A DNA stretch of 64,000 bases from Eubacteriaceae bacterium (GTDB lineage: Bacteria; Bacillota; Clostridia; Peptostreptococcales; Anaerovoracaceae), in assembly GCA_902362805.1 (NCBI GenBank), contig CABIXY010000002.1, positions 372,001-436,000 of the forward strand. The letters are read 5' to 3'. A model generated the notes under the pieces. That model saw only the letters and a list, made by a program, of their open reading frames with translations, was not told where the DNA came from and made no database searches. The position numbers were made by a program, and so were the translations under genes. This document shows positions 1-64,000 of this stretch, one piece after another; positions within the stretch are counted from its first letter, which is position 1; each line of letters starts with the position of its first letter.

Positions 1-1
1 G

Positions 2-844
2 GGGGTCTATTCAGAATGCTTAGACTTGAAAGACTGCCTGATGAGAAGGCCTGGAAAAGAAATTGAAAATTTTGATTGGCAGGCAGTCAGATTTTTTTCC
101 CCAATAGATTCGGAAAAATTTCGAAATCAGCATGATAAGCTAGCACAAATTTATAGGGATCATGGCGTAAGAGTCCATTATGTAGAGGAGCAGAGAGAAG
201 ACAGACCTAATGCAATATTTTGCAGAGATCTTTGCTTTATGACACCTGAAGGTGCTATTGTAACACGTCCTGGACTTGCGGCGAGACGAGGAGAAGAGAG
301 ATATGTTGCACAGCAGCTGGCAAAACTAGGCGTTCCTATCATTCGTACAATTAACGGTGATGCGAGATTTGAAGGCGCTAATGCAATGTGGGTGGATAGG
401 CATACGTGTATTATTTCAACGGGCGGCAGAACAAATCGTCAGGGAGCAGAGCAGGTTGAACATGAACTTCGAAAGATGGGTGTAGACAATATTATTTGGA
501 TGCAGATTCCGTATGGACATGCTCATATTGATGGTCTTTTAAATTTTGCAAGTGAAGATACTGCTATGATTTTTTCGGCACAGGTTCCATATGACGTATG
601 TGATGCACTTAAGAAAAAAGGTATTAAATTATTAGAGTGTCCATCTAGAACTGAGGCAAAGTTCACTGCAGCAATTAATTTTGTCGCACTGAAACCAGGT
701 TTAATCGTCCAATGCGAAGGAAATCCTAGATCAAGAGAAGTATTGGAGAAAGCTGGAATTAAAGTTATTCCTATTGATTTTTCTGAAGTTCTTAAAGGTT
801 ATGGAGCAATGCACTGCTGCACGGCCTTCTTAAAGAGAGGATAA
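2..844 (+). CDS. Guanidino-group modifying enzyme (arginine deiminase / amidinotransferase superfamily), 5'-truncated by window edge
   Basis: The frame is open from base 2, and its first residues (GVYSECLDLKDCLMRRPGKE) align with residues 35-54 of the paralog at 8218, so the true start lies upstream of the window. The TTG at 26 is not the start. Visible active-site motifs of the superfamily are CRDL (Asp), FEGAN (Glu), HIDG (His and Asp) and a C-terminal HCCT (nucleophilic Cys). These enzymes hydrolyse or transfer the amidino group of arginine-like substrates through a covalent Cys-amidino intermediate. ADI has EGGD where this protein has EGAN, so citrulline formation from arginine cannot be assumed. 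It lies just upstream of an ABC importer and probably shares its operon. The exact substrate is unknown; the family call is firm. Confidence 0.85.
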   Translation, partial: GVYSECLDLKDCLMRRPGKEIENFDWQAVRFFSPIDSEKFRNQHDKLAQIYRDHGVRVHYVEEQREDRPNAIFCRDLCFMTPEGAIVTRPGLAARRGEERYVAQQLAKLGVPIIRTINGDARFEGANAMWVDRHTCIISTGGRTNRQGAEQVEHELRKMGVDNIIWMQIPYGHAHIDGLLNFASEDTAMIFSAQVPYDVCDALKKKGIKLLECPSRTEAKFTAAINFVALKPGLIVQCEGNPRSREVLEKAGIKVIPIDFSEVLKGYGAMHCCTAFLKRG

Positions 845-900
845 TGGCGCGGCAAACTATAGAATAAACTATTGCGAAAGGTTAACAATTCAAGGAGGAA

Positions 901-2502
901 ATGATGAAACTTAAGAAATTGTTCTCAATTCTACTCATGACGGTATTGGCCGTTACTATGTACACTGGTTGTGGAGGAGGTTCAGGAGAGGCGAAAGACG
1001 ATCAAACTTTGTACCTTAGATTAACTTCGCCACTTCAAAGTACGGACTGGCAGCAAACCAGTAACTTAGACGGTAATAAAATAACAAACATTCAGCTTTT
1101 TGAAGGACTCTATGGAATGGATGAGGCCTCTGGCGGATATTACAATCTTTTGGCAGAAAAAATTGATGTGAGCGATAAAGGTCGTGTATATACGATACAG
1201 TTAGTTGATGCGACATTCCAGAACGGTGAACCGTTAACAGCCAAAGATGTGGTATTCAGCTATAACTTAGCAATGAGAAACTCAAAATTTGGATATGTAA
1301 CTTCGATGATAGATAAAGTTGAGTCAAAAGACGAAAAAACGGTAGTAATCACATTAAAGTACCCATATTCTGCCATTGCGCACACATTCTTTACGATCAA
1401 AGTGATAAATCAGAAAGAATATGAGGAAATTACCGATGCTGGTCAGACTTTTGGTACCGGCCCTCATAAAGCAGGAACGGGTCCATATTACGTAAAGGAA
1501 TATGACGTATCTGCAGGTGTGAAGCTTGAAGCATATGATGATTACTGGCAAGGCGCACCAACTATTAAAGATGTAGAATATCGTGTGATTACTGATGATT
1601 CAGCAGCTGTAATTGCTTTTGAAAACGGCGAGATTGATTATTTAACGGATGCACCGCTTTCTGAATGGGATAATATTAAAAAGTCGGCTAATGATGACTG
1701 CGATTTAGTAAAGGCAAATGACATTTCTTTCTTTGCTATCAACTACAAATCAAAATCAAACGATAGCATCCTTGCAAATGAGAAGGTTAGGGAGGCCATA
1801 TTTTATGCAATAAATAAAGAAAGTATTGTTCAATCCTCGACCAATGGATTAGGAAATGTCGCTTATGAATATATGGTGCCTGAATATGTGCCGACGTCGC
1901 CAAAGGCATCAGACGGTGGATTTAAAACTTTTGATTATGATACGAAAAAAAGTCACCAGTGTCTACTTGACGCGGGATTTACAGAGGCAGAAATTAAAGC
2001 AGGTATTCCAATTGGTACAATCTTAACCTATCCTTCAGATAATTCACCAAAAGGAAAAGCTGCAGTAGTTATTCAGGATTGCTTAAAGCAGAATGGCATG
2101 ATTGCGGAAGTTGAAATAAGGGAAGCAGCTGCATGTAGTAACGACCTTTACGGTCAAAATTATGATATGTGCATCTTCTCTGATAATGGAAACTATGATT
2201 ATAACAACATTAGGCAGCAGTTACATTCTGAATCTGCTGGAATGGCTGTAGTAAGTTATAAAGACGATAAAGGAACCTTTGATTGGAAGTACATGGAGGA
2301 TCTCATAGATAAAGGCGTTGCGACAGACGATCCTGAAGAGAGATATGAAATCTATACTAAGCTTTGGAGTTATACTATGGATACAAAGACTATTTTGCCA
2401 CTATATCACAGTGCTGTTGGTATAGCATGGTCGGATAGGATTAAGGTTGATAAAATTAACCCAACTTATTACCATCTGACTGACTTTAGTTGGGCAAAGT
2501 AA
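901..2502 (+). CDS. Dipeptide/opine-type ABC transporter substrate-binding lipoprotein (SBP_bac_5 family)
   Basis: A 533-residue protein with a lipoprotein signal peptide: Lys-rich start, hydrophobic stretch and lipobox MYTGC near residue 24, so it is probably anchored outside the membrane. The body has the SBP_bac_5 layout of DppA/OppA (family-typical NGEPLTAKDVVFSY and a TGPYYVKEY strand). An AAGGAGG ribosome binding site lies at 892-898. ATG 901 and ATG 904 are both possible; spacing slightly favours 904. It heads a complete five-gene importer (901-6487) and follows a guanidino-modifying enzyme, so the ligand may be a guanidino or amino-acid conjugate rather than a plain peptide. The ligand is inferred from context, not seen. 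Confidence 0.9.
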   Translation: MMKLKKLFSILLMTVLAVTMYTGCGGGSGEAKDDQTLYLRLTSPLQSTDWQQTSNLDGNKITNIQLFEGLYGMDEASGGYYNLLAEKIDVSDKGRVYTIQLVDATFQNGEPLTAKDVVFSYNLAMRNSKFGYVTSMIDKVESKDEKTVVITLKYPYSAIAHTFFTIKVINQKEYEEITDAGQTFGTGPHKAGTGPYYVKEYDVSAGVKLEAYDDYWQGAPTIKDVEYRVITDDSAAVIAFENGEIDYLTDAPLSEWDNIKKSANDDCDLVKANDISFFAINYKSKSNDSILANEKVREAIFYAINKESIVQSSTNGLGNVAYEYMVPEYVPTSPKASDGGFKTFDYDTKKSHQCLLDAGFTEAEIKAGIPIGTILTYPSDNSPKGKAAVVIQDCLKQNGMIAEVEIREAAACSNDLYGQNYDMCIFSDNGNYDYNNIRQQLHSESAGMAVVSYKDDKGTFDWKYMEDLIDKGVATDDPEERYEIYTKLWSYTMDTKTILPLYHSAVGIAWSDRIKVDKINPTYYHLTDFSWAK

Positions 2503-2513
2503 TCGGTTTTTAG

Positions 2514-2549
2514 CAGGGATATAGTTGGACAATGCCAGCTATATCCTTG
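2514..2549 (+). promoter_or_regulatory. Intercistronic 15-bp stem-loop between binding protein and permease genes
   Basis: Arms 2514-2528 and 2535-2549 pair over 15 positions including G-U pairs, with a 6-nt loop. No long T-run follows, so it is more likely an mRNA-stabilising or attenuating hairpin that lets the binding protein be made in excess over the permeases, a common arrangement in ABC operons. Confidence 0.6.
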
Positions 2550-2637
2550 TTCTTAAAAGTGCGAGATATATATTTGGGACGGGTGAGAAAACAATATATA
2601 ATTTGCAATATAAATGCATTCTGGCAGGGAGGCAAAT

Positions 2638-3579
2638 ATGTATAAGTATGTTATAAAGAGAATACTATTCTTAATTCCGACAATTATTGGAGTAACACTC
2701 ATTATTTATTTTGTTATGAATTTGACGCCGGGAGATCCGGGAAGAGCCATTTTGGGGTCGGGTGTTTCTCAGGCGGACGTAGATGCATATAATCATGCAA
2801 TCGGTTACGATCTTCCTTTTTTACAAAAGTTTTTTCATTATTTGGGGAATATGTTTTTCCATGGCGACTTTGGTATTTCCTATGTAACGAAACAGCCAGT
2901 CTTTTATGAAATCTGGCCGCGATATATTACTACAATACAGTTGGCATTTATGGGTATGCTTGTTTCAACTGTAATTGGAATTCCTTTGGGAATATATGCA
3001 GCTGTTAAACAATACTCAGCATCAGATACGGTGGCATCCCTTACTTCTTTTTTGCTCGCTGCAGTACCTACGTTTGTATTAGGGCTAGTTCTGTTATATT
3101 TCTTTGCACTTAAGTTGAATTGGCTGCCCTCATATGGAATTCCGGATTGGACAGGATACATTATGCCAACATTAGCAATATCGATTCCGATTGCCGCACA
3201 GAATTTTCGCTTTACAAAATCATCAATGCTAGATGCAATCCATCAGGATTATGTTCGTACAGCAAGAGCCAAAGGGGCAACCGAGAAAGTCGTTATTTGG
3301 AAGCATGTTTTAAAGAATGCATTACTTCCAGTAATCACCCAAATCGGCTTAAATTTAGGACTGCTTCTTTGCGGAGCCGTAGTCGCAGAGCAACTGTTCT
3401 CTATCCAAGGCATAGGAAGTCTTATTGTTGCGAGAATTACACTGAAGGATGAACCTGTTATTATTGCCGGTACAATTTTAATATCAATTTGTTTTACCAT
3501 TGTCATGTTATTGGTTGACATTATCTATGCGTTTATTGACCCTAGGATCAGAGCGAAATATACCAAAAAGAGAGGGTAA
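2638..3579 (+). CDS. ABC transporter permease, DppB/OppB type
   Basis: A 313-residue inner-membrane permease of the binding-protein-dependent dipeptide family. The start ATG 2638 is chosen because GGGAGG lies 8 bases before it; an in-frame ATG at 2614 has no ribosome binding site. The N-terminus has the DppB pattern (YVIKRILFLIPTIIGV then MNLTPGDPG), about six hydrophobic segments follow, and the EAA-like cytoplasmic loop reads DYVRTARAKGATEKVV near residue 205. It pairs with the next permease to form the channel and docks with the two ATPases downstream. Confidence 0.92.
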   Translation: MYKYVIKRILFLIPTIIGVTLIIYFVMNLTPGDPGRAILGSGVSQADVDAYNHAIGYDLPFLQKFFHYLGNMFFHGDFGISYVTKQPVFYEIWPRYITTIQLAFMGMLVSTVIGIPLGIYAAVKQYSASDTVASLTSFLLAAVPTFVLGLVLLYFFALKLNWLPSYGIPDWTGYIMPTLAISIPIAAQNFRFTKSSMLDAIHQDYVRTARAKGATEKVVIWKHVLKNALLPVITQIGLNLGLLLCGAVVAEQLFSIQGIGSLIVARITLKDEPVIIAGTILISICFTIVMLLVDIIYAFIDPRIRAKYTKKRG

Positions 3580-3583
3580 GAAC

Positions 3584-4474
3584 ATGATGAAAAAAAATCG
3601 TTTAGAACGAAATAGCAATAGCTATCAAAAACAGAGTAATGTAAAAGAAGTCTGGAGACGTTTGAGAAAAAATAAGGGAGCGATGGTAGGACTGGTGATG
3701 TTGGTAATTATGGCGGCTGTTTTGATAGCGGCACCTCTATTTGTTTCCTATAGCTCTGCTGTAGGCCAAGATTTTTCATTGGTATTAGCCAAACCCAGCA
3801 AAGAACATATTTTCGGAAATGACGGATATGGCAGAGATATTTTTGCCAGAATCATCTATGGCGGAAGAACATCCATCGGAATTGCGCTTTTAGCAACGGC
3901 AGCTTCCTGCATCGTCGGGACGATTCTAGGAGCAATGGCTGGATATTTTGGCAGAACTGTTGATAATGTAATTATGCGTTCTTTGGATATTTTCATGTCA
4001 GTACCAGATATTCTATTTACGATGGCGGTAGTATATGCGTTGGGTGCATCATTCTTTAATTTAATCGTAGCGTTAACCTTAGCATATTTTACAAATTATG
4101 TCCGGCTTGTTCGATCTGAAGTTTTAACACTATCAGAGCAGGATTATGTGGAAGCCTCAACAGCAGGAGGAGCTACCAGCATGAGAATTATTTTGTCCCA
4201 CATTATACCAAATTCAATTGGTGTTATTATCGTGAATACAACTATGAATGTAGCAAAAATTATTCTTTATGAGTCAACACTGAGTTTTTTGGGATTAGGC
4301 ATGCCTTCTCCTCAGCCTGAATGGGGACAGATGCTCTCAGAATCTCGTGAGTTTATGAGAAACGCACCGCATTTAATGATATTTCCTGCTTTGGCAATTG
4401 TAATCACGGCATGTTCGATAAATCTAGTTGGAGATGGTCTGCGTGATTCTTTGGATCCACACCTTAAATCCTAA
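3584..4474 (+). CDS. ABC transporter permease, DppC/OppC type
   Basis: A 296-residue second permease. ATG 3584 follows the upstream stop by four bases, with an AGAGGG ribosome binding site inside the preceding codons; upstream in-frame starts overlap dppB-like coding sequence and are not needed. Features are a cytoplasmic N-terminus with a basic patch, a first membrane segment near residues 28-50, the family sequence HIFGNDGYGRDIFAR, and the EAA loop DYVEASTAGGATSMRII. The C-terminus GDGLRDSLDPHL is typical of DppC. It acts with the neighbouring permease as the heterodimeric pore. Confidence 0.92.
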   Translation: MMKKNRLERNSNSYQKQSNVKEVWRRLRKNKGAMVGLVMLVIMAAVLIAAPLFVSYSSAVGQDFSLVLAKPSKEHIFGNDGYGRDIFARIIYGGRTSIGIALLATAASCIVGTILGAMAGYFGRTVDNVIMRSLDIFMSVPDILFTMAVVYALGASFFNLIVALTLAYFTNYVRLVRSEVLTLSEQDYVEASTAGGATSMRIILSHIIPNSIGVIIVNTTMNVAKIILYESTLSFLGLGMPSPQPEWGQMLSESREFMRNAPHLMIFPALAIVITACSINLVGDGLRDSLDPHLKS

Positions 4475-4496
4475 ATTAGAGAGAAGAGGAATAAAA

Positions 4497-5510
4497 ATGG
4501 AAGACTTAAAAAGAAATGATTCAATACTGGAAATTAATGATTTATCAGTTGTTTACAAAACAGATTTGGAAACGGTAGAGGCCGTAAACGATATTAGTTT
4601 AAAAATTGAAAAGGGTAAGACTTGTGGACTTGTTGGGGAAACCGGAGCGGGTAAGACAACGACTGCTTTAAGTATTTTACGGCTGCTGCCAGAGAACACG
4701 GGACGAGTTCTCAGTGGAGAAATTAAATTTAATGGGAATAATCTTTTGAAATTAACCGAAGATGAGATGAGAAATATTCGCGGAAATTATATTTCTATGG
4801 TTTTTCAAGATCCGATGTCCGCATTAAATCCCGTCTATACGGTTGGAGAGCAGATTGGCGAAGCAATTAAACTTCACAATTCTGATCTTTCTAAAGAGGA
4901 AGTGGAAAAACATGTAGATGAAATGCTAAATCTAGTCGGAATCGTTCCATCAAGAAAAGTTGAATATCCACACCAATTTTCTGGCGGAATGAAACAAAGA
5001 GTGGTCATTGCAATTGCTTTATGCTGTGAACCAAGTTTACTTATTGCTGATGAACCGACAACTGCATTGGACGTTACGATTCAGGCTCAAGTTTTAGCGA
5101 TGATCGCGGAGTTGAGAGAACGTCTTGGCACATCAATGCTTATGATAACACATGACCTGGGAATTGTTGCTAAAATATGTGATAATGTTTGCATTATGTA
5201 TGCGGGAAAAATAGTAGAGGCAGGAACTGTAGAAGACATATTTCGTGAGGGCAAACATCATCCGTATACAAAGGGACTGTTTGGTTCTATCCCAAACTTA
5301 AAGACAAAATCCAAGCGATTAAAACCAATAGCAGGGTTGATGCCGGATCCGACGGATTTACCCAAAGGCTGCGAATTTGCACCCAGATGTGAAAGGTGTG
5401 AAGAAATTTGCCAAACCGTGAAACCTGAGATCTATGTAAATGGAACTCATAAAATTTATTGTCATCTTTATAAAAAAAGTAGGAATGCTGCTTATGACAG
5501 GGAGGAGTGA
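4497..5510 (+). CDS. ABC transporter ATP-binding protein, DppD/OppD type
   Basis: A 337-residue ATPase. ATG 4497 is preferred (AGAGGA at 4484-4489) over an in-frame ATG at 4428 inside the permease gene. Motifs in order are Walker A GETGAGKTT, Q-loop VFQDPMSALNP, signature FSGGMKQR, Walker B LLIADEPT, and the H-loop in MITHDLG. The C-terminal oligopeptide-transporter extension carries the cysteines of CEFAPRCERC. Its stop overlaps the ribosome binding site of the next ATPase, so the two are translationally close-coupled. It powers import with the following gene. Confidence 0.93.
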   Translation: MEDLKRNDSILEINDLSVVYKTDLETVEAVNDISLKIEKGKTCGLVGETGAGKTTTALSILRLLPENTGRVLSGEIKFNGNNLLKLTEDEMRNIRGNYISMVFQDPMSALNPVYTVGEQIGEAIKLHNSDLSKEEVEKHVDEMLNLVGIVPSRKVEYPHQFSGGMKQRVVIAIALCCEPSLLIADEPTTALDVTIQAQVLAMIAELRERLGTSMLMITHDLGIVAKICDNVCIMYAGKIVEAGTVEDIFREGKHHPYTKGLFGSIPNLKTKSKRLKPIAGLMPDPTDLPKGCEFAPRCERCEEICQTVKPEIYVNGTHKIYCHLYKKSRNAAYDREE

Positions 5511-5515
5511 GACAG

Positions 5516-6487
5516 ATGGGCAATGACAAAAGAATTCCGTTAATAGAAACAAAAAATCTCAAAAAGTATTTCAAAACTGGTTCAGGAATGCTTCATGCTG
5601 TTGACTCCATTAATATAAAACTATTTCAAGGCGAAACCATAGGCATAGTAGGTGAATCCGGCTGTGGGAAATCGACACTAGGAAGAACAATTTTAAAACT
5701 GATCGATCCTACAGAGGGAGAGGTGCTTTTTAACGGACAAGATATTAGCAACTATAATACTAGGAAAATGCGCCCTTTGAGGAAAGAAATGCAGATTATC
5801 TTTCAAGACCCTTATTCTAGTTTGGATCCTAGAAAGTCAGTTATCGATATCATTTCAGAATATATGCTGATTCAAAAAACCTTAAAAAGCCGTAAAGAAG
5901 CATATAATCATGCTGCGGAACTAATGGATCTTGTTGGACTAGCAAGAAGATACGCGGATGCTTATCCGCACGAATTAGATGGTGGTCGCCGCCAACGCAT
6001 AGGGATCGCAAGAGCATTATCTTTGAATCCCAAGTTTATTGTCTGCGATGAACCTGTATCGGCGCTGGATGTTTCAATACAGGCACAAATTTTGAACCTG
6101 CTAATGGACATACAGGACGAACTGAATTTGTCCTATATGTTTGTTACACATGATTTGTCAGTAGTAAAACACATATCTGACAATATTATGGTAATGTATC
6201 TAGGGGTATGTGTTGAATTTGCAACCTCTGATGACTTATTTGAGAACCCGCTTCATCCTTATACGCAGGTCCTTTTGGATGCAATACCCGAGCCTTCCCT
6301 AGATAAACGAGACCAACCCTTTAAATTGATAAAAGGAGAAGTTTCAAGTCCTATAGATCCAAAACCAGGATGCCGGTTTGCAAGCAGATGCGAACACTGT
6401 ATGCCTCAGTGTATGGAAGAAGCCCCTGAATATGTAGAAACGTTGCCCGGGCATTTTGTTGCATGCTATATGGTTAATGAAAAATAA
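5516..6487 (+). CDS. ABC transporter ATP-binding protein, DppF/OppF type
   Basis: A 323-residue partner ATPase. ATG 5516 sits 10 bases after GGAGG at 5501-5505; a GTG at 5507 is too close to that site. It has Walker A GESGCGKST, Q-loop IIFQDPYSSLDPR, Walker B FIVCDEPVSALD and C-terminal CRFASRCEHC. The signature is ELDGGRRQR, with Asp in place of the usual Ser of SGGQ, a noticeable deviation. In a heteromeric ABC pair one degenerate signature is tolerated. It is the last gene of the importer and is followed by a terminator. Confidence 0.92.
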   Translation: MGNDKRIPLIETKNLKKYFKTGSGMLHAVDSINIKLFQGETIGIVGESGCGKSTLGRTILKLIDPTEGEVLFNGQDISNYNTRKMRPLRKEMQIIFQDPYSSLDPRKSVIDIISEYMLIQKTLKSRKEAYNHAAELMDLVGLARRYADAYPHELDGGRRQRIGIARALSLNPKFIVCDEPVSALDVSIQAQILNLLMDIQDELNLSYMFVTHDLSVVKHISDNIMVMYLGVCVEFATSDDLFENPLHPYTQVLLDAIPEPSLDKRDQPFKLIKGEVSSPIDPKPGCRFASRCEHCMPQCMEEAPEYVETLPGHFVACYMVNEK

Positions 6488-6517
6488 ATATGGATGTTCT
6501 TAAATGTTAAAATCATA

Positions 6518-6572
6518 AAATGGCTATGGAAACTTGAAAATATTTTAATGAAAGGGTTTATAGCCATTTTTT
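6518..6572 (+). terminator. Rho-independent terminator after importer operon
   Basis: Arms 6518-6528 and 6560-6570 (AAAATGGCTAT / ATAGCCATTTT) are perfectly complementary and end in a T-run. The loop is long (31 nt) and AT-rich. Confidence 0.65.
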
Positions 6573-6599
6573 GGTGGGAAGATCTTGAGTTTTAGGCAA

Positions 6600-6628
6600 T
6601 TAACAAATGCCAATTTATGTGTTATCAT
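6600..6628 (+). promoter_or_regulatory. Sigma-A-type promoter for the RocR-like activator
   Basis: TTAACA at 6600-6605, a 17-bp spacer, and TATCAT at 6623-6628 lie 28 bp before the start codon. This suggests the activator is made from a housekeeping promoter while its target uses sigma-54. Confidence 0.5.
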
Positions 6629-6656
6629 TTATATAAAATAGCATGGAGGGGCGAAT

Positions 6657-8039
6657 ATGATTAGAAGATGTGTTGAACAAATTTTAAACTTATATAATTT
6701 TATTGACGGCATAATGGTTACAGACGCTAAAGGCCGCATAGAGTTTTACCAGACTTTCCGGCCGGATCTTAACGATCTGAAAGGGGAAAAGGTAATCGGA
6801 AGAAATTTGTTTGATATATATCCGACATTAGAACGAGCAAATAGCACAATTTTCAAAGTTTTGGAAACCGGCAAGCCGATATTTAACCAATTTCAGGAAA
6901 TCCCAACATATACGGGGAAAATCATTCGATCTTTAAATTCAACATTGCCGCTGACAGATGGAGAGAAAATCATTGGCGCAGTAGATATTTCCAGATATAT
7001 CGATACACCTTATGCGAGGGAAGGAATCGTTTTATCCCCAAAGGAAACCAAAAAAAGCAATTTGTATTCCGTAGAAGATATCATATCCAATTCTCCTCAA
7101 ATGGATATGGTGAAAGAAAAAATTCGTAAAATAGCAAATACAGATTCATCGGTATTGATATGTGGCGAGACGGGTACAGGTAAGGAATTGGTTGCACAAT
7201 CTCTGCATACGTGCAGCAACAGAAAGAATAAAAAGTTTGTATCGCAAAACTGTGCTGCAATTCCGGCAACTTTGCTGGAAAGCATTCTGTTTGGAACCAC
7301 AAAAGGAAGTTTCACGGGAGCTGAAGATAAGGCTGGGGTTTTTGAAGTGGCAAACGGGGGCACTATCTTTTTAGATGAAATTAATTCTATGGATATGAAT
7401 GTCCAGGCGAAGATCTTAAAAGCAATAGAAGAAAAGCAAATAAAGAGAATTGGCGGGATAGAACCCATTTCAATCGATATAAAAATCATATCTGCAACGA
7501 ATGAGGACCCTATTGAATGTGTAAAAAATAAAACGATGAGGGAGGATTTGTTCTATCGTTTAAGTGTAGTGCAAATCAATATCCCGCCATTAAGAGAACG
7601 TCAAAATGATTTGTTTTATTTGGTGCATCATTTTATTGATGAATATAACAAAATGATGAATAGAAACATTATTGGCATTGATGAGAGTGTAGAAAACCTA
7701 TTCAAAAAGTATAACTGGCCAGGAAATGTCAGGGAAGTCAAAAATGTAATTGAAGGGGCGTTTAACATTGCAAGCGCCAAATTCATTCAACTGAAAGATT
7801 TGCCAGAATACTTACCGCAGGTTATCCAGAAAGAAAGAAACTACAGCAATGGCGAAACGGATGTAGACTTTGAGGCTCCCCTGTTTTCGTTAAAAACAGC
7901 AGTTGAGGATTATGAGAAAAAAATTATTGAGAAGGCCATTGACAAAACTGGAAGTTATGTTCTAGCTGCACAAAAATTAAAAGTTACGAAGCAGGCTCTG
8001 AATTATAAATTAAACAAATATCATATTACTAAAGAATAA
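6657..8039 (+). CDS. RocR-like sigma-54-dependent transcriptional activator (PAS, AAA+, Fis HTH)
   Basis: A 460-residue enhancer-binding protein, the same length class as Bacillus RocR, the activator of arginine catabolism. An N-terminal PAS-like sensor occupies about residues 8-115. The AAA+ domain has Walker A GETGTGKE (about 170), the sigma-54 contact loop GSFTGAED (about 220), Walker B GGTIFLDEI and sensor residues in FYRLSVVQINIPPLRER. A C-terminal Fis-type helix-turn-helix reads VLAAQKLKVTKQALNYK. The ribosome binding site GGAGGGG precedes ATG 6657. It lies between two guanidino-enzyme operons, the second with a clear -24/-12 promoter, so it most likely activates that promoter in response to the substrate or a product. 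The effector is unknown. Confidence 0.9.
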   Translation: MIRRCVEQILNLYNFIDGIMVTDAKGRIEFYQTFRPDLNDLKGEKVIGRNLFDIYPTLERANSTIFKVLETGKPIFNQFQEIPTYTGKIIRSLNSTLPLTDGEKIIGAVDISRYIDTPYAREGIVLSPKETKKSNLYSVEDIISNSPQMDMVKEKIRKIANTDSSVLICGETGTGKELVAQSLHTCSNRKNKKFVSQNCAAIPATLLESILFGTTKGSFTGAEDKAGVFEVANGGTIFLDEINSMDMNVQAKILKAIEEKQIKRIGGIEPISIDIKIISATNEDPIECVKNKTMREDLFYRLSVVQINIPPLRERQNDLFYLVHHFIDEYNKMMNRNIIGIDESVENLFKKYNWPGNVREVKNVIEGAFNIASAKFIQLKDLPEYLPQVIQKERNYSNGETDVDFEAPLFSLKTAVEDYEKKIIEKAIDKTGSYVLAAQKLKVTKQALNYKLNKYHITKE

Positions 8040-8051
8040 AGGCAGTAAAAG

Positions 8052-8098
8052 AAAAGGGAAAGGGTAAAAAAATAATTTTTACCCTTTCCCTTTTTAAT
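8052..8098 (+). terminator. Rho-independent terminator after activator gene
   Basis: A near-perfect 19-bp inverted repeat (8052-8070 with 8076-8094) rich in A/T at its base and followed by T's. It may work in both directions. Confidence 0.8.
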
Positions 8099-8100
8099 TT

Positions 8101-8133
8101 AGCTTCAACAAAAAAACAGGGGTTTTTTAAGCT
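8101..8133. promoter_or_regulatory. Candidate activator-binding inverted repeat upstream of sigma-54 promoter
   Basis: Nested inverted repeats AGCTT/AAGCT (8101-8105, 8129-8133) and AAAAAAC/GTTTTTT (8111-8117, 8122-8128) lie about 30-60 bp upstream of the -24 box, where an enhancer site for a RocR-like activator could sit. Position and symmetry are seen; the function is inferred. Confidence 0.35.
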
Positions 8134-8161
8134 ATTTTGAGGAAAAAATCACGGTTTTATA

Positions 8162-8177
8162 TGGCACAACTTTTGCT
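8162..8177 (+). promoter_or_regulatory. Sigma-54 (-24/-12) promoter
   Basis: TGGCAC at 8162-8167 and TTGCT at 8173-8177 match the sigma-54 consensus, with exactly 10 bp between the invariant GG (8163-8164) and GC (8175-8176). It is 40 bp upstream of the start codon of the second guanidino-enzyme gene and just after the gene for a sigma-54 activator. Confidence 0.88.
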
Positions 8178-8217
8178 TGAATTATTAGTAAAGTTTATCA
8201 AGCGGAAGGAGATCGAA

Positions 8218-9165
8218 ATGGAAAAAAGATATATTGATGTGGAAGCAATCCCGGGAGAAAGGTGGTTTCCAAAAGAGACGACATTTGAAGAGGACATAAA
8301 TGAATATTGGGGCGATTGGGGTGTTTCTTCAGAGGTGGATACGCTAAGAGCAGTTTTAATGCGAAGACCGGGAAAAGAAATCGAAACATTCGATGCCAAT
8401 GAGGTTAGGTTTACAGATGAGCCAATTGATGTTGAATTAATGAGAGCTCAGCATGATGCCGTTTCAGATATTTATAGAGAACATGGTGTAAAAGTGTATT
8501 ACGTTGAAGAACAAAGAACCGATCGGCCTAATGCAATCTATTGCAGGGATTTGATGTTTATGACGCCTGAAGGCGCGATTATAACAAGACCGGGAATGGC
8601 GGCAAGACGTGGAGAAGAGCGCTATGTTGCACAGGCTTTATCTAAAATAGGCGTGCCGATTTTAAGAACAATAGCTGGCGACGGGATGTTCGAAGGCGCA
8701 AATGCTATGTGGATTGATAGAAAAACAGTGATTTTATCGACGGGGAGCAGATGCAATCGCAGCGGATATGAACAAGTAGAATATGAATTAAAAAGGATGG
8801 GCGTAACAGAAATACTTCACTTGCCACAGCCGTTTAGTAATATCCATATTGACGGTCTTATGAATGCGATCAGCAATGACCAGGTTCTCATTCATGCGGG
8901 TCAGGTTCCCTATGACATTGTAATGACCCTAAAAAAGAAAGGCATTGAAATTATTGAGGCTCCATCAAGAACTGAGGTCAGAGAAACCGGAGGAATCAAT
9001 TTTGTTGCGTTAGAACCAGGGAAAATCGTAATGCCTACAGGAAATCCCCGTACTCAAGAGTTGCTGGAAAAGAAGGGTGTCAAAATAATAACCGTTGATA
9101 TTAGTGAAATAAAAAAAGGCAGAGGAATGTTACACTGTATGACGGCATTTTTAAAGAGAGGTTAA
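8218..9165 (+). CDS. Guanidino-group modifying enzyme, second paralog
   Basis: A 315-residue paralog of the gene at 2-844. ATG 8218 (AAGGAG before it) is the start; an in-frame ATG at 8137 lies upstream of the sigma-54 promoter and cannot be transcribed from it. Putative catalytic residues by superfamily pattern are Asp111 (CRDL), Glu159 (FEGAN), His210 and Asp212 (HIDG) and Cys307 (HCMT, the same motif as the ADI nucleophile). Residues around the active site differ from the first paralog (for example ETGGINF versus FTAAINF), so the two may act on different substrates or in sequence. It heads a five-gene catabolic operon. Family firm, reaction unknown. Confidence 0.87.
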   Translation: MEKRYIDVEAIPGERWFPKETTFEEDINEYWGDWGVSSEVDTLRAVLMRRPGKEIETFDANEVRFTDEPIDVELMRAQHDAVSDIYREHGVKVYYVEEQRTDRPNAIYCRDLMFMTPEGAIITRPGMAARRGEERYVAQALSKIGVPILRTIAGDGMFEGANAMWIDRKTVILSTGSRCNRSGYEQVEYELKRMGVTEILHLPQPFSNIHIDGLMNAISNDQVLIHAGQVPYDIVMTLKKKGIEIIEAPSRTEVRETGGINFVALEPGKIVMPTGNPRTQELLEKKGVKIITVDISEIKKGRGMLHCMTAFLKRG

Positions 9166-9167
9166 AG

Positions 9168-10268
9168 ATGGATATTTATCATGAATTAGGCGTTAAAAAA
9201 ATAATTAACGGTTGGGGAACTATTACAAAAGTTAGCGGCACTTTGATGGATGAGCGGGTTTTAGACGCGATGAAAGAAGCTTCGAAGCATTATGTTTTGG
9301 TAGAAGAAGTACATGCAAAGGCAGGAAAAAGGATAGCGGAGCTGCTTGACGTAGAAGCTGCCTGTATAACGTCAGGCGCAGCGGCCGGTATTGCAATAAC
9401 CGCAGCTGCCGCTATGACAAATGGAAATAAAGCAAGAGTTTTACAGCTTCCGGATACAACAGGAATGGCTGATGAGGCATTGATTTTGAAGTGCCACAGG
9501 ACATTATATGATCAGGCGCTTCCTATGACTGGCATTAAAGTGAGAGAAGTCGGGACAACCTCTTTTGCAGACATTGAACAGATCGAGCAGGCTATTTCTG
9601 ACAAAACTGCGATGTTCTTTTTTGTGGCGGAAGCAGAACCTATGAGGGGCAGCGTTGATATCAAAAAAATAATAAATGTATTGAACAAATATAATCTGCC
9701 AGTAGTCGTGGATGCAGCTGCAGAGATACCTGCGACAAGTAATATAAAAAAGTATTTGAAATTAGGCGCAGATATGGTAATTTTCAGTGGCGGAAAAGAA
9801 ATTAGGGGGCCGCAGGCATCAGGATTAATCTTAGGTAAAAAAAGATGGATAGAGGCTTGTAATGCAAACTGTTGTCCACAATATAGTATTGGCCGTCCAA
9901 TGAAAATTGATAAAGAAACGATTATCGGCTTAGTTAAGGCAATAGAACTTTTTGTTTCGAAAGACTATGAGCGGCAGTTACATCAATGGGAAGAAATGTC
10001 TGGAAAAATTGCATCGCTGCTCAAAAACAAAGGCCTTGCCGAGATAAGAACCGGCTACCCTACTGAACCAGGAATACAACCTGTGAACATTTTGAGAACT
10101 TATATTAAACCATTACGCAAAACAGCGGAAAAAGTGTTTAATGAGTTAATTGAGTTACCAACTCCAATATACTCACATCTGAACGGAAATGAATTGGTTA
10201 TTAACCCACAATGCCTTACCGTAGGGGAAATTGAATTTATGTGTCAATCAATCTTAAAAGTGTTATAA
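9168..10268 (+). CDS. PLP-dependent D-glucosaminate-6-phosphate ammonia-lyase-like enzyme (DgaE/SelA-related)
   Basis: A 366-residue fold-type I PLP enzyme of the SelA-related group that includes Salmonella DgaE. The start is two bases after the upstream stop. The N-terminal GVKKIINGWGTITKVSG, the cofactor loop CITSGAAAGIAI near residue 66 and the probable Schiff-base lysine in FSGGKEIRGPQ near residue 208 support the family. DgaE converts 2-amino-3-hydroxy sugar acid phosphates to 2-keto-3-deoxy acids with loss of ammonia. The next gene is a KDPG-type aldolase, as in the dga operon, but no PTS genes are seen, so the substrate here is probably different or is phosphorylated later by the PfkB kinase. 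Confidence 0.82.
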   Translation: MDIYHELGVKKIINGWGTITKVSGTLMDERVLDAMKEASKHYVLVEEVHAKAGKRIAELLDVEAACITSGAAAGIAITAAAAMTNGNKARVLQLPDTTGMADEALILKCHRTLYDQALPMTGIKVREVGTTSFADIEQIEQAISDKTAMFFFVAEAEPMRGSVDIKKIINVLNKYNLPVVVDAAAEIPATSNIKKYLKLGADMVIFSGGKEIRGPQASGLILGKKRWIEACNANCCPQYSIGRPMKIDKETIIGLVKAIELFVSKDYERQLHQWEEMSGKIASLLKNKGLAEIRTGYPTEPGIQPVNILRTYIKPLRKTAEKVFNELIELPTPIYSHLNGNELVINPQCLTVGEIEFMCQSILKVL

Positions 10269-10296
10269 ATGAGGAAGCAGATTAGCGGGGTGTAAG

Positions 10297-10923
10297 ATGA
10301 AAAATGAATTAAGAGAAAGCGGCGTGATTCCTGTTGTAAAAATTAGCGAGATTGAGAAAGCGGAGAGGCTGGCGGAAAGCTTACAGAAAGGTGGGATAAA
10401 CTGTGCAGAAATTACTTTCAGAGCTGAGAGAGCAGAGATCGCGATAAGTAAAATTTTGAATAGGTTTCCTAAGATGATCGTTGGCGCAGGAACAGTTCTT
10501 AGCGTTTCAGGCGCGAAAAAGGCAATCGAAGCGGGAGCCCGATTTATTGTCAGTCCAGGTTTTGACGAAGAAATAGTACAGTATTCATTGGAAAAGGGTG
10601 TGTTAGTGATTCCAGGCTGTATTACTCCGACAGAAATTCAAAAGGCTATTAAATACGGGTTGGATATTGTTAAATTTTTTCCTGCGGAGCAGTTTGGGGG
10701 ATTGAAAAGCATCAAAGCTTTAGCCGCGCCATTTCCCAATGTAAGCTTTGTTCCTACGGGAGGCATCACATTAGATAATTTAAAAGAATATATGAGCGAG
10801 CAGTCGGTATTAGCCGTCGGGGGTACATTTATGGTAAGGGAAGAACTGATTCAGACATCTCAGTGGGATAGGATTAGTCAGTTAAGTGAAAAATCCGTCG
10901 AAATTATAAAAAAATTTAGATAA
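10297..10923 (+). CDS. KDPG / 2-keto-4-hydroxyglutarate-type aldolase (Eda family)
   Basis: A 208-residue class I aldolase of normal Eda length. The Schiff-base lysine is in DIVKFFPAEQFGG (about residue 128), the catalytic glutamate in CAEITFR (about 38) and the phosphate-binding loops in PGCITPTEI and PTGGITLDN. Eda enzymes cleave 2-keto-3-deoxy acid phosphates to pyruvate and an aldehyde such as glyceraldehyde-3-phosphate. Placed between the ammonia-lyase-like enzyme and a KDG-type kinase, it most likely performs the carbon-chain cleavage of the pathway. The ribosome binding site is weak. Confidence 0.9.
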   Translation: MKNELRESGVIPVVKISEIEKAERLAESLQKGGINCAEITFRAERAEIAISKILNRFPKMIVGAGTVLSVSGAKKAIEAGARFIVSPGFDEEIVQYSLEKGVLVIPGCITPTEIQKAIKYGLDIVKFFPAEQFGGLKSIKALAAPFPNVSFVPTGGITLDNLKEYMSEQSVLAVGGTFMVREELIQTSQWDRISQLSEKSVEIIKKFR

Positions 10924-10937
10924 TATTGGGAGGAAAT

Positions 10938-11963
10938 ATGGCAAAAGTAATTACATTTGGGGAAATTATGTTAAGATTAGCGCCCAAAGGATATCTTAGA
11001 TTTTTGCAGGAGCCAGAATTTCAGGCAACAATAGGCGGAGGGGAAGCTAATGTAGCGGTCTCTTTGGCAAATTATGGAGTGGATGCAGCATTTGTTACAA
11101 AACTGCCTTCGAATGACATAGGAGATGCTGTTTTGAGAAATCTAAGAAAATACAATGTTGATACACAATATGTCAGCAGGGGCGGCGAAAGAATTGGAAT
11201 ATACTATCTGGAAAAGGGAGCGTCACAAAGGCCGTCAAAAGTGATTTATGATAGGCGATACTCGTCCTTTGCCACTTCCTTAGAAACTGATTTTGATTGG
11301 AACAAAGTTTTTAAGGGCGCAAAATGGTTTCACTTCACTGGAATTACTCCAGCTCTAAGCTTTCAATGTGCTGAAATATGTAAAATAGCAGTTATGGAAG
11401 CAAAGAAAAGGAATATAACAGTAAGCTGCGACTTGAATTATCGAAAAAATCTTTGGTCTAGCGAACAGGCATCGACCGTTATGGGTGAGCTGCTTAAATA
11501 TGTCGATCTATGTATAGCAAATGAAGAAGATGCAGAAAAAGTATTTGGAATTAAAGCACAGACATCTAACGTCAATGATGGGAGGATAAAAAGCGAAGAA
11601 TATGAATATGTTGCCAAAGCGCTTAGTGAGAAATTTGGATGTAAATACGTTGCAATCACTTTAAGAAAAAGCATTTCTGCTAGTGATAATAAGTGGAGTG
11701 CAATGCTATATACCGCAAACAAAGATTGCTTTTTTTCGAAGGAATACCTGATACATATTGTTGATCGAGTAGGCGGCGGCGACAGCTTTGGCGGCGGATT
11801 AATTTATGGGCTTTATTCTGGCATGAGTGAAAGAAACGCGTTGGAATTTGCTGTTGCATCATCATGCTTAAAACAGACAATAGAAGGAGATTTTAATCTG
11901 GTATCAATAGATGAAGTGATGCATTTAGTCAATGGAGACGCTTCTGGCCGTGTTCAGCGATAA
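10938..11963 (+). CDS. 2-keto-3-deoxygluconate-type sugar kinase (PfkB family)
   Basis: A 341-residue ribokinase-fold kinase. ATG 10938 follows GGAGG at 10929-10933; a TTG at 10926 would overlap that site. N-terminal FGEIMLRLAPKG and GGGEANVAVSLANYG form the sugar-binding part. The C-terminal PfkB signature GGGDSFGGGLIYG holds the catalytic Asp. KdgK phosphorylates 2-keto-3-deoxygluconate to KDPG, the substrate of the adjacent aldolase. This implies that the free keto acid, not a PTS-phosphorylated sugar, is the intermediate. Confidence 0.88.
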   Translation: MAKVITFGEIMLRLAPKGYLRFLQEPEFQATIGGGEANVAVSLANYGVDAAFVTKLPSNDIGDAVLRNLRKYNVDTQYVSRGGERIGIYYLEKGASQRPSKVIYDRRYSSFATSLETDFDWNKVFKGAKWFHFTGITPALSFQCAEICKIAVMEAKKRNITVSCDLNYRKNLWSSEQASTVMGELLKYVDLCIANEEDAEKVFGIKAQTSNVNDGRIKSEEYEYVAKALSEKFGCKYVAITLRKSISASDNKWSAMLYTANKDCFFSKEYLIHIVDRVGGGDSFGGGLIYGLYSGMSERNALEFAVASSCLKQTIEGDFNLVSIDEVMHLVNGDASGRVQR

Positions 11964-12012
11964 AAATAAAGATTGTTATAAGAATTGAAGCATGATTGGA
12001 GGAACATCAGAA

Positions 12013-13173
12013 ATGATTTCAGAAAACACAAAGAGTATTCAGAATTCCAAGATTAGGGATATGTTTCATTTAGCATTACAGTATGAAAATCCTGTGAATT
12101 TGACAATAGGTGAACCTGATTTTAGCGCATCGGATGATGTTGCAAAGGCGGCGTGTAAAGCAATCATAGAAGGAAAAACGAAATACTCTGAGAACGCGGG
12201 CATTTTGTTGCTACGAGAGAAAATTAGCCGATACCTGGAAAAAGAATTGAACTTGAACTATGATTCTGAAAAAGAAATCACAGTGACACCTGGAGCTATG
12301 GGCGGACTATTTCAGACCCTTAAAACAATTCTAAATCCAGGCGACGAGGTTATTGTAAATGAACCTTGTTGGACTAACTACATACAACAGATAACAATGT
12401 GCGGTGGGGCCCCTATTAGTGTGGGTACAAAAGCGGAGAATGGTTTTTCAATAGATGTGCGTGCAATTTCAGAGGCCATTAACAAAAAAACAAAGGCAAT
12501 TATTTTGAATTCTCCCTGCAATCCAACAGGCAATATAATAAGTAGGAGGGACTTAAAAGAATTAGCTGCAATCGTGAGAGAAAAAAATATTCTTGTGATT
12601 TCTGATGAGGTATACAAGCATATCTGTTTTGATGAAAGTAAATTTAATAGTATGGCTACAATCCCTGGAATGAAAGAAAGAACTGTAGTGATTGACAGCT
12701 TTTCCAAAAGTTATGCGATGACAGGCTTTCGCATAGGATATGTAGCAGGACCGGAAGAAGTAATATCAAATATTACAAAATTACAGGAAAATATTTCAGC
12801 TTGTGTTTCAATGCCAAGCCAGTATGCAGCGGTGGCGGCATTAGATAACGATGGAAGACATTTAAATAGAATGGTGCAGACATATAAGCTGAGACGAGAT
12901 TATATAATGAAAAAAACAGAAGAAATCCCTTTCATCTCGTGTTCTTTGCCTAAAGGAACATTTTATGCCTTTATTGATATACACAATACGGGAATGAGCA
13001 GTGAAGAATTTGCTATTGAGCTTCTAAAGGATAAACAAATTGTGGTAGTCCCGGGGACTGCTTTTGGAGAAAAGGGCGAAGGTTATATAAGGCTGTCATT
13101 TGCCACTTCAATGAAAAATATAGAATTGGGCATGGAAGGAATGAAAGCTTTCGTAATAGAAAATTTTGCTTAA
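12013..13173 (+). CDS. Class I/II PLP aminotransferase
   Basis: A 386-residue fold-type I aminotransferase. ATG 12013 lies 10 bases after TTGGAGG; the ATG at 11992 precedes that site. Family motifs are TPGAMGGLFQTL, NSPCNPTG, the Asp of ISDEVYKH and the PLP lysine in SFSKSYAMTGFRIGY (about residue 232), with the substrate arginine in YIRLSFA near the C-terminus. Related enzymes act on aspartate, aromatic or basic amino acids. As the last gene of the sigma-54 operon it may transaminate the amino-acid half of the imported compound. The exact specificity cannot be read. Confidence 0.88.
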   Translation: MISENTKSIQNSKIRDMFHLALQYENPVNLTIGEPDFSASDDVAKAACKAIIEGKTKYSENAGILLLREKISRYLEKELNLNYDSEKEITVTPGAMGGLFQTLKTILNPGDEVIVNEPCWTNYIQQITMCGGAPISVGTKAENGFSIDVRAISEAINKKTKAIILNSPCNPTGNIISRRDLKELAAIVREKNILVISDEVYKHICFDESKFNSMATIPGMKERTVVIDSFSKSYAMTGFRIGYVAGPEEVISNITKLQENISACVSMPSQYAAVAALDNDGRHLNRMVQTYKLRRDYIMKKTEEIPFISCSLPKGTFYAFIDIHNTGMSSEEFAIELLKDKQIVVVPGTAFGEKGEGYIRLSFATSMKNIELGMEGMKAFVIENFA

Positions 13174-13229
13174 TATATGTAATTAAATCATATCCAATCC
13201 CGAGACTTAGAGAGATAAATGACGATTTT

Positions 13230-13261
13230 TTGATGCAGGCCACTTTCTTTTCTGCTATACT
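13230..13261 (+). promoter_or_regulatory. Extended -10 promoter, copy 1 of a duplicated element
   Basis: TTGATGCAG at 13230-13238 and TGCTATACT ending at 13261 (TGN-extended -10, TATACT 13256-13261). The same two blocks with the same 26-bp offset recur at 13724-13755. Confidence 0.55.
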
Positions 13262-13294
13262 GTGGATAAGAATTTCCCAGGAAGCAGGTGGATT

Positions 13295-13576
13295 ATGAAA
13301 AGAGGACTAGCCTTTCTGATTGCAGGCAGTGTTTTAGTGACGGCCTTTGCCGGGGCGCTGGACGTTTTGATCAGATACAATCTGGACTGGATTGATTTCA
13401 TCAAATACAGCTTTCCCCTGACCAAGGCGGAGCAAAGTTACTTAAACGATACGGACATCGTCTGCGGCGTCAAATACAACGACCTTCGTCTCTTGTTCAG
13501 CTGTGAGGAAGTGGAACAGGTGCTGCAGATGGCTAAAAGCCGTAATGGCGCCATCCACGTGGAAAAAATTGATTGA
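13295..13576 (+). CDS. Small membrane-anchored protein of unknown function
   Basis: A 93-residue protein that I do not recognise. ATG 13295 follows CAGGTGG; an upstream in-frame start at 13262 overlaps the promoter. Residues 1-25 (MKRGLAFLIAGSVLVTAF onwards) form one membrane segment or uncleaved signal. The rest is soluble and mixed charge, with an LTKAEQSYL segment and one cysteine in each half. It has its own promoter and a hairpin after the stop, so it is monocistronic between the catabolic operon and rlmN. Confidence 0.6.
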   Translation: MKRGLAFLIAGSVLVTAFAGALDVLIRYNLDWIDFIKYSFPLTKAEQSYLNDTDIVCGVKYNDLRLLFSCEEVEQVLQMAKSRNGAIHVEKID

Positions 13577-13594
13577 AAAGAATAGAAGTGAAAT

Positions 13595-13632
13595 AAATAG
13601 CTTTGCGCTGATTCGCCGGTGCAAAGCTATTT
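13595..13632 (+). terminator. Hairpin downstream of the 93-residue protein gene
   Basis: A 12-bp perfect inverted repeat (AAATAGCTTTGC at 13595-13606 with its complement at 13621-13632). Only a broken T-run follows, so termination is probable rather than certain. Confidence 0.55.
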
Positions 13633-13723
13633 GTATGTTATTGACACAAAACTGCGGGCATGATATCCAAACTGCCTCTGTACGGGGAGGATGCCAAAAG
13701 TGCAGAAGACAGATTTCACTTTC

Positions 13724-13755
13724 TTGATGCAGAACCTGTTTTTTTCTGCTATACT
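13724..13755 (+). promoter_or_regulatory. Extended -10 promoter, copy 2 of a duplicated element (rlmN)
   Basis: TTGATGCAG at 13724-13732 and TGCTATACT ending at 13755, the same blocks and offset as the element at 13230-13261. It drives rlmN and its putative leader peptide. Confidence 0.55.
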
Positions 13756-13796
13756 TGAAAGTAATGCAGGAAAAAAGCCGGGAGGAGGGCATTCCG

Positions 13797-13847
13797 ATGG
13801 TGAATACCCGCAGAATGTACACAACACTTATATCTATAACGAGATAG
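13797..13847 (+). CDS. Putative 16-residue leader peptide upstream of rlmN
   Basis: ATG 13797 opens 16 codons (MVNTRRMYTTLISITR) ending at TAG 13847, 14 bases before rlmN. A strong GGGAGGAGGG lies just upstream at 13780-13789. Translation of a short basic peptide ahead of an rRNA methyltransferase resembles ribosome-stalling leaders of Cfr/Erm genes, relatives in function of RlmN. No attenuator structure is proven, so this is a candidate only. Confidence 0.4.
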   Translation: MVNTRRMYTTLISITR

Positions 13848-13861
13848 AATGACAAGGAAAG

Positions 13862-14899
13862 ATGATGAACGAAAAAATAAACTTACGTGACCTGCAGCTT
13901 TCTGAACTGGAGGTTTTGATCAAATCCCTGGGACAGCCTGTTTTTAGAGCGAAACAAGTGTTTCAGTGGATCTATAAAGGTGTGACGGACTTTGCGCAGA
14001 TGGCTAATGTACCAAAAGCCCTGCGAGAGCAGCTGGCAGAGCTCAGTCAGATCGGCAGACTGAATATCTTGGAAATACAGAAATCCAAGTCCGACGGCAC
14101 GCGGAAATATCTCTTCGAACTTGCCGATGGCTGCACGATTGAGAGTGTATTCATGAAATATAAATACGGCAATTCTATCTGTGTATCTTCGCAGGCGGGA
14201 TGCCGAATGGGGTGCCGGTTCTGCGCATCGACGAGGAATGGCCTCATGCGCCATTTAAGCCCGGGAGAGATTCTTTCACAGCTGCTGGCAGCAGAAGCCG
14301 ATACCGGCGAAAAAATCGGCCATATCGTCGTTATGGGTACAGGAGAGCCCTTTGACAACTATGAGAACCTGGCAGCCTTTCTCAGAATCGTCAATCATAA
14401 AGACGGTTTGCATATCGGCATGCGAAACATCACCGTTTCCACCTGCGGACTGGTGCCGGTGATTGAACGTTTTGCAGAAGATTTTCCACAGGTAAATCTG
14501 GCAATCTCACTCCATGGAACGACTGACGCAATCAGAGGGGCGATGATGCCGGTGAATCAGAAGTATCCGCTGGGCATTTTGCTGAAAACCTGCAGGGCTT
14601 ATACCGAGAAGACTGGACGCCGCATCACCTTTGAATACACATTGGTAAACGGTGTCAATGATACCGACGGCGACGCAGACCGGCTCTGCACGCTGCTCCG
14701 CGGCATGCTTTGTCATGTCAATCTGATTCCATTGAACAAAGTGGAAGAATCAGGCTTTGATACGGTCAGCCGTGAGCGGGCTGCGGAATTTCAGCAGATT
14801 TTGGAGAAGCGGGGAATTCCTGCTACGGTGCGGAGGGAGCTGGGTACCGATATCGACGCTGCCTGTGGACAACTTCGACTGAGAAAACGACAAGAATAA
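13862..14899 (+). CDS. rlmN: 23S rRNA / tRNA adenine C2-methyltransferase RlmN
   Basis: A radical-SAM methyltransferase of 345 residues that makes m2A2503 in 23S rRNA and m2A37 in some tRNAs. The cluster-binding motif CRMGCRFC lies near residue 120, GTGEPFDNY follows as the SAM-binding GGEP-like motif, and the C-terminal catalytic cysteine is in DIDAACGQLR (about 338). The family N-terminal domain (FRAKQVFQWIYKG) is intact. ATG 13862 and 13865 are both possible; spacing from AAGGAAA favours 13865. Cfr-type resistance enzymes share the motif, but the sequence pattern and housekeeping context favour RlmN. Confidence 0.94.
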   Translation: MMNEKINLRDLQLSELEVLIKSLGQPVFRAKQVFQWIYKGVTDFAQMANVPKALREQLAELSQIGRLNILEIQKSKSDGTRKYLFELADGCTIESVFMKYKYGNSICVSSQAGCRMGCRFCASTRNGLMRHLSPGEILSQLLAAEADTGEKIGHIVVMGTGEPFDNYENLAAFLRIVNHKDGLHIGMRNITVSTCGLVPVIERFAEDFPQVNLAISLHGTTDAIRGAMMPVNQKYPLGILLKTCRAYTEKTGRRITFEYTLVNGVNDTDGDADRLCTLLRGMLCHVNLIPLNKVEESGFDTVSRERAAEFQQILEKRGIPATVRRELGTDIDAACGQLRLRKRQE

Positions 14900-14940
14900 T
14901 ACTATATGTAGATATTCGTAGAAAGAAAGAGAGGTCAGAC

Positions 14941-15102
14941 ATGAGTAAACACACAATGTTGTTATTATCTACTGTTTTTTGGGGCGCTGCACTTATTTTG
15001 TTCGTCTTATTCTTTGCTAAAAGGAAGTTCATTCATCTTGCGATTGCCATCGGGTTAACTGTCCTTGGCGGTATTTTCAAATTTATGTTTAAGAATCTCT
15101 GA
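14941..15102 (+). CDS. Small two-helix membrane protein, unknown
   Basis: A 53-residue open frame that starts 41 bases after rlmN, with AGAGAGG before ATG 14941. It has two hydrophobic segments (about residues 7-25 and 31-48) split by the basic turn AKRKF, so it is a predicted hairpin membrane protein. It is followed by a very strong hairpin at 15193-15227, which fits the end of an rlmN transcript. I do not recognise a family. Confidence 0.6.
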   Translation: MSKHTMLLLSTVFWGAALILFVLFFAKRKFIHLAIAIGLTVLGGIFKFMFKNL

Positions 15103-15192
15103 CGTTGCAGTTATTTTGCCTTCTTCATGTAGAAGGAGGCGGAGTTCTATGCAAAGGCCGCCATGGATTTTAACGGGTAGTTTAGAAAAACA

Positions 15193-15227
15193 ACAAAAGA
15201 ACGGCGAAAACAGCGCCGTTCTTTTGT
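15193..15227 (+). terminator. Strong hairpin terminator after rlmN and the 53-residue gene
   Basis: A 14-bp perfect stem (15193-15206 with 15214-15227) with a GC-rich core next to the 7-nt loop, a T-rich 3' arm and an A-rich 5' flank. The gene-free stretch 15103-15493 otherwise holds only the inverted repeat at 15354-15391 and the promoter at 15418-15446. Confidence 0.65.
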
Positions 15228-15353
15228 CGTCTCTGACTTTTCATGTGACGAGTGAGGATCAGCATCTTTGCCTTGATAGAATCAAAGCCTATAGATGCCT
15301 GGCCAAAGGCAGTTTAGCCAAAATTCAGGCACTTATATCATTGCACAAATTTC

Positions 15354-15391
15354 AATACATTTTTTTGTAAAGAGAGCTAAAAAAATGTATT
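15354..15391. promoter_or_regulatory. 13-bp perfect inverted repeat upstream of dipeptidase promoter
   Basis: AATACATTTTTTT (15354-15366) and its exact complement (15379-15391) with a 12-nt loop, ending 26 bp before a -35 box. It could be an operator or a weak bidirectional terminator. Confidence 0.4.
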
Positions 15392-15417
15392 TCCAAAGGG
15401 TTTCTATACGAATTCAC

Positions 15418-15446
15418 TTGCAATATCAGCGAAATAAAAATAAAAT
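15418..15446 (+). promoter_or_regulatory. Sigma-A promoter for the dipeptidase-transporter pair
   Basis: TTGCAA at 15418-15423, a 17-bp spacer and TAAAAT at 15441-15446, about 50 bp before the start codon. Confidence 0.55.
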
Positions 15447-15493
15447 ATCTTATGTCTGAATTTTAAAACACACAAATTAAAGGAAGGATTTTT

Positions 15494-16864
15494 ATGGATT
15501 TTACAAAAGCAATTAAAGATTCCATGGAACCTTTGGCGCGTGATATTTCTGCCCTCTGCAGAATTAACAGTGTTGAAGGAGAACCAAAGCCGGGAATGCC
15601 TTTTGGTGAAGGTCCGGCAATGGCCCTTGCGGAAGCTCTGAAAATGGGTGAAGCGATGGGCTTTAAGACCGAGAATTTTGACAATTATGTCGGTCACATT
15701 GAATATGGCGAAGGAGAAGAACTCCTTGGCATCTTAGGCCATGTGGATGTAGTTCCTGCTGGAGACGGCTGGGAAAGCGACCCATGGGGAGGCGTCATCA
15801 AGGATGGAAAAATCTGGGGCAGGGGGACTCTGGATGATAAAGGTCCTGTTCTGACTTGCCTCTATGCGATGAAGATTCTCAAGGACTTGAACGTTCCTCT
15901 GAAAAAGAGAGTTCGTATCATCCTCGGAACCAACGAAGAAACCGATTGGAAATGTATGGAGTATTACCTAAAAGAGGTAAAACCAGAACTTCCAACTTTG
16001 GCTTTCTCACCAGATGCTGAGTTCCCAGTAACTTATGCAGAAATGGGAATGCTGCAGTACATATTGACAAGACCGATAACCGAGGATATAGAGATTGAAG
16101 GCGGCGGCGCGTTTAATTCCGTTCCTTCTTCAGCTAAAGTGTTTCTGCCGAGCGCACTTGAAGAAGAACTGAAAAAAGCCATCAATGCAAGTGAAGATCC
16201 ATCTATCTACACTTACGAGGTATCTGATGGCAGACTGATTCTGTCAACAAAGGGTGTAGGCGCTCATGCGGCACATCTTCAAGAGGGAAAGAACGCTGTC
16301 AGCTACATGATGCAGCTGCTGACTGAACTGCCTGTAGAGGGAGAACTGAAAGAAATCGTTACATTTTATAACGACCATTTCGGAACCTGTCTGTATGGCG
16401 AGAAGATGGGCATCGCTGCAGAAGATGAGGCTTCCGGCAAGCTGACGCTGAATATTGGTAAAATCTTTGTCAAAGACGGGAAACTGAACCTCTATTGTGA
16501 CAGTAGAGTTCCTGTCAGCTTACCGATAGAAGAAATTGAGGAAAAGGTACAGGATGTTCTGAAGGACAGTGGCTATCATTACGAGGTCGCTTCTAAGGAA
16601 AATTCCCTTTACGTACCGAAGGACTCTGAGTTGGTGACGACGCTGATGGAAGCTTACAGAAAGGTTACTGGAGATACAGAAAGTCAGCCGATGTCATCAG
16701 GCGGTGCGACTTACTCCAGAACGATGGACAACTGTGTAGCTTTCGGCTGTCTTCTGCCAGATCAGGAAGACACCATGCATCAGGCGAACGAATGCTTAGA
16801 ACTGGACAAGCTGGAAATCTGGCTGAAGATCTGCCTGGAGGCCATTTATCAGCTGGCTAAATAA
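15494..16864 (+). CDS. M20 family dipeptidase, PepV/Sapep type
   Basis: A 456-residue zinc metallopeptidase of the normal PepV length, cytoplasmic. The zinc-binding pattern is visible: GHVDVVPAG (His and Asp), GRGTLDDKGP (bridging Asp), NEETDWK (Glu-Glu pair) and FSPDAEFP. The dimer-mimicking lid domain spans about residues 190-330. AAAGGAAGG precedes the start. PepV enzymes split a broad range of dipeptides, including beta-Ala dipeptides. The next gene is a YfcC carrier, suggesting that peptides or amino acids enter and are hydrolysed for fermentation. Confidence 0.9.
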   Translation: MDFTKAIKDSMEPLARDISALCRINSVEGEPKPGMPFGEGPAMALAEALKMGEAMGFKTENFDNYVGHIEYGEGEELLGILGHVDVVPAGDGWESDPWGGVIKDGKIWGRGTLDDKGPVLTCLYAMKILKDLNVPLKKRVRIILGTNEETDWKCMEYYLKEVKPELPTLAFSPDAEFPVTYAEMGMLQYILTRPITEDIEIEGGGAFNSVPSSAKVFLPSALEEELKKAINASEDPSIYTYEVSDGRLILSTKGVGAHAAHLQEGKNAVSYMMQLLTELPVEGELKEIVTFYNDHFGTCLYGEKMGIAAEDEASGKLTLNIGKIFVKDGKLNLYCDSRVPVSLPIEEIEEKVQDVLKDSGYHYEVASKENSLYVPKDSELVTTLMEAYRKVTGDTESQPMSSGGATYSRTMDNCVAFGCLLPDQEDTMHQANECLELDKLEIWLKICLEAIYQLAK

Positions 16865-16908
16865 GAAAAGATACAAAAGAAAAAATATATTTATTAGGAG
16901 AAATTATC

Positions 16909-18456
16909 ATGAAAAAGACATTTAAAATGCCTTCAGCGTTGACAATCGTAATGATTTTCCTTGCGGTTGTAGCTGTTTTGACTTGGTTTGTGCCGACGTC
17001 TGTGGTTACCACCAATGATGCTGGAGAAAACATCATCCATTTCAATGCAGCCTTTGATGGCGATGGTAATATTATTGAAAATGCGGGAACCAATCCTGTA
17101 GGACTGTGGGACTTTTTCTTAGCCCCGATTGAAGGATTCATCTCTGCTGCGGATATCGCTATTACAATTTTGATCTCTGGTGGATTCTTGGCTGTACTCA
17201 ACAGCACTGGCGCACTCGATGCTGGCATTGGCGGATTGGTAAAGCGCTTTAAAGGAAACACCCTCATCACAATTCTGATGTTTGTATTCGCCTTGATGGG
17301 TACCGTTTATGGCGCATGGGAGGAACTTCCTGCCTATGCAATCGTTATTATTCCATTATTTGTATCAGCCGGTTATGACGTCGTCACTGGTATGATGGTT
17401 ATTCTGATCGGCGCCACCGTAGGTAACATGGCCAGTGTTGTAAACCCTTATTCTATCGGTGCAGCCGTTGCGGCCATCGGTAACGATGAGTTGTCGCTGG
17501 GATCTGGTATCACCTTGAGACTGCTGCTCTTTGTCGTCATGCTGGCAATGGGAATCTTCTCTGTCATCAAGTACGCAAACAAAGTGAAGAAAAATCCGGA
17601 TCTGTCCTGTGTGGCTGGTTTGGACACCCATACGGCTTTGACAGAAACTGAATCTGGGAATACAGAATTGACGGGACGCCGCAAGGCTTCCTTAGCTGTA
17701 TTTATCATTATGATTTTGATCTGCATCATCGGGTATATTCCTTGGGGTTCTATCCCTATAGGCGACGGTACGGCTTATGACTATGTCAACGGCCTGCAGA
17801 ACGCCATCAGCGGCAGCTTCCTTGGAAACTTCGTAGGAACTGACAAATTTATGCCGTTTGGAGATTGGTACTTTAACGAATTTTCAACAGTATGGCTGAT
17901 CGGTGCCATCGTCGTAGCTGTCATCAACAGAATGGGAGAAAAGCAGTTCGTTTCCGTATTTGCAGAAGGTGCAAGAGACCTGGTGGGCGTAGTATTGGTA
18001 CTGGCCGCATCCAGAGGAATCTCGATCTTCATGGGTTCTAGTGAAGAAGGCATGAGTATTACGTTTATCTATTGGATTCAGAACATTCTCAGCAGTGTAC
18101 CGCTTTGGGCTTTTGTTGTGGCTGGTATCTGTGTATATCTGCTCATCGGTATCTTCCTGCAGTCCACAAGTGGAGTTGCCGGCATCACCATGCCGATTTT
18201 CGGCGTATTAGCATTCACCTTGTTTGCATCTTCCAGTGCAGGTTCTCTGGGAGGTCAGACGGTTCTGTTGTCCGTATTTACCTGCGGCATCAACTTCGTC
18301 TGCGGACATTATCCGGAATCCACCAACATGGGTATCTGCGAAATGTCGGGCGTACCGTATAACGTCTTCCTGAAACAGTGGGCGAAGATTCTTGTACCGA
18401 TTTTAGTGGTTGCGGCAGTGATTATTTCTGTAGCGCCATACGTAGGCATCGTTTAA
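16909..18456 (+). CDS. YfcC/ArcD-type secondary transporter
   Basis: A 515-residue polytopic carrier of the YfcC (C4-dicarboxylate anaerobic carrier-like) family. TTAGGAG precedes ATG 16909. About a dozen hydrophobic segments are seen, with an extracytoplasmic acidic loop near residues 35-60 and the conserved GATVGNMASVVNPYS and GTVYGAWEELPAY segments. The family includes peptide, dicarboxylate and amino-acid exchangers, so the substrate is not certain. Co-transcription with a dipeptidase points to peptides or amino acids. Confidence 0.85.
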   Translation: MKKTFKMPSALTIVMIFLAVVAVLTWFVPTSVVTTNDAGENIIHFNAAFDGDGNIIENAGTNPVGLWDFFLAPIEGFISAADIAITILISGGFLAVLNSTGALDAGIGGLVKRFKGNTLITILMFVFALMGTVYGAWEELPAYAIVIIPLFVSAGYDVVTGMMVILIGATVGNMASVVNPYSIGAAVAAIGNDELSLGSGITLRLLLFVVMLAMGIFSVIKYANKVKKNPDLSCVAGLDTHTALTETESGNTELTGRRKASLAVFIIMILICIIGYIPWGSIPIGDGTAYDYVNGLQNAISGSFLGNFVGTDKFMPFGDWYFNEFSTVWLIGAIVVAVINRMGEKQFVSVFAEGARDLVGVVLVLAASRGISIFMGSSEEGMSITFIYWIQNILSSVPLWAFVVAGICVYLLIGIFLQSTSGVAGITMPIFGVLAFTLFASSSAGSLGGQTVLLSVFTCGINFVCGHYPESTNMGICEMSGVPYNVFLKQWAKILVPILVVAAVIISVAPYVGIV

Positions 18457-18478
18457 TCCCGTTCCTATAGAATTTTTT

Positions 18479-18522
18479 GCAGAGAGGGCAAGCTTAGGGT
18501 TTCCCTCTCTGCATATTTTTTT
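18479..18522 (+). terminator. Rho-independent terminator
   Basis: GCAGAGAGGG (18479-18488) pairs with CCCTCTCTGC (18503-18512), followed by a T-run. Confidence 0.85.
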
Positions 18523-18548
18523 CCATCTCTATTTTATCTAAAAAAACA

Positions 18549-18577
18549 TTGAATGTAATTCGGGGTTAGTGTATAAT
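18549..18577 (+). promoter_or_regulatory. Sigma-A promoter for the P-loop protein gene
   Basis: TTGAAT 18549-18554, a 17-bp spacer and consensus TATAAT 18572-18577, 34 bp before the start codon. Confidence 0.7.
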
Positions 18578-18611
18578 AACAATAATACAAAAGAACGGGA
18601 GGACAATAATC

Positions 18612-19034
18612 ATGGTTAAATTATTGGTTGGACATAAAGGAACAGGAAAAACAAAACAGATGATCGATCTTGCAAATGAGCAGGTTGAGCAGAGTAATGG
18701 AAGTCTCATTTTCATTAATAAGAACTCAAGGTTAATGTACGATTTGAAATATAAGATCAGAGTAGTCTGCATGGAAGAATACGAGCACATCACCAACAGT
18801 GATGAATACATAGGCTTTATTTATGGAATTATCAGTTCCGATCACGATATCGAAACGATTTACATCGACAGTATTCTCAAGCATGCAGATTTTTCATTAG
18901 GAGATCTTCCAGAGTTCCTTGGCAGACTGAAAGTCATCTCAAAGAATTATGGAATGGACTTTGTTGTCAGCTTAAGTGCCGAAAAAGAAGAAATGATCGG
19001 CGTAGATTTCTCTGAATACGAAATACTCAACTAA
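18612..19034 (+). CDS. Small P-loop protein of unknown function
   Basis: A 140-residue protein with a Walker A motif GHKGTGKTKQM at residues 7-17 and a Walker B-like TIYIDSI near residue 87, so it probably binds a nucleotide. There is no helicase, kinase lid or AAA sensor region, and it is much shorter than most NTPases. It has its own TATAAT promoter, AACGGGAGG before ATG 18612 and its own terminator, so it is a stand-alone gene. Function unknown. Confidence 0.75.
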   Translation: MVKLLVGHKGTGKTKQMIDLANEQVEQSNGSLIFINKNSRLMYDLKYKIRVVCMEEYEHITNSDEYIGFIYGIISSDHDIETIYIDSILKHADFSLGDLPEFLGRLKVISKNYGMDFVVSLSAEKEEMIGVDFSEYEILN

Positions 19035-19051
19035 TTTATCACGACATGGGT

Positions 19052-19080
19052 AGGGGCGGATGACCGCCCCTTATTTTTTT
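19052..19080 (+). terminator. Rho-independent terminator
   Basis: AGGGGCGG/CCGCCCCT 8-bp stem (19052-19059, 19064-19071) with a 4-nt loop and a T-run. Confidence 0.88.
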
Positions 19081-19098
19081 GTGAAAGGGGATTTGAAT

Positions 19099-19728
19099 TT
19101 GACGTTAGATGATATCAGAAACATTTATGAAAATTGGGCCGCAAAACCGATCGGCAAGCACAAGTTTTTCTCGGTTCTGGTGCCTTTTGTTGAAAAGGAC
19201 GGCAGCGTGCACCTGCTCTTTGAAGTGAGGGCGAAGAACATGGAGTCACAGCCGGGAGAGGTGTGTTTTCCAGGCGGACATGTGGAAAAGGGTGAAAACC
19301 CGAGAGATACGGCAGTGCGAGAAACTTTTGAAGAAATCGGTATACCGCCAGACAAAATTGAACTGATCAGCCAGGGGGATACCCTTTACGGCTATGCAAA
19401 CTATACGTTGTTCACATATATGGGAATCATCCCTTATGAGGCTTATCAAGAGGCAAAACTGGCAAGTGAAGAAGTAGACGAGATTTTTCTTGTGCCGCTT
19501 TCGAAGTTCATAGAGAATCCGCCAGAGGTTCACAGCGAAAACATCTTTACTGATATCGATGAGAATTTTCCCTATGACAAAGTGGGAATCGGAAAAGATT
19601 ATCAGTGGAGAGTCGGTGACTGGCAGATTCCCATCTATGATATAGACGGCAGAATTATCTGGGGGCTGACTGCCAGAATTACAGAAAATCTCATAGAAGT
19701 CCTACAGGGAAAAAATCCTTTTCAATGA
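19099..19728 (+). CDS. Nudix hydrolase, CoA pyrophosphatase-like
   Basis: A protein of about 209 residues. No ATG fits; TTG 19099 lies 9 bases after AAAGGGGA and is the chosen start, with GTG 19081 and TTG 19093 as alternatives. The full Nudix box is present: G-HVEKG-E, seven residues, then RETFEEIGI. Upstream, FEVRAKNMESQPGEVCFPGG resembles the UPF0035 motif of CoA diphosphatases, which cut CoA to phosphopantetheine and 3',5'-ADP. The upstream terminator at 19052-19080 separates it from its neighbour. Confidence 0.85.
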   Translation: MTLDDIRNIYENWAAKPIGKHKFFSVLVPFVEKDGSVHLLFEVRAKNMESQPGEVCFPGGHVEKGENPRDTAVRETFEEIGIPPDKIELISQGDTLYGYANYTLFTYMGIIPYEAYQEAKLASEEVDEIFLVPLSKFIENPPEVHSENIFTDIDENFPYDKVGIGKDYQWRVGDWQIPIYDIDGRIIWGLTARITENLIEVLQGKNPFQ

Positions 19729-19787
19729 ATGCGGATTAGACTATAATGTTAATGGGAAGAATTACGCTAAATTTGGAGGGAATGCAA

Positions 19788-20873
19788 ATGAAGAAAATAC
19801 TAGTGTTTATGATGTGTGTAGTGATGATTTTTACCTTCTTTTCTTGTGGTAAGGAGGAGGCGGAAAATGCCAATACTTATGAAATCGCAATGATTACAAC
19901 GTCCCAGTCACGATCTATCGACGATGGGGCATATAACAAGAGCACCTGGGAGGGGCTGAGGGAATACGCAGAGGAGAATAACCTCACCTATAAATATTAT
20001 GAGCCCAGTGAAGACTCAACAGATGCCAGATTAGAACAGATCGATCAGGCAGTCCAAAGCGGTGCTTCTGTAATCGCCTGTTGTGGAGAAGAATTTGAAA
20101 CAGTGATTCACACTGCGCAAGAGAAATATGGGGACAAGACCTTTTTCTTGATTGACGGATATCCGACAGACAAAAAAGGCGGCCAAGAGACAGGAACCAA
20201 CGCTGTCGGTGTCAAGTTTGCCGAAAATGAACTCGGTTACCTGGCTGGCTATGCAGCAGTAGAAGATGGATATCGGACGTTAGGTTTTATGGGTGAAAAC
20301 AGCACTCCATCCATGAAGAATTACGGCTATGGATTTATTCAGGGCTGTAATGATGCTGCGGAGGATATCGGTGTCGCTGCCGAGATCAACTACAGCTACA
20401 AAAAAGAAGGAGAAACGGCAGCAGATATTCAAAAGAAAGCAGAAACCTGGTACGAAGATGGGACCGAGGTGATTTTTGCCTGCGGAAATGATATCTTTGA
20501 TTCTGTAAAGACAGAAGCTGATATCGCAAATACAAAGGTCATCGCTTGTGGATCTGATATGAATGCAAAATCCAAAAATGTCATAACCTCAGCAGTAAAA
20601 GAATGTGGAATTGCTGTGCAGACAGAACTTGCAGCCTTTTATAACGGAGAGCTTGCCGGCGGGAGCAATCTTGTACTGGGGGCGTCTGAGGATGCAGTCG
20701 GCCTTGACGTGAAAACTTCCAGATTTGAAGTCTTTGGTCAGGAAAGTTATGATGCCCTCTATCAGAGCCTGAAGAATGGGAAGCTAAATATTGCCACTAG
20801 CGAAGACGCGCAGAAGGTGAGCCTTTTGACGCAAAAGAAACAACTGAATTTTGTGAATGTCACAGTGGATTAA
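19788..20873 (+). CDS. BMP-family (PnrA/Med-like) substrate-binding lipoprotein
   Basis: A 361-residue secreted lipoprotein. ATG 19788 is 7 bases after GGAGGG. The signal peptide ends in lipobox FFSC near residue 23. The body matches the BMP/PnrA fold: the opening AMITTSQSRSIDDGAYNKSTWEGL, a central TNAVGVKFAENELGYLAGYAA and VIACGSDMNAKSKNVITSAVKE. Relatives bind purine nucleosides for ABC uptake or act as Med-type regulators. No permease or ATPase gene is adjacent, so it either works with a distant transporter or is a sensor. TATAAT at 19742-19747 is a possible -10. Confidence 0.87.
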   Translation: MKKILVFMMCVVMIFTFFSCGKEEAENANTYEIAMITTSQSRSIDDGAYNKSTWEGLREYAEENNLTYKYYEPSEDSTDARLEQIDQAVQSGASVIACCGEEFETVIHTAQEKYGDKTFFLIDGYPTDKKGGQETGTNAVGVKFAENELGYLAGYAAVEDGYRTLGFMGENSTPSMKNYGYGFIQGCNDAAEDIGVAAEINYSYKKEGETAADIQKKAETWYEDGTEVIFACGNDIFDSVKTEADIANTKVIACGSDMNAKSKNVITSAVKECGIAVQTELAAFYNGELAGGSNLVLGASEDAVGLDVKTSRFEVFGQESYDALYQSLKNGKLNIATSEDAQKVSLLTQKKQLNFVNVTVD

Positions 20874-20883
20874 CCTTAAATCA

Positions 20884-20910
20884 GGGGACAGGCCGAGCCT
20901 GCCCCTTTGT
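20884..20910 (+). terminator. Rho-independent terminator after BMP lipoprotein gene
   Basis: GGGG-A-CAGGC pairs with GCCTGCCCC through one bulged A, followed by TTTGTTTGTTT. Confidence 0.75.
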
Positions 20911-20929
20911 TTGTTTGGAAAGGATCGAG

Positions 20930-22819
20930 ATGTTTTTACCAGTTACGAGAGAAGATATGGAAAAAAGAGGATGGGAACAGGTGGATTTTGTTCTCGTTAC
21001 AGGGGACGGATATGTTGACCATCATTCTTTTGGCACAGCCATTATCGGGCGCCTGTTGGAAAGCAGAGGATACAGGGTGGCCGTTCTGGCGCAGCCTGAC
21101 TATCAATCGGCAGCAGACTTTCAGCGTTTTGGAAAGCCACGCCTGGGATTTTTGATTAACAGTGGAACCGTTGACTCTATGGTCAACAATTATTCCGTCT
21201 TTAAACGCAGGCGGAAGGCCGATGAATATACACCGGGAGGAAAAGCAGGACGCAGGCCGGACCGGGCAGTGATCGTATATAGTAACAGAGCCAGAGAGGC
21301 ATACAAGGATGTGCCAATTATCATCGGCGGCACCGAAGCAAGCCTTCGGCGTCTGGGACATTACGACTACTGGAGCGATAAGGTAAGACGATCTATCCTG
21401 CTGGATGCAAAAGCAGATCTATTGATTTACGGCATGGGTGAGCGCGCCATCATCGAGATTGCGGAGGCTTTGGAATCCGGCATAGAGGTGGGTGACATCT
21501 GTTGGATCAGAGGGACTTGTTATAAGGCAAAGTGCCTTGAAATGGATGAGGATACGGTGCGCCTGCCGGATTTTGAGCAGATTGCAGACTGCAAGGAAAC
21601 CTATTGCCGCAGTTTCGCCCTGCAATATCGAAGCAATGATTACATCAACGGAAAGCGTCTTGCCGAAAAGTATGCGGACACAGTATACGTGATACAGAAT
21701 CAGCCACAGCCGCCGCTGGACAGGGAAGAGCTGGACGATATCTATGAACTTCCCTTTGAGAATGAATATCATCCCATGTACGAAAGAGAAGGCGGCATAC
21801 CGGCGTTTCGAGAAATCAAGTTCAGCATCGTGTCAAGCCGCGGCTGCTTCGGCGGCTGCAGTTTCTGCGCTCTGACCTATCACCAGGGCAGACAGGTGAG
21901 GAGCCGAAGCAAGGAATCCATCGTCCGAGAAGCAGAAAAACTGACAGCAAAAGAGGATTTCAAGGGCTATATTCACGATATCGGAGGTCCAACGGCTAAT
22001 TTCAGACAACCTGCCTGCAGGAAACAGCTTGCAAGCGGCGTCTGCAAGAATAAGGACTGTCTCTATCCTCATCCGTGCAGAAACATGGAGGTGGATCACA
22101 GTGATTATCTGGATGTACTGAGGGCTGTCAGATCGATAGACAGAATAAAAAAAGTATTTATCAGGTCGGGTATCCGCTACGATTATGTCATGGCTGACAA
22201 GGATAAGACTTTTTTGAGAGAATTGTGTGAGCACCATGTCAGCGGAACTCTGAAAGTGGCACCGGAACACATCTCTGACAGAGTGCTGTACTATATGCGC
22301 AAACCGGAGAAACAGGTATTCATCGACTTTGCCAGAGAATACAAGAAAATCAACGAAGAACTGGGCATGAAGCAATACCTGATTCCCTACTTGATCAGCT
22401 CCCACCCAGGCAGCACGCTTTCTGACGCCATAGAGCTGGCTTTATTTTTGAAAGAATACGGCTTTGTACCTGATCAAGTGCAGGACTTTTATCCTACGCC
22501 GGCAACCCTGGCAACCTGTATGTATTACACGGAACGAGATCCTTTTACTATGAAGCCGGTGTACGTCGCTAAGGACATAGAAGAGAAGAAGATGCAGAGG
22601 GCATTGATTCACTATAATAAGCCTGAAAATAAGAACACTGTAATCAAAGCCCTGAAAAAAGCTGGCAGAGAAGACCTGATAGGCTGTCTGCTAGGCGGAA
22701 ACAGAGGAAAGGCAAATGAGTCTGATAAAAGAATTCGCAAAGATGATAGGGGAAAGTCAAAGACAGTACAAAAACGTAAGCGCGAAACCGCTGCTTCTCA
22801 CAGAAGAAGTCGGAGCTGA
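20930..22819 (+). CDS. YgiQ-family radical SAM protein
   Basis: A 629-residue protein with the long YgiQ layout: N-terminal domain (FLPVTREDMEKRGW), radical-SAM cluster motif CFGGCSFCAL near residue 305, then the family-specific HIGGPTANFR-type segment with extra cysteines (CRNMEVDHSDY). The C-terminal 40 residues are strongly basic. ATG 20930 follows AAAGGA; a TTG at 20915 lies in the terminator's T-rich tail. The biochemical role of YgiQ is not established. Its last 104 bases overlap the following methyltransferase gene in another frame. Confidence 0.9.
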   Translation: MFLPVTREDMEKRGWEQVDFVLVTGDGYVDHHSFGTAIIGRLLESRGYRVAVLAQPDYQSAADFQRFGKPRLGFLINSGTVDSMVNNYSVFKRRRKADEYTPGGKAGRRPDRAVIVYSNRAREAYKDVPIIIGGTEASLRRLGHYDYWSDKVRRSILLDAKADLLIYGMGERAIIEIAEALESGIEVGDICWIRGTCYKAKCLEMDEDTVRLPDFEQIADCKETYCRSFALQYRSNDYINGKRLAEKYADTVYVIQNQPQPPLDREELDDIYELPFENEYHPMYEREGGIPAFREIKFSIVSSRGCFGGCSFCALTYHQGRQVRSRSKESIVREAEKLTAKEDFKGYIHDIGGPTANFRQPACRKQLASGVCKNKDCLYPHPCRNMEVDHSDYLDVLRAVRSIDRIKKVFIRSGIRYDYVMADKDKTFLRELCEHHVSGTLKVAPEHISDRVLYYMRKPEKQVFIDFAREYKKINEELGMKQYLIPYLISSHPGSTLSDAIELALFLKEYGFVPDQVQDFYPTPATLATCMYYTERDPFTMKPVYVAKDIEEKKMQRALIHYNKPENKNTVIKALKKAGREDLIGCLLGGNRGKANESDKRIRKDDRGKSKTVQKRKRETAASHRRSRS

Positions 22820-24059
22820 GGCGTCAGACGGGGAGAACCTGCTCTGCCATGGTGATAACAAAGTTTTCATGAAGACTTTGCTCGATGAGCGGCATATGGC
22901 GGGAAAAATACAGATGATTTATATCGATCCGCCCTTTTTTTCAAAATCTAACTATGATGCTGTGGTCAAGGCTGCAGGCACCAACATCAAACATCTGGCA
23001 TATGGCGACAAATGGGAGAAAGGTCTTTCTGAATATCTGAAGATGCTGGCGGTGCGCCTCTATCTGATGAAAGATCTGCTGGCCGATGACGGTCTGATTT
23101 GGCTGCATTTGGACTGGCATGTGGTGCACTATGCAAAGGTTCTGATGGATGAAATCTTCGGAGAGAAAAACTTTGTCAATGAAATCATCTGGACTTACAA
23201 ATCCGGGGGGACCAGCAAGAAACATTTCGCCAGAAAGCATGATACGATTTTGGTATATGCCAAAGGACCAAAGTATCAGTTTTACCCTCTGCGGGAGAAA
23301 TCCTACAACAGGCAGTTCAAGCCTTATCGTTTCAAAGGCGTGAAAGAATATAAGGACGAAATGGGCTGGTACACCATGGTGAATATGAAGGACGTGTGGA
23401 ACATAGATATGGTAGGACGGACTTCCGCGGAGAGAACCGGTTATGCAACGCAGAAACCAGAGCAGCTTCTTTCACGGATGATCGAGAGCTGTACCCGGGA
23501 GGGAGATATCTGTGCAGATTTTTTCTGTGGCAGCGGAACTCTGCCTGCAACAGCTGGACAGATGGACAGGAGATTTATCGCCTGCGATTCAGGCAGTCTG
23601 GCCATTGAAAGTACCATAAAAAGACTGGCCAGACAGGAAGAATCTTTCCAGGTTTTTGATTTAAAACCGAATGGGAAGGCAAAAATAGATGCAGTCGTGG
23701 AAGTCAGAGAAGAGGAGATTCCTTCCTCTGACAAACGCCTTTTGAAGTTAAGCCTGGTGTCCTTGAAGGAGCGGGAACTAGCTAGGACTGTAGAGAAGAA
23801 GTCGAAGGACAGGGTGAAGCAGGTTCTAAAAGATGACTCACTGCAGATGGTTGAAGGTTGGAGTATCGATTTTCATCATACAGACGGCGTCCATCGCCCC
23901 GAGGTCATCTTCGTGAGAACAAAGGGAGAACTTACGACCTCTTATGAAAAAATTATTGCAGGGAAAAGCCCTATTTGCGTAAAAATTGTAGATATCTTTG
24001 GAAATGTCGTGTTTGAAAGGATAGAATATGAAGGAAACAATGAGACAGAGAATCGTTGA
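22716..24059 (+). CDS. Orphan site-specific DNA methyltransferase (N4/N6 type, beta-like motif order)
   Basis: A 447-residue methyltransferase. Catalytic motif IV YIDPPFF (about residue 69) precedes the SAM-binding motif I ADFFCGSGTLPATA (about 270), giving the beta-class order; TGYATQKPEQLL sits just before motif I. About 130 residues after motif I form a C-terminal part that I do not recognise. GGAAAGG precedes ATG 22716 within ygiQ, so translation would be coupled by a 104-bp overlap. No restriction endonuclease or specificity gene is nearby. Whether it is DNA-directed or modifies another target cannot be told from sequence. Confidence 0.82.
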   Translation: MSLIKEFAKMIGESQRQYKNVSAKPLLLTEEVGAEASDGENLLCHGDNKVFMKTLLDERHMAGKIQMIYIDPPFFSKSNYDAVVKAAGTNIKHLAYGDKWEKGLSEYLKMLAVRLYLMKDLLADDGLIWLHLDWHVVHYAKVLMDEIFGEKNFVNEIIWTYKSGGTSKKHFARKHDTILVYAKGPKYQFYPLREKSYNRQFKPYRFKGVKEYKDEMGWYTMVNMKDVWNIDMVGRTSAERTGYATQKPEQLLSRMIESCTREGDICADFFCGSGTLPATAGQMDRRFIACDSGSLAIESTIKRLARQEESFQVFDLKPNGKAKIDAVVEVREEEIPSSDKRLLKLSLVSLKERELARTVEKKSKDRVKQVLKDDSLQMVEGWSIDFHHTDGVHRPEVIFVRTKGELTTSYEKIIAGKSPICVKIVDIFGNVVFERIEYEGNNETENR

Positions 24060-24906
24060 TTACTTTTTTCTGATTTTAGCCTGCGCCATCGGCGCTTTTG
24101 CCACTACGGCAGTGATGATACCCAACGGCTTGACGATTGGCGGCCTGACTGGTATCGTAAGAATCATGCAGTATTATGTCAACCTTGATTTTTCGTTGAT
24201 GTATTATGCCGGCGCATTTGTGATTTTGATTATCGTCATTGCCACCATCGGCCTCAAGGAAGCGAAGAAAGTTTTGGTAGTGACAATCATGTATCCAGCT
24301 ATTCTGTTCGTATTAGAACTCTTTGATTTTAAACTGCTGGAAGAAAAGGATGTGATTCTGGCTGCCATTTTCTGCGGCGTGTTTTCGGGGGTGTGCAACG
24401 GAATCGTCTTTTGGAGAGGTTATGCCTTTTGCGGAACAGAGTCCATCGCCAAGATCATAAAGAAGAAGTTTATGCCCCAGGTGGATATCAGCAAGATTCT
24501 CCTCGCCTTGGATGCCTGCATCATCATCATCTCGGCTTTTATCTATGGACGCAATATCGCGCTCTATGCCTTGGTGACTCAGTTTATCGCCTCAAAGATG
24601 GTGGATTTCATCATGTACGGTTTTGAGACGAAGATTGTCCAGGTGGACATCATCACTTCAAAAGCAGAAGAAACCATCGAATTTGTCATGCAGACGCTGG
24701 ACCGCGGCGTTTCCAGCCGAAAAATGGTAGGGGAGTTTACTGGCGTAGAAAAGAAAGAACTGGTGGTGCTCTGCTCGCCGAGAGAGAGCATGCTGCTGAA
24801 AAAATTTCTCGCGCAGACGGACCCGGCCGCCTTTGTCACTGTCCTTCATGTGGATACGGTATGGGGCAGCGGCAAAGGGTTCACCAGTATCGACAAAGAT
24901 GTATGA
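24028..24906 (+). CDS. YitT family membrane protein (DUF161 plus DUF2179)
   Basis: A 292-residue protein with five to six membrane segments in residues 10-180 (CAIGAFATTAVMIPNGLTIGG motif region) followed by a soluble DUF2179 domain (about 205-285, IVQVDIITSKAEETIEF and HVDTVWGSGKGF). AAAGGATAG precedes ATG 24028. It overlaps the methyltransferase end by 32 bp, so ygiQ, the methyltransferase gene and this gene form one overlapping operon. Function is unknown in the family; transport or envelope homeostasis has been suggested. Confidence 0.88.
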   Translation: MKETMRQRIVDYFFLILACAIGAFATTAVMIPNGLTIGGLTGIVRIMQYYVNLDFSLMYYAGAFVILIIVIATIGLKEAKKVLVVTIMYPAILFVLELFDFKLLEEKDVILAAIFCGVFSGVCNGIVFWRGYAFCGTESIAKIIKKKFMPQVDISKILLALDACIIIISAFIYGRNIALYALVTQFIASKMVDFIMYGFETKIVQVDIITSKAEETIEFVMQTLDRGVSSRKMVGEFTGVEKKELVVLCSPRESMLLKKFLAQTDPAAFVTVLHVDTVWGSGKGFTSIDKDV

Positions 24907-24972
24907 TGGTTTTCAAGCGGATTTTGTGGTATCATATAACATAGGTTACACAAAATGAAGAGGAGGATACAA

Positions 24973-26394
24973 ATGGCAAAATATCAATGCAGAGTATGTA
25001 AGTATATTTTTGATGAAGAAAAGGAAGGGATGAAGATCACTGATCTGGACGCATGTTTCATGTGCGGCTCATCTATCGATAATTTTGAGCTGATCGAGGA
25101 CGACGAAGGAAATCCGGTCAATGGTGAGAAAACAGCGCCTGCACCAACTTCTGACAAAAAAGAGGAGAATGATTTGGATTACGACGCAGCTTTTGTAAGA
25201 CATGACGAGAGTTGCCGCTACATGGATCAGATACACGAGATGGCAGTATCGGGAGAATCTCTTCATGCAGCCATGAGCACCCAGATGCCTATGCCGGACT
25301 GGGACGATATCCTGCTTCTCGGCGCGCAGCTGAATCCGCCTCCGCTGGACGACGATGCACCAGTCAATATACAGACGGTCATTGGCAAGAAGGCGGCCAA
25401 GCCTATGGTATTGGAAAGCCCCATCTACATATCCCACATGTCCTTCGGCGCTTTGTCTGCGGAGACTAAGACAGCCCTGGCAAAGGGCAGCGCCATGGCA
25501 AAGACTGCCATGTGCAGCGGCGAGGGCGGCATCCTGCCAGAGGAGAAGGCTGCAGCCTATAAATACATCTTTGAATACGTACCGAACCTGTACAGTGCGA
25601 GCGACCAAAATCTCCGCGAGGCGGATGCCATCGAAATCAAAATTGGACAGGGCACCAAGCCAGGTATGGGCGGACATCTGCCTGGAGACAAGGTGACAGC
25701 CGAAATTGCAGCGATTCGTGGCAAGGAGCAGGGCAAGGATGTACAGAGTCCGTCTAAATTCCCGAACATCAACTCGAAGGAGGACCTGAAGGCTCTGGTC
25801 AGCCAGCTTCGTCAGCGTTCAGAAGGCAGACCGATCGGCATCAAAATCGCCGCCGGCAAGATTGAGAAGGATCTGGAATTCTGTGTATTTGCAGAACCAG
25901 ATTTCATCACCATCGACGGCCGCGGCGGCGCTACTGGCTCCAGCCCGCTTTTCCTGAGAGAAGCGACCAGCGTGCCGACTGTCTACGCACTGCATCGGGC
26001 GAGAAAATATCTGGATTCTGTTCACAGTGACATCGAATTGGTTATCACTGGCGGTCTTCGCGTTTCTGCTGATTTCGCCAAAGCCATCGCCATGGGAGCA
26101 GACGCAGTAGCTATCGCGTCTGCAGCATTGATTTCGGCAGCCTGCCAGCAGTATCGCATCTGTGGCAGCGGAAACTGTCCTGTCGGCGTAGCAACCCAGG
26201 ATCCAGAATTGCGCAAGCGTCTCAAAGGAGATGCTGCAGCGCAGAGGGTGGCCAATTTCTTAACTGTCAGCGCTGATGAACTGCGCACCTTTGCTAGAAT
26301 CACAGGCCATGAGGATATCCACGAGCTGGGTCTTGAGGATCTCTGTACCACTAGCAAGGAGATTTCAGAGTTTACCGATATTGAACATGCATAA
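24973..26394 (+). CDS. Glutamate synthase-like FMN protein with N-terminal rubredoxin-type domain
   Basis: A 473-residue fusion. ATG 24973 follows GAGGAGGA; the in-frame ATG at 24955 precedes it. Residues 1-45 hold two CxxC pairs (CRVCKY and CFMCGSS) spaced as in a rubredoxin-like iron site. An Asp/Glu-rich linker follows, then the FMN-binding glutamate synthase domain from about 110 (SPIYISHMSFGALS, GQGTKPGMGGHLP, DGRGGATGSSP) with the cysteine cluster CRICGSGNCPVG. There is no glutaminase domain or partner NADPH subunit nearby, so it may use rubredoxin or ferredoxin electrons. It could be a glutamate synthase or another FMN-dependent oxidoreductase. Confidence 0.85.
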   Translation: MAKYQCRVCKYIFDEEKEGMKITDLDACFMCGSSIDNFELIEDDEGNPVNGEKTAPAPTSDKKEENDLDYDAAFVRHDESCRYMDQIHEMAVSGESLHAAMSTQMPMPDWDDILLLGAQLNPPPLDDDAPVNIQTVIGKKAAKPMVLESPIYISHMSFGALSAETKTALAKGSAMAKTAMCSGEGGILPEEKAAAYKYIFEYVPNLYSASDQNLREADAIEIKIGQGTKPGMGGHLPGDKVTAEIAAIRGKEQGKDVQSPSKFPNINSKEDLKALVSQLRQRSEGRPIGIKIAAGKIEKDLEFCVFAEPDFITIDGRGGATGSSPLFLREATSVPTVYALHRARKYLDSVHSDIELVITGGLRVSADFAKAIAMGADAVAIASAALISAACQQYRICGSGNCPVGVATQDPELRKRLKGDAAAQRVANFLTVSADELRTFARITGHEDIHELGLEDLCTTSKEISEFTDIEHA

Positions 26395-26427
26395 TAAAGA
26401 GTGTGGCAGAATCTCTTCATAGGATGG

Positions 26428-26475
26428 AAAAGTGCCATAAAAGGGCCAAAAACAGATCGATTCTGGCACTTTTTA
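26428..26475 (+). repeat. Hairpin repeat, copy 1 (AAAAGTGCCA ... TGGCACTTTT)
   Basis: A 10-bp stem 26428-26437 / 26464-26473 with a 26-nt loop and T's after it. It can act as terminator for the glutamate synthase-like gene. A related hairpin lies 208 bp downstream, sharing the arms and the bases ATTCTGGCACTTTT. Confidence 0.6.
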
Positions 26476-26635
26476 CAAATCGGACAGGGGTATGCCGTAT
26501 CAAAGAGAATGAAAACAAGTAAAAAAATGATTTAGAAAGTGATCTATAGATTGCTTTGATCTGTTTGTGCTGTTTTTCTGTTCTTTTGCAGTTCCGCAGC
26601 CAGCTCGAAACTGAAATAATCTGTCGGGAATAAGC

Positions 26636-26684
26636 AAAAGTGCCTGATTTGGACGAAAATTAAACAATTCTGGCACTTTTTTGC
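26636..26684 (+). repeat. Hairpin repeat, copy 2
   Basis: A 9-bp stem 26636-26644 / 26672-26680, same arms as copy 1 and the same ATTCTGGCACTTTT right arm, loop sequence mostly different. The stretch 26395-26750 has no gene; besides these two hairpins I see nothing clear in it. Confidence 0.55.
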
Positions 26685-26754
26685 GTTTTACATGTCGATA
26701 TACCAGGGGAGGGTATAAGGGCCATGGACTTGAGCAAAAATACAGTTTTTGCTC

Positions 26755-26783
26755 TTGACTTTAGAAAAAACCTGTGATAAAAT
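26755..26783 (+). promoter_or_regulatory. Sigma-A promoter of the T-box operon
   Basis: TTGACT 26755-26760, a 17-bp spacer and TAAAAT 26778-26783. Confidence 0.75.
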
Positions 26784-26789
26784 CCCTAA

Positions 26790-27086
26790 ATATAGAAATG
26801 AATAGAAAACATCAAAACCGATGACCGAGAGTAGTAACTGGCAAAGGTCGCTTTGAGAGAGCTGTAGATGGTGAGATTACAGCAGTGGACATGGCAGCCA
26901 ATGGGCTCGGGAGGGCAAACCGAAAGGCAGAGAGCTGAGTAGGGGAGACGGGATTCGACCGTGACATCGAATGACATATGCTAGTATGTCCAGAGTGCGT
27001 CTGTCTGTGAAGGCAGGCGAATTAGGGTGGTATCGCAGAAGTATAGCTTTTGTCCCTTATCGTTATGGGGCAAAGGCTTTTTTATT
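26790..27086 (+). promoter_or_regulatory. T-box riboswitch, probable tRNA-Trp specificity
   Basis: The conserved T-box AGGGTGGTATCGCA is at 27024-27037. Stem I is closed by CCGAG (26825-26829) with CTCGG (26906-26910), with an AGTA-type internal-loop motif on the 5' side. The codon in the specifier position on the 3' side is TGG (26902-26904), flanked by AA and G, i.e. tryptophan. The terminator pairs 27046-27056 with 27067-27077 over 11 bp and is followed by TTTTTTATT. Uncharged tRNA-Trp should stabilise the antiterminator and switch on the arylacetate-CoA ligase and probably trpS. The specifier call rests on manual folding. Confidence 0.85.
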
Positions 27087-27127
27087 GCCTCATACCCACT
27101 CAGAATATCAGAAAAGAGGTAAACACA

Positions 27128-28363
27128 ATGCAGTTAAATGACAAACAATACGATTTAATTAAGAGACAGATCAACAAGGTAAAACAGTATGACGGCAATT
27201 TATATCAGAAGAAGTTCGCCGGCTTAAATACAGAGGACTTGGCAACACAGGCTGATTTCGAAGCGATTCCTTTTACGGAAAAGGATGAGCTGCGGGAGGT
27301 CTATCCCCTTGGCATTCAGGCTGTGCCAGATGCAGAAATCGTCAGAATCCATTCTTCTTCCGGTACGACAGGAACACCGATCATCATTCCTTATACAAAA
27401 AGAGACGTTGAAGACTGGGCTTTGATGTTTGAGAGATGCTATGAGACAGCGGGCATCACCAACACGGACAGAATTCAGATTACGCCGGGATACGGGCTGT
27501 GGACGGCAGGGATCGGCTTCCAGCTGGGCGCAGAAAAACTGGGTGCCATGACCATTCCGATGGGTCCGGGCAACACGGCAAAGCAGCTAAAGATGATGGT
27601 AGACCTCAAGAGTACCGTACTCTGCGCCACTTCTTCCTACGCACTCCTTCTGGCTGAAGAAATCGAAAAAAGAGGAATTGGAGAAAAAATTCATTTGAGA
27701 AAAGGCATCATCGGTTCTGAGCGCTGGGGCGACAAGATGAGAAATCGTATTGCAGAGGAACTGGGTGTGGAACTTTACGACATCTATGGGTTGACCGAAG
27801 TCTACGGACCGGGAATCGGCATCAGCTGCCACAAAGACGAACCGATGCATTACTGGGACGATTTTGTCTACATCGAGATTATCGACCCGAAGACTGGCGA
27901 AGTGCTGCCTGATGGAGAAATCGGCGAGGTCGTCATCACGACCTTACGCAAAGAGGGCGCGCCTTTGATCAGATACAGAACCCACGACCTCTCACGCATT
28001 ATTCCTGAAAAGTGCGGCTGCGGTTCCAAATTCCCGAGAATCGACCGCATCATCGGCCGAAGTGACGACATGATCAAAGTAAAGGGCGTCAACATCTATC
28101 CGGGACAGGTGGAGGACGTTCTCCGCGATGTCAAAGGGGTCAGCAGCGAATATCAGGTGATGATCGACCATATGAACGGTAAAGACATCATGACCCTGTT
28201 CTTTGAAACCGTGGAGGGGGCGGACAAAAAGACCGTCGAAAAGGAAGTCGCAGCTGCTTTTAAGACAAAGGTAGGACTGCAGATCAAGCCGATGGGAGTC
28301 GTCATGGGTGAACTTCCTAGAAGTGAAAAGAAAACGACGAGAATATTTGACAATAGATATTAA
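27128..28363 (+). CDS. Phenylacetate/indoleacetate-CoA ligase (PaaK family)
   Basis: A 411-residue adenylate-forming ligase, shorter than most acyl-CoA synthetases as is usual for PaaK. AGAGGT precedes ATG 27128. The ATP-binding loop reads SSSGTTGTP (about residue 77), then YDIYGLTEVYGPG (about 220) and the hinge region RIIGRSDDMIKVKGVNIYP. It converts an arylacetate, ATP and CoA to arylacetyl-CoA. The Trp-type T-box upstream and trpS downstream suggest that indoleacetate is the physiological substrate, feeding reductive carboxylation to indolepyruvate and tryptophan. That step would need IOR genes, which are not in this window. Confidence 0.9.
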   Translation: MQLNDKQYDLIKRQINKVKQYDGNLYQKKFAGLNTEDLATQADFEAIPFTEKDELREVYPLGIQAVPDAEIVRIHSSSGTTGTPIIIPYTKRDVEDWALMFERCYETAGITNTDRIQITPGYGLWTAGIGFQLGAEKLGAMTIPMGPGNTAKQLKMMVDLKSTVLCATSSYALLLAEEIEKRGIGEKIHLRKGIIGSERWGDKMRNRIAEELGVELYDIYGLTEVYGPGIGISCHKDEPMHYWDDFVYIEIIDPKTGEVLPDGEIGEVVITTLRKEGAPLIRYRTHDLSRIIPEKCGCGSKFPRIDRIIGRSDDMIKVKGVNIYPGQVEDVLRDVKGVSSEYQVMIDHMNGKDIMTLFFETVEGADKKTVEKEVAAAFKTKVGLQIKPMGVVMGELPRSEKKTTRIFDNRY

Positions 28364-28418
28364 CAATTACATTGAAATATAGTAGAATATGTATATTCCA
28401 ATTGAGGGAGGAAGAAAG

Positions 28419-29399
28419 ATGAAAAGAGTGTTTTCCGGCGTACAGCCGACAGGAAATATCCATTTAGGTAATTATTTAGGCGCATTGAAGCAGTTTGTGG
28501 AGCTGCAGGAGGATCACGAGTGCATCTATTGTATCGTAGACATGCATGCCATCACCTTGCCCCAGGACCCTAAGGAACTGAAAGAGCACATTCTCGATGT
28601 TGCATCGCTTTATTTGGCAGTAGGCGTTGACCCGAAGAAATCTATCGTATTCGTTCAGTCCGATGTACCGGGACATGCGGAGCTGTCATGGATTCTGACC
28701 TGCAATTCTTACACAGGAGAGTTGTCCAGAATGACCCAATTCAAAGCGAAGAGCAAAAACCAGGAGTCAGCACCGGCAGGGCTGTTCACCTACCCGATTC
28801 TCATGGCTGCAGACATCCTGCTTTATGATACAGATGTAGTGCCTGTAGGCAATGACCAGAAGCAGCATATCGAACTCTGTCGAGACGTTGCAACGAGAAT
28901 CAATAACACCAGGAAAAAGACTTTTGTCATTCCAGAAGGCAGGTATCTGAAAGAAGGAGCAAGAATCATGGCTCTCGATGATCCTACCCAGAAGATGAGT
29001 AAATCTGCCGAGAACATCCACAGCAGAATCTCGCTGCTGGATGATCCGGCTAAGATTAAGAAATCCATCATGAAAGCGACGACAGATTCAGAAGGCGTTG
29101 TCAAATTTGATGTAGAAAACAAGCCGGGAATCAGCAACCTGATGAACATCTACAGCGTCTTGTCCGGCAAATCCCTGGCTGAATTGGAAAAAGAGTATGA
29201 GGGCAGAGGATACGGCGACTTCAAGAAAGATTTGGTGGAGGTCACCGTTGAAGCCTTGGCTCCAATTAAAGCCAGATATGAAGAAATCAGGCATTCTGAC
29301 GAGTTGCTTGCTATTCTCAAAGACGGCGCCGAAAGAGCAAACGCCATCTCTGTGCAGACCATGAAGAGAGTGAAAGAAAACTTTGGTCTGGGCCTGTAA
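28419..29399 (+). CDS. trpS: Tryptophanyl-tRNA synthetase
   Basis: A 326-residue class I aminoacyl-tRNA synthetase of the usual bacterial TrpS length. ATG 28419 follows GGGAGGA. The HIGH-type motif is PTGNIHLGNYLGA (residues 10-22), the KMSKS motif is QKMSKSAEN (about 195) and the tryptophan pocket region DILLYDTDVVPVGNDQKQH is intact. It lies 55 bp after the PaaK-type gene with no terminator between them, so the Trp T-box upstream probably controls it too; a weak local promoter is possible. It ends 12 bp from the convergent LysR gene. Confidence 0.96.
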   Translation: MKRVFSGVQPTGNIHLGNYLGALKQFVELQEDHECIYCIVDMHAITLPQDPKELKEHILDVASLYLAVGVDPKKSIVFVQSDVPGHAELSWILTCNSYTGELSRMTQFKAKSKNQESAPAGLFTYPILMAADILLYDTDVVPVGNDQKQHIELCRDVATRINNTRKKTFVIPEGRYLKEGARIMALDDPTQKMSKSAENIHSRISLLDDPAKIKKSIMKATTDSEGVVKFDVENKPGISNLMNIYSVLSGKSLAELEKEYEGRGYGDFKKDLVEVTVEALAPIKARYEEIRHSDELLAILKDGAERANAISVQTMKRVKENFGLGL

Positions 29400-29411
29400 C
29401 ATACAATGTAT

Positions 29412-30299
29412 TCATCTGCGGCCTTCGTTGAGTCGCAACCATATTTGAGCAGTGTCTAAGAAATTAAGCGCTGCAGTAGAAGAGGTCGCTTTTGATCTGA
29501 CGGCAAAGGCGATGGTTCTGAAGGCTGGAATTTCCAGCCTTTTTTTAATGAACGGAAATGAAATATTTTTCAGCAGCAGTTCGGGATAGAGACTGAAGCC
29601 GAAACCCTGGCTCACCATAGACAGAATACTGAATTCGTTGTCCAGACGGTAGGCAATGTTGGCTTTTTTGCCGTGGCTGGCAAAGACCGCGTGAATTTCA
29701 AAATCAGTGCTGACTGTCGTGTCGATATAGGGATATTTGTCCAGATCGTCGATGGGGAAAAATGGAGCCTTGGCAAGAGGATGGTTCATCGGCAGAATTG
29801 CGACCATGGGATCGTCAATCAGTTCTACAGTTTCGATTTTTTTCTTTGGCGGCATGATGATAAAACCACAGTCGATGTCGCCGTCGTAAATCATCTCCTC
29901 CAAGAGGTTGGCGTCGTCACAGCACTTGATTTCTATATCGATGCCCGGATGCAGGGCAGAATACATTTTAATCATGCCAGGCAGCCAGTTGATATGAACG
30001 CTGGCAGGTGCTCCTACGATGAGGCGGCCGGAGTCCAGGTTTTTTAGCTCGTTGACTTTGTTGTACAGCCGATTTTCCATGTTGCAGATGCCTTTGATAA
30101 AAGGAAGCAGTTCTTTGCCTTCTGCGGTCAGAGTTGTACCACCGTAATTTCTTATAAAAAGTTTGATGTGCAGTTCTTCTTCTAAGGTATTGATCAGGTA
30201 ACTCATGCCTGTCTGGGTATAGCCCAGAAAATCGGCGGCGTGTTTGATGCTGCCCATCTCTGCGACCTTCAGAAATGCGTTGTATTTTGGATTATTCAT
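29412..30299 (-). CDS. LysR-type transcriptional regulator
   Basis: A 295-residue LysR protein. ATG at 30299 has TAGGAGG 5 bases upstream on the minus strand; an in-frame ATG at 30332 lies before it. The N-terminal winged helix-turn-helix spans residues 1-60 (FLKVAEMGSIKHAADFLGYTQTGMSYLI), and the C-terminal periplasmic-binding-like effector domain follows. It is divergent from a 48-codon gene with a consensus promoter in the shared 130-bp region, so that gene is a likely target. The effector is unknown. Confidence 0.92.
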   Translation of the reverse strand: MNNPKYNAFLKVAEMGSIKHAADFLGYTQTGMSYLINTLEEELHIKLFIRNYGGTTLTAEGKELLPFIKGICNMENRLYNKVNELKNLDSGRLIVGAPASVHINWLPGMIKMYSALHPGIDIEIKCCDDANLLEEMIYDGDIDCGFIIMPPKKKIETVELIDDPMVAILPMNHPLAKAPFFPIDDLDKYPYIDTTVSTDFEIHAVFASHGKKANIAYRLDNEFSILSMVSQGFGFSLYPELLLKNISFPFIKKRLEIPAFRTIAFAVRSKATSSTAALNFLDTAQIWLRLNEGRR

Positions 30300-30353
30300 G
30301 ACGCCTCCTATTGGATAAAAGTTTTTCTTCAAATTGATATCTGAAATTCTCGT

Positions 30354-30382
30354 TTTACATGTATTGATAAATGTATTATACT
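30354..30382 (+). promoter_or_regulatory. Sigma-A promoter of the 48-residue gene
   Basis: TTTACA 30354-30359, a 17-bp spacer and TATACT 30377-30382, in the region divergent from the LysR gene. Confidence 0.65.
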
Positions 30383-30431
30383 ATGAACAAGAAGAAAAGA
30401 CAAATAGAGAAATGAATAGGAGGTGTCAGAT

Positions 30432-30578
30432 ATGAAGGCAATCAATAGAATTATAAAAGAACTCCAGGAGAACCATGCAGAACAGAATAGCTCCATCTTA
30501 GAAAACTATCAGAGAAGACCTGAAGATGTTACGATGCCATGGGAAAAATACCTGATCAATGACCTGGCAAATGATTAG
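30432..30578 (+). CDS. 48-residue protein, unknown, divergent from LysR gene
   Basis: A short gene with all expression signals: a consensus promoter (30354-30382), TAGGAGGTG 10 bases before ATG 30432, TAG at 30578 and a strong terminator at 30630-30661. The product is hydrophilic, probably helical in its first half (MKAINRIIKELQENHAEQN), and has no cysteines or membrane segment. It is a possible regulated small protein under the adjacent LysR regulator. I recognise no family. Confidence 0.6.
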   Translation: MKAINRIIKELQENHAEQNSSILENYQRRPEDVTMPWEKYLINDLAND

Positions 30579-30629
30579 ACTGATAAAATATGTAATGACT
30601 AGATAATTTAGATAAAAGATATAAGATTG

Positions 30630-30661
30630 CTCCCGTACCTTCATGGTATGGGAGTTTTCTT
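30630..30661 (+). terminator. Rho-independent terminator
   Basis: CTCCCGTACC (30630-30639) pairs with GGTATGGGAG (30645-30654), followed by TTTTCTTTT. Confidence 0.88.
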
Positions 30662-30694
30662 TTGGTCTTGTGAAACCCCTGCATAGTCAATTTC

Positions 30695-32092
30695 CTATTT
30701 CCCTTTCATCATATGACCTGTGTTTTGAAGGTTTCCCATGCTGACTGATGCGATATGTTTCATGGATTTTATTGAAATGAGACAAACAAATATCGTCAAA
30801 AGGTCAGCTGCCGGCTGTGAAAAGTAAATACCGACTACGCCGAATATCTTTGGAAGAAACAGAATAAACGGCATATAGAACAGCCCTTGACGAATCAAGG
30901 AGAGGAACAAACCATACAGTGATGCGCCGATAGTCTGATAGGTGATTGTCATCATATAACACAGTCCAAAGGCCGGGTATAAAGCTACTTGAGAAATAAG
31001 CAGCCATCTTCCGTAGTTTACAATAATCGGATTTTGATTGAACAGTAAGATGAATGGTCTCGCCAGCACGATATAGACTGTTGCTACTAGAACGGTCAGT
31101 ATCAGTGAACCCTTTAGCGCAAAACGAACCGACTGATGAAATCTGTCTTCGTTCTTTGCGCCGAATGCGTAAGAGGCTACAGGCTGATATCCCTGCATGA
31201 ACCCCATAACGACATAGCAGCCAATCAGTATCAATCGTTGGACAATCCCGAATGCAGCAATAATCTCATCCGATTGAGGTAGTGAAGCAGCGGCTATATT
31301 TGTAAGTGAGGCGGCAGCGGAAAGACAAATTTGGATGATTGCTGTAGGGATGCCGATGACTGTAACACTCTTCATTAATTCCCAAGTGAGTTGAAACGCT
31401 TTAACCTTGATTTTTATGATGGATCGCCCGCTGGCGTAAAACCAAACTAAAATAAAGAAGGTGACAAATTGAGATACTGTAGTGGCTAAAGAGGCTCCCT
31501 CCACTCCCATATCCAATCCCCAGTCAAACATGAAAATCGGATCTAAAATGACATTGATCAACGTGCCAGAAATGACGGCAATAGAGGAAACCTTGACGGA
31601 AGATTCGGCTCGTGCAGCACAATTCATGCTTTGAGCAGGTAAATTAGCCAAGGCAGCTATGAACATCCAAAAAGCGTAGTCTTTGGCCAATGGCAGCGAC
31701 GCCTGCGAGGCTCCAAAGGCGCACATTAAAGGTTCGATAAAAATGATGCCCCCTGCACACAGCAGCGCACCAATCACCACCGAGATGCCAACAATCGTTG
31801 TAACTGTGTGGCTAGCGCCATCACTATCCTTAGCACCCAACTGCCGCCCCGCTAAAACGGCAGCACCGGCAGCAAAAATATTCTCAATCGACACCATGAT
31901 AAGTAATATCGGAACCGTGACACCGACGGCGGTCAACGCGATGTCGGAATGCAGCATTCCAATATAGGCAGTCAAGTTATAGACTGCCTTCGCTAATAGT
32001 GCCAAGGTAGCAGGAATCGCTAATTTTATAATTGATTTTGAAGGAGACAGATCTTCTAAAACAAATTGTGTTTGGAGTGCTTTTTCAGACAT
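30695..32092 (-). CDS. MATE family efflux transporter
   Basis: A 465-residue polytopic membrane protein with about 12 hydrophobic segments in two homologous halves, as in MATE/NorM exporters. The family opening KLAIPATLALLAKAVYNLTAYIGM and the central GIPTAIIQICLSAAASLTNI are visible. ATG at 32092 is preceded by AAAGGAG on the minus strand. It starts one base after the TetR gene stop, so the pair is one operon. MATE proteins expel cationic drugs or metabolites with Na+ or H+; the substrate is unknown and repression by the adjacent TetR protein is likely. Confidence 0.92.
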   Translation of the reverse strand: MSEKALQTQFVLEDLSPSKSIIKLAIPATLALLAKAVYNLTAYIGMLHSDIALTAVGVTVPILLIMVSIENIFAAGAAVLAGRQLGAKDSDGASHTVTTIVGISVVIGALLCAGGIIFIEPLMCAFGASQASLPLAKDYAFWMFIAALANLPAQSMNCAARAESSVKVSSIAVISGTLINVILDPIFMFDWGLDMGVEGASLATTVSQFVTFFILVWFYASGRSIIKIKVKAFQLTWELMKSVTVIGIPTAIIQICLSAAASLTNIAAASLPQSDEIIAAFGIVQRLILIGCYVVMGFMQGYQPVASYAFGAKNEDRFHQSVRFALKGSLILTVLVATVYIVLARPFILLFNQNPIIVNYGRWLLISQVALYPAFGLCYMMTITYQTIGASLYGLFLSLIRQGLFYMPFILFLPKIFGVVGIYFSQPAADLLTIFVCLISIKSMKHIASVSMGNLQNTGHMMKGK

Positions 32093-32093
32093 A

Positions 32094-32711
32094 TTAGTGA
32101 TCGCTCCTTTCAATAACGCCATAAAGCAGGATGTTTAACGCTTTTTGGCAGTATCTTTCTCGCATTTCAAATTCTAACCTATCGATGTCGTTCATTTGGT
32201 AACGGGCATTGATAAAATCCTGGAATTCGCGAAACATCTCAATCACTTCGTCCTGTGTAATTGCAGACCTTAGAGGAACGGGCTTTAGCAGTCGTTTTAT
32301 AATAGTTATATTTAAATTGTCAAACTCCTGCTTTATCGTCTGTATTTCTGCCCGTAAATGGGCAGGTGGTGTGATAATTCCCTCGCAGAAGATACGCTGG
32401 TAAACTGGATGCTCACGGAAAAAAGACATGCGGACAGCAAAATATTCCTCTAGGCCTTGCTCGAGGTTTTCCTGTGTTTTCTGCATTTTCACGTTGATTT
32501 CATCGGTGAGCAAACGAAAGCACTCCTCGATACAAGCTAAAAACAGAGCATCCTTTGTCTCAAAATAATGATAAATAATTCCTTTTGATATTCCCTGTGC
32601 AGCGCAGATATTGTTAATAGAGCTGGCTCCATACCCTTTTCTTGAAAATTCATTCAATGCGCTGTCCATGATTCGCCGGCGAGTCTGCTGGTTTTTCTCT
32701 TCTCTTTTCAT
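32094..32711 (-). CDS. TetR/AcrR family repressor of the MATE operon
   Basis: A 205-residue regulator. ATG at 32711 has AAGGAG upstream; in-frame starts further up overlap the operator. The N-terminal TetR HTH is clear: RRRIMDSALNEFSRKGYGASSINNICAAQGISKGIIYHYF spans residues 11-50 (shown here only as a region) with the YHYF turn. The C-terminal ligand domain is variable. An inverted repeat at 32734-32750 immediately upstream is a good self-operator. Ligand unknown, probably a MATE substrate. Confidence 0.9.
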   Translation of the reverse strand: MKREEKNQQTRRRIMDSALNEFSRKGYGASSINNICAAQGISKGIIYHYFETKDALFLACIEECFRLLTDEINVKMQKTQENLEQGLEEYFAVRMSFFREHPVYQRIFCEGIITPPAHLRAEIQTIKQEFDNLNITIIKRLLKPVPLRSAITQDEVIEMFREFQDFINARYQMNDIDRLEFEMRERYCQKALNILLYGVIERSDH

Positions 32712-32733
32712 AAAGTAATACTCCTTAATAAAA

Positions 32734-32750
32734 TAGACCTTATGGTCAAT
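32734..32750. promoter_or_regulatory. Putative TetR operator
   Basis: Inverted repeat AGACC-TTAT-GGTCAA with a core GACC/GGTC (32736-32739, 32744-32747), about 25 bp before the TetR start codon. Confidence 0.5.
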
Positions 32751-32770
32751 TTTTAAAAACGAACTCCAGC

Positions 32771-32800
32771 GCAAAAAAAAAATAGGCAGAAGCCTATTTT
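32771..32800 (-). terminator. Terminator of tRNA-Arg transcript
   Basis: On the minus strand, AAAATAGGC pairs with GCCTATTTT and is followed by a long T-run. It starts right after the tRNA 3' end. Confidence 0.85.
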
Positions 32801-32802
32801 TT

Positions 32803-32878
32803 TGGTGCGCCTAACAGGATTCGAACCTGCGACCTTCACATTCGGAGTGTGCCACTCTATCCCCTGAGCTATAGGCGC
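32803..32878 (-). tRNA. tRNA-Arg (anticodon CCG)
   Basis: 76 nt on the minus strand including an encoded CCA. Acceptor arms GCGCCTA / TAGGCGC pair fully, with discriminator A. The anticodon loop reads CTCCGAA, so the anticodon is CCG (codon CGG, Arg). The T arm has the GTTCGAATC core. TATAAT on the minus strand at 32952-32957 is a probable -10. Confidence 0.95.
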
Positions 32879-33085
32879 ATATTGGATTGTGTCGTTCTTG
32901 AATATAACCGATACAAAGAGCATTGCGACAATACCGCAAGACCGTGAAACTATTATACCACAACTTACACAAAAAGAAAAGTTCCCTTTCACATACTGTG
33001 GTAGAATAATGTTTACAAAAGAACGCACCAAAAGCGAGGAAATCACAAGCCACATGCAGTATGATGGTTTCAGGAGGTAGGAAGT

Positions 33086-33943
33086 ATGGAATGGTTAAAA
33101 AATCTGAGCGATGCAATCGCTTATATCGAGCAACATCTGGATGACGAAATTTCTTATGATAGAGCGGCAGAAATCGCCTGCTGTTCTACTAACTATTTTC
33201 AGCGCATGTTTTCCTATGTGGCTGGAATATCTTTGTCAGACTACATTCGCCGCCGCCGTATGACCCAGGCAGCTTTCGACCTGCAGCACAGAGGTGTCAA
33301 AGTGATCGATATCGCTCTGAAATACGGCTATACCTCCCCAACTGCTTTTAACCGGGCGTTTCAGGCTGTACACGGAATTTCTCCAACGGCAGCCAAAAGC
33401 CAGGGAAAGCTGATCAACGCCTATCCGCCCATTAAATTTTCAGTGGCTATTACAGGAGGTAGCGCAATGCCATATAAAATTGAAGAAAAAGAAACTATGA
33501 GAGTGGTCGGCATTCGGATTCCGCTTACAGATGACATGGAGGAAAATCAAAAAAAAGTGCCGGGATTTTGGGAAGAGAGCTTGCAAGGCAGCAGTTTTCA
33601 AGAAATCTGTCATTTGTCTAATCGACCGCCAGAAGGGGTTTTGGGGATTACAGAATATCAGAACTCTGGCAAAATGTATTACTATATCGCGGCAGCTACA
33701 GATCTGCCAGTTCCGCCTGGCATGCATGCACTTGAAATTCCTGCGGCAACCTGGGCCGTGTTTGAAAACGAGGGCCATTTCAAAGAAACGGTGCAGAGCG
33801 TTTTCAGGCGCTTTTTGACAGAATGGCTGCCCTTCTCCGGTTACACTTACACGGAACTTCCAAATATAGAGGTGTATCCCATCAATGAGGACCGAAAAGG
33901 CCATACGGAGGTCTGGATAGCGATTAAAAAAGAAGGAGAGTAA
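33086..33943 (+). CDS. AraC family regulator with GyrI-like effector domain
   Basis: A 285-residue protein. AGGAGGTAGG precedes ATG 33086. The two AraC helix-turn-helix motifs occupy residues 8-105 ([21 protein letters not shown] and [21 protein letters not shown] regions). A GyrI/Rob-like ligand-binding domain from about 130 ([18 protein letters not shown]) extends to the end. Proteins of this design sense amphipathic drugs or peptides. It is followed after four bases by a second free-standing GyrI-like gene and an ABC-2 exporter, its likely targets. Confidence 0.92.
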
Positions 33944-33947
33944 AGAA

Positions 33948-34403
33948 ATGAATAATCAAATAGAAATCAGAGAAATTGAACCTGTGCGCGTAGCCTATAT
34001 GCGTTATCAAGGACTAGCATCTGCTGCAAACGTGGTTTTCCCCGAGGTCTTTAAATCCATTCGCGGAAAAGTAAGCGGGGCACCTTTCTTCTGTTACTAT
34101 GAAATAAATCCTGATACCAAGCAGGGAGTCTTGGAATTATGTGTACCCACGGCTGAAATGCCTAAAGGTAATGGAATCGCAGTGAAGGAAATGCCTCGTA
34201 TCAAAGCGCTCTGTGCGACCCATATCGGTTCCTATGAGACCATACAACATACTTATGCAGAAATCGATCGCTATGCGGCTGAGCACAATTTACAACTGCA
34301 AATGCCTTTCCGCGAGGTGTTCGTAAAAGGACCAGGCATGATGATCAAAGGAAATCCGGCTAAATACATAACGGAAATTCTCTTTCCGATTGAGGAGGAG
34401 TGA
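33948..34403 (+). CDS. Free-standing GyrI-like small-molecule-binding protein
   Basis: A 151-residue single-domain protein of the GyrI-like/SOUL-like bacterial transcription-activator effector-binding fold ([16 protein letters not shown] start; end [20 protein letters not shown]). AAGGAG precedes ATG 33948. It has no DNA-binding domain. It may bind the same drug as the AraC protein, either to sequester it or to hydrolyse it as some GyrI-like proteins do. It is in one operon with the regulator before it and the ABC exporter after it. Confidence 0.85.
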
Positions 34404-34404
34404 G

Positions 34405-35352
34405 ATGGAGGCGATTGTTGTAGAAAACTTGACCAAGCAGTATCACAATGGCGTACAGGCTCTGAACGGTCTCTCCCTGACAGTAGAGGAAGGGGAAATC
34501 TTTTCTCTTCTGGGACAGAATGGCTCCGGCAAGTCAACCTTGATCAACATTTTGACCACTTACCTTCTGCCCACATCCGGCAGAGCAGCGTTGTTTGGCA
34601 AGGAGGTCAGCAGAGAGGGGTCTTCTATCCGCTCGAAGATTGCCTGTGTCGCACAGAAGACCTCCATTGATCCTTATTTGTCCCTGGGTGAGAATATGAT
34701 GTTTCAAAGCCGTCTGCACAAAGTTCCAAAGCCGGAAGCGGAGCAGCGAATGAAAGCTTTGATCGAGGCCTTTGACCTGGAACGATATTTAGATTATCCT
34801 GTAAATTCATACTCTGGAGGTATCAGACGACGTCTGGATATCGCCCTCAATATGATGTCTGATCCAAAGATTTTATTCTTGGATGAACCGACAGTAGGCA
34901 TGGATATTCAATCACGACAGGCTATGCAGGAAATGATGCGTAAAATACGCAGAGATTTCGGCACCACCATATTTTTGACAACCCATTATCTGGAGGAGGC
35001 TGACAGTCTCAGCGACAGGATCTGCATTATCCGAGACGGCAAGGAAGCCGCCCAGGGAAGGCCAAAGGATCTGCGCGGGTATTTAAGACAAAATTTCTTG
35101 AAAGTGTCTTTTGAGGATGGGATTTCTGCCAAAGCGGCAATGACCCATCTGCCTGAGATTTTTTCTGTTGATACGGTGCGATGGAAGGAAAATGCCGCCC
35201 AATTTCCCATAGAAGACAGACAAAAGGCATTAACGCAGACAGCGGAGGCTTTGCTGAACAGAAAACTGCAGTTTAAAGGTCTGGAAATCGTAGAACCATC
35301 TATAGAAGAGGTGTTTATTCATTTAACTTGCGAGAGGGGAGAAGTGACATGA
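34405..35352 (+). CDS. ABC-2 type exporter ATP-binding protein (drug/DrrA-like)
   Basis: A 315-residue ATPase. ATG 34405 starts one base after the upstream stop with GAGGAGG before it. Walker A GQNGSGKST (about 37), signature YSGGIRRRLD, Walker B ILFLDEPTVGMD and H-loop TTHYLEEAD are intact. The C-terminal DrrA-type extension ends in IEEVFIHLT. It overlaps the next gene by an ATGA junction, so it powers that permease. Likely substrates are drugs or lipids, judged by family and by the AraC/GyrI neighbours. Confidence 0.92.
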   Translation: MEAIVVENLTKQYHNGVQALNGLSLTVEEGEIFSLLGQNGSGKSTLINILTTYLLPTSGRAALFGKEVSREGSSIRSKIACVAQKTSIDPYLSLGENMMFQSRLHKVPKPEAEQRMKALIEAFDLERYLDYPVNSYSGGIRRRLDIALNMMSDPKILFLDEPTVGMDIQSRQAMQEMMRKIRRDFGTTIFLTTHYLEEADSLSDRICIIRDGKEAAQGRPKDLRGYLRQNFLKVSFEDGISAKAAMTHLPEIFSVDTVRWKENAAQFPIEDRQKALTQTAEALLNRKLQFKGLEIVEPSIEEVFIHLTCERGEVT

Positions 35353-36104
35353 GTGTCGTACCATTGCTTTGGCGTAATATGAAATGGCGTTATCATAACG
35401 CCTTTACCATTGTCATGACGATTTTGCAGCCCATGCTCTGGCTGGTATTGTATAGTGCAGTGGCAGGGCAGACCATGAAAGGCGCTGGAATTTCTAATTA
35501 TACCGCATTTATATTGCCCGGTCTAGTTGTTTTGGTCTCCTTCAGCGCCTGCAGCAGCGGAGGAATTATGAATTACCTGATGAAAGCGGAGGGCAGTTTT
35601 TATCGTATCTTGATTGCGCCAGTATCGAGAGCAGCCATCATCACGGCGCAAATTCTGGAGGCTGTCTTCTGTACCTTTCTTGAGGTAGGAATCCTGTTCG
35701 GGGCAGGTCTTTTCTTCTCTGTGAGAATTGCTTCGGGATTTGCCGGCATGCTTTTGATCGTACTGATCGTATTTTTAACAGCATGTTTCCTGGCGGGGCT
35801 GACCTATACAATCAGTCTGCGCCTGCCAAATGAAGTCATCTATGAAACGGTGATGAACGCTATCGTACTGCCGGCATTTTTCCTCAGCACAGCCTTGTTT
35901 CCAGCGGACACCCTGACTGGACCGCTGAAAATAGCTGTCAATCTCAATCCTTTTACCCATGTGATAAACATCTTGCGAGGGTTAATCTTACAAGGCGAAA
36001 TCGATATGGACGGGCTTGCGCGAATCGTAATCTTATTATTCCTTCTGTGCGCAGGCAGTTTCTATTTCGCGCTGCGCGGCTTAAAAAGAGAAATGAGTCT
36101 GTAA
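35349..36104 (+). CDS. ABC-2 type permease
   Basis: A 251-residue membrane protein starting at ATG 35349 inside the stop codon of the ATPase gene. About six hydrophobic segments and the ABC-2 pattern are visible (ILQPMLWLVLYSAV near residue 25, MNPFTHVINILRG-like NLNPFTHVINILRGL near 200). It forms the export channel with the preceding ATPase, probably as a homodimer. It is the last gene of the AraC-GyrI-ABC operon; a new promoter follows at 36115. Confidence 0.9.
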   Translation: MSVVPLLWRNMKWRYHNAFTIVMTILQPMLWLVLYSAVAGQTMKGAGISNYTAFILPGLVVLVSFSACSSGGIMNYLMKAEGSFYRILIAPVSRAAIITAQILEAVFCTFLEVGILFGAGLFFSVRIASGFAGMLLIVLIVFLTACFLAGLTYTISLRLPNEVIYETVMNAIVLPAFFLSTALFPADTLTGPLKIAVNLNPFTHVINILRGLILQGEIDMDGLARIVILLFLLCAGSFYFALRGLKREMSL

Positions 36105-36114
36105 AATAGAGAAC

Positions 36115-36143
36115 TTGACAGAACAGAATATTCAATATAAAAT
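36115..36143 (+). promoter_or_regulatory. Consensus sigma-A promoter of the TetR gene
   Basis: Perfect TTGACA 36115-36120, a 17-bp spacer and TAAAAT 36138-36143. Confidence 0.8.
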
Positions 36144-36180
36144 AATAGATGTTATATAACGTCTGTTATTTTATATTGAA
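36131..36180. promoter_or_regulatory. 50-nt near-perfect palindrome covering the -10 box and leader of the TetR gene
   Basis: Left half 36131-36155 and right half 36156-36180 are complementary at 23 of 25 positions, with a centre GTTATATAAC. It begins inside the promoter spacer and ends at the GGAGG of the next gene. It could bind two TetR dimers or fold into a long RNA hairpin next to the ribosome binding site. Confidence 0.75.
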
Positions 36181-36192
36181 GGAGGAAGGGAT

Positions 36193-36747
36193 ATGCCGCC
36201 AAAAGTGAAAACTAGTAAAGATGATATAGTGAAGGCTGCTCTGGAAGTGGCAAAGAAGGAGGGGGTTTCCGCCATATCAGCCAAAAGTGTTTCTCATCAC
36301 CTGGGAACCTCTGTCGCTCCGATTTTCAGAGTTTTTGCCACCGTTGAGGAATTAAGAAATGAAACGGTAACACAGATTTATGCCCAGTATATTGTGTACT
36401 TAAAGGACTATCCTTTTGAACGCAGCAAGTTCTTTACCTACGGCATTGCCTACATTCAATACGCCAAGGAATACCCTAAGCTATTCGAGGCACTGATGGA
36501 GTGGGGCTTCTTTACACCGGATGCCATCGGGAAAGAAGTATCCAGCCAATTCGGTTTTATTGAAGACAGCGTGGCGTCTTTGAGCAGTTTGAGTGTCGAA
36601 CAGGCACAGGAACTGTTTTACCATGTCTGGCTCTACACCCACGGCATTGCCTGCTTAATTTGCAAGGGTTCACTTTACCTATCAGAGGAAGAAGAGAAGA
36701 AACTGCTGATTACAGCCTTCGAGTCCTTCCGAAAGAATTATCAATGA
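36193..36747 (+). CDS. TetR family regulator, probably autoregulated
   Basis: A 184-residue protein. GGAGGAAGG precedes ATG 36193. The N-terminal HTH (residues 7-52, KDDIVKAALEVAKKEGVSAI then LGTSVAPIFRVF) is TetR-like, and the C-terminal part resembles the WHG-type ligand domain of this group (FYHVWLYTHGIACLI). A 50-nt palindrome lies in its promoter and leader, the obvious operator. Two flavodoxin-fold genes follow after 32 bp and are probably co-regulated, suggesting a response to quinones, nitro compounds or another redox-active molecule. Confidence 0.88.
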   Translation: MPPKVKTSKDDIVKAALEVAKKEGVSAISAKSVSHHLGTSVAPIFRVFATVEELRNETVTQIYAQYIVYLKDYPFERSKFFTYGIAYIQYAKEYPKLFEALMEWGFFTPDAIGKEVSSQFGFIEDSVASLSSLSVEQAQELFYHVWLYTHGIACLICKGSLYLSEEEEKKLLITAFESFRKNYQ

Positions 36748-36779
36748 TTGCATAATGATCATAAGAATTGGAGAAACAG

Positions 36780-37253
36780 ATGAATACGCTGATTATAAGA
36801 GAATTTGGAGACTACACGATATCGGGTTCTAAGTGTTTTGACCTTCCGAAAATGGATATTGCAGATTGCATCGGCTGTTGGACTTGCTGGTGGAAAACCC
36901 CAGGAATCTGTGTCCATAAAGATTTAGAAGACTTTTATCGAAGCTATGTCAACGCTGACAGAGTCATCATCTTTGCCCAACTGAAATATGGATTTGTCAG
37001 CAGTAAGCTAAAAACACTGCTGGACCGCATGATTCCGCTTTTTCTGCCCTATACAATTTTTGAAAGAGGAGGTACCTGGCATGTGCCTCGCTATCCAAAA
37101 TATCCGGCGATCGAGTTCTATTTTAATTATGAATTTGAAGAAGAAGCGGATGCACAGCTTTTACACGATTACATTCAAAAAGTATTTGAACAATTTTATT
37201 CTAAGGAGATCTGTATCAGACATGTCTCCCAGTTTCAGGAGGCCTCATTATGA
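36780..37253 (+). CDS. Flavodoxin-fold NADPH-dependent FMN reductase-like protein, short form
   Basis: A 157-residue protein. ATG 36780 follows TTGGAGA. It resembles iron-sulfur-flavoprotein-type reductases in the CIGCWTCW segment (about 31) and YVNADRVIIFAQLKYGFVSS (about 56) with an LLDRMIPLF helix. The usual N-terminal GSPRxxGNT flavin-phosphate loop is missing; the next gene has that loop instead. The two overlap by ATGA and may function as a complementary pair. Reaction unknown. Confidence 0.75.
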   Translation: MNTLIIREFGDYTISGSKCFDLPKMDIADCIGCWTCWWKTPGICVHKDLEDFYRSYVNADRVIIFAQLKYGFVSSKLKTLLDRMIPLFLPYTIFERGGTWHVPRYPKYPAIEFYFNYEFEEEADAQLLHDYIQKVFEQFYSKEICIRHVSQFQEASL

Positions 37254-37891
37254 AGACAATTTTGCTAAATGGTTCACCCAAGGGAAACGTGCAGAGTTCT
37301 GGCAGTTACATTTTAGCCAAAGCTTTTGTCAGCGGTATGAAAGCACCTTGTGAAATCCGCTCAATTTATGGAGAGGACCGGCAGAAGCTGCTTCAATATA
37401 TCAGCCAGTTTGAACAAGTCATCTTCATCACGCCCAACTACATTCATTCGATTCCCGCCAGGACCTTAGCTTTCCTATATGACTTGCCGAAAGGCTCCGA
37501 GGGACAGTCTCTCGGTTTTATCATTCAGTCCGGGTATCCGGAAAGCAAGGAGAGTGAGATCAGCAGCCGGTTCTTTAAGCGACTGGCAGACCGATTGCAG
37601 TATGGGTATTTAGGAACTGTTGTAAAGGGAGAATGTGCGGGACTTGCCATCATGCCGGAAAGATTCGGCAAATTAGAAAAGAAATTTGCTGAACTGGGCG
37701 CATGGTATGAGGAACACGGTCATTTTGATGAAACTTACGTCAGAGATTTTGCCAAACCTTACGCCATCTCGAAGCCTATGGCGCTGCTGCTTAATATGAC
37801 GAACCCCATTGGAAACATTTTGGGCTGGCACAAGATCATGAAAGCAAATGACGCCTATCACAGCAGACGAGATATGCCTTACTTAGATTGA
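37250..37891 (+). CDS. Flavodoxin-fold NAD(P)H-dependent oxidoreductase
   Basis: A 213-residue protein beginning with the flavin-binding strand and loop MKTILLNGSPKGNVQSSGSY, so FMN binding is likely. The second half has the ISQFEQVIFITPNYIHSIPA segment typical of NADPH-dependent FMN reductases, and the C-terminus ends in a basic, His-rich tail. Its ATG overlaps the stop of the upstream short flavodoxin-like gene. It is probably co-transcribed with the TetR gene. It ends 17 bp from the convergent WYL regulator. Confidence 0.83.
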   Translation: MKTILLNGSPKGNVQSSGSYILAKAFVSGMKAPCEIRSIYGEDRQKLLQYISQFEQVIFITPNYIHSIPARTLAFLYDLPKGSEGQSLGFIIQSGYPESKESEISSRFFKRLADRLQYGYLGTVVKGECAGLAIMPERFGKLEKKFAELGAWYEEHGHFDETYVRDFAKPYAISKPMALLLNMTNPIGNILGWHKIMKANDAYHSRRDMPYLD

Positions 37892-37908
37892 CTGAAAAGA
37901 AATGGCAC

Positions 37909-38844
37909 TCATTTGTTTTCATATAGGACAGCGATATCATGGATTCTGCGTTTCATTTCGGCGCGGATATGTAACGGTTCTAAACACTCGCATTTATTTC
38001 CAAAGCTTAAAAGAATATCGTAGTGATATTCGTTCTCTAGGAAGGGGAAATCGACGATGTAATGCTCCTCCCCGTCTGGCGAAAAATCTTCATAAGAGGA
38101 AAAATCAAGCACCCTGTCCATCACAGACTTATGAATACGGATTTTGATTTTCGTATGCATGGTTTCCCAAATATCATCAAAATCCAACTGTGGTTTTTGA
38201 AAATCGCGGGGTGTGAAAATTTCCTCTTCTATTTGCAGTTTTGACATGCGAGAAAGTCTGAATAAGCGGAAATCATTTCTTTGATGGCAATAGCCTTGTA
38301 AATACCAATGGCTGTTTTTCAATACAAGCTGATATGGTTCGACTGTCCGCACGGTTCTATTTCCATGGTGGGCGATATATTTAAAAGTCAGCAGCTTGTT
38401 TTCTTGCAAAGCTGCTTGGATCATTTCTAAATAGGGTTGTATGTTGCTGTTACCTCTCCACGGACTTAAATCTATACGGATTTGATTTACTTTTAATTCA
38501 ACGTCTTTCGCGCTGTCTACAGGAACAAAGCTCTTGACTTTGGCGAGGGCGTGTGCTAGTTCATCGCCTCGTATCATGCCCGAAAGACTGGAAAGCCCCA
38601 TCAAGAGAGCGGAGAGGTCGGCAGTAGAAAAAACTTTTTTATCAATCTTGTATTGCTGCATGATTTCAAAGCCGCCGCCTACTCCCGATGTAGAGCGAAT
38701 AGGGATTCCTGCCATGTTGATAGCATCTATGTCGCGATAAATTGTGCGAAGCGATACTTCAAACATGTCCGCTAACGCCTGTGCGCTAATCCGCTCTTTA
38801 TCGAGGAGTATCATAATAATACTGACAAGCCTGTCTATTTTCAT
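37909..38844 (-). CDS. YafY-type HTH and WYL-domain transcriptional regulator
   Basis: A 311-residue regulator. ATG at 38844 has GGTGAAG upstream; in-frame starts up to 38895 are less supported. The N-terminal DeoR-like HTH spans residues 1-55 (ISAQALADMFEVSLRTIYRDI), and the WYL domain from about 140 includes YQLVLKNSHWYLQGYC and FRLFRLSRM. The C-terminal WCX-like extension follows. It is divergent from a DJ-1/PfpI gene, a common pairing in which the regulator controls the enzyme gene. Ligand unknown. Confidence 0.9.
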   Translation of the reverse strand: MKIDRLVSIIMILLDKERISAQALADMFEVSLRTIYRDIDAINMAGIPIRSTSGVGGGFEIMQQYKIDKKVFSTADLSALLMGLSSLSGMIRGDELAHALAKVKSFVPVDSAKDVELKVNQIRIDLSPWRGNSNIQPYLEMIQAALQENKLLTFKYIAHHGNRTVRTVEPYQLVLKNSHWYLQGYCHQRNDFRLFRLSRMSKLQIEEEIFTPRDFQKPQLDFDDIWETMHTKIKIRIHKSVMDRVLDFSSYEDFSPDGEEHYIVDFPFLENEYHYDILLSFGNKCECLEPLHIRAEMKRRIHDIAVLYENK

Positions 38845-38957
38845 CGCTTCACCGCCATTCATTTTTTTAAAATATTGTTGCCATACTGTTGTCAACGATT
38901 ACATGGTACTATAAATATACGAACAAATCAATGAAACAATGAAAATGGAGGAAGGTT

Positions 38958-39596
38958 ATGTTTACAATCTATGTTTATGTTCTTGATACCTTGGCCGATT
39001 GGGAGCTTGGGTATGTTACTGCGGAGTTGAATTCTGGTCGATTTTTCAAAGAGGGCGCACCGCGCGTATCCCTCAAGACGGTCAGCAGTTCAAAAGAGCC
39101 AATCCAGACAATGGGCGGCTTGACAATTGTGCCCGACTGCCTGATCGATGACATTGCTGTCTGTGAAACAAGCCTGTTGCTGTTACCGGGTGCAGATACA
39201 TGGAACGATCAAAAACATGGTGCAATCATCGAAAAAGCAAGGGAATTTCTCTCTTTAGGAGCTGCAGTGTGCGCAATCTGTGGAGCTACTGCGGCACTTG
39301 CAGAATTTGGGCTATTGGATCAGCGTTCGCATACCAGCAACGGGCTGGGATTTCTTGAAATGGTTTCGCCAAGTTACAAAGGACAAAGTTTCTATATAGA
39401 CAAGCCATCTGTAGCAGACTGTAATCTGATTACTGCAAGCTCCACGGGAGCTCTGTTATGGGCAAAGCAAATTATTGAGCATTTAGGTGTATTCGGGTCA
39501 GACACACTGGAATCGTGGTATGAATATTTTAGTACCGGAGAGCCTGAACATTTCTTTGCCCTCATGCAGACTTTACCATCGGACAGCGGAAAGTGA
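38958..39596 (+). CDS. DJ-1/PfpI family protein (class I glutamine amidotransferase-like)
   Basis: A 212-residue protein. GGAGGAAGG precedes ATG 38958. The nucleophile elbow AICGATAAL (about residue 108) supplies the conserved cysteine, and the upstream glutamate-containing strand LLLLPGADTW is present. Members act as glyoxalase III, chaperone-like or amidohydrolase enzymes; none can be assigned. It is divergent from a WYL regulator with a 113-bp shared region. Confidence 0.85.
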   Translation: MFTIYVYVLDTLADWELGYVTAELNSGRFFKEGAPRVSLKTVSSSKEPIQTMGGLTIVPDCLIDDIAVCETSLLLLPGADTWNDQKHGAIIEKAREFLSLGAAVCAICGATAALAEFGLLDQRSHTSNGLGFLEMVSPSYKGQSFYIDKPSVADCNLITASSTGALLWAKQIIEHLGVFGSDTLESWYEYFSTGEPEHFFALMQTLPSDSGK

Positions 39597-39614
39597 TACC
39601 ACTTTGTCGCTGCC

Positions 39615-40856
39615 TTATTCGTTTAAAATACTCATTAATTCATCTTTGCCCAGTGAAAGCGCTTTTTTTTCAGAGAGGAGTGAACGGATGATTCTATCTC
39701 CGATACCGCCCGTATAATCAGAAGCGTTTTCTCTCACGACATACAGCTTTTGTGATGAGAGATGCTCCAGGACTTCTATATTTTTCAAATTGCTTCTGCC
39801 GATATCTACATCAGTCAAAACTACCAGGTCGGCAGACTCTATAGTCTGCCGGTTTTCATCAAAAGATTGGCTGCTGATTTCGCAATATGGTTTTTCCGCG
39901 ACGGTTTTAATTCCCAAGGATTGGCACAATTCGTAATCGCTATCGCCTACATTGAGTACGCCGCAGCTGACCTCAAAGCCTTTGTTGTGGAAAGCTTCAA
40001 TGATGTAACTGCCGCTGCCGCCTCCGCAGATGATGTGAACCCGCTTTCCGTTACTCGTTCTCTGCGCCATTTTGTTGCTGCGCAAGGGCACGATTTCAGC
40101 GGCGTTGGTCAGTGGATTTTCCCGCACGACCAGGTCAATCTTATATACGGGTTTCAGCACTTCTTCTCTGATGATTTCGCTGACTTGACCGTCCCTGACT
40201 TTTCGTCCCTCGTTTAAAACAAGAATCCTGTCAGAAAACCGGGCAGCCATATTGATGTCGTGGAGGACCGCAAAGATGGTAAGCCCCTGTTCACGATTGA
40301 GTTTTTGCATCAGCTGCATGACTTCTAAGGTATATTGAATATCTAAATGATTAGTGGGTTCGTCCAAAATCAGAAGCTGAGGCTGCTGCGCTAAAGCGGC
40401 GGAGATGATAATTCTCTGACGCTCGCCACCAGAGAGCTGCGTGATTTTTCGCTCTCTCAGAGGAAGGGTTCCTGTCTGTTCCAGTGCTTGGTCGATCAGC
40501 TTGTAATCTTCTTCAGTTTCAGACTGCATCCTTTTGAGAAAGGGATGTCTGCCCATGGCCACAATCTCTTTGGCTTTGAATGCAAAGCCTGCCTGAAAAG
40601 TCTGAGGGACAACGGCGGTAATCTGCGCCCGTTCCTTTGCTGATAGATTCGCATTATCTTTTCCATCTATGTAGACTTTGCCGCTCTTTATCCCGACAAT
40701 TCCAGTGATGGCGTGAATCAAGGTAGATTTACCCGAGCCGTTGGGACCGATGAGAGAAACAAACTCCCCACGCTTAACGGTGCATGAAAAGTCTTTGACG
40801 ACATCTTTTTCACCATAACCGATAGTAACATTTTCAAATCTCAATATTTCTTCCAT
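39615..40856 (-). CDS. FecE/BtuD-type ABC ATPase with C-terminal extra domain
   Basis: A 413-residue ATPase. Residues 1-255 form a normal metal-chelate/cobalamin ABC subunit: GPNGSGKST, LSGGERQR, LLILDEPTNHLD and a final VLHDINMAA. About 150 additional residues start with VHIICGGGSGSYIIEAF, a Rossmann-like glycine-rich strand, and contain ADLVVLTDVDIGRSN. This second domain resembles the extension of some clostridial iron/B12 ABC ATPases and may bind a nucleotide or cofactor. It is the last gene of a three-gene importer; the order is binding protein, permease, ATPase. Confidence 0.88.
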   Translation of the reverse strand: MEEILRFENVTIGYGEKDVVKDFSCTVKRGEFVSLIGPNGSGKSTLIHAITGIVGIKSGKVYIDGKDNANLSAKERAQITAVVPQTFQAGFAFKAKEIVAMGRHPFLKRMQSETEEDYKLIDQALEQTGTLPLRERKITQLSGGERQRIIISAALAQQPQLLILDEPTNHLDIQYTLEVMQLMQKLNREQGLTIFAVLHDINMAARFSDRILVLNEGRKVRDGQVSEIIREEVLKPVYKIDLVVRENPLTNAAEIVPLRSNKMAQRTSNGKRVHIICGGGSGSYIIEAFHNKGFEVSCGVLNVGDSDYELCQSLGIKTVAEKPYCEISSQSFDENRQTIESADLVVLTDVDIGRSNLKNIEVLEHLSSQKLYVVRENASDYTGGIGDRIIRSLLSEKKALSLGKDELMSILNE

Positions 40857-40858
40857 AA

Positions 40859-41887
40859 TTAAAGTACCTCTGTATTTTTTGCTCTTAGCAGATAGATGAA
40901 GAACGGCGCACCGATGATGGCCGTGACGATGCCTACTGGTATTTCAGAGGCGATGATACTTCTGGAAATGGTATCACAGATACAGAGGACAATTCCACCC
41001 AGAAGAAAAGACAAGGGCAGCAGTTTTTTATGAGCGGGTCCAAAGATCAAGCGCACGATATGGGGAGAGACTAAACCCACAAAACCGATGATACCGCTTA
41101 CAGAAACGCAGGACGCCATGACCAGGGATGTTACGACAAAGAGAATTCTCTTATTTTTTTCAACGTCGATGCCAAAGCGTATCGCGGTCTCATCACCCAG
41201 CACGATAATATCCAGTTCCTTAGCAAAGAGGAAAATGACAATCAGCCCGATTATGATATAGGGGAGTACATTGAAAACGTGATCCCAGCCCTTAGAGGAA
41301 AAGCTCCCTAAGGTCCAAAAATATATTTTTTTCATTTGGTTGGCGGAAAGCAGCATAGCAAAGGAAATGACTGCCGTCAACAGCTGATTCACCGCAATGC
41401 CGCAGAGCAGCAGGGATGTGGTGTTGGCCTGCTTTCCGACCCTGGCAATATTGTATACGAAAAATATCGCCAAGATTGCGCCGCCAAAAGCAAAAAAGGA
41501 AATGGTGTTCAGCCCCATGAAGCTGGCTGGTATGGCCAGAATGATACCGATGGTTGCACCAAAGGCGGCGCCAGAGGAAATTCCCAGCACGAAAGGGTCC
41601 GCCATAGGATTCTTAAAAATTGCCTGGTATACGCCGCCGCACAGAGCGAGAGCGCCTCCCACGAGAAAGGCCAGCAGACTTCTTGGGAAGCGAAGGTCCC
41701 AAATAATCGTATTCTTTGCGCCCAAGGTATCAGCTTCAGCTCCCAGCAGCCCAGTTATTTTATTTGTCAATACAATGAGAGTATCTTTGATTGTGATATC
41801 TGCTGCGCCAAAAAAAGTACATATTAAAATGACTGCTGCTACACACAGCAAGGAAAGAATACTCGCGGCAATCCACCTCTTTTTCAT
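40859..41887 (-). CDS. FecCD/BtuC-type ABC permease
   Basis: A 342-residue permease with about ten hydrophobic segments and the FecCD motifs IIWDLRFPRSLLAFLVGGALALCGG, NPMADPFVLGISSGAAFGA (near residue 95) and GIIGFVGLVSPHIVR (about 265). It homodimerises and couples to the downstream ATPase to import an iron-chelate, heme or corrinoid bound by the upstream lipoprotein. Confidence 0.93.
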   Translation of the reverse strand: MKKRWIAASILSLLCVAAVILICTFFGAADITIKDTLIVLTNKITGLLGAEADTLGAKNTIIWDLRFPRSLLAFLVGGALALCGGVYQAIFKNPMADPFVLGISSGAAFGATIGIILAIPASFMGLNTISFFAFGGAILAIFFVYNIARVGKQANTTSLLLCGIAVNQLLTAVISFAMLLSANQMKKIYFWTLGSFSSKGWDHVFNVLPYIIIGLIVIFLFAKELDIIVLGDETAIRFGIDVEKNKRILFVVTSLVMASCVSVSGIIGFVGLVSPHIVRLIFGPAHKKLLPLSFLLGGIVLCICDTISRSIIASEIPVGIVTAIIGAPFFIYLLRAKNTEVL

Positions 41888-41888
41888 A

Positions 41889-42809
41889 TTAATCGTCCAA
41901 CTTTCCCGTATGAATCAGTTTGCCCAACGTTTCTAAACCCTCCAAAAATCTTGGACCGTTCCTAGTGATTTTGTCCATAGTCGGATTTTCGTAAGGGATA
42001 AAATACACTTCTTTATTTTTAAATGCATCGATTTGATCAAATCCGTCCGGTTTTACAAATTCCTTTTCTGATGAGAAACAAAGATAAACCTGTGGATTTT
42101 CTTCGATGATCTTTTCGGCAGAAAGCTGCGGCGAGCTGTAGTCGAAATTGAGAGCGATGTTCTCTGCATTGATTAAATCCAGGCTGTTGCCCAGATAATC
42201 TTCTTTACTGCTGGAGTATAAGTCACCCAGATCGATGAAGACACTTTTCTTATCATACTGAGCAAATTCTGCTTTTATATTCTTTGCCTCTTTTTTCATA
42301 TCGCTGACAATTTCGGAAGCCTTCTGGCTGGTACCTGTAATCTGTCCGACGTCTGTGATACCCTTGTAAATGCCGTCCAGATCCTTTGCACCGATAGAAT
42401 AGACGTTAATCCCTGCTTCGCTTAGAGCAGATACCGAGTCTGATGCAGTCTGACCTGATACGAAGACCACGTCAGCGTCAAGTTCTATAATTTTTTCTAC
42501 ATTTCCGCTGTTCGTATCTCCGATCTTTTCTATGCTCTGCGCTTCCTTCGGATATGTGCACCAGTTAGACACGCCGACTACCTGATCGCCCAGGCCCAGA
42601 GCAAAGAGAATTTCTGTGCAGCTCGGTGATAGGGACGCGATTTTCTGTGGTGCTTCAGTAAACTCCATTTCAGTTCCTAAGTAGTCCGTCACTGTCATTG
42701 GAAAGGATTTTGCCGTTCCTTCTGCTTCGCTGTCTTTTCCGCCAGAACCACATGCCGTGAAAGCGAAAGCTAAAACTGTGATTAGAAAAACCGCTGTTAT
42801 TTTTTTCAT
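41889..42809 (-). CDS. Iron-chelate/cobalamin-type substrate-binding lipoprotein
   Basis: A 306-residue lipoprotein. AGGAGGAAC precedes ATG on the minus strand at 42809. The signal peptide ends in lipobox AFTAC near residue 20. The class III binding-protein fold starts at PQKIASLSPSCTEILFALGLGDQVVGVSNWC, followed by the long helix linking two lobes (VSALSEAGINVYSIG). The CTYP and SPSCTE sequences recall the BtuF group, favouring a corrinoid, but iron or heme cannot be excluded. No cobalamin riboswitch is found upstream. Confidence 0.9.
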   Translation of the reverse strand: MKKITAVFLITVLAFAFTACGSGGKDSEAEGTAKSFPMTVTDYLGTEMEFTEAPQKIASLSPSCTEILFALGLGDQVVGVSNWCTYPKEAQSIEKIGDTNSGNVEKIIELDADVVFVSGQTASDSVSALSEAGINVYSIGAKDLDGIYKGITDVGQITGTSQKASEIVSDMKKEAKNIKAEFAQYDKKSVFIDLGDLYSSSKEDYLGNSLDLINAENIALNFDYSSPQLSAEKIIEENPQVYLCFSSEKEFVKPDGFDQIDAFKNKEVYFIPYENPTMDKITRNGPRFLEGLETLGKLIHTGKLDD

Positions 42810-42854
42810 TTGTTCCTCCTAAAATTATCAAAAAATCGACTGTTATATTTAAAA

Positions 42855-42884
42855 ATTATATAGCATAGGCGGACATTTGTCCAA
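42855..42884 (-). promoter_or_regulatory. Promoter with embedded operator for the FecB/BtuF-type operon
   Basis: On the minus strand TTGGAC (42879-42884), an 18-bp spacer and TATAAT (42855-42860). The palindrome GGACATTTGTCC (plus 42871-42882) overlaps the -35 box and spacer, a good repressor site; the regulator is unknown. Confidence 0.65.
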
Positions 42885-42888
42885 TAGC

Positions 42889-42926
42889 AAAAAACCAAAA
42901 AGCAACCTCCGCCATCTGGAGATTGC
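42889..42926 (-). terminator. Terminator after XRE regulator gene
   Basis: On the minus strand GCAATCTCC pairs with GGAGGTTGC (plus 42902-42926), followed by TTTTTGGTTTTTT. Confidence 0.85.
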
Positions 42927-42945
42927 CTTCATTTTGCAACAGATC

Positions 42946-43314
42946 CTATTCTTCTTCTGCTAATTCGTCCAACGCTTTTCGATTGTTTTTTAAAAGAACG
43001 AGTAGGATTTTTTTTTGATCATCACTGCATCCGTTGAGAATGTTTCTGATTTCTGTCTCGAAATTAATTGTGTAGCCCTCAAGATTGTCATGGAGCAGCC
43101 AATCAACAGAAACATGCAGAACATTAGATGCTTTGACGAGGGTTTGAATTCCTATGCCTGTGTTTCCGTTTTCCATTCCACTGACATGTGCGACAGAGAT
43201 ATCCATTTTCTCCGCCAAAGTTTCTTGTGTCAGTTTCTCTTCCTTACGTGCAATTCTAATTCTATGTCCTATTGCTTCATAATTCAATTCAAATGCATTA
43301 TCTCTATCATCCAT
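42946..43314 (-). CDS. XRE family transcriptional regulator
   Basis: A 122-residue protein. ATG at 43314 follows AAAGGA; longer in-frame starts run into the operator. The Cro/CI-type HTH occupies residues 12-70 (IGHRIRIARKEEKLTQETLAEKMDISVAHVSG). The C-terminal tail is acidic and helical. A symmetric site (43344-43364) lies 30 bp upstream and fits autoregulation. It may also control the divergent cyclase gene or the importer downstream. Ligand unknown. Confidence 0.87.
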   Translation of the reverse strand: MDDRDNAFELNYEAIGHRIRIARKEEKLTQETLAEKMDISVAHVSGMENGNTGIGIQTLVKASNVLHVSVDWLLHDNLEGYTINFETEIRNILNGCSDDQKKILLVLLKNNRKALDELAEEE

Positions 43315-43343
43315 GATGCGAATTCCTTTCACTGTAACCCCAT

Positions 43344-43364
43344 TACCTTTGTAAACCAAAGGTA
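43344..43364. promoter_or_regulatory. Putative XRE operator
   Basis: Perfect 8-bp inverted repeat TACCTTTG-TAAAC-CAAAGGTA, 30 bp before the XRE start codon. Confidence 0.6.
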
Positions 43365-43525
43365 TACTATTTACATTATTGTATATTTAAGCAAAAAATA
43401 TTATAATAAACTGTAAATAGAAGTTATTTTAGCTATGATGAAAAGATGAAAATCTGTAAAATCTCCCTTGCTATTTTCTCCTCAAAGGATTAGAATGAGC
43501 ATATCATGGCAGGGAGGAATTGTTT

Positions 43526-45739
43526 ATGCGGGAGGATGTAATGAGGCATGAAGTGATATCACTGGAAGATGATGACGACCTTTTTAAACACATTCCAGGC
43601 AGCGTATATCGCTGCCTGAATGACAAATATTTTACGATTATCAACGCCAATCAGGAATTTTTTGACTTGGTAGGATTTTCGCGTGAAGAAATAGCCGCTC
43701 ATTTTAATAATCGGTTAATCGATATGATACATCCTTTTGAAAGAGAGAATGTGGTTACGAAGATGGGAAAGAGTCTGTCAGACCATGCTAAGTGTACCTG
43801 CAATTACCGTATCCTGTGCAAGGACGGCTGTTACAAATGGATCTTAGATAGCTGTAAGGCAATCGGCAATGCTGGCGAATATGGGACGATTTTAGGCATC
43901 ATGGTAGAAACGACAGAGATTGAAGACACTCGTGAGGAACTGGAACTTTCCCTGGACCGGCATCGTGTTATCATGGAGCAGACTTCTGATATTTTGTTTG
44001 AATGGGATGTCAAAACAGAAAGAATACTTTGTTCTTCCCATTGGGAGGAGAAATTTGGTTATGAGCCATCTATCGAAAATGGCGACAGCTGTAACAAATT
44101 GGCACATATTCATCCGGATGATCTTTTAAAAGCACAGAAACTATCAAGAGAGATTCAGGAGGGAAAACCGTATCTGACAGCGGAACTCCGCATCCGGGAC
44201 AAAGATGAGAACTATCTGTGGTGTCGCGTTCGCATGTCCAACCAGTTCGATGAAAAAGGAGCGCTGATCAAGATTATCGGCATCATTCAGGACATCGATG
44301 AAGAAAAGAGAATGATTGAAAACCTACGCAAGTGTGCTGAAAGAGACGCTCTCACTGGTCTATATAATCGAGCTGAGACACAGAAGCAGATCAAGACATA
44401 TCTGGAACAGACACCTGATGAATACAGCGCTCTGTTTATGATAGATACAGATAATTTTAAATTGGTCAATGACAGCGGAGGCCATCTCTTTGGAGACGCT
44501 GTATTATCGGAGATTGCCGCTGGCATGAAAAAAATAGTCCGCAAGAGTGACATTGTGGGCAGAATCGGCGGTGACGAATTTACCATCTTTGTTAAGAATA
44601 TTACTTCTGCTGCGGCAGCTGAAATCAAAGCACAGCAGTTGCTGGACATCTTTCATCACCTCTTTGAAAATGATAAACGAGGATTTGAGATTACCTGCAG
44701 CATTGGCATTTCCATGTATCCCAGAGACGGCATTGATTTTCAATCTCTGTACAGTTGTGCGGATCAAGCCCTGTATGAGGCGAAAAACCGTAGTAAGAAC
44801 TGTTTTGTGATGTATGACGATACGGCGAGAAGCAAGTTTTCAGGCATCAATCATTCCAGCCTGGGCGCAGCAATTGATTCTGACTTGAGAGCGCCAGAGA
44901 CGGTACCGGAGGATCTAGTGAACTATGTGTTTCAAATTTTATACGATACCAACGATACAGACGAAGCAATCCAGTTGCTGTTGGAGATTGTCGGCAAACG
45001 TTTCGACGTAAGCCGTGCTTACATCTTTGAAAATACAGAAGACGGCAAATTCTGTGACAATACTTACGAATGGTGCAACGAAGGAATTGTGCCGGAGAAA
45101 GAGATGCTTCAGAACATGTCTTATGACGCCCTGGACTCTTATGCAGACTTATTCAGAGAAGATCCGATTTTTTACTGCCGTGATATCTACAAGCTTTCTT
45201 CGGAGGCTCAGATTGCTTTATTTGAACAGCAGAATATCCGTTCTACTCTGCAGTGCGCGATGATGGAGAAGAACCATTTTGTCGGCTTTATCGGTTTTGA
45301 TGAATGTACAGGAAATAGGCTTTGGACAAAAGAAGAAGTAGGGACGTTATCGAGAATTTCACAGATGCTTTCTACTTTTCTGCAGAAAAAACGTGCGCTG
45401 GAAAGAGATCAACGGACGGTCAATCAGCTGCGAAATATACTGGATATGCAGGACGCGTACATCTATGTAATCGATCAAAGTACCTTCAGAATGTTCTATC
45501 TGAACGAAAAAACGAAGCTTCTGGATGAAAGTGCAAAACCGGGCATGTTCTGTTATGAAGCCTTTTTCGGGCGAACGACGCCCTGTGTCAACTGTCCAAT
45601 CAGTCACGAGGAAATAGAGGAAGTCTATAATCCGAAGTACGATGTATGGACAAAAGTGCATGTTGAATCATTTCAATGGGAAGAACAGGATGCATATCTG
45701 ATATCCTGCTATGATATCACAGCTTATATGAAAAAATAG
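43526..45739 (+). CDS. Diguanylate cyclase with PAS-PAS-GGDEF-GAF architecture
   Basis: A 737-residue cytoplasmic protein without membrane segments. ATG 43526 follows GGGAGGA. Two PAS domains lie at about residues 15-130 and 145-260 (LYLWCRVRMSNQFDEKG-like PAC end). The GGDEF domain at about 270-430 has AERDALTGLYNRAE, DNFKLVNDSGGHLFGD and an intact catalytic RIGGDEF, so c-di-GMP synthesis is expected. No RxxD inhibitory site is obvious just before it. A GAF-like domain at about 470-620 (LLEIVGKRFDVSRAYIFE) and a last PAS-like segment ending in CYDITAYMKK follow. Signal unknown. Confidence 0.9.
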   Translation: MREDVMRHEVISLEDDDDLFKHIPGSVYRCLNDKYFTIINANQEFFDLVGFSREEIAAHFNNRLIDMIHPFERENVVTKMGKSLSDHAKCTCNYRILCKDGCYKWILDSCKAIGNAGEYGTILGIMVETTEIEDTREELELSLDRHRVIMEQTSDILFEWDVKTERILCSSHWEEKFGYEPSIENGDSCNKLAHIHPDDLLKAQKLSREIQEGKPYLTAELRIRDKDENYLWCRVRMSNQFDEKGALIKIIGIIQDIDEEKRMIENLRKCAERDALTGLYNRAETQKQIKTYLEQTPDEYSALFMIDTDNFKLVNDSGGHLFGDAVLSEIAAGMKKIVRKSDIVGRIGGDEFTIFVKNITSAAAAEIKAQQLLDIFHHLFENDKRGFEITCSIGISMYPRDGIDFQSLYSCADQALYEAKNRSKNCFVMYDDTARSKFSGINHSSLGAAIDSDLRAPETVPEDLVNYVFQILYDTNDTDEAIQLLLEIVGKRFDVSRAYIFENTEDGKFCDNTYEWCNEGIVPEKEMLQNMSYDALDSYADLFREDPIFYCRDIYKLSSEAQIALFEQQNIRSTLQCAMMEKNHFVGFIGFDECTGNRLWTKEEVGTLSRISQMLSTFLQKKRALERDQRTVNQLRNILDMQDAYIYVIDQSTFRMFYLNEKTKLLDESAKPGMFCYEAFFGRTTPCVNCPISHEEIEEVYNPKYDVWTKVHVESFQWEEQDAYLISCYDITAYMKK

Positions 45740-45751
45740 AAAAGAAATAAG

Positions 45752-45783
45752 ACACCAGGTCTGTTGATAGAGCTGGTGTTTTG
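45752..45783 (+). terminator. Rho-independent terminator after the cyclase gene
   Basis: ACACCAG (45752-45758) pairs with CTGGTGT (45773-45779), then TTTT. Confidence 0.75.
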
Positions 45784-45811
45784 TTACCCTTGACAGAATT
45801 AGGAGAAGAAA

Positions 45812-46474
45812 ATGACCACGATTAGAATAAAACGCATGAACTTACCAACAGAACTGGAAACCGTTGTTGACTTTAAAAACTATGTGAGATACAGCAGGGA
45901 AGAAGAAACAGATCTAACAGACTTGAAAGTAGATGGTCAAGAGATGGAAGCGGGGGATTTAGGGCAGCTGACCTTTGAAAATGTCTTCTTTAACCATTGC
46001 ACCTTTACTGGAGTTTCACTTTATAACTGTACATTTAAAAACGTATACTTTGAAGGATGTGCTTTTCCCAGCTGCAATTTTTCACATAGCTGGCTGGATC
46101 AGTGCAAATTCAGCAACTGTCAGATGAAAGGAGCCGACTTTAGCGAGAGCAGTATTTCCAATACTGAATTTGCCGAATGCAGTCTGAAATACGTCAATTT
46201 TACTTCTTCAAAGTTGAGCAAGTGCGAAATTAGAGAAAGCGATTTATCAGAGGCATTCTTTGCATCTTGTTCTCTAAAGCAAGTGATTTTGGAGAAATCC
46301 CAGTTTATCAATACAGAATTTTTTAAAACGCCGCTCAAGGGCCTGGATTTTTCCACCTGTATTTTGGAGGGAATCAGCATCTCGACGGAAGGTAATGAGT
46401 TGAAAGGAGCGATTGTCAACGTCTACCAGGCGGCAGATCTTGCAAAACTTCTCGGTGTCGTGATCAAAGATTGA
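45812..46474 (+). CDS. Pentapeptide-repeat protein, Qnr/MfpA-like
   Basis: A 220-residue protein, the length of Qnr proteins. TTAGGAG precedes ATG 45812. From about residue 50 to 195 it is made of five-residue units of the A(D/N)LXX type (CTFTGV, NCTFKNV, SCNFSHS, KGADFSES and so on), which fold as a right-handed beta-helix. The C-terminus (AIVNVYQAADLAKLLGVVI) matches the dimerisation end of Qnr-like proteins that mimic DNA and protect gyrase. Gyrase protection is inferred; its native role is unknown. Confidence 0.85.
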   Translation: MTTIRIKRMNLPTELETVVDFKNYVRYSREEETDLTDLKVDGQEMEAGDLGQLTFENVFFNHCTFTGVSLYNCTFKNVYFEGCAFPSCNFSHSWLDQCKFSNCQMKGADFSESSISNTEFAECSLKYVNFTSSKLSKCEIRESDLSEAFFASCSLKQVILEKSQFINTEFFKTPLKGLDFSTCILEGISISTEGNELKGAIVNVYQAADLAKLLGVVIKD

Positions 46475-46483
46475 CCTAAAAAA

Positions 46484-46512
46484 TTGACAGCAGTCCTTTG
46501 AAATGGTACTCT
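46484..46512 (+). promoter_or_regulatory. Sigma-A promoter of acyl-CoA synthetase gene
   Basis: Perfect TTGACA 46484-46489, a 17-bp spacer and TACTCT 46507-46512. Confidence 0.7.
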
Positions 46513-46530
46513 ATTACTATGGAAAGAAGA

Positions 46531-46561
46531 CCTTCAGCTGTCTGTTTTTTGTAGCTGAAGG
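46531..46561 (+). promoter_or_regulatory. 5' leader hairpin of acyl-CoA synthetase gene
   Basis: CCTTCAGCT (46531-46539) pairs perfectly with AGCTGAAGG (46553-46561), with a T-rich 13-nt loop. It lies between the promoter and the start codon, without a T-run after it, so it is not a simple terminator. Confidence 0.5.
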
Positions 46562-46593
46562 AAAGGTAAATTTATATCACAGAGGTTGAATCA

Positions 46594-48333
46594 ATGAAAG
46601 ATTACAAGTTAGAAAAGAAATTTTATGAGTTCCGTGATCTGCGTGAACTGCTCAGAACCTCCGCAGAGAAGTACGGGGACAAGGTGGCTTTTGTCACAAA
46701 GATTAAAGACAAGGCGACAAAAGAGGTAAACTATATCAATACCACTTACGCAAACATGTTCGAAACCATGGGCTATCTCGGCACGGCACTGATAGAAAAA
46801 GGCTACAAAGATAAACGTATCGCTGTCATCGGTGAGAACAGCTATCACTGGTGCCTTTCTTACTTTACTGCCGGTTGTGGTGCAGGCATCGTTGTGCCCC
46901 TGGACAAAGGGCTTCAGAAAGAAGAATTGGAAAGCTGCCTCAACAGGAGCAATGCAGAAGTTATCTTCTACGATAAGAAGCAATCGAAAGTAATCGAACA
47001 GATTTACACAGATAAGACGACCAATCTTTCCCTATTGATTGCTATGGATTTCCAATCCGAGATTGGCGTAGAGTTGATTGACTTGATCGATATGGGACAG
47101 AAATTGGTTGAAAGCGGCGACATGCGTTATCTGGATGCGGAAATCGATCCGGATGCCTTGGGCTTTCTGCTGTTCACCTCGGGGACGACACAGCAGTCCA
47201 AGGCTGTCATGCTCTCACACAGAAATTTCATGAGCTGTAACTATGGCATGAACTGCGAAGAACTGTTCTTCCCGGACGATGTCAACATGATGATTCTGCC
47301 TCTCCATCACTGCTATGGTATGTCAGGCCTTCTGACCTTCCTGTCTCAAGGCATGAAAAATTGTTTCTGCGAAGGGCTGAAGTATATTACCATGAACATG
47401 AAAGAATACGGCGTGTCAGTGATTATGAGCGTGCCGCTTCTTCTGGAAAGCATGTACAAGAAAATCAACAAAGCCATCGAAGCCCAGGGCATGGAAAGTA
47501 AAATCCAGTTTGCGATGAAGGTCTGTGCTGCCAGTGAAAAGGTAGGTCTCAATCTCAGAAGACGACTGTTTAAACCGATTATCGATCAATTGGGAGGCAG
47601 GATGCGTTTTATCATCAACGGGGCGGCGGCGCTGGATCCCGTCGTATCGAAGGGACTCAATGATTTCGGCATTTTGACCGTACAGGGATACGGGCTGACG
47701 GAAACCTCACCGACCATTTCCAGTGAGACCTATCGCTATCTCAAGCCGGGTTCCACCGGCAAATTGATGCCGAATGTAGAGGGACAGATTCTCGAACCTA
47801 ATGAAGAAGGTGTAGGCGAACTGATTGTCCGCGGCGATAACGTCATGCTGGGTTACTATGATAATCAGGAAGCGACGGATGAGGTCATTAAAGACGGCTG
47901 GTTCCATACGGGAGATTTAGCTTATTTTGACGAGGAAGGTTATCTGTTCATCTGTGGCCGTAAGAAAAATGTCATCGTCATGAAAAACGGAAAGAATGTC
48001 TTCCCGGAAGAGATAGAAAATCTGATTAACGTGCTGCCTTACGTGGAAGAGAGCATGGTATTTACGAGAGAAAAGGCCAACGATTTTGTCTTATGGGCAA
48101 AGGTCGTCTACGACAAGAACTATCTGACTGAGAACGATATGACCTTTGAACTGCTGCAGGAACAGTTCGAAAAAGACATGACAGAAATCAATGCAGGCAT
48201 GCCGGCCTATAAGATGGTGAAAAAATATTTCTTGTCCGATAAACCGACCATCAAGACAACGACGGCGAAGACGAAGCGAAAGGACGAGATGGAGCAGATT
48301 TTAAAAGAACTTACAGAGCTGCAGCTGATTTAA
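46594..48333 (+). CDS. Long-chain acyl-CoA synthetase-like AMP-forming ligase
   Basis: A 579-residue adenylate-forming enzyme. The start ATG 46594 follows AGAGGTTG. Motifs are FTSGTTQQSKAVMLSH (ATP loop, about 193), YGLTETSPTIS (about 370), GWFHTGDLAYFDEEG (about 430) and the C-terminal KNGKNVFPEEIE with catalytic lysine-bearing region after KKNVIVMK. It links a carboxylic acid to CoA with AMP release. Lengths and motif spacing fit fatty-acyl ligases, but aryl acids are possible. The iron alcohol dehydrogenase gene follows after 67 bp. Confidence 0.9.
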   Translation: MKDYKLEKKFYEFRDLRELLRTSAEKYGDKVAFVTKIKDKATKEVNYINTTYANMFETMGYLGTALIEKGYKDKRIAVIGENSYHWCLSYFTAGCGAGIVVPLDKGLQKEELESCLNRSNAEVIFYDKKQSKVIEQIYTDKTTNLSLLIAMDFQSEIGVELIDLIDMGQKLVESGDMRYLDAEIDPDALGFLLFTSGTTQQSKAVMLSHRNFMSCNYGMNCEELFFPDDVNMMILPLHHCYGMSGLLTFLSQGMKNCFCEGLKYITMNMKEYGVSVIMSVPLLLESMYKKINKAIEAQGMESKIQFAMKVCAASEKVGLNLRRRLFKPIIDQLGGRMRFIINGAAALDPVVSKGLNDFGILTVQGYGLTETSPTISSETYRYLKPGSTGKLMPNVEGQILEPNEEGVGELIVRGDNVMLGYYDNQEATDEVIKDGWFHTGDLAYFDEEGYLFICGRKKNVIVMKNGKNVFPEEIENLINVLPYVEESMVFTREKANDFVLWAKVVYDKNYLTENDMTFELLQEQFEKDMTEINAGMPAYKMVKKYFLSDKPTIKTTTAKTKRKDEMEQILKELTELQLI

Positions 48334-48400
48334 TTTGTTTATTGAGAAGGTCTCATCTGCGATTTTATTTAAAATCGGGGCGCGGCCGTTAGGAGGAAAT

Positions 48401-49558
48401 ATGCAGAATTTTAATTATTCAATCCCAACAAAGATTTATTTTGGCAAAGGACAGATCAAAAAGCTGGCCAAAGTTTCCCGATATGGCAACAAGGCGCTTT
48501 TGGTCTATGGCGGCGGCAGCATCAAAGGCAACGGTATTTACGATAAAGCTGCGGCAGTGCTGCGAGAGAGTGGAATCAGCTTTTTTGAGCTTTCTGGGGT
48601 CGATCCAAATCCGAGAATTGAAACGGTCGCCTTGGGCGCAGCATTATGCAGAGAAAAAGAAATAGATGCTGTGATTGCTATTGGCGGCGGCAGCACCATC
48701 GATTGTGCAAAGATGATTGCCGCGGCAGCAAAATATGAGGGAGAACCTTGGGATTTAGTCTTGGACGGCGGAAAAATAAAAGAAGCGCTGCCGATTGTCT
48801 GCGTCCTCACTCTGGCAGCAACCGGATCAGAAATGGATGGATTTGCTGTGATTTCCGACATGGATAAAAACGATAAGCTGGATACAGCCAGCGAACTGAT
48901 CAAACCGGCGTTTTCAATTTTGGATCCGAAGTTCACTTACAGTGTCTCAAAGAAGCAGACTGCTGCCGGTACGGCGGATATTATGAGTCACGTTTTTGAA
49001 GTATATTTCACCAGAGAAAAAGATGCTTACCTGCAGGCGAGGATGTGTGAAGCTGTGCTCAAGACCTGCATCAAATATGGTCCTGTGGCCATGGAGCAGC
49101 CGGATGATTACGAAGCGAGAGCCAACTTGATGTGGGCCTCCAGTCTGGCCATCAACGGTCTGCTGTCCTATGGCAGCGATGTGCCTTGGTGCGTGCATCC
49201 TATGGAACACGAACTCAGCGCCTTTTACGACATCACCCACGGTGATGGTTTGGCGATTCTGACACCTGTCTGGATGGAATACGTCCTCTCAGAAGATACC
49301 TTGGACAAATTTGTCGAATTCGGCGTTAATGTATGGGACATCGATAGTGAAAAAGAGCCGATGGAGATTGCAAAGATGGCCATAGATCGTACGAGAACAT
49401 TCTTTGACCAGTTAGGTCTTCCGAAAACGTTGGCAGATGTCGGCATTGATGATAAAAACCTGGCTAAGATGGCCGAGAAGCTGGACGGACTGTTTACTGA
49501 CACTTATGTTCCATTGACCGGAAGCCAGATTCTGGAAATCTATAGACGAGCGTTATGA
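48401..49558 (+). CDS. Iron-containing alcohol dehydrogenase (butanol dehydrogenase-like)
   Basis: A 385-residue group III alcohol dehydrogenase. ATG 48401 follows AGGAGGAAAT; an in-frame ATG at 48335 is not supported. The NAD(P)-binding GGGSIKG and GGGSTIDCAKM lie in the N-terminal domain (about 40 and 95). Metal ligands lie in MSHVFEVYF (about 195) and HPMEHELSAFYDITHGDGLA (about 265-285). It reduces aldehydes such as butanal, or oxidises alcohols, using NAD(P)H. A small inverted repeat at 48360-48377 precedes its ribosome binding site. Confidence 0.93.
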   Translation: MQNFNYSIPTKIYFGKGQIKKLAKVSRYGNKALLVYGGGSIKGNGIYDKAAAVLRESGISFFELSGVDPNPRIETVALGAALCREKEIDAVIAIGGGSTIDCAKMIAAAAKYEGEPWDLVLDGGKIKEALPIVCVLTLAATGSEMDGFAVISDMDKNDKLDTASELIKPAFSILDPKFTYSVSKKQTAAGTADIMSHVFEVYFTREKDAYLQARMCEAVLKTCIKYGPVAMEQPDDYEARANLMWASSLAINGLLSYGSDVPWCVHPMEHELSAFYDITHGDGLAILTPVWMEYVLSEDTLDKFVEFGVNVWDIDSEKEPMEIAKMAIDRTRTFFDQLGLPKTLADVGIDDKNLAKMAEKLDGLFTDTYVPLTGSQILEIYRRAL

Positions 49559-49600
49559 CAGATGTCAGCACTTTAGCACCTTCCAATATCTCAGCAGAGG

Positions 49601-49645
49601 AAAAGACCTTGTATCAAATTGATATCTGATACAAGGTCTTTTGTA
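49601..49645 (+). terminator. Strong terminator after alcohol dehydrogenase gene
   Basis: A 16-bp perfect stem (49601-49616 with 49627-49642) with an A-rich 5' and T-rich 3' end. Confidence 0.88.
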
Positions 49646-49735
49646 AACTGCTTGATGAGTTTGAGGAAGATAGTCTGATATACGGTCGGTAAGGGAAGAG
49701 CATCTATAGAAGAAACATTCTAGAGAGGAGGAGGC

Positions 49736-50962
49736 ATGGAATATATTAGTAGAAGTATAGAAGAGGATTTTTTGAATGCTAACCGAACACATAAGGTCGT
49801 TTTAGTCGTCGGAGCAGATCAGATAGGAAAGACCACCATGATGAAACACCTATCTCAGGGGAAAAAGCGAATCTATGTATCGCTGGATGACTTGCATCCG
49901 CGCACCTTGGCAGACACTGAGCCTGATTTATTTTTTGAAATTTTTAAACCGCCTATCATCATCGACGAGGCACATTTTTCTCCTTCCATCTTACATAAAA
50001 TAAGGGAAATCTGTGAGGACAGCGATGAAACTGGGCTCTTCTGGCTGGCCAGCCCGCCGAAAGCCTCCTTCATAGACGAGGTTAAGAGCGTCATAGGGGA
50101 GAATGCAGTCGTTTTGAAGATGTATGGGCTTTCACTGAGAGAGAAAGAACAGCTTCTGATGTCATCTCCTCTCGATTTCTCCTATGAGGCGATGAACAAC
50201 AGGGAACAGTGCATACCGGCAAAAAGTGCGCTGGATATTTTTTGCTCTATCTGGCAGGGCGACGTACCGAAGATGATCGACGTCAGGCAGGAAGATAAGG
50301 CAAAATATTTTTGGCATTATTTTTATGAGAGTTTGATGCATCAGGTCCAACAGAGTAAAAAAGTCGCACGTTTGACAGAATTCAGTGATTTTCTGGCCGC
50401 ATGCGCCGTAAACATCTGCAAAGTTTTGTCAGTGAGAAGGCTGGCTTTGGCCGCTGGTATCTCTTGTCCCACGGCGACCTGCTGGCTGAACCTTCTGATC
50501 GATCTGGGCATCATTTATCTGCTGGAGCCCTACGAAGATGACGAATTGCCGCATCTGATCAGAAAACCCAAGCTGTATTTTACAGATACAGGTCTTTGTT
50601 CTTACATTTCTAACTGGAAAACACCGAAGGCGTTGATGAGCGGCAAAGAGGGCGCCGACTATTTTGAAAACTTCGTAATTATGGAATTGGTGAAGCAGCT
50701 GGCCAACAGAACTGATGATGTCAAGCTTCGCTTCTTTCGAAATAGCAGCAGTGTGGAGGTTGACGCGGTAATCGTGGAAGGTAACGTGCTGTATCCCTTT
50801 GAAATTAAAAAGACCGCAGCCCCTGCAGAATCGGAAACCAAAAAGTTTCATTTCCTGGAAAGCAAATCAATCGTCAGGGGCAGCGGCGGTATTATATGTA
50901 CTTGTAGAAAAACCAAACAGCTGGATAAGAAGGATTATCTTCTGCCTTGTCACATCCTCTAG
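49736..50962 (+). CDS. AAA_14 / DUF4143 family ATPase
   Basis: A 408-residue stand-alone ATPase. GAGGAGGAGG precedes ATG 49736. Walker A is GADQIGKTT (about residue 26), Walker B PPIIIDEAH (about 78). The C-terminal DUF4143 region has LIDLGIIYLLEPYEDDEL and a nuclease-like FFRNSSSVEVDAVIVEGNVLYPFEIKKT, the D-(E/V)-K pattern of a PD-(D/E)XK fold. Members are widespread and often suspected to be linked to mobile elements or defence. Here no neighbouring toxin or transposase is seen. Confidence 0.88.
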   Translation: MEYISRSIEEDFLNANRTHKVVLVVGADQIGKTTMMKHLSQGKKRIYVSLDDLHPRTLADTEPDLFFEIFKPPIIIDEAHFSPSILHKIREICEDSDETGLFWLASPPKASFIDEVKSVIGENAVVLKMYGLSLREKEQLLMSSPLDFSYEAMNNREQCIPAKSALDIFCSIWQGDVPKMIDVRQEDKAKYFWHYFYESLMHQVQQSKKVARLTEFSDFLAACAVNICKVLSVRRLALAAGISCPTATCWLNLLIDLGIIYLLEPYEDDELPHLIRKPKLYFTDTGLCSYISNWKTPKALMSGKEGADYFENFVIMELVKQLANRTDDVKLRFFRNSSSVEVDAVIVEGNVLYPFEIKKTAAPAESETKKFHFLESKSIVRGSGGIICTCRKTKQLDKKDYLLPCHIL

Positions 50963-50970
50963 GATCGTGA

Positions 50971-51438
50971 TTACATTTCGATTTCTCTGATCAGGTTCAC
51001 CATTTCGATGGCACCGACTGCACAGTCGTAGCCTTTGTTGCCAGCCTTGGTGCCGGCTCTTTCGATGGCTTGCTCGATGTTGTCTGTGGTCAGAATGCCG
51101 AACATGACGGGCATATCCGCGTTCAGGGAGACGGATGCGATTCCCTTGGATACCTCAGCGCATACGAAGTCATAATGGGATGTATTTCCTCGTATGACGG
51201 CGCCCAGGCAGATGACGGCATCATATTTTCTGCTGTTAACCATCTTCTGCGCGATGAGAGGGATTTCAAAGGCGCCGGGGCACCATGCCACTTCGATCTG
51301 ATCCTCTTTGACATCGTGGCGTTTCAGTCCGTCCAAAGCGCCGCCAAGGAGTTTGGACACGATAAATTCGTTGAATCTGGCACAGACGATGCCGACCTTG
51401 ATTTCTTTAGAAACTAACTTTCCTTCATATACTTTCAT
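50971..51438 (-). CDS. ribH: 6,7-dimethyl-8-ribityllumazine synthase
   Basis: A 155-residue lumazine synthase of normal size, last gene of the rib operon. GGAGG lies just upstream on the minus strand. Family motifs are [16 protein letters not shown], the substrate loops [10 protein letters not shown] and [15 protein letters not shown] with the catalytic His, and [16 protein letters not shown]. It condenses 3,4-dihydroxybutanone-4-phosphate with the ribityl-aminouracil. Confidence 0.97.
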
Positions 51439-51453
51439 TTTTTACCTCCTGAT

Positions 51454-51490
51454 GGTCCTGCCCCAAATCTTTGATTTGGTGAGGCAGACC
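51454..51490. repeat. Intergenic hairpin between ribBA and ribH
   Basis: A three-part stem GGT-CTGCC-CCAAATC pairs with GATTTGG-GGCAG-ACC around a TTT loop, with small bulges. The core CCAAATC-N3-GATTTGG recurs at 55060-55076. It may set the ratio of the two proteins. Confidence 0.5.
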
Positions 51491-51491
51491 T

Positions 51492-52697
51492 TTAATAGTT
51501 TAAGATATGACCCATTTTTTCCTGCTTTGTCTTCAGGTAGAAAAGGTCGTGGGTGGTAGCGGGCATTTCAATTGGCACCCGTTTCGTGATTTTCATGCCG
51601 AATTCTTTCAGCTCGTAGACCTTTTGCGGATTATTGGTCAGCAGGCGCAGCGTCTTTGCACCCAGGTCTTTTAGTATTTGAGCGCCGATGTAGTATTCTC
51701 TCAGATCGCCGGCAAAACCCAATGCCAGATTAGCTTCCAAGGTGTCCATGCCCTGATCCTGCAGCTCATAAGCTTTTAATTTGTTGATCAGGCCGATGCC
51801 TCTGCCTTCCTGGCGCATGTAGAGCAGAATCCCTCTGCCTTCTTTTTCAATCTGCGTCAGAGCCGCCGCCAGCTGCTGTCCACAGTCGCACTTGGTGGAA
51901 CCAAAGGCATCTCCAGTCAGGCACTCTGAATGTACCCGGCAGAGCAAATCCTGCCCATCTGTGATATCACCTTTGACCAGGGCGATATGATGTTCTCCGT
52001 TGAGTTTATTCACATAACCATGAGCCATAAAATTCCCGAATTTTGTCGGCAGCTTGGTGATGGCGACACATTCTACCAACTGATCGTGTTTTTTCCTGTA
52101 CTCCTGCAGGTCTTTAATGGTGATAAATTTGATTCCATGTTCAGCGGCCAATTCTTTCAGTTCCGGCGTGCGCATCATGGTGCCGTCGTTTCTCATGATT
52201 TCACAACAGAGGCCGCATTCTTCAAGACCAGCCAGACGCATCAGGTCTACCGTCGCTTCGGTATGCCCGTTCCGCTCCAGAACGCCATTTTTTTTAGAAA
52301 GGAGAGGAAACATATGACCTGGTCGTCTGAAGTCCTCCGGCTTTGCCTCTTGATCGACACATTTTCTGGCGGTAAGGCCTCTCTCTTCAGCCGAAATGCC
52401 TGTGGTCGTATCGATGTGATCGATGGATACTGTAAAAGCTGTGCTGTGATTATCTGTGTTTTCTTCTACCATCTGAGGCAGCTGCAGCCTGCGGCAGATT
52501 TTCTGACTCATCGGCATACAGATCAGCCCCTTGCCATACATGGCCATAAAGTTCACGTTTTCTGTAGTAGCGGCCTGGGCACTGCAGATGAAATCACCTT
52601 CGTTTTCTCTGTCGGGATCGTCTGTACAGAGGATGATTTTCCCCTGACGCAAATCTTCTAGAGCCTCTTCAATCGTATTGAATTTAAAATCCTTCAT
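51492..52697 (-). CDS. ribBA: Bifunctional 3,4-dihydroxy-2-butanone-4-phosphate synthase / GTP cyclohydrolase II
   Basis: A 401-residue fusion with two complete halves. Residues 1-200 are the DHBP synthase ([15 protein letters not shown] and RPGHMFPLL with [11 protein letters not shown]). Residues 205-401 are GTP cyclohydrolase II, with the zinc cysteines in [18 protein letters not shown] and the arginine-rich [20 protein letters not shown] precedes the start. It supplies both precursors of riboflavin from ribulose-5-phosphate and GTP. Confidence 0.97.
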
Positions 52698-52709
52698 AAT
52701 AACCTCCTG

Positions 52710-53357
52710 TTAAAATCCGTTTTCTATTAAAAACTTTTCCGTAATCTTGCTTTCTTTTTCTGAGATCTCTTCAAACTGCATCAATCGCTCCACGTATTTT
52801 CCGATGCAGTCATTCTCTAAATTGACTGTGTGCCCAGGCTTTTTCTCTGACAAAATAGTCTCATCCAAGGTGTGAGGAATGATAGAAACGCTGAAGGCGT
52901 CCTCTGTGACCTTGGCTACAGTAAGACTGATTCCATCAATGGCAATGGAGCCCTTTTCGATGATATAACGCAGCAGGCGCTGTTCACACTGGATGGTATA
53001 CCAGATGGCATTGGCGTCTTGTTCCAGTTTGGTGATTTTGCCGGTTCCGTCGATATGACCGCTGACGATGTGTCCGCCGAATCTGCCGCCGGCTGCCATA
53101 GCCCGTTCCAGATTCACATGGCCGCCGGATTTCAAGGCGCCAAGGGAAGAACGATTCAATGTTTCATGCATGACATCTGCTGTAAATCCGCCATCGTCAA
53201 AGGCGGTGACGGTGAGGCAGACGCCGTTGACGGCGATACTGTCACCCAGATGAACGTCCTGCAGAATTTTTTTACATTTGATGTTCAGCTTCGCTGCAGA
53301 TGCGGTTTTCTGAATGCTGTTAACAGCGCCGATTTCTTCTATAATTCCTGTGAACAC
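52710..53357 (-). CDS. ribE: Riboflavin synthase alpha chain
   Basis: A 215-residue protein made of two lumazine-binding repeats, each starting near MFTGIIEEIG and GHIVSGHIDGTGKI. It begins with GTG at 53357, with GAGGTGG upstream, and overlaps the ribD end by 19 bases, so translation is coupled. It converts two ribityllumazines to riboflavin plus the pyrimidine precursor. Confidence 0.96.
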   Translation of the reverse strand: MFTGIIEEIGAVNSIQKTASAAKLNIKCKKILQDVHLGDSIAVNGVCLTVTAFDDGGFTADVMHETLNRSSLGALKSGGHVNLERAMAAGGRFGGHIVSGHIDGTGKITKLEQDANAIWYTIQCEQRLLRYIIEKGSIAIDGISLTVAKVTEDAFSVSIIPHTLDETILSEKKPGHTVNLENDCIGKYVERLMQFEEISEKESKITEKFLIENGF

Positions 53358-54445
53358 GGAACCACCTCGCTTTCTATGAGAATATCATCACCGATGGAAA
53401 TCATTTTCTGACTGCGCAGCTTATAAGCCTGAGAGGGCAGGGTAACGCCCGGGCCGCCTACCGGCGTCTTTGCATCTGCTCCGCCAAAGATTTTCGGTGC
53501 GATGTAGGTCTGCACTCTGTTTACGATTCCAGCTTTTAAAGCAGACCAGTTCAGAGTGCCTCCTCCTTCCAAGAGGATGCTGTCGATACCGTTTTCCGCC
53601 AAAGCCTTCATCAGACGGGGCAGTGACAGATGACCGTCTGCGTCTTTAGGGACTTCTATGATGCGGCAGCCCTGATCGAGGTAAGGCCGCTGCCTTTGCT
53701 GATCGGTGCAGGCCGTGGCGATGATGGTAGCGGCCTCCTTAGTGGTGGTGATCACCTTTGCCGTGACTGGGATTGACAGCTTTGTATCGCAGATGATTCG
53801 AATTGGATTGGTGCCGCCTGGAATTCTGCAGGTCAGCAGGGGATCGTCTTTGATGACCGTACCAGTGCCGACCATGATTGCTGTGTAGTGATGGCGGTCC
53901 CTGTGCACGTTCTCTCTAGATTTTTCACCAGTAATCCATTTTGACGCTCCTGTAGCAGTGGCGATTTTGCCGTCTATGGTCATGGCATATTTCATGACTA
54001 CATAGGGAGTCTTTTGTGTGATGTAATGAAAGAATACTGGATTTATGGAATCGCATTCTTCTTTCATAAAATCGGTCGTCACTTCGATTCCGGCATCCCT
54101 GAGCACGTCGACGCCTTTGCCGCTGACCAGGGGATTGGGATCGCGAGAGCCGATGAAGACCTTTGAAATCCCGCTTTTGATGATCGCCTCTGTACATGGC
54201 GGCGTCCTGCCATAGTGGCAGCATGGTTCCAGGGTGACGTACATGACGGCGCCCTGCGGATTTTCTGTGCAGGAGGTCAGGGCATTTCTTTCTGCGTGAA
54301 GCTGTCCGCATTTTTCGTGATAACCACGTCCGATAATGCGGTCCTCCTTTACGATGACTGCGCCGACCAGGGGATTGGGACTGGTAAATCCTCTCGCTTT
54401 TTCTGCCAGCTCGATAGCTAGTTGCATATATTTTCTGTCGCTCAT
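53339..54445 (-). CDS. ribD: Bifunctional riboflavin deaminase / reductase
   Basis: A 368-residue protein, first of the rib operon. ATG at 54445 has AAGGAGG upstream; longer in-frame starts extend into the riboswitch terminator. The N-terminal deaminase has the zinc site HAERNAL and PCCHYGRTPPC (residues about 50-85). The C-terminal reductase begins at PYVVMKYAMTIDGKIATATG (about 150) and contains LLEGGGTLNW. It deaminates then reduces the GTP-derived pyrimidine. Confidence 0.96.
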   Translation of the reverse strand: MSDRKYMQLAIELAEKARGFTSPNPLVGAVIVKEDRIIGRGYHEKCGQLHAERNALTSCTENPQGAVMYVTLEPCCHYGRTPPCTEAIIKSGISKVFIGSRDPNPLVSGKGVDVLRDAGIEVTTDFMKEECDSINPVFFHYITQKTPYVVMKYAMTIDGKIATATGASKWITGEKSRENVHRDRHHYTAIMVGTGTVIKDDPLLTCRIPGGTNPIRIICDTKLSIPVTAKVITTTKEAATIIATACTDQQRQRPYLDQGCRIIEVPKDADGHLSLPRLMKALAENGIDSILLEGGGTLNWSALKAGIVNRVQTYIAPKIFGGADAKTPVGGPGVTLPSQAYKLRSQKMISIGDDILIESEVVPCSQEL

Positions 54446-54460
54446 AGGGAGCCTCCTTAT

Positions 54461-54505
54461 ATTAAAAAAATAGCCCTGAAACCGATAAATCAGTCTCAGG
54501 GCAGG
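54461..54505 (-). terminator. Riboswitch-controlled terminator 2 with antiterminator site
   Basis: On the minus strand GCCCTGAGAC pairs with GTTTCAGGGC, then a T-run (plus 54464-54470). The 5' arm CCTGCCCTGA (plus 54496-54505) is exactly complementary to the riboswitch 5' strand TCAGGGCAGG (plus 54704-54713), so the two pairings exclude each other. Confidence 0.75.
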
Positions 54506-54528
54506 TAGCACAAAAACGTCTGCCTTTG

Positions 54529-54568
54529 GATAAAAAATAAGCTCTGGAAAATATAAAAATTCCAGAGC
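54529..54568 (-). terminator. Terminator-like hairpin 1 of the rib leader
   Basis: GCTCTGGAA pairs with TTCCAGAGC (9 bp, plus 54541-54549 and 54560-54568), followed on the minus strand by TTATTTTTTAT. Confidence 0.65.
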
Positions 54569-54608
54569 AAATAAATTAAGTAAACAAAAACATATCACTT
54601 TTGTATCT

Positions 54609-54718
54609 ATCTTCTTCCATCCAGACTATACTGTCGGTTTTGGAATCTCACCAAATCTTGCGCAAAAGCGCTCGCGGACTATACCGCCGATCGGGAATTT
54701 CACCCTGCCCTGAAGATC
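54609..54718 (-). promoter_or_regulatory. FMN riboswitch (RFN element)
   Basis: The conserved RFN blocks are in order on the minus strand: GATCTTCAGGGCAGGGTGAAATTCCCG-type start (plus 54692-54718), GGCGGTATAGTCCGCGAGC, GGTGAGATTCC, ACCGACAGTATAGTCTGGATG and the closing GAAGAAGAT. It lies 164 nt upstream of ribD. FMN binding should form P1 and permit the terminator at 54461-54505, stopping rib transcription. Confidence 0.95.
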
Positions 54719-54784
54719 ATTTTATGTACTTTTCAACTAACTCGAATTGTAAACCTTGTTTAAGAATTTGTCAATCTTTTTTTA

Positions 54785-55018
54785 TCAAGATCTGAAAATA
54801 ATGATATCCTCCCCGATTTTTACGATGGATTCCCAGGGCAGCTGCATGGTATCGTGAGCGCTTGTAAATCTGCTCTTCCCTTGTAAATTAGGCACCAGCA
54901 GCGCTTTGATTTTCCCGTCACTTTCGTTAAATAGTATTTCTGCGTCCCAAAATGATCCGTGGCGGCTTCCTTTCGTCAAATCGATGACTTCTTTATCGCC
55001 AATTTCGCTTAATAGCAT
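54785..55018 (-). CDS. YlmC/YmxH family PRC-barrel protein
   Basis: A 77-residue single-domain protein of the YlmC/YmxH sporulation-associated family (MLLSEIGDKEVIDLTKGSRHG start, LPWESIVKIGEDIIIF end), a PRC-barrel fold. AAAGGATGTGTG-like spacing precedes the start on the minus strand. Members are found in spore-forming Firmicutes, but the function is not established. Confidence 0.85.
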   Translation of the reverse strand: MLLSEIGDKEVIDLTKGSRHGSFWDAEILFNESDGKIKALLVPNLQGKSRFTSAHDTMQLPWESIVKIGEDIIIFRS

Positions 55019-55050
55019 AAATCACACATCCTTTGCAAATAATATACGAT

Positions 55051-55083
55051 GAAATCCAGCCAAATCACAGATTTGGGGATTTC
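55051..55083. repeat. Hairpin between divergent ymxH-like and tepA-like genes
   Basis: A 14-bp stem in two 7-bp parts (GAAATCC/GGATTTC and CCAAATC/GATTTGG) with a 2-nt bulge and a 3-nt loop. The inner part is identical to the ribBA-ribH hairpin core. A second smaller inverted repeat ATTCTGTC/GACAGAAT lies at 55092-55130. Confidence 0.5.
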
Positions 55084-55166
55084 CAGCATAAATTCTGTCT
55101 TGCAGCTCGCAAATACTCGCTGGACAGAATGTTATACTTAAATTTTACGATGAAAGGGCGAAAGAT

Positions 55167-55859
55167 ATGAGTGAAGAAAAAGAAAAAAAGAATACTGGCG
55201 AAGAAAAAGATACAGATTCTGTAGATTTAATCAAAGAGCTGGGGTTATTATCCACAGGGAGCACCTTTAAGAGTGATTTCCAGTATATCAACATCATCGG
55301 CAGCATCGAGGGGCATACAGCCCTTCCGACGGACAATAAGACAACAAAATATGAACATCTGATTCCCCAATTAGTGGCGGTAGAGGAAAACCCTGAAATT
55401 AAAGGACTGCTGCTGATTTTAAACACCGTCGGCGGTGATGTAGAAGCAGGATTGGCGCTGGCAGAACTGATTGCCTCGCTTTCAAAACCGACCGTAACAC
55501 TGGTGATTGGAGGAGGCCACAGCATTGGCATCCCGCTTGCGGTTTCGGCAAATTACTCTTTTGTCGCAAAAACAGCAACCATGACCATGCATCCAATCAG
55601 AACCAGCGGTACGCTGATTACAGCAGATGCAACCTTTGAGTATATGAGAAAGACCCAGGACCGTGTAGTGAATTTTATTGTGGAACATTCCCAGGCTGCA
55701 AAGGCAGAGGTAGAAGCAAAAATGAACCAGACCGGTAATATGTCCAACGATGTAGGAACCGTTCTCTTCGGGCCTGATGCAGTAAAGATGGGACTGATTA
55801 ATGAAATTGGCGGACTCAATGATGCGCTGGCAAAATTGAAAGAACTAGCAGATAATTAA
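55167..55859 (+). CDS. TepA-like ClpP-family serine protease
   Basis: A 230-residue ClpP-fold protein similar to Bacillus TepA (translocation-enhancing protein, also named YmfB). A charged N-terminal 25 residues precede the domain. The nucleophile Ser is in GGGHSIGIPLA (about residue 117) and the catalytic His in TMTMHPIRTSG (about 139). GGGCGAAAG precedes ATG 55167. No signal peptide is seen, so it is cytoplasmic. Substrates unknown. Confidence 0.9.
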   Translation: MSEEKEKKNTGEEKDTDSVDLIKELGLLSTGSTFKSDFQYINIIGSIEGHTALPTDNKTTKYEHLIPQLVAVEENPEIKGLLLILNTVGGDVEAGLALAELIASLSKPTVTLVIGGGHSIGIPLAVSANYSFVAKTATMTMHPIRTSGTLITADATFEYMRKTQDRVVNFIVEHSQAAKAEVEAKMNQTGNMSNDVGTVLFGPDAVKMGLINEIGGLNDALAKLKELADN

Positions 55860-55877
55860 TAAAATAGAAAAATATGG

Positions 55878-55906
55878 TTGACATATTTTTACAAAAATGA
55901 TATTCT
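55878..55906 (+). promoter_or_regulatory. Consensus sigma-A promoter of the Tad operon
   Basis: Perfect TTGACA 55878-55883, a 17-bp spacer and TATTCT 55901-55906, 24 bp before the first start codon. Confidence 0.8.
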
Positions 55907-55930
55907 ATCCTCAGAGAAAGGAGGAAGAAT

Positions 55931-56953
55931 ATGGAAATAGTAAAAGTAGGCATTTATCACGATGACAGTCTCTTTGCCAAGGCGTTGGCCGTTGGACTTG
56001 CCAGAGAGAGCAGGTCGATTCAGTTTGTCCTGATGGACGATATGGATACGACAGAAGCACTGGATATGATTCTGTCATCGAGGGAAGACGTGCGCCCCAA
56101 TGTTGTACAGCTGGTGAAAAGCCAGCAGCAGAAACAGGTAGAGGCAGCGCCTTACCGGCTTTACCAATATGAGGAGAGCCGCGCTTTGATAGATGACCTG
56201 CTTTTTATTTATTTTAAAATGACGGACAGAGTGTTGGAATACAGAGGAACCTGTCAATGCCGTCTCGTCACATTTGCCTCTGATGCAGGAGGCAGCGGTA
56301 CGACATTAACCTGTATTTCAACAGCAAAGATGCTCAATAGCATCTATGGCAGCAGACTTCTCTATCTGAATCTCTGCCCTATAGATGATTCGAAAAAATA
56401 TTTTGCCACTGGAGACAAGATCGGTCTGCTAAAACTGTTGTACTATCTGGATACTGGGAGAGATTTTCCTTTAGAGAGCTTTATCACCAGAGAGGATGAG
56501 CTGGACTACATAAGCACCAACATCGTGAATGCCTGTTTTAACGATATCAAACCTGCACTCATGACCAGATTGGTAAAAAAGGTGGATGAGTTGGGCAAAT
56601 ACGACTATTTTTTCCTTGATATTGGCAGCTGTCTCAGCAGGGAGAATAAAAGAGTCTTGGAAAATTCCGACCTTGTCGTATTTGTGCATCGCTGGCAGAA
56701 CGGAGAACCTGCTGTATATTACCAGCATATTTCCCAGGAAATCAAAAAGAAAGCAGGCGGAGCGAAGTCCCTGTTTATCAGAAATTTTGCTGGAGACGAC
56801 TGGCATCAGGAAAACTGCGAAGAAATCTGGATATCTGAGGATCGGGAAGCGGTTCGTCTGGATGAAGATGGACAGAGGCTGAGAATAAATTTAGCCAGAA
56901 ATTATGGAATTGAAATTGCGGCTATCGCAAAGAAAATCGTGGAGGAACTCTGA
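55931..56953 (+). CDS. tadZ: TadZ/CpaE-like pilus localisation protein
   Basis: A 340-residue two-part protein. AAAGGAGG precedes ATG 55931. Residues 1-110 resemble a degenerate receiver domain. From about 113 a ParA/MinD-like ATPase fold starts with the deviant Walker A SDAGGSGTTLTC, and FFLDIGSCLS near residue 230 is the Walker B region. TadZ/CpaE proteins place the Tad machine at a cell site. Directly followed by the Tad ATPase gene, which supports the call. Confidence 0.82.
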   Translation: MEIVKVGIYHDDSLFAKALAVGLARESRSIQFVLMDDMDTTEALDMILSSREDVRPNVVQLVKSQQQKQVEAAPYRLYQYEESRALIDDLLFIYFKMTDRVLEYRGTCQCRLVTFASDAGGSGTTLTCISTAKMLNSIYGSRLLYLNLCPIDDSKKYFATGDKIGLLKLLYYLDTGRDFPLESFITREDELDYISTNIVNACFNDIKPALMTRLVKKVDELGKYDYFFLDIGSCLSRENKRVLENSDLVVFVHRWQNGEPAVYYQHISQEIKKKAGGAKSLFIRNFAGDDWHQENCEEIWISEDREAVRLDEDGQRLRINLARNYGIEIAAIAKKIVEEL

Positions 56954-56954
56954 A

Positions 56955-58169
56955 GTGCGGCAGACAAATAAGAATATATTAGAGGAACAGATTCAATGTG
57001 TAAAAGATAAAATTCTGGCATTGAACGACAATTTACAGACCCTGGAAGCAATGGAACTGATTGAAGATACCGTCCTAGAAGGAGAGTATGATTTAGAACT
57101 TGAGGAGTACGAAGAGCTGATCAAAAAAGTGTACGCTAAGACTAGAAGCAAAATGGGAATGCTGGAAGCCTACATCAAAGATGAATCAATCAATGAAATC
57201 ATGGTTAACGGGAAAGATCACTTTTTCTTTGAGGACAGCGAAGGAATCGGTTTTGTCTTCGATTGCTTTGACTCCACAGAGGAACTGGAAGAAATCATCA
57301 GAAATATCGCTGCTGGCGTACATCGGGAAATCAATGAGATGAATCCGATTCTTGATGCCAGGCTGCCAGATGGTTCCCGTGTCAATGCGGTTTACAAGAA
57401 TGTCGCTGTCGGCGGACCGGTTTTGACTATACGGAAATTTGCCAAGGAGAGAATTACCATAGAAGAGATGATCAGCGGCGGAACCTTGACGAGAGAATGT
57501 GCCGATTTTCTCAAACTCCTAGTGGAGTGCGGTTATAATATCTTTGTCAGCGGAGGAACTTCTTCTGGCAAAACGACCTTTCTCAACGCATTATCTGACT
57601 ACATACCGGGAGAGGAACGAGTTATCGTTATAGAAGATTCGACAGAACTGCAGCTGGACAAAATTGAAAATCTTGTACAGATGGAATGTCACAATGCCAA
57701 TACCATGGGGCAGGGGCAGATTTCTATGGATATGCTGATTAAGACCAGCTTGCGGATGCGTCCTGACCGCATCATCGTCGGAGAAGTGAGAGGCAAAGAA
57801 GTAGCTGATATGCTGCAGGCTATGAATACTGGACATGACGGCAGCATGTCGACAGGTCACGGAAATTCTGTGACCGGCATGCTCAGACGTCTGGAAGCGA
57901 TGTATCTAATGTCAGCACAGATTCCTATGGATGCCATCAGAGCGCAGATTGTGGAAGGCATCGACATCATGGTCCATCTGGGACGACTGGAAAACGGTAA
58001 AAGAAGGGTGGTTGAGGTACAGGAACTGTTAGATTTTGAAAACGGAAAGTATGTACTCAATCCGCTATATTCTCTGGATAGCGATATGGAACTAGTTAGT
58101 ACGGGAAAACGAATCTGCAGCAGAGGAAAACTCCTCCTGAAAGGAATGGAAGATGATTACAGATTATAG
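56955..58169 (+). CDS. tadA: Tad/CpaF secretion ATPase
   Basis: A 404-residue type II/IV secretion ATPase. GTG 56955 lies 9 bases after GGAGG and one base after the tadZ stop; the ATG at 56904 is inside tadZ. Walker A is [14 protein letters not shown] (about residue 200), followed by the Asp/Glu boxes [10 protein letters not shown] and [12 protein letters not shown] and the His box [13 protein letters not shown]. It powers assembly of the Flp-type pilus with TadB and TadC. Confidence 0.93.
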
Positions 58170-58899
58170 TGTCTATCAGCTCTCAAAAAAAGAGAGAATG
58201 CAATTTTCCATCCTGCTATTTTGCGGCGCGCTGGGAGCCAGCTATGTATTTTACGCTTCTTTTATTCCGCTGCTGTTATATCCCCTGGCGTACATGCGAG
58301 CAGAAAAAGCCTATTGCAATTATTTGGCCGACAGGCGAAAAAATGCACTGCTGCTTCAATTCAGAGATTTACTGTACAGCTTATCAGCTTCGTTGGCTAC
58401 GGGCAGACATATGGAAGAGGCACTCCGAGAGTCAGAGGAAAATTTACTGGATATCTACGGCAGTGAGAGTGATCTTCTAGGTGAGATCAGAGATATGCTT
58501 CGAAAGATTAAAGAGACTGGGGATAGTGATTTGACAGTCATAGAGGATTTCGCCAGGAGAGCAGCCTTAGAAGATATTGAGGACTTCACGGAAGTTTTCA
58601 GAGCATGTAGAGAGACGGGAGGGAATTTAGTTGTGGCAGTGAACAAAGCGGCAGCTATCATAGGTGAGAAAATAAATATCGAAAGAGAGATAAAAACGAT
58701 GGTCACGCAAAAAAAGTACGAAGGGCGAATTATCACGATGATGCCAGTGGTTATTATTCTCTTCCTACAGATGATGTCACCTGATTATTTAGAAGTCATG
58801 TACACTACAGCTGCGGGCAGGATTCTCATGAGTCTGGCCCTCGGAGCGATCGTTTTTGCCTATTGGATGATTGAAAGGATAACCGACATTGAAGTCTGA
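58153..58899 (+). CDS. tadB: TadB-like inner-membrane platform protein
   Basis: A 248-residue protein with two hydrophobic segments near the N-terminus (residues 17-50), a cytoplasmic T2SF domain (RDLLYSLSASLATGRHMEEAL) and C-terminal membrane helices. ATG 58153 lies inside the tadA end. It overlaps the next gene by 11 bases. TadB and TadC form the platform on which the ATPase acts. Confidence 0.85.
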   Translation: MITDYSVYQLSKKERMQFSILLFCGALGASYVFYASFIPLLLYPLAYMRAEKAYCNYLADRRKNALLLQFRDLLYSLSASLATGRHMEEALRESEENLLDIYGSESDLLGEIRDMLRKIKETGDSDLTVIEDFARRAALEDIEDFTEVFRACRETGGNLVVAVNKAAAIIGEKINIEREIKTMVTQKKYEGRIITMMPVVIILFLQMMSPDYLEVMYTTAAGRILMSLALGAIVFAYWMIERITDIEV

Positions 58900-59884
58900 A
58901 TTAGAAATACAGGGAAAAGAATTTCTGAACTTCTGTAAAGAAAAGAAAAAAGTGACACTACTGGTTTTGGCGGCCGTATTGTTCCTTACAGGCATGCAGA
59001 CTATCAGTTTTTTCAGCAGATTAGGAAGTTATATCACCGATGAAAAGGGGCGGGTAGTGGCCATTGCCAGAGAGAATATCGATAAAGGGTTATCAGTACC
59101 GATAAAAGTAAAGGCTATCAGAGGAAATTTGCAGGCAGAGCAAAGTTTGATACTGTCGCTTCCCGGCAAAACAGAATCTGGGAAGCAGAAAGAAAAACAG
59201 ATTGATGAGGAAGAAGAATTGCTTTCACAAATTATATCCCTGACCAATGAAGTTGAATTAAGCGGAGCAGAAAATGTCCGCCTTCCCGACCGTTTAGCAG
59301 ATGGAACACGCATCCTCTGGTATAGAGAAAAAACCAGACCTTCTTTTGTCACATTTTTGCTTTTCCCGCTGATGATGGTACTTCTCTATAGGGACAGCAT
59401 ACAGAAAAAACGCGACTTAGAAAAAAGGAAAAGGGAGATCGTGCGGAAATCCCTGCCGGGATTCAATAATCAGCTGCTGCTTCTTTTGAACAGCGGATTG
59501 ATTTTTCACGATGCTTTCATACGAATTGCGGAAGGATATGAAAGAAGAAAAGAAGAAAAGACTTATTTTACAGAGACGATTACAGAGATTAAGAAAAAAG
59601 CGGCCTTGGCAGGCAACAGTTTGGTCACGGTACTGGATGATTATGGCAAAAAACTCTCAATCAAAGAATTTACCAGAATTACAAATATCATAACCGATAA
59701 TCAGTACAAGGGTGTAAACCTGTCGGAAAAGCTGGAGGCCGAAAGTGAAATTCTTTGGACAGAGAGAAAGAAAATTGCTGAAGAAAAAGGTCGTATTGCA
59801 GAAACAAAATTAACTTTTCCCCTAGCACTTTTACTTTTGGTATTGATTATGATTACGGCTGCGCCGGCTATCATGGAAATGTAG
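58889..59884 (+). CDS. tadC: TadC-like inner-membrane platform protein
   Basis: A 331-residue T2SF-domain protein with a TTG start at 58889 after GAAAGGAT. It has membrane segments near residues 23-45, 155-170 and 308-328. The soluble part between holds the T2SF core (SLPGFNNQLLLLLNSGLIFHDAF). Residues 50-150 are a charged insertion not usual in TadC, probably outside the cytoplasm. Confidence 0.82.
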   Translation: MKSELEIQGKEFLNFCKEKKKVTLLVLAAVLFLTGMQTISFFSRLGSYITDEKGRVVAIARENIDKGLSVPIKVKAIRGNLQAEQSLILSLPGKTESGKQKEKQIDEEEELLSQIISLTNEVELSGAENVRLPDRLADGTRILWYREKTRPSFVTFLLFPLMMVLLYRDSIQKKRDLEKRKREIVRKSLPGFNNQLLLLLNSGLIFHDAFIRIAEGYERRKEEKTYFTETITEIKKKAALAGNSLVTVLDDYGKKLSIKEFTRITNIITDNQYKGVNLSEKLEAESEILWTERKKIAEEKGRIAETKLTFPLALLLLVLIMITAAPAIMEM

Positions 59885-59899
59885 ATGGGAGGAACAGAA

Positions 59900-60034
59900 A
59901 TGTTGAAAAGTAAAAAAGGGATGGAACTGGTTCAGGTTGCAATATTAATTGCACTTGCAGTCGCCTTAGGCTTGATTTTTAAAACAGAGATTACAGAATT
60001 TGTCAACAACACCTTCAAAGGTCTCAATGGATGA
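59900..60034 (+). CDS. Flp pilin-like small protein
   Basis: A 44-residue peptide with GGGAGGA before ATG 59900. A short basic leader MLKSKKG is followed by the hydrophobic MELVQVAILIALAVALGLIF and a polar tail. The KKG-M-E-L-V junction with Glu at the second mature position is a plausible prepilin peptidase cleavage site. It lies between tadC and tadE-like genes, exactly where the major pilin is expected, so it is the likely pilus subunit. No prepilin peptidase gene is in this window. Confidence 0.75.
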   Translation: MLKSKKGMELVQVAILIALAVALGLIFKTEITEFVNNTFKGLNG

Positions 60035-60037
60035 GAG

Positions 60038-60346
60038 ATGAATAAACGAGGTGATGAAATTGTTGAAGCCGCAATGGTACTGCCGATTTTGATTCTGACG
60101 ATTTTGAGCTTGATTCTATTAATTGTTTACTACTTTGCCTGCCTCAATGTCCAAGTGGACTTGCACAGGCAGATGGTACAAGAAGCGATGCATAGCAAGT
60201 CTATCTTTGAAATTAAAAATAAAAAAGAAGAAACCTCTTCAGAGATAGGCGGCGTCATCAGTATGATCATGAACAAGCAAATAGATGGTACAATCTACAT
60301 GATCAACGAAGCAGATATCATTCGGGCAGGAGACATGATGCAATGA
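60038..60346 (+). CDS. TadE-like pseudopilin
   Basis: A 102-residue protein starting MNKRGDEIVEAAMVLPILILTIL, the TadE pattern with conserved E-(A/S)-A-(M/L)-V-L-P and one N-terminal membrane helix. The start is three bases after the Flp-like stop. The rest is a short, polar, extracytoplasmic region. It overlaps the next gene by four bases. Confidence 0.85.
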   Translation: MNKRGDEIVEAAMVLPILILTILSLILLIVYYFACLNVQVDLHRQMVQEAMHSKSIFEIKNKKEETSSEIGGVISMIMNKQIDGTIYMINEADIIRAGDMMQ

Positions 60347-61563
60347 GTGAGGGAATACTGCCCAAGAGGAAAAGAGGATCTGTGACTGTCTTTGTGATGA
60401 TTTTTTTCGTGACGCTGGTTTCCATGATTTTCATTTTTATAGACGTTTCTAAGAAAATAGCAGTCAATGGTTCTACAGAGGCTTTGGCCAGCATCTGGGG
60501 GAATTCTATACTGGCAGAATATGATTTGAATTTACAGAAACGTTATAATATCTTTGGTTTTTATGGCTTTCCATCTGATGTCAACGAAAAACTGAATTTC
60601 TATGCCAAGGAATCTTTTGAAGAGAAAAAATACATAGACTATGAAGGCGCATCCTCTAGTCTGTATGCGTATTCCCTCGCCAACGCAGACGTGATGAAAA
60701 AGCAAATTGTAAAAGCAGGAAAACTGGCGGCGACAGAAAAGTTTATCAAGCCGTCAAAAGAGATTGAGGCAGCTTCAGAGTCAGCATCAGCAGCTATTCG
60801 GAGTAAACTAGTTTTGTCAAATCTGCCGTCAGCAGGATCGACAAAGGGGATTACGACAAGCAAAATTTCAGATATGCTGAAAGACGCAGACTCCTTCGGA
60901 GATGTGATGACGAAAGCCGGTGACGAACTCTTCGAGAATCAATATATTTTTGCCTATTTCAAGGATCGGTCCAATACAAGGGATTTGGGGAAAACTTTTT
61001 TTCAAAATGAAATTGAGTATATCATTTGCGGAAAGTCCTCTGATACGGCAAACGCCAACTCAATCAGAAATAAAATAATTACAGTACGGGAGGGACTTAA
61101 TTTTGTCTATCTGAATAAAGATCCGCAGAAAAGTGCGGCAGCTTTGGCAGCCGCACAGCTCTTAACCCCTGGTCCTGCGGCTATCGCTACACAGAAAGCG
61201 CTGCTGGCGGCCTGGGCTCTGGCAGAGAGTGTCAATGACTACAAACTGCTAGTGAACAATCACAAAGTGCCTGTCATGAAAAACGAAGCCACCTGGGCCA
61301 TTGATTTGGATTCAGTAATCTCGAATACAAGTGATGAATACGTATATACTGGAGTAGATCAGGGACAGACCTATGAAGACTTTCTCAGCCTCTTTATTTA
61401 TGTGATGGATGAGAGAGTCCGCCTTTTGCGCATCATGGATCTGATACAGATTAACATGAAATATCTGTATTACAGTACCTTTCTGCTCAGGGAGTATAGT
61501 GCCGGTCTGCGCTTTCAAATGATGGTAAATGGAGTAGAACATGTTGTGGTCAAAGAATACTAA
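60343..61563 (+). CDS. TadG/DUF5702-like secreted pilus-locus protein
   Basis: A 406-residue protein with one N-terminal membrane helix (KRGSVTVFVMIFFVTLVSMIF, residues 11-31) and a large extracytoplasmic region. LLAEYDLNLQKRYNIFGFYG and the long Ala-rich helices near residues 260-290 are typical of the DUF5702 group found in clostridial Tad loci. It is a probable minor pseudopilin or adhesin. It overlaps the genes on both sides. Confidence 0.75.
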   Translation: MSEGILPKRKRGSVTVFVMIFFVTLVSMIFIFIDVSKKIAVNGSTEALASIWGNSILAEYDLNLQKRYNIFGFYGFPSDVNEKLNFYAKESFEEKKYIDYEGASSSLYAYSLANADVMKKQIVKAGKLAATEKFIKPSKEIEAASESASAAIRSKLVLSNLPSAGSTKGITTSKISDMLKDADSFGDVMTKAGDELFENQYIFAYFKDRSNTRDLGKTFFQNEIEYIICGKSSDTANANSIRNKIITVREGLNFVYLNKDPQKSAAALAAAQLLTPGPAAIATQKALLAAWALAESVNDYKLLVNNHKVPVMKNEATWAIDLDSVISNTSDEYVYTGVDQGQTYEDFLSLFIYVMDERVRLLRIMDLIQINMKYLYYSTFLLREYSAGLRFQMMVNGVEHVVVKEY

Positions 61564-62305
61564 ACAGGGCAGTTACATCGTGGAATCTGTCATTGTCGTG
61601 CCGATCTTTATCATGGCTGTAGTCATGCTGATGTCCATCGTGCCCATTATTGCCACCTGCGAGAATGTGAATTTTGCGGCAGCAGATGAGATCCATCTGG
61701 AATGCACAAAAAGCGCCTTTCGAAAGAATCCCGCTGCATTACCAGCAGCGTTACGGCATAGAATCTATCAGGAGAACGAGAAGGTCAATACCTATCGGAC
61801 TGATTTTTATCGATATCTCTACAGGTCAGAAGGCATTGACGACTTGATTTCTTTCAGTTTTCAAGTGCAGTTTCAAGAGAAAAACCCTCTGGGTTTGTTC
61901 AGTTCTGTCAATTACCATGGGAGAATTACAGCCAGGGCTTTCAGCGGAAAATTGCAGAAACAAGCACCTTCTGAAAAGGGTGATTTTGAAGAGGAAAAAG
62001 AATCCCATATTGTCTATATCTTCCCCGAATGGGGAAAGCGATATCACAATAAAGGCTGTACCTATGTCAGATCTAATTGTCAGATGGTATATCTCTCACA
62101 GGATACGAAACGGAAGTATTCTGCCTGCAGATTGTGCCAGGCAAAGACTGCACAGGTGGGAAGCCCTGTGTTCTGTTTTCGTGTAAGCGGGGAAGTCTAT
62201 CATCTTGCCGGCTGCAGAATGATTGATAAATATTATGTAGAAATTGAGAAAGAGGACGCAGAGAAGAAAGGGTATAGCCCTTGTTCCAAGTGTGGAGGTG
62301 CCTGA
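61541..62305 (+). CDS. TadE-like pseudopilin with two C-terminal zinc-knuckle repeats
   Basis: A 254-residue protein. The N-terminal 45 residues are TadE-like (KQGSYIVESVIVVPIFIMAVVM). Residues from about 165 hold two tandem units with the same ligand order, HNKGC ... CRLC and HLAGC ... CSKC, i.e. His-x2-Gly-Cys then Cys-x2-Cys, like Ada-type or zinc-ribbon metal sites. Such a metal-binding tail on a pseudopilin is unusual. It starts inside the preceding gene by 23 bases. Confidence 0.78.
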   Translation: MLWSKNTKQGSYIVESVIVVPIFIMAVVMLMSIVPIIATCENVNFAAADEIHLECTKSAFRKNPAALPAALRHRIYQENEKVNTYRTDFYRYLYRSEGIDDLISFSFQVQFQEKNPLGLFSSVNYHGRITARAFSGKLQKQAPSEKGDFEEEKESHIVYIFPEWGKRYHNKGCTYVRSNCQMVYLSQDTKRKYSACRLCQAKTAQVGSPVFCFRVSGEVYHLAGCRMIDKYYVEIEKEDAEKKGYSPCSKCGGA

Positions 62306-62306
62306 A

Positions 62307-62834
62307 ATGACGGGAAACATCGAGTTAAAGTACGAGAAACATAAACTGGAGAATTACATTATGGATATGCTGACTCTGGAAACCTGTAAACTCTTTCTTC
62401 CTGCAGTTTTCATTCAGACGGAAGAAGATGTTATCGCCAGCTATCGGACAGAGGGATTTTGTAAATTATCAGCTTTAAAAGAATTTGAGACAGAAGATCT
62501 ATTGAGTATTATAATATCTTTGCTGGAGGGCATCGATGATGCACAGCGTCACTATATTTTCCCTGATGAATATGTGATGAATGACGAAAGTATTTACGTA
62601 CAGAGAGATCTACGTCAGATAAAGATGATCTTTATACCAGAAAAAGAGGAGCGTTTATTAAACGATAAGATTGCGGCTCTCTTGGAGTATTTGAAAGAAA
62701 AGGGAACTGAAGAGGGCAGAGAGTACATTGAGGATGCGATTGCATTTGTCAGGCAGAATACATTCGGCAGCAAAGCAGTCATCCACCATTTGCAGACACT
62801 GCGCAAGGAGGCATACCTCTGCGGCGTGAAATGA
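62307..62834 (+). CDS. Unknown cytoplasmic protein at the end of the Tad operon
   Basis: A 175-residue protein. ATG 62307 follows TGGAGGTG and is one base after the upstream stop, so it belongs to the operon. It has no signal peptide or membrane helix. It is acidic and mostly helical, with no cysteine motif beyond single residues. I recognise no family. Its location after the pseudopilin genes suggests an assembly or regulatory role, which is inference. Confidence 0.65.
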   Translation: MTGNIELKYEKHKLENYIMDMLTLETCKLFLPAVFIQTEEDVIASYRTEGFCKLSALKEFETEDLLSIIISLLEGIDDAQRHYIFPDEYVMNDESIYVQRDLRQIKMIFIPEKEERLLNDKIAALLEYLKEKGTEEGREYIEDAIAFVRQNTFGSKAVIHHLQTLRKEAYLCGVK

Positions 62835-62863
62835 TTTATCTTATGTACTTTTAATTATTTTAA

Positions 62864-62894
62864 AAGAGCCTGTTACAAGACGAAACAGGCTCTT
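62864..62894. terminator. Bidirectional terminator between Tad operon and the zinc-ribbon gene
   Basis: AAGAGCCTGTT (62864-62874) pairs with AACAGGCTCTT (62884-62894), with A's before and T's after. It stands between two convergent genes. Confidence 0.75.
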
Positions 62895-62902
62895 CAATCA
62901 GC

Positions 62903-63061
62903 TTATCTAAAATTTCTTTTTTCAGCTTTTTTCTTATCTCTGCAAACTTTGCATCTCTTTGGCTCGTTGTCGAAGCCTTTTTCTTTGTAGAACTCTTGCT
63001 CGCCTACAGTGAAAGTGAATTCACATCCACAATCCTGACAGATTAAAGTCTTGTCTTCCAT
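62903..63061 (-). CDS. 52-residue zinc-ribbon protein
   Basis: ATG at 63061 has TAGGAGG upstream on the minus strand. The product has CQDCGC near residue 8 and CKVC near 37, two Cys-x2-Cys pairs as in the small 'probable zinc-ribbon' proteins of Firmicutes, then a very basic tail (RDKKKAEKRNFR). A role in RNA or DNA binding is possible. Stand-alone gene. Confidence 0.85.
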   Translation of the reverse strand: MEDKTLICQDCGCEFTFTVGEQEFYKEKGFDNEPKRCKVCRDKKKAEKRNFR

Positions 63062-63229
63062 CGTGCATCCTCCTATGAATATTTATATTAATGTAATGAA
63101 AATCGATATTCATAACAGGAAACTCGACTGATTAAATTAATATGGCTTTATTATAACTTTTTTTCGAGAAGATGTCTACTTTTTTCTTTGGCGCATATGC
63201 TTAAATAAAAGAATTTTGGAGGCATCAAA

Positions 63230-63781
63230 GTGAATAGAAGAAGAATTAGAAAGTACAGAAACCAGAGAAAAAATTCTGGGATGAAATTCTTAGGCATTAT
63301 TGGTATAATGATGATAGCGGTAATTTGCGGATACCTGACAGCTCGTTTCGTTATTGCCCCGCTCCTGGGTTATGATACGGAAGTTCTTAAGCTGGATCTC
63401 CCATCAAAATTGACAGCAGCACTGGATAGAGATAACGATGGGACCGACGATGAGGACACCAATGTGGCGGACGAGTCTAAGAATACATCTCAGGCACAAA
63501 AAGACGACGATGAGGGCGATGGTAAAGATGAGGACAGCGATCGTTCTGAAGGCGAGGACAAGGGTTATGCTCTTCAGTTCGGCCTTTTCAGCACAGAGGC
63601 GAAGGCGGAAGAACTTGTTTCCAAGCTAGAGGATGAAGGTATTGACTCGAAGATTAAGGAAATCGACGGGAAATACAAGGTCATCAGTCCCATCGTAAGC
63701 ACCAAAGACGAGGCAGTAGAGAAACTGAAGAACACAGATTCTAAAGAGGTGTCAGATGTATTCATAACCGTGATCAAATAA
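63230..63781 (+). CDS. SPOR-domain membrane protein
   Basis: A 183-residue protein with GTG start at 63230 after TTGGAGG. A basic N-terminus (MNRRRIRKYRNQRKN) precedes one membrane helix (residues 18-38). A strongly acidic linker (about 65-108, rich in Asp, Glu and Lys) leads to the SPOR domain (YALQFGLFSTEAKAEELVSKL to the end). SPOR domains bind denuded peptidoglycan at division or sporulation septa, so a septal wall-associated role is likely. Confidence 0.88.
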   Translation: MNRRRIRKYRNQRKNSGMKFLGIIGIMMIAVICGYLTARFVIAPLLGYDTEVLKLDLPSKLTAALDRDNDGTDDEDTNVADESKNTSQAQKDDDEGDGKDEDSDRSEGEDKGYALQFGLFSTEAKAEELVSKLEDEGIDSKIKEIDGKYKVISPIVSTKDEAVEKLKNTDSKEVSDVFITVIK

Positions 63782-63808
63782 AAAATGTAACAAGAAAGAG
63801 GACCATAC

Positions 63809-64000
63809 ATGATACCACTATCAACGCGGATGAGACCGGATAACCTGGAAGATTTTGTCGGACAAGAACATTTTATGTATAAAGGATCTTTGCTCTATAA
63901 TGCCATAAAGAATAAAACTTTTGATTCAGCTATTTTTTTCGGACCATCAGGAACGGGAAAGACCACTCTTGCGCGAATCATCGCCCAAGAGATGGACAGC
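63809..64000 (+). CDS. rarA: Replication-associated recombination protein A (5' part, cut by window end)
   Basis: The first 64 codons of an AAA+ ATPase: MIPLSTRMRPDNLEDFVGQE is the typical RarA/MgsA opening and FFGPSGTGKTTLAR is Walker A. AGAGGACC precedes ATG 63809. RarA acts at stalled replication forks. The rest lies outside the window. Confidence 0.88.
   Translation, partial: MIPLSTRMRPDNLEDFVGQEHFMYKGSLLYNAIKNKTFDSAIFFGPSGTGKTTLARIIAQEMDS

Follow-up and report, generated by a model that had tools for sequence, protein, structure and literature searches.

Two putative guanidino-modifying enzymes, a peptide-type importer, a sigma-54 activator and a set of sugar-acid enzymes are encoded side by side in the locus studied here, which raises the question whether they form one catabolic pathway. 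The preliminary description of this DNA proposed as the common substrate a guanidino- or amidino-bearing sugar acid, a hydroxylated arginine derivative or a glycation/opine product. We examined the 64 kb window (the whole stretch of DNA analysed) and compared its genes with those of related loci.

Gene content and composition

An ORF check of the window gave twelve ORFs within positions 2-13173, and thus all twelve genes previously listed were recovered at the positions claimed for them. In five of the twelve, the longest ORF begins 4-28 codons upstream and the inner ATG was taken as the start. The families of the ADI-like, importer, activator, SelA-like, Eda, kinase and aminotransferase genes were assigned by Pfam matches above the cut-offs. 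The features are as follows:

2..844, plus strand: deiminase B (ADI-type), 5' end outside the window; PF02274, 64% identity to deiminase A
901..2502, plus strand: substrate-binding lipoprotein, family 5 (dipeptide/nickel/opine type); PF00496, 228 bits
2638..3579, plus strand: DppB-type permease; PF00528
3584..4474, plus strand: DppC-type permease; PF00528
4497..5510, plus strand: DppD-type ATPase; PF00005, PF08352
5507..6487, plus strand: DppF-type ATPase; PF00005, PF08352
6657..8039, plus strand: sigma-54 enhancer-binding activator (sensor region at the N-terminus, HTH of the Fis type); PF00158, 219 bits; PF02954, 22.4 bits (cut-off 22)
8162..8177, plus strand: predicted sigma-54 promoter, TGGCACAACTTTTGCT; 12/12 consensus match
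8218..9165, plus strand: deiminase A (ADI-type); PF02274
9168..10268, plus strand: SelA-like PLP ammonia-lyase, related to DgaE but distinct from it; PF03841; 7lc0, 158.7 bits
10297..10923, plus strand: Eda-type KDPG/KHG aldolase; PF01081; TIGR01182
10938..11963, plus strand: KDG kinase (PfkB family); PF00294; 2afb, 384 bits
11992..13173, plus strand: aminotransferase, class I/II; PF00155; 1dju, 293 bits

All twelve genes have a GC content of 36-41%, compared with a mean of 44.6% for the rest of the window, and in G540, the nearest relative available, about 18 kb examined upstream of rlmN did not contain the block. Hence, we regard the 13 kb block as a low-GC island that was probably acquired and comprises two transcription units in the same orientation. 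It was not found upstream of rlmN in G454 and G547 either, where about 2 kb each were examined.

The predicted sigma-54 promoter and the activator

The site at 8162, just upstream of the deiminase A gene (8218), is the only 12/12 sigma-54 match on both strands of the 64 kb, while three others reach 11. We compared 62 ADI genes, among them both of those in the window, and 36 have a site scoring 11 or 12/12 upstream, as against 6 of 1240 shuffles, which preserve base composition only and serve as a control for this count, not for the 64-kb scan. Such sites precede 26 of the 33 A genes and 10 of the 29 B genes, B often lying directly behind A. Judged from the sequence, the proposed sigma-54 control of the block is well supported by the 12/12 site and by this enrichment.

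The activator was previously described as a RocR-like sigma-54 activator. The second part of this name stands, since the protein has a PF00158 AAA+ domain and GSFTGA in its translation, which we take to be the GAFTGA-type loop of sigma-54 activators. The likeness to RocR found no backing among the matches listed: no RocR model is among the best 25 of 28 NCBIfam matches, so that RocR was rejected as the nearest regulator, and the best model among them is PrdR (NF041552) with 351.7 bits, under its cut-off of 795. The locus has in common with the PrdR and OrdR regulons of Clostridiales an enhancer-binding activator, a sigma-54 site and amino-acid catabolic genes, and the PF03553 (Na+/H+ antiporter family) transporter of related A/B loci may be compared with nhaC of the OrdR regulon (PMC6615313). 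It differs in that the relevant passages of that paper name no deiminase pair, and in the score of the window's activator (352 bits against the PrdR cut-off of 795).

The sensor region (first 130 residues) shares at most 56% identity with any other activator compared. Its closest counterpart is from L070, a locus with an M28 peptidase and a PF03553 transporter, and such loci span 48-56%, whereas the identity to the activators of L049 and L061 is 48%, though both share the window's importer type. As identities of 48-56% give no clear answer, the sensor region was dropped as a pointer to the ligand.

Distribution of the deiminases and their importer

Within one Clostridia family (probably Anaerovoracaceae-like), 296 genomes were searched and 34 carry relatives of A and B, mostly near sigma-54 activators; with at most seven candidates scored per genome, the copies counted are an "at least" figure. 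Among 40 fetched loci, A and B occur together in 22, each with an activator in the stretch, and activator relatives are found in 31; three loci (L077, L082 and L083) gave no ADI ORF, probably owing to greedy ORF choice. Searches of viral contigs returned little or nothing.

The importer unit is conserved elsewhere as well. The order activator-B-binding protein-DppBCDF recurs in L049, L061, L102 and L103, where the B genes ahead of the same importer are 72-93% identical to the window's B; in L049, L061 and L103, both an activator gene and a sigma-54 site lie in front of B. Relatives of the binding protein (901-2502; 53-79% identity) occur in seven of the 34 genomes, in five of these directly behind an ADI gene. 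Both findings agree with the earlier view that importer and guanidino enzyme belong together. Moreover, the five importer genes have the families expected of a dipeptide/opine-type system of the Dpp/Opp kind, namely SBP_bac_5 (PF00496), two BPD permeases (PF00528) and two oligo_HPY ATPases (PF00005, PF08352).

Among the 34 A/B genomes, a canonical ArcA scores over the cut-off in 22 and within 8 bits of it in four more, and ArcC was found in 26. A and B can therefore not be regarded as the sole deiminases of the cell, and plain arginine alone is insufficient to explain the additional enzymes. A and B also differ from canonical ArcA in length (about 315 aa, against about 410 aa for ADIs) and in their occurrence as pairs with sigma-54 activators; with the ArcA model TIGR01078 they reach 80.0 bits (A) and 80.7 bits (B), the cut-off being 489.1. 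What the data support better than a single pathway is a family in which short deiminases under sigma-54 control occur in pairs, with partner genes that can be exchanged.

Residues of the deiminases

A and B were rightly described as two paralogous guanidino-modifying enzymes, as PF02274 is found in both and they are 64% identical over 281 columns. The catalytic C307, H210 and E159, placed by DDAH/ADI alignment, are identical in 32/32 A and 25/25 B sequences, and the same holds for the guanidino-binding D111 and D212, for N261 and for the carboxylate arginines R131 and R178. The roles of these residues were assigned after the passages of PMC11659421 that deal with them, according to which DDAHs have a Lys at the position of an ADI Asp, giving space for the substituted nitrogen. 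Throughout the 57 sequences of A and B, D212, two residues past the catalytic His, is Asp and not Lys, so that the replacement of the second guanidino Asp typical of dimethylargininases is absent from them. By these residues, A and B are arginine-deiminase-like rather than dimethylargininase-like. The Asp at this position and the retained R131 and R178 speak for a substrate of the arginine type whose carboxylate is free and whose guanidino end is unsubstituted, which a guanidino-sugar acid does not obviously match.

The putative amino-sugar-acid cassette

Only 2 bases separate the gene of deiminase A from that of the lyase. Of the earlier designation as a DgaE-like ammonia-lyase, the SelA/DgaE-type family holds (PF03841, 7lc0), but a true DgaE was ruled out: E-A-E is aligned with His162-His163 of DgaE, both histidines being absent, and the DgaE models score well under their cut-offs (TIGR01437, 223.5 vs 385.3; NF047797, 204 vs 600). 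K210, presumably the Schiff-base lysine, is part of an SGGK motif that corresponds to SGAK in 7lc0; the alignment stops at 7lc0 residue 261. The E-A-E motif leaves open more than one lyase substrate.

The remaining enzymes agree with their earlier assignments. The aldolase scores 244 bits with TIGR01182 (eda), over the cut-off of 156. The kinase matches 2afb, its best solved relative and a named 2-keto-3-deoxygluconate (KDG) kinase, near full length (residues 3-341); none of 19 NCBIfam models is over its cut-off, the kinase half of NF041633 giving 562.6 bits where the cut-off of 700 is set for the whole fusion. The aminotransferase belongs to PF00155. Together, Eda and the KDG kinase point to a route via KDG and KDPG. 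The Salmonella dga operon (DgaE/DgaF) likewise combines a SelA-fold lyase with a following Eda-type aldolase; the block of the window differs by the lack of a PTS gene among its twelve, by the missing His162/163 and by its KDG kinase, which suggests that the lyase substrate is unphosphorylated.

One pathway or two linked routes

The preliminary description expected the whole gene set to occur together in other genomes. We found no lyase at E 1e-60 in 349 genomes of the family (an earlier round likewise gave none in 296), a search that recovered the positive controls G001-G003; in some genomes the candidates were scored in part (e.g. 5/12), so that a few misses are possible, and in G299, G454, G515 and G540 all were scored. 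Best lyase relatives reach 52% in a class sample of 391 genomes, and an order sample of 227 genomes, with P0128 as the query, gave a single match of 37%. A genome scan with the lyase yielded six loci, none with an ADI match, and deiminase A was not found at E 1e-20 in the three of these genomes that were searched whole. A PIG-L deacetylase gene adjoins the lyase in L001, L003 and L004, and in Halorussus PIG-L lies near the lyase relative, together with a glucose dehydrogenase and a Rid protein; both observations favour the amino-sugar-acid route set out below. Two further lyase neighbourhoods, which count against it, have no PIG-L and contain either amidohydrolase/Rid genes or an importer together with a dipeptide epimerase. 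In the literature on arginine adducts/glycation, deiminases and lyases, none of the titles or abstract openings listed describes this gene set.

The lyase is thus not conserved with the deiminases, and together with the ADI-like residues and the missing DgaE histidines this leaves a single guanidino-sugar-acid pathway unproven. Co-induction of two linked routes, one of deiminase and importer and one of the amino-sugar-acid cassette, fits best, in line with the 12/12 site and the 2-base gap between A and lyase. We consider this the best explanation, and its chances of being correct about even. The computations establish the genes, the promoter sequence, the conservation of unit 1 and of A, B and the activator in other loci, the catalytic residues and the deviating composition; from these we infer all substrates, reactions and transcripts of this scheme, as well as co-induction as opposed to one linear pathway.

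In unit 1, the dipeptide-type ABC importer (901-6487) would take up a peptide or other small compound that bears arginine. The head gene of this unit encodes B, a putative Cys-dependent ADI-type deiminase, which is preceded by a predicted sigma-54 promoter in relatives and starts here beyond the window. In unit 2, the activator (6657-8039) would sense a related inducer and open the sigma-54 promoter at 8162, which would drive deiminase A and the cassette. The SelA-like PLP lyase could then convert a 2-amino-2-deoxy sugar acid to KDG and NH3, the kinase KDG to KDPG, and Eda KDPG to pyruvate and glyceraldehyde-3-phosphate, while the aminotransferase may shuttle nitrogen. Kinase and lyase may instead serve another sugar acid.

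The uniform low GC and the shared promoter could equally be compatible with one linear pathway. In it, B and A would deiminate an imported amino-sugar acid that bears a guanidino group or is linked to arginine, and the amino-sugar acid thus freed would pass through the lyase to KDG, KDPG and pyruvate. The common promoter, the 2-base spacing of A and lyase and the one composition of the twelve genes, unlike that of the rest of the window, speak for it. We nevertheless find it doubtful, as the lyase is found in 0/349 family genomes against 34/296 for A/B relatives, and its relatives in Synergistes and haloarchaea have no ADI neighbours. Furthermore, a contig of 26,104 bases seems to carry lyase and kinase, and none of the 120 listed A-type proteins comes from a contig of that length; the top 15 lyase and top 15 kinase entries, out of 120 each, entered this comparison. 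R131/R178, too, would expect an arginine-like carboxylate. A guanidino- or amidino-bearing sugar acid as the substrate is not supported.

It is rather unlikely that a single composite substrate unites the whole island. This would be an amino-sugar acid that is arginine-linked or guanidino-bearing, such as a condensation product of arginine and a sugar; the Dpp-type system would import it, the B/A pair would deiminate and release it, and lyase or aminotransferase would convert its sugar-acid half to KDG, which goes on via KDPG to pyruvate and triose phosphate. If this were true, the members of the wider A/B family would be specialised for various modified arginines and would each come with an activator and an unpacking enzyme of their own. 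A chance neighbourhood of unrelated genes would agree with the lack of conservation of the cassette with the deiminases, but with one sigma-54 site, the 2-base spacing and a uniform composition we judge it quite improbable.

The degradation of Nomega-substituted arginine, i.e. dimethylarginine or glycation adducts of glucosone or 3-deoxyglucosone, by A and B to citrulline and an amine is very unlikely. The sugar adducts would release glucosaminate, a substrate for the lyase, or 2-amino-2,3-dideoxyhexonate, one for the aminotransferase, and both lead to KDG. Given the chemistry by which glucosone and 3-deoxyglucosone form adducts with arginine, such a route would give each of the four cassette enzymes a role. 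The best NCBIfam model for A is indeed the dimethylargininase model (NF045660), but its 101.7 bits (77.1 for B) are far from the cut-off of 340, and the best for B is an arginine deiminase model with 81.5 bits. The Asp in 57/57 sequences, where DDAHs have Lys by the rule taken from passages of PMC11659421, led us to downgrade dimethylargininase activity and glycation-adduct hydrolysis alike. In its passages on the two compounds, PMC10161224 gives glucosone and 3-deoxyglucosone for foods and mentions arginine adducts of neither. Finally, catabolism of gamma-hydroxyarginine by deimination, transamination and Eda as a 4-hydroxy-2-keto-acid aldolase is highly improbable: the Eda model includes 4-hydroxy-2-oxoglutarate aldolases and the GntC hydroxyarginine model matches the aminotransferase with 337 bits, but this misses the cut-off of 415, four other aminotransferase models score higher (PRK07682, also below its cut-off, with 397 bits), and no role is left for KDG kinase and lyase.

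Significance

If the reading of two linked, co-induced routes is right, one Clostridia family maintains paired, sigma-54-controlled short deiminases alongside the ordinary arginine deiminase, tied to varying transporters or amide-cleaving partners. This would suggest that anaerobes have specialised routes for arginine that is modified or bound in peptides, and the window would provide an example of an amino-sugar-acid cassette placed under a sigma-54 switch.

Gene block and promoter

We found a block of 13.2 kb, encoded on the + strand throughout, with genes for two proteins of the arginine deiminase/dimethylargininase (ADI/DDAH) type, a sigma-54 activator and a full family-5 ABC importer, and with a run of lyase, aldolase, kinase and aminotransferase genes. 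ORF calls and family searches of the window confirmed the gene positions of the preliminary description:

2-844, +, deiminase B, truncated by the window edge
901-6487, +, importer (binding protein 901-2502, then DppBCDF)
6657-8039, +, sigma-54 activator
8218-9165, +, deiminase A
9168-10268, +, SelA-like PLP lyase
10297-10923, +, Eda aldolase
10938-11963, +, KDG kinase
11992-13173, +, aminotransferase

The sigma-54 site TGGCACAACTTTTGCT starts at 8162 and ends 40 bases 5' of the deiminase A start. It is the sole 12-of-12 match on both strands of the 64 kb, and 11 matches occur at three other sites. Since the lyase begins 2 bases after the deiminase A stop, the genes from deiminase A to the aminotransferase look like one transcript.

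Elsewhere in the window, a T-box leader precedes the genes of an AMP-binding enzyme and a Trp/Tyr-tRNA synthetase (26812-27060 and 27050-29396). Ordinary riboflavin genes lie behind an FMN riboswitch (51492-54721, - strand), and secretion/pilus-type genes (T2SSE, two T2SSF proteins, DUF5702, DUF6382) at 56904-62831. At 22716-24059, a DNA methylase-family (N6_N4_Mtase) ORF overlaps the end of a radical-SAM ORF, an overlap also conserved in three fetched loci (L097, L099, L101).

Low-GC island

The block looks acquired, because its GC content deviates and because it is absent from about 18 kb upstream of rlmN in G540, the nearest relative among the genomes compared. All thirteen 1-kb steps of positions 1-13,000 have 36.8-40.8% GC (mean 38.6%), compared with a mean of 44.6% (sd 3.3) for the 50 steps from 14,001, seven of which are at or below 40.5%; the other 13-kb means in the window are all at least 43.3%. 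Third-position GC is 28-38% in the twelve genes of the block versus 47-61% in five genes further on. G540 gives 81-98% matches to window genes at 15-26 kb. In two further relatives (G454, G547), the block was not seen in the roughly 2 kb readable upstream of rlmN. Four B genes of other species have 46-58% GC, which is not low relative to their own stretches.

Paired deiminases in relatives

With deiminase A as query, matches at E 1e-60 or better were found in 34 of 296 genomes of one Clostridia family and in 1 of 291 genomes of a class-wide sample; three of the 34 have at least seven matching genes each. Canonical arginine deiminase (ArcA) is above cut-off in 22 of the 34 genomes with A/B matches and carbamate kinase in 26, so that most of them carry the pairs on top of the usual route. 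We fetched 40 stretches around deiminase relatives and assigned each gene to A or B according to whether it was nearer to the 8218 or the 2-844 gene. ORF calling gave an ADI gene in 37 stretches and an activator in 31; A and B are both present in 22, all with an activator.

Sigma-54 sites (at least 11 of 12 matches, up to 350 bases 5' or 60 bases inside the gene) were found at 36 of 62 ADI genes of related loci, the window's two counted in, versus 6 of 1240 shuffled stretches. They precede or enter 26 of 33 A genes and 10 of 29 B genes, and B genes often lie directly downstream of A. The loci differ in their partner genes.

Partner genes at 41 deiminase loci (counting that of the window)
PF03553 Na+/H+ antiporter-family transporter: 15
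M28+PA peptidase, no evident signal peptide (by eye): 11
Amidohydro_3 protein: 6; second type: 4
PuuE/polysaccharide-deacetylase-like protein: 6
Amino-acid permease: 5
Dpp-type permease: 5

One recurrent arrangement has A/B pairs followed by the peptidase and the PF03553 transporter (L046, L050, L053, L054, L056, L066, L069, L070, L072). In L045, L047, L052, L064 and L065, the pairs adjoin the Amidohydro_3 protein, the PuuE/polysaccharide-deacetylase-like protein and the amino-acid permease, with two tandem activators; this arrangement may be a route that opens a ring or an amide in a modified arginine.

Deiminase B and the importer

At E 1e-60, seven of the 34 genomes have relatives of the binding protein (901-2502; 53-79%), and in five of the seven an ADI match ends 38-95 bases 5' of the binding-protein gene. 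Deiminase B and the importer are a unit of their own, since the order activator, ADI-B, binding protein, DppB, DppC, DppD, DppF recurs in four loci (L049, L061, L102, L103). In L104 (ADI 59%) the stretch ends within DppC, and no ADI gene was seen in the part fetched around the binding-protein relatives of L105 and L106.

The lyase cassette

The preliminary description had proposed a pathway in which an imported guanidino- or amidino-bearing sugar acid, hydroxylated arginine derivative or glycation/opine product loses its guanidino nitrogen, is deaminated to a 2-keto-3-deoxy acid, phosphorylated and cleaved to pyruvate. This is possible, but the cassette fails the main test of the proposal, that the gene set be conserved: at E 1e-60, the candidates scored in 349 genomes of the Clostridia family include no lyase, in a search that recovers it in genomes known to carry it. 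In G540, nothing was found for the lyase even at 1e-5.

More distant lyase relatives (52-63%), from Synergistes and a Clostridiales MAG, have no ADI gene beside them. In L001 (9134-9934), L003 (9040-9981) and L004 (9202-9972), the gene immediately 5' of the lyase encodes a PIG-L de-N-acetylase, at 55-59 bits against a cut-off of 28, which suggests that an N-acyl amino-sugar acid precedes the lyase step; in L001, an amino-acid-type binding protein is also encoded upstream. Behind the lyase of Bipolaricaulota (L005, 41%) come genes for an Eda-type aldolase and a class-V aminotransferase. Near a Halorussus relative (32%), a PIG-L deacetylase, a glucose 1-dehydrogenase and a Rid protein are encoded, and other relatives (36-38%) adjoin an amidohydrolase and a Rid-type protein (L087) or other genes. 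The database proteins P0127 (lyase, 77%) and P0243 (kinase, 78%) have a common source with the same 26,104-base longest contig; from this shared figure, lyase and kinase are probably linked in another source too.

The window lyase has the PLP lysine motif. It carries E-A-E at the positions of His162-His163 of DgaE, the SelA-fold lyase of the Salmonella dga operon, whereas these histidines are described as strictly conserved in that enzyme in PMC9529869. Because a KDG kinase adjoins the lyase, the simplest guess for its substrate is an unphosphorylated amino-sugar acid. This differs from the scheme of PMC12343721, which proposes, for a set similar to that of Halorussus, that glucosamine is converted to glucosaminate and then to its 6-phosphate.

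Overall, the best reading of the block is a single island with two linked routes that would be induced together and whose substrates are putative. Better supported is the existence of a family of short deiminases that come in pairs and are controlled by sigma-54.
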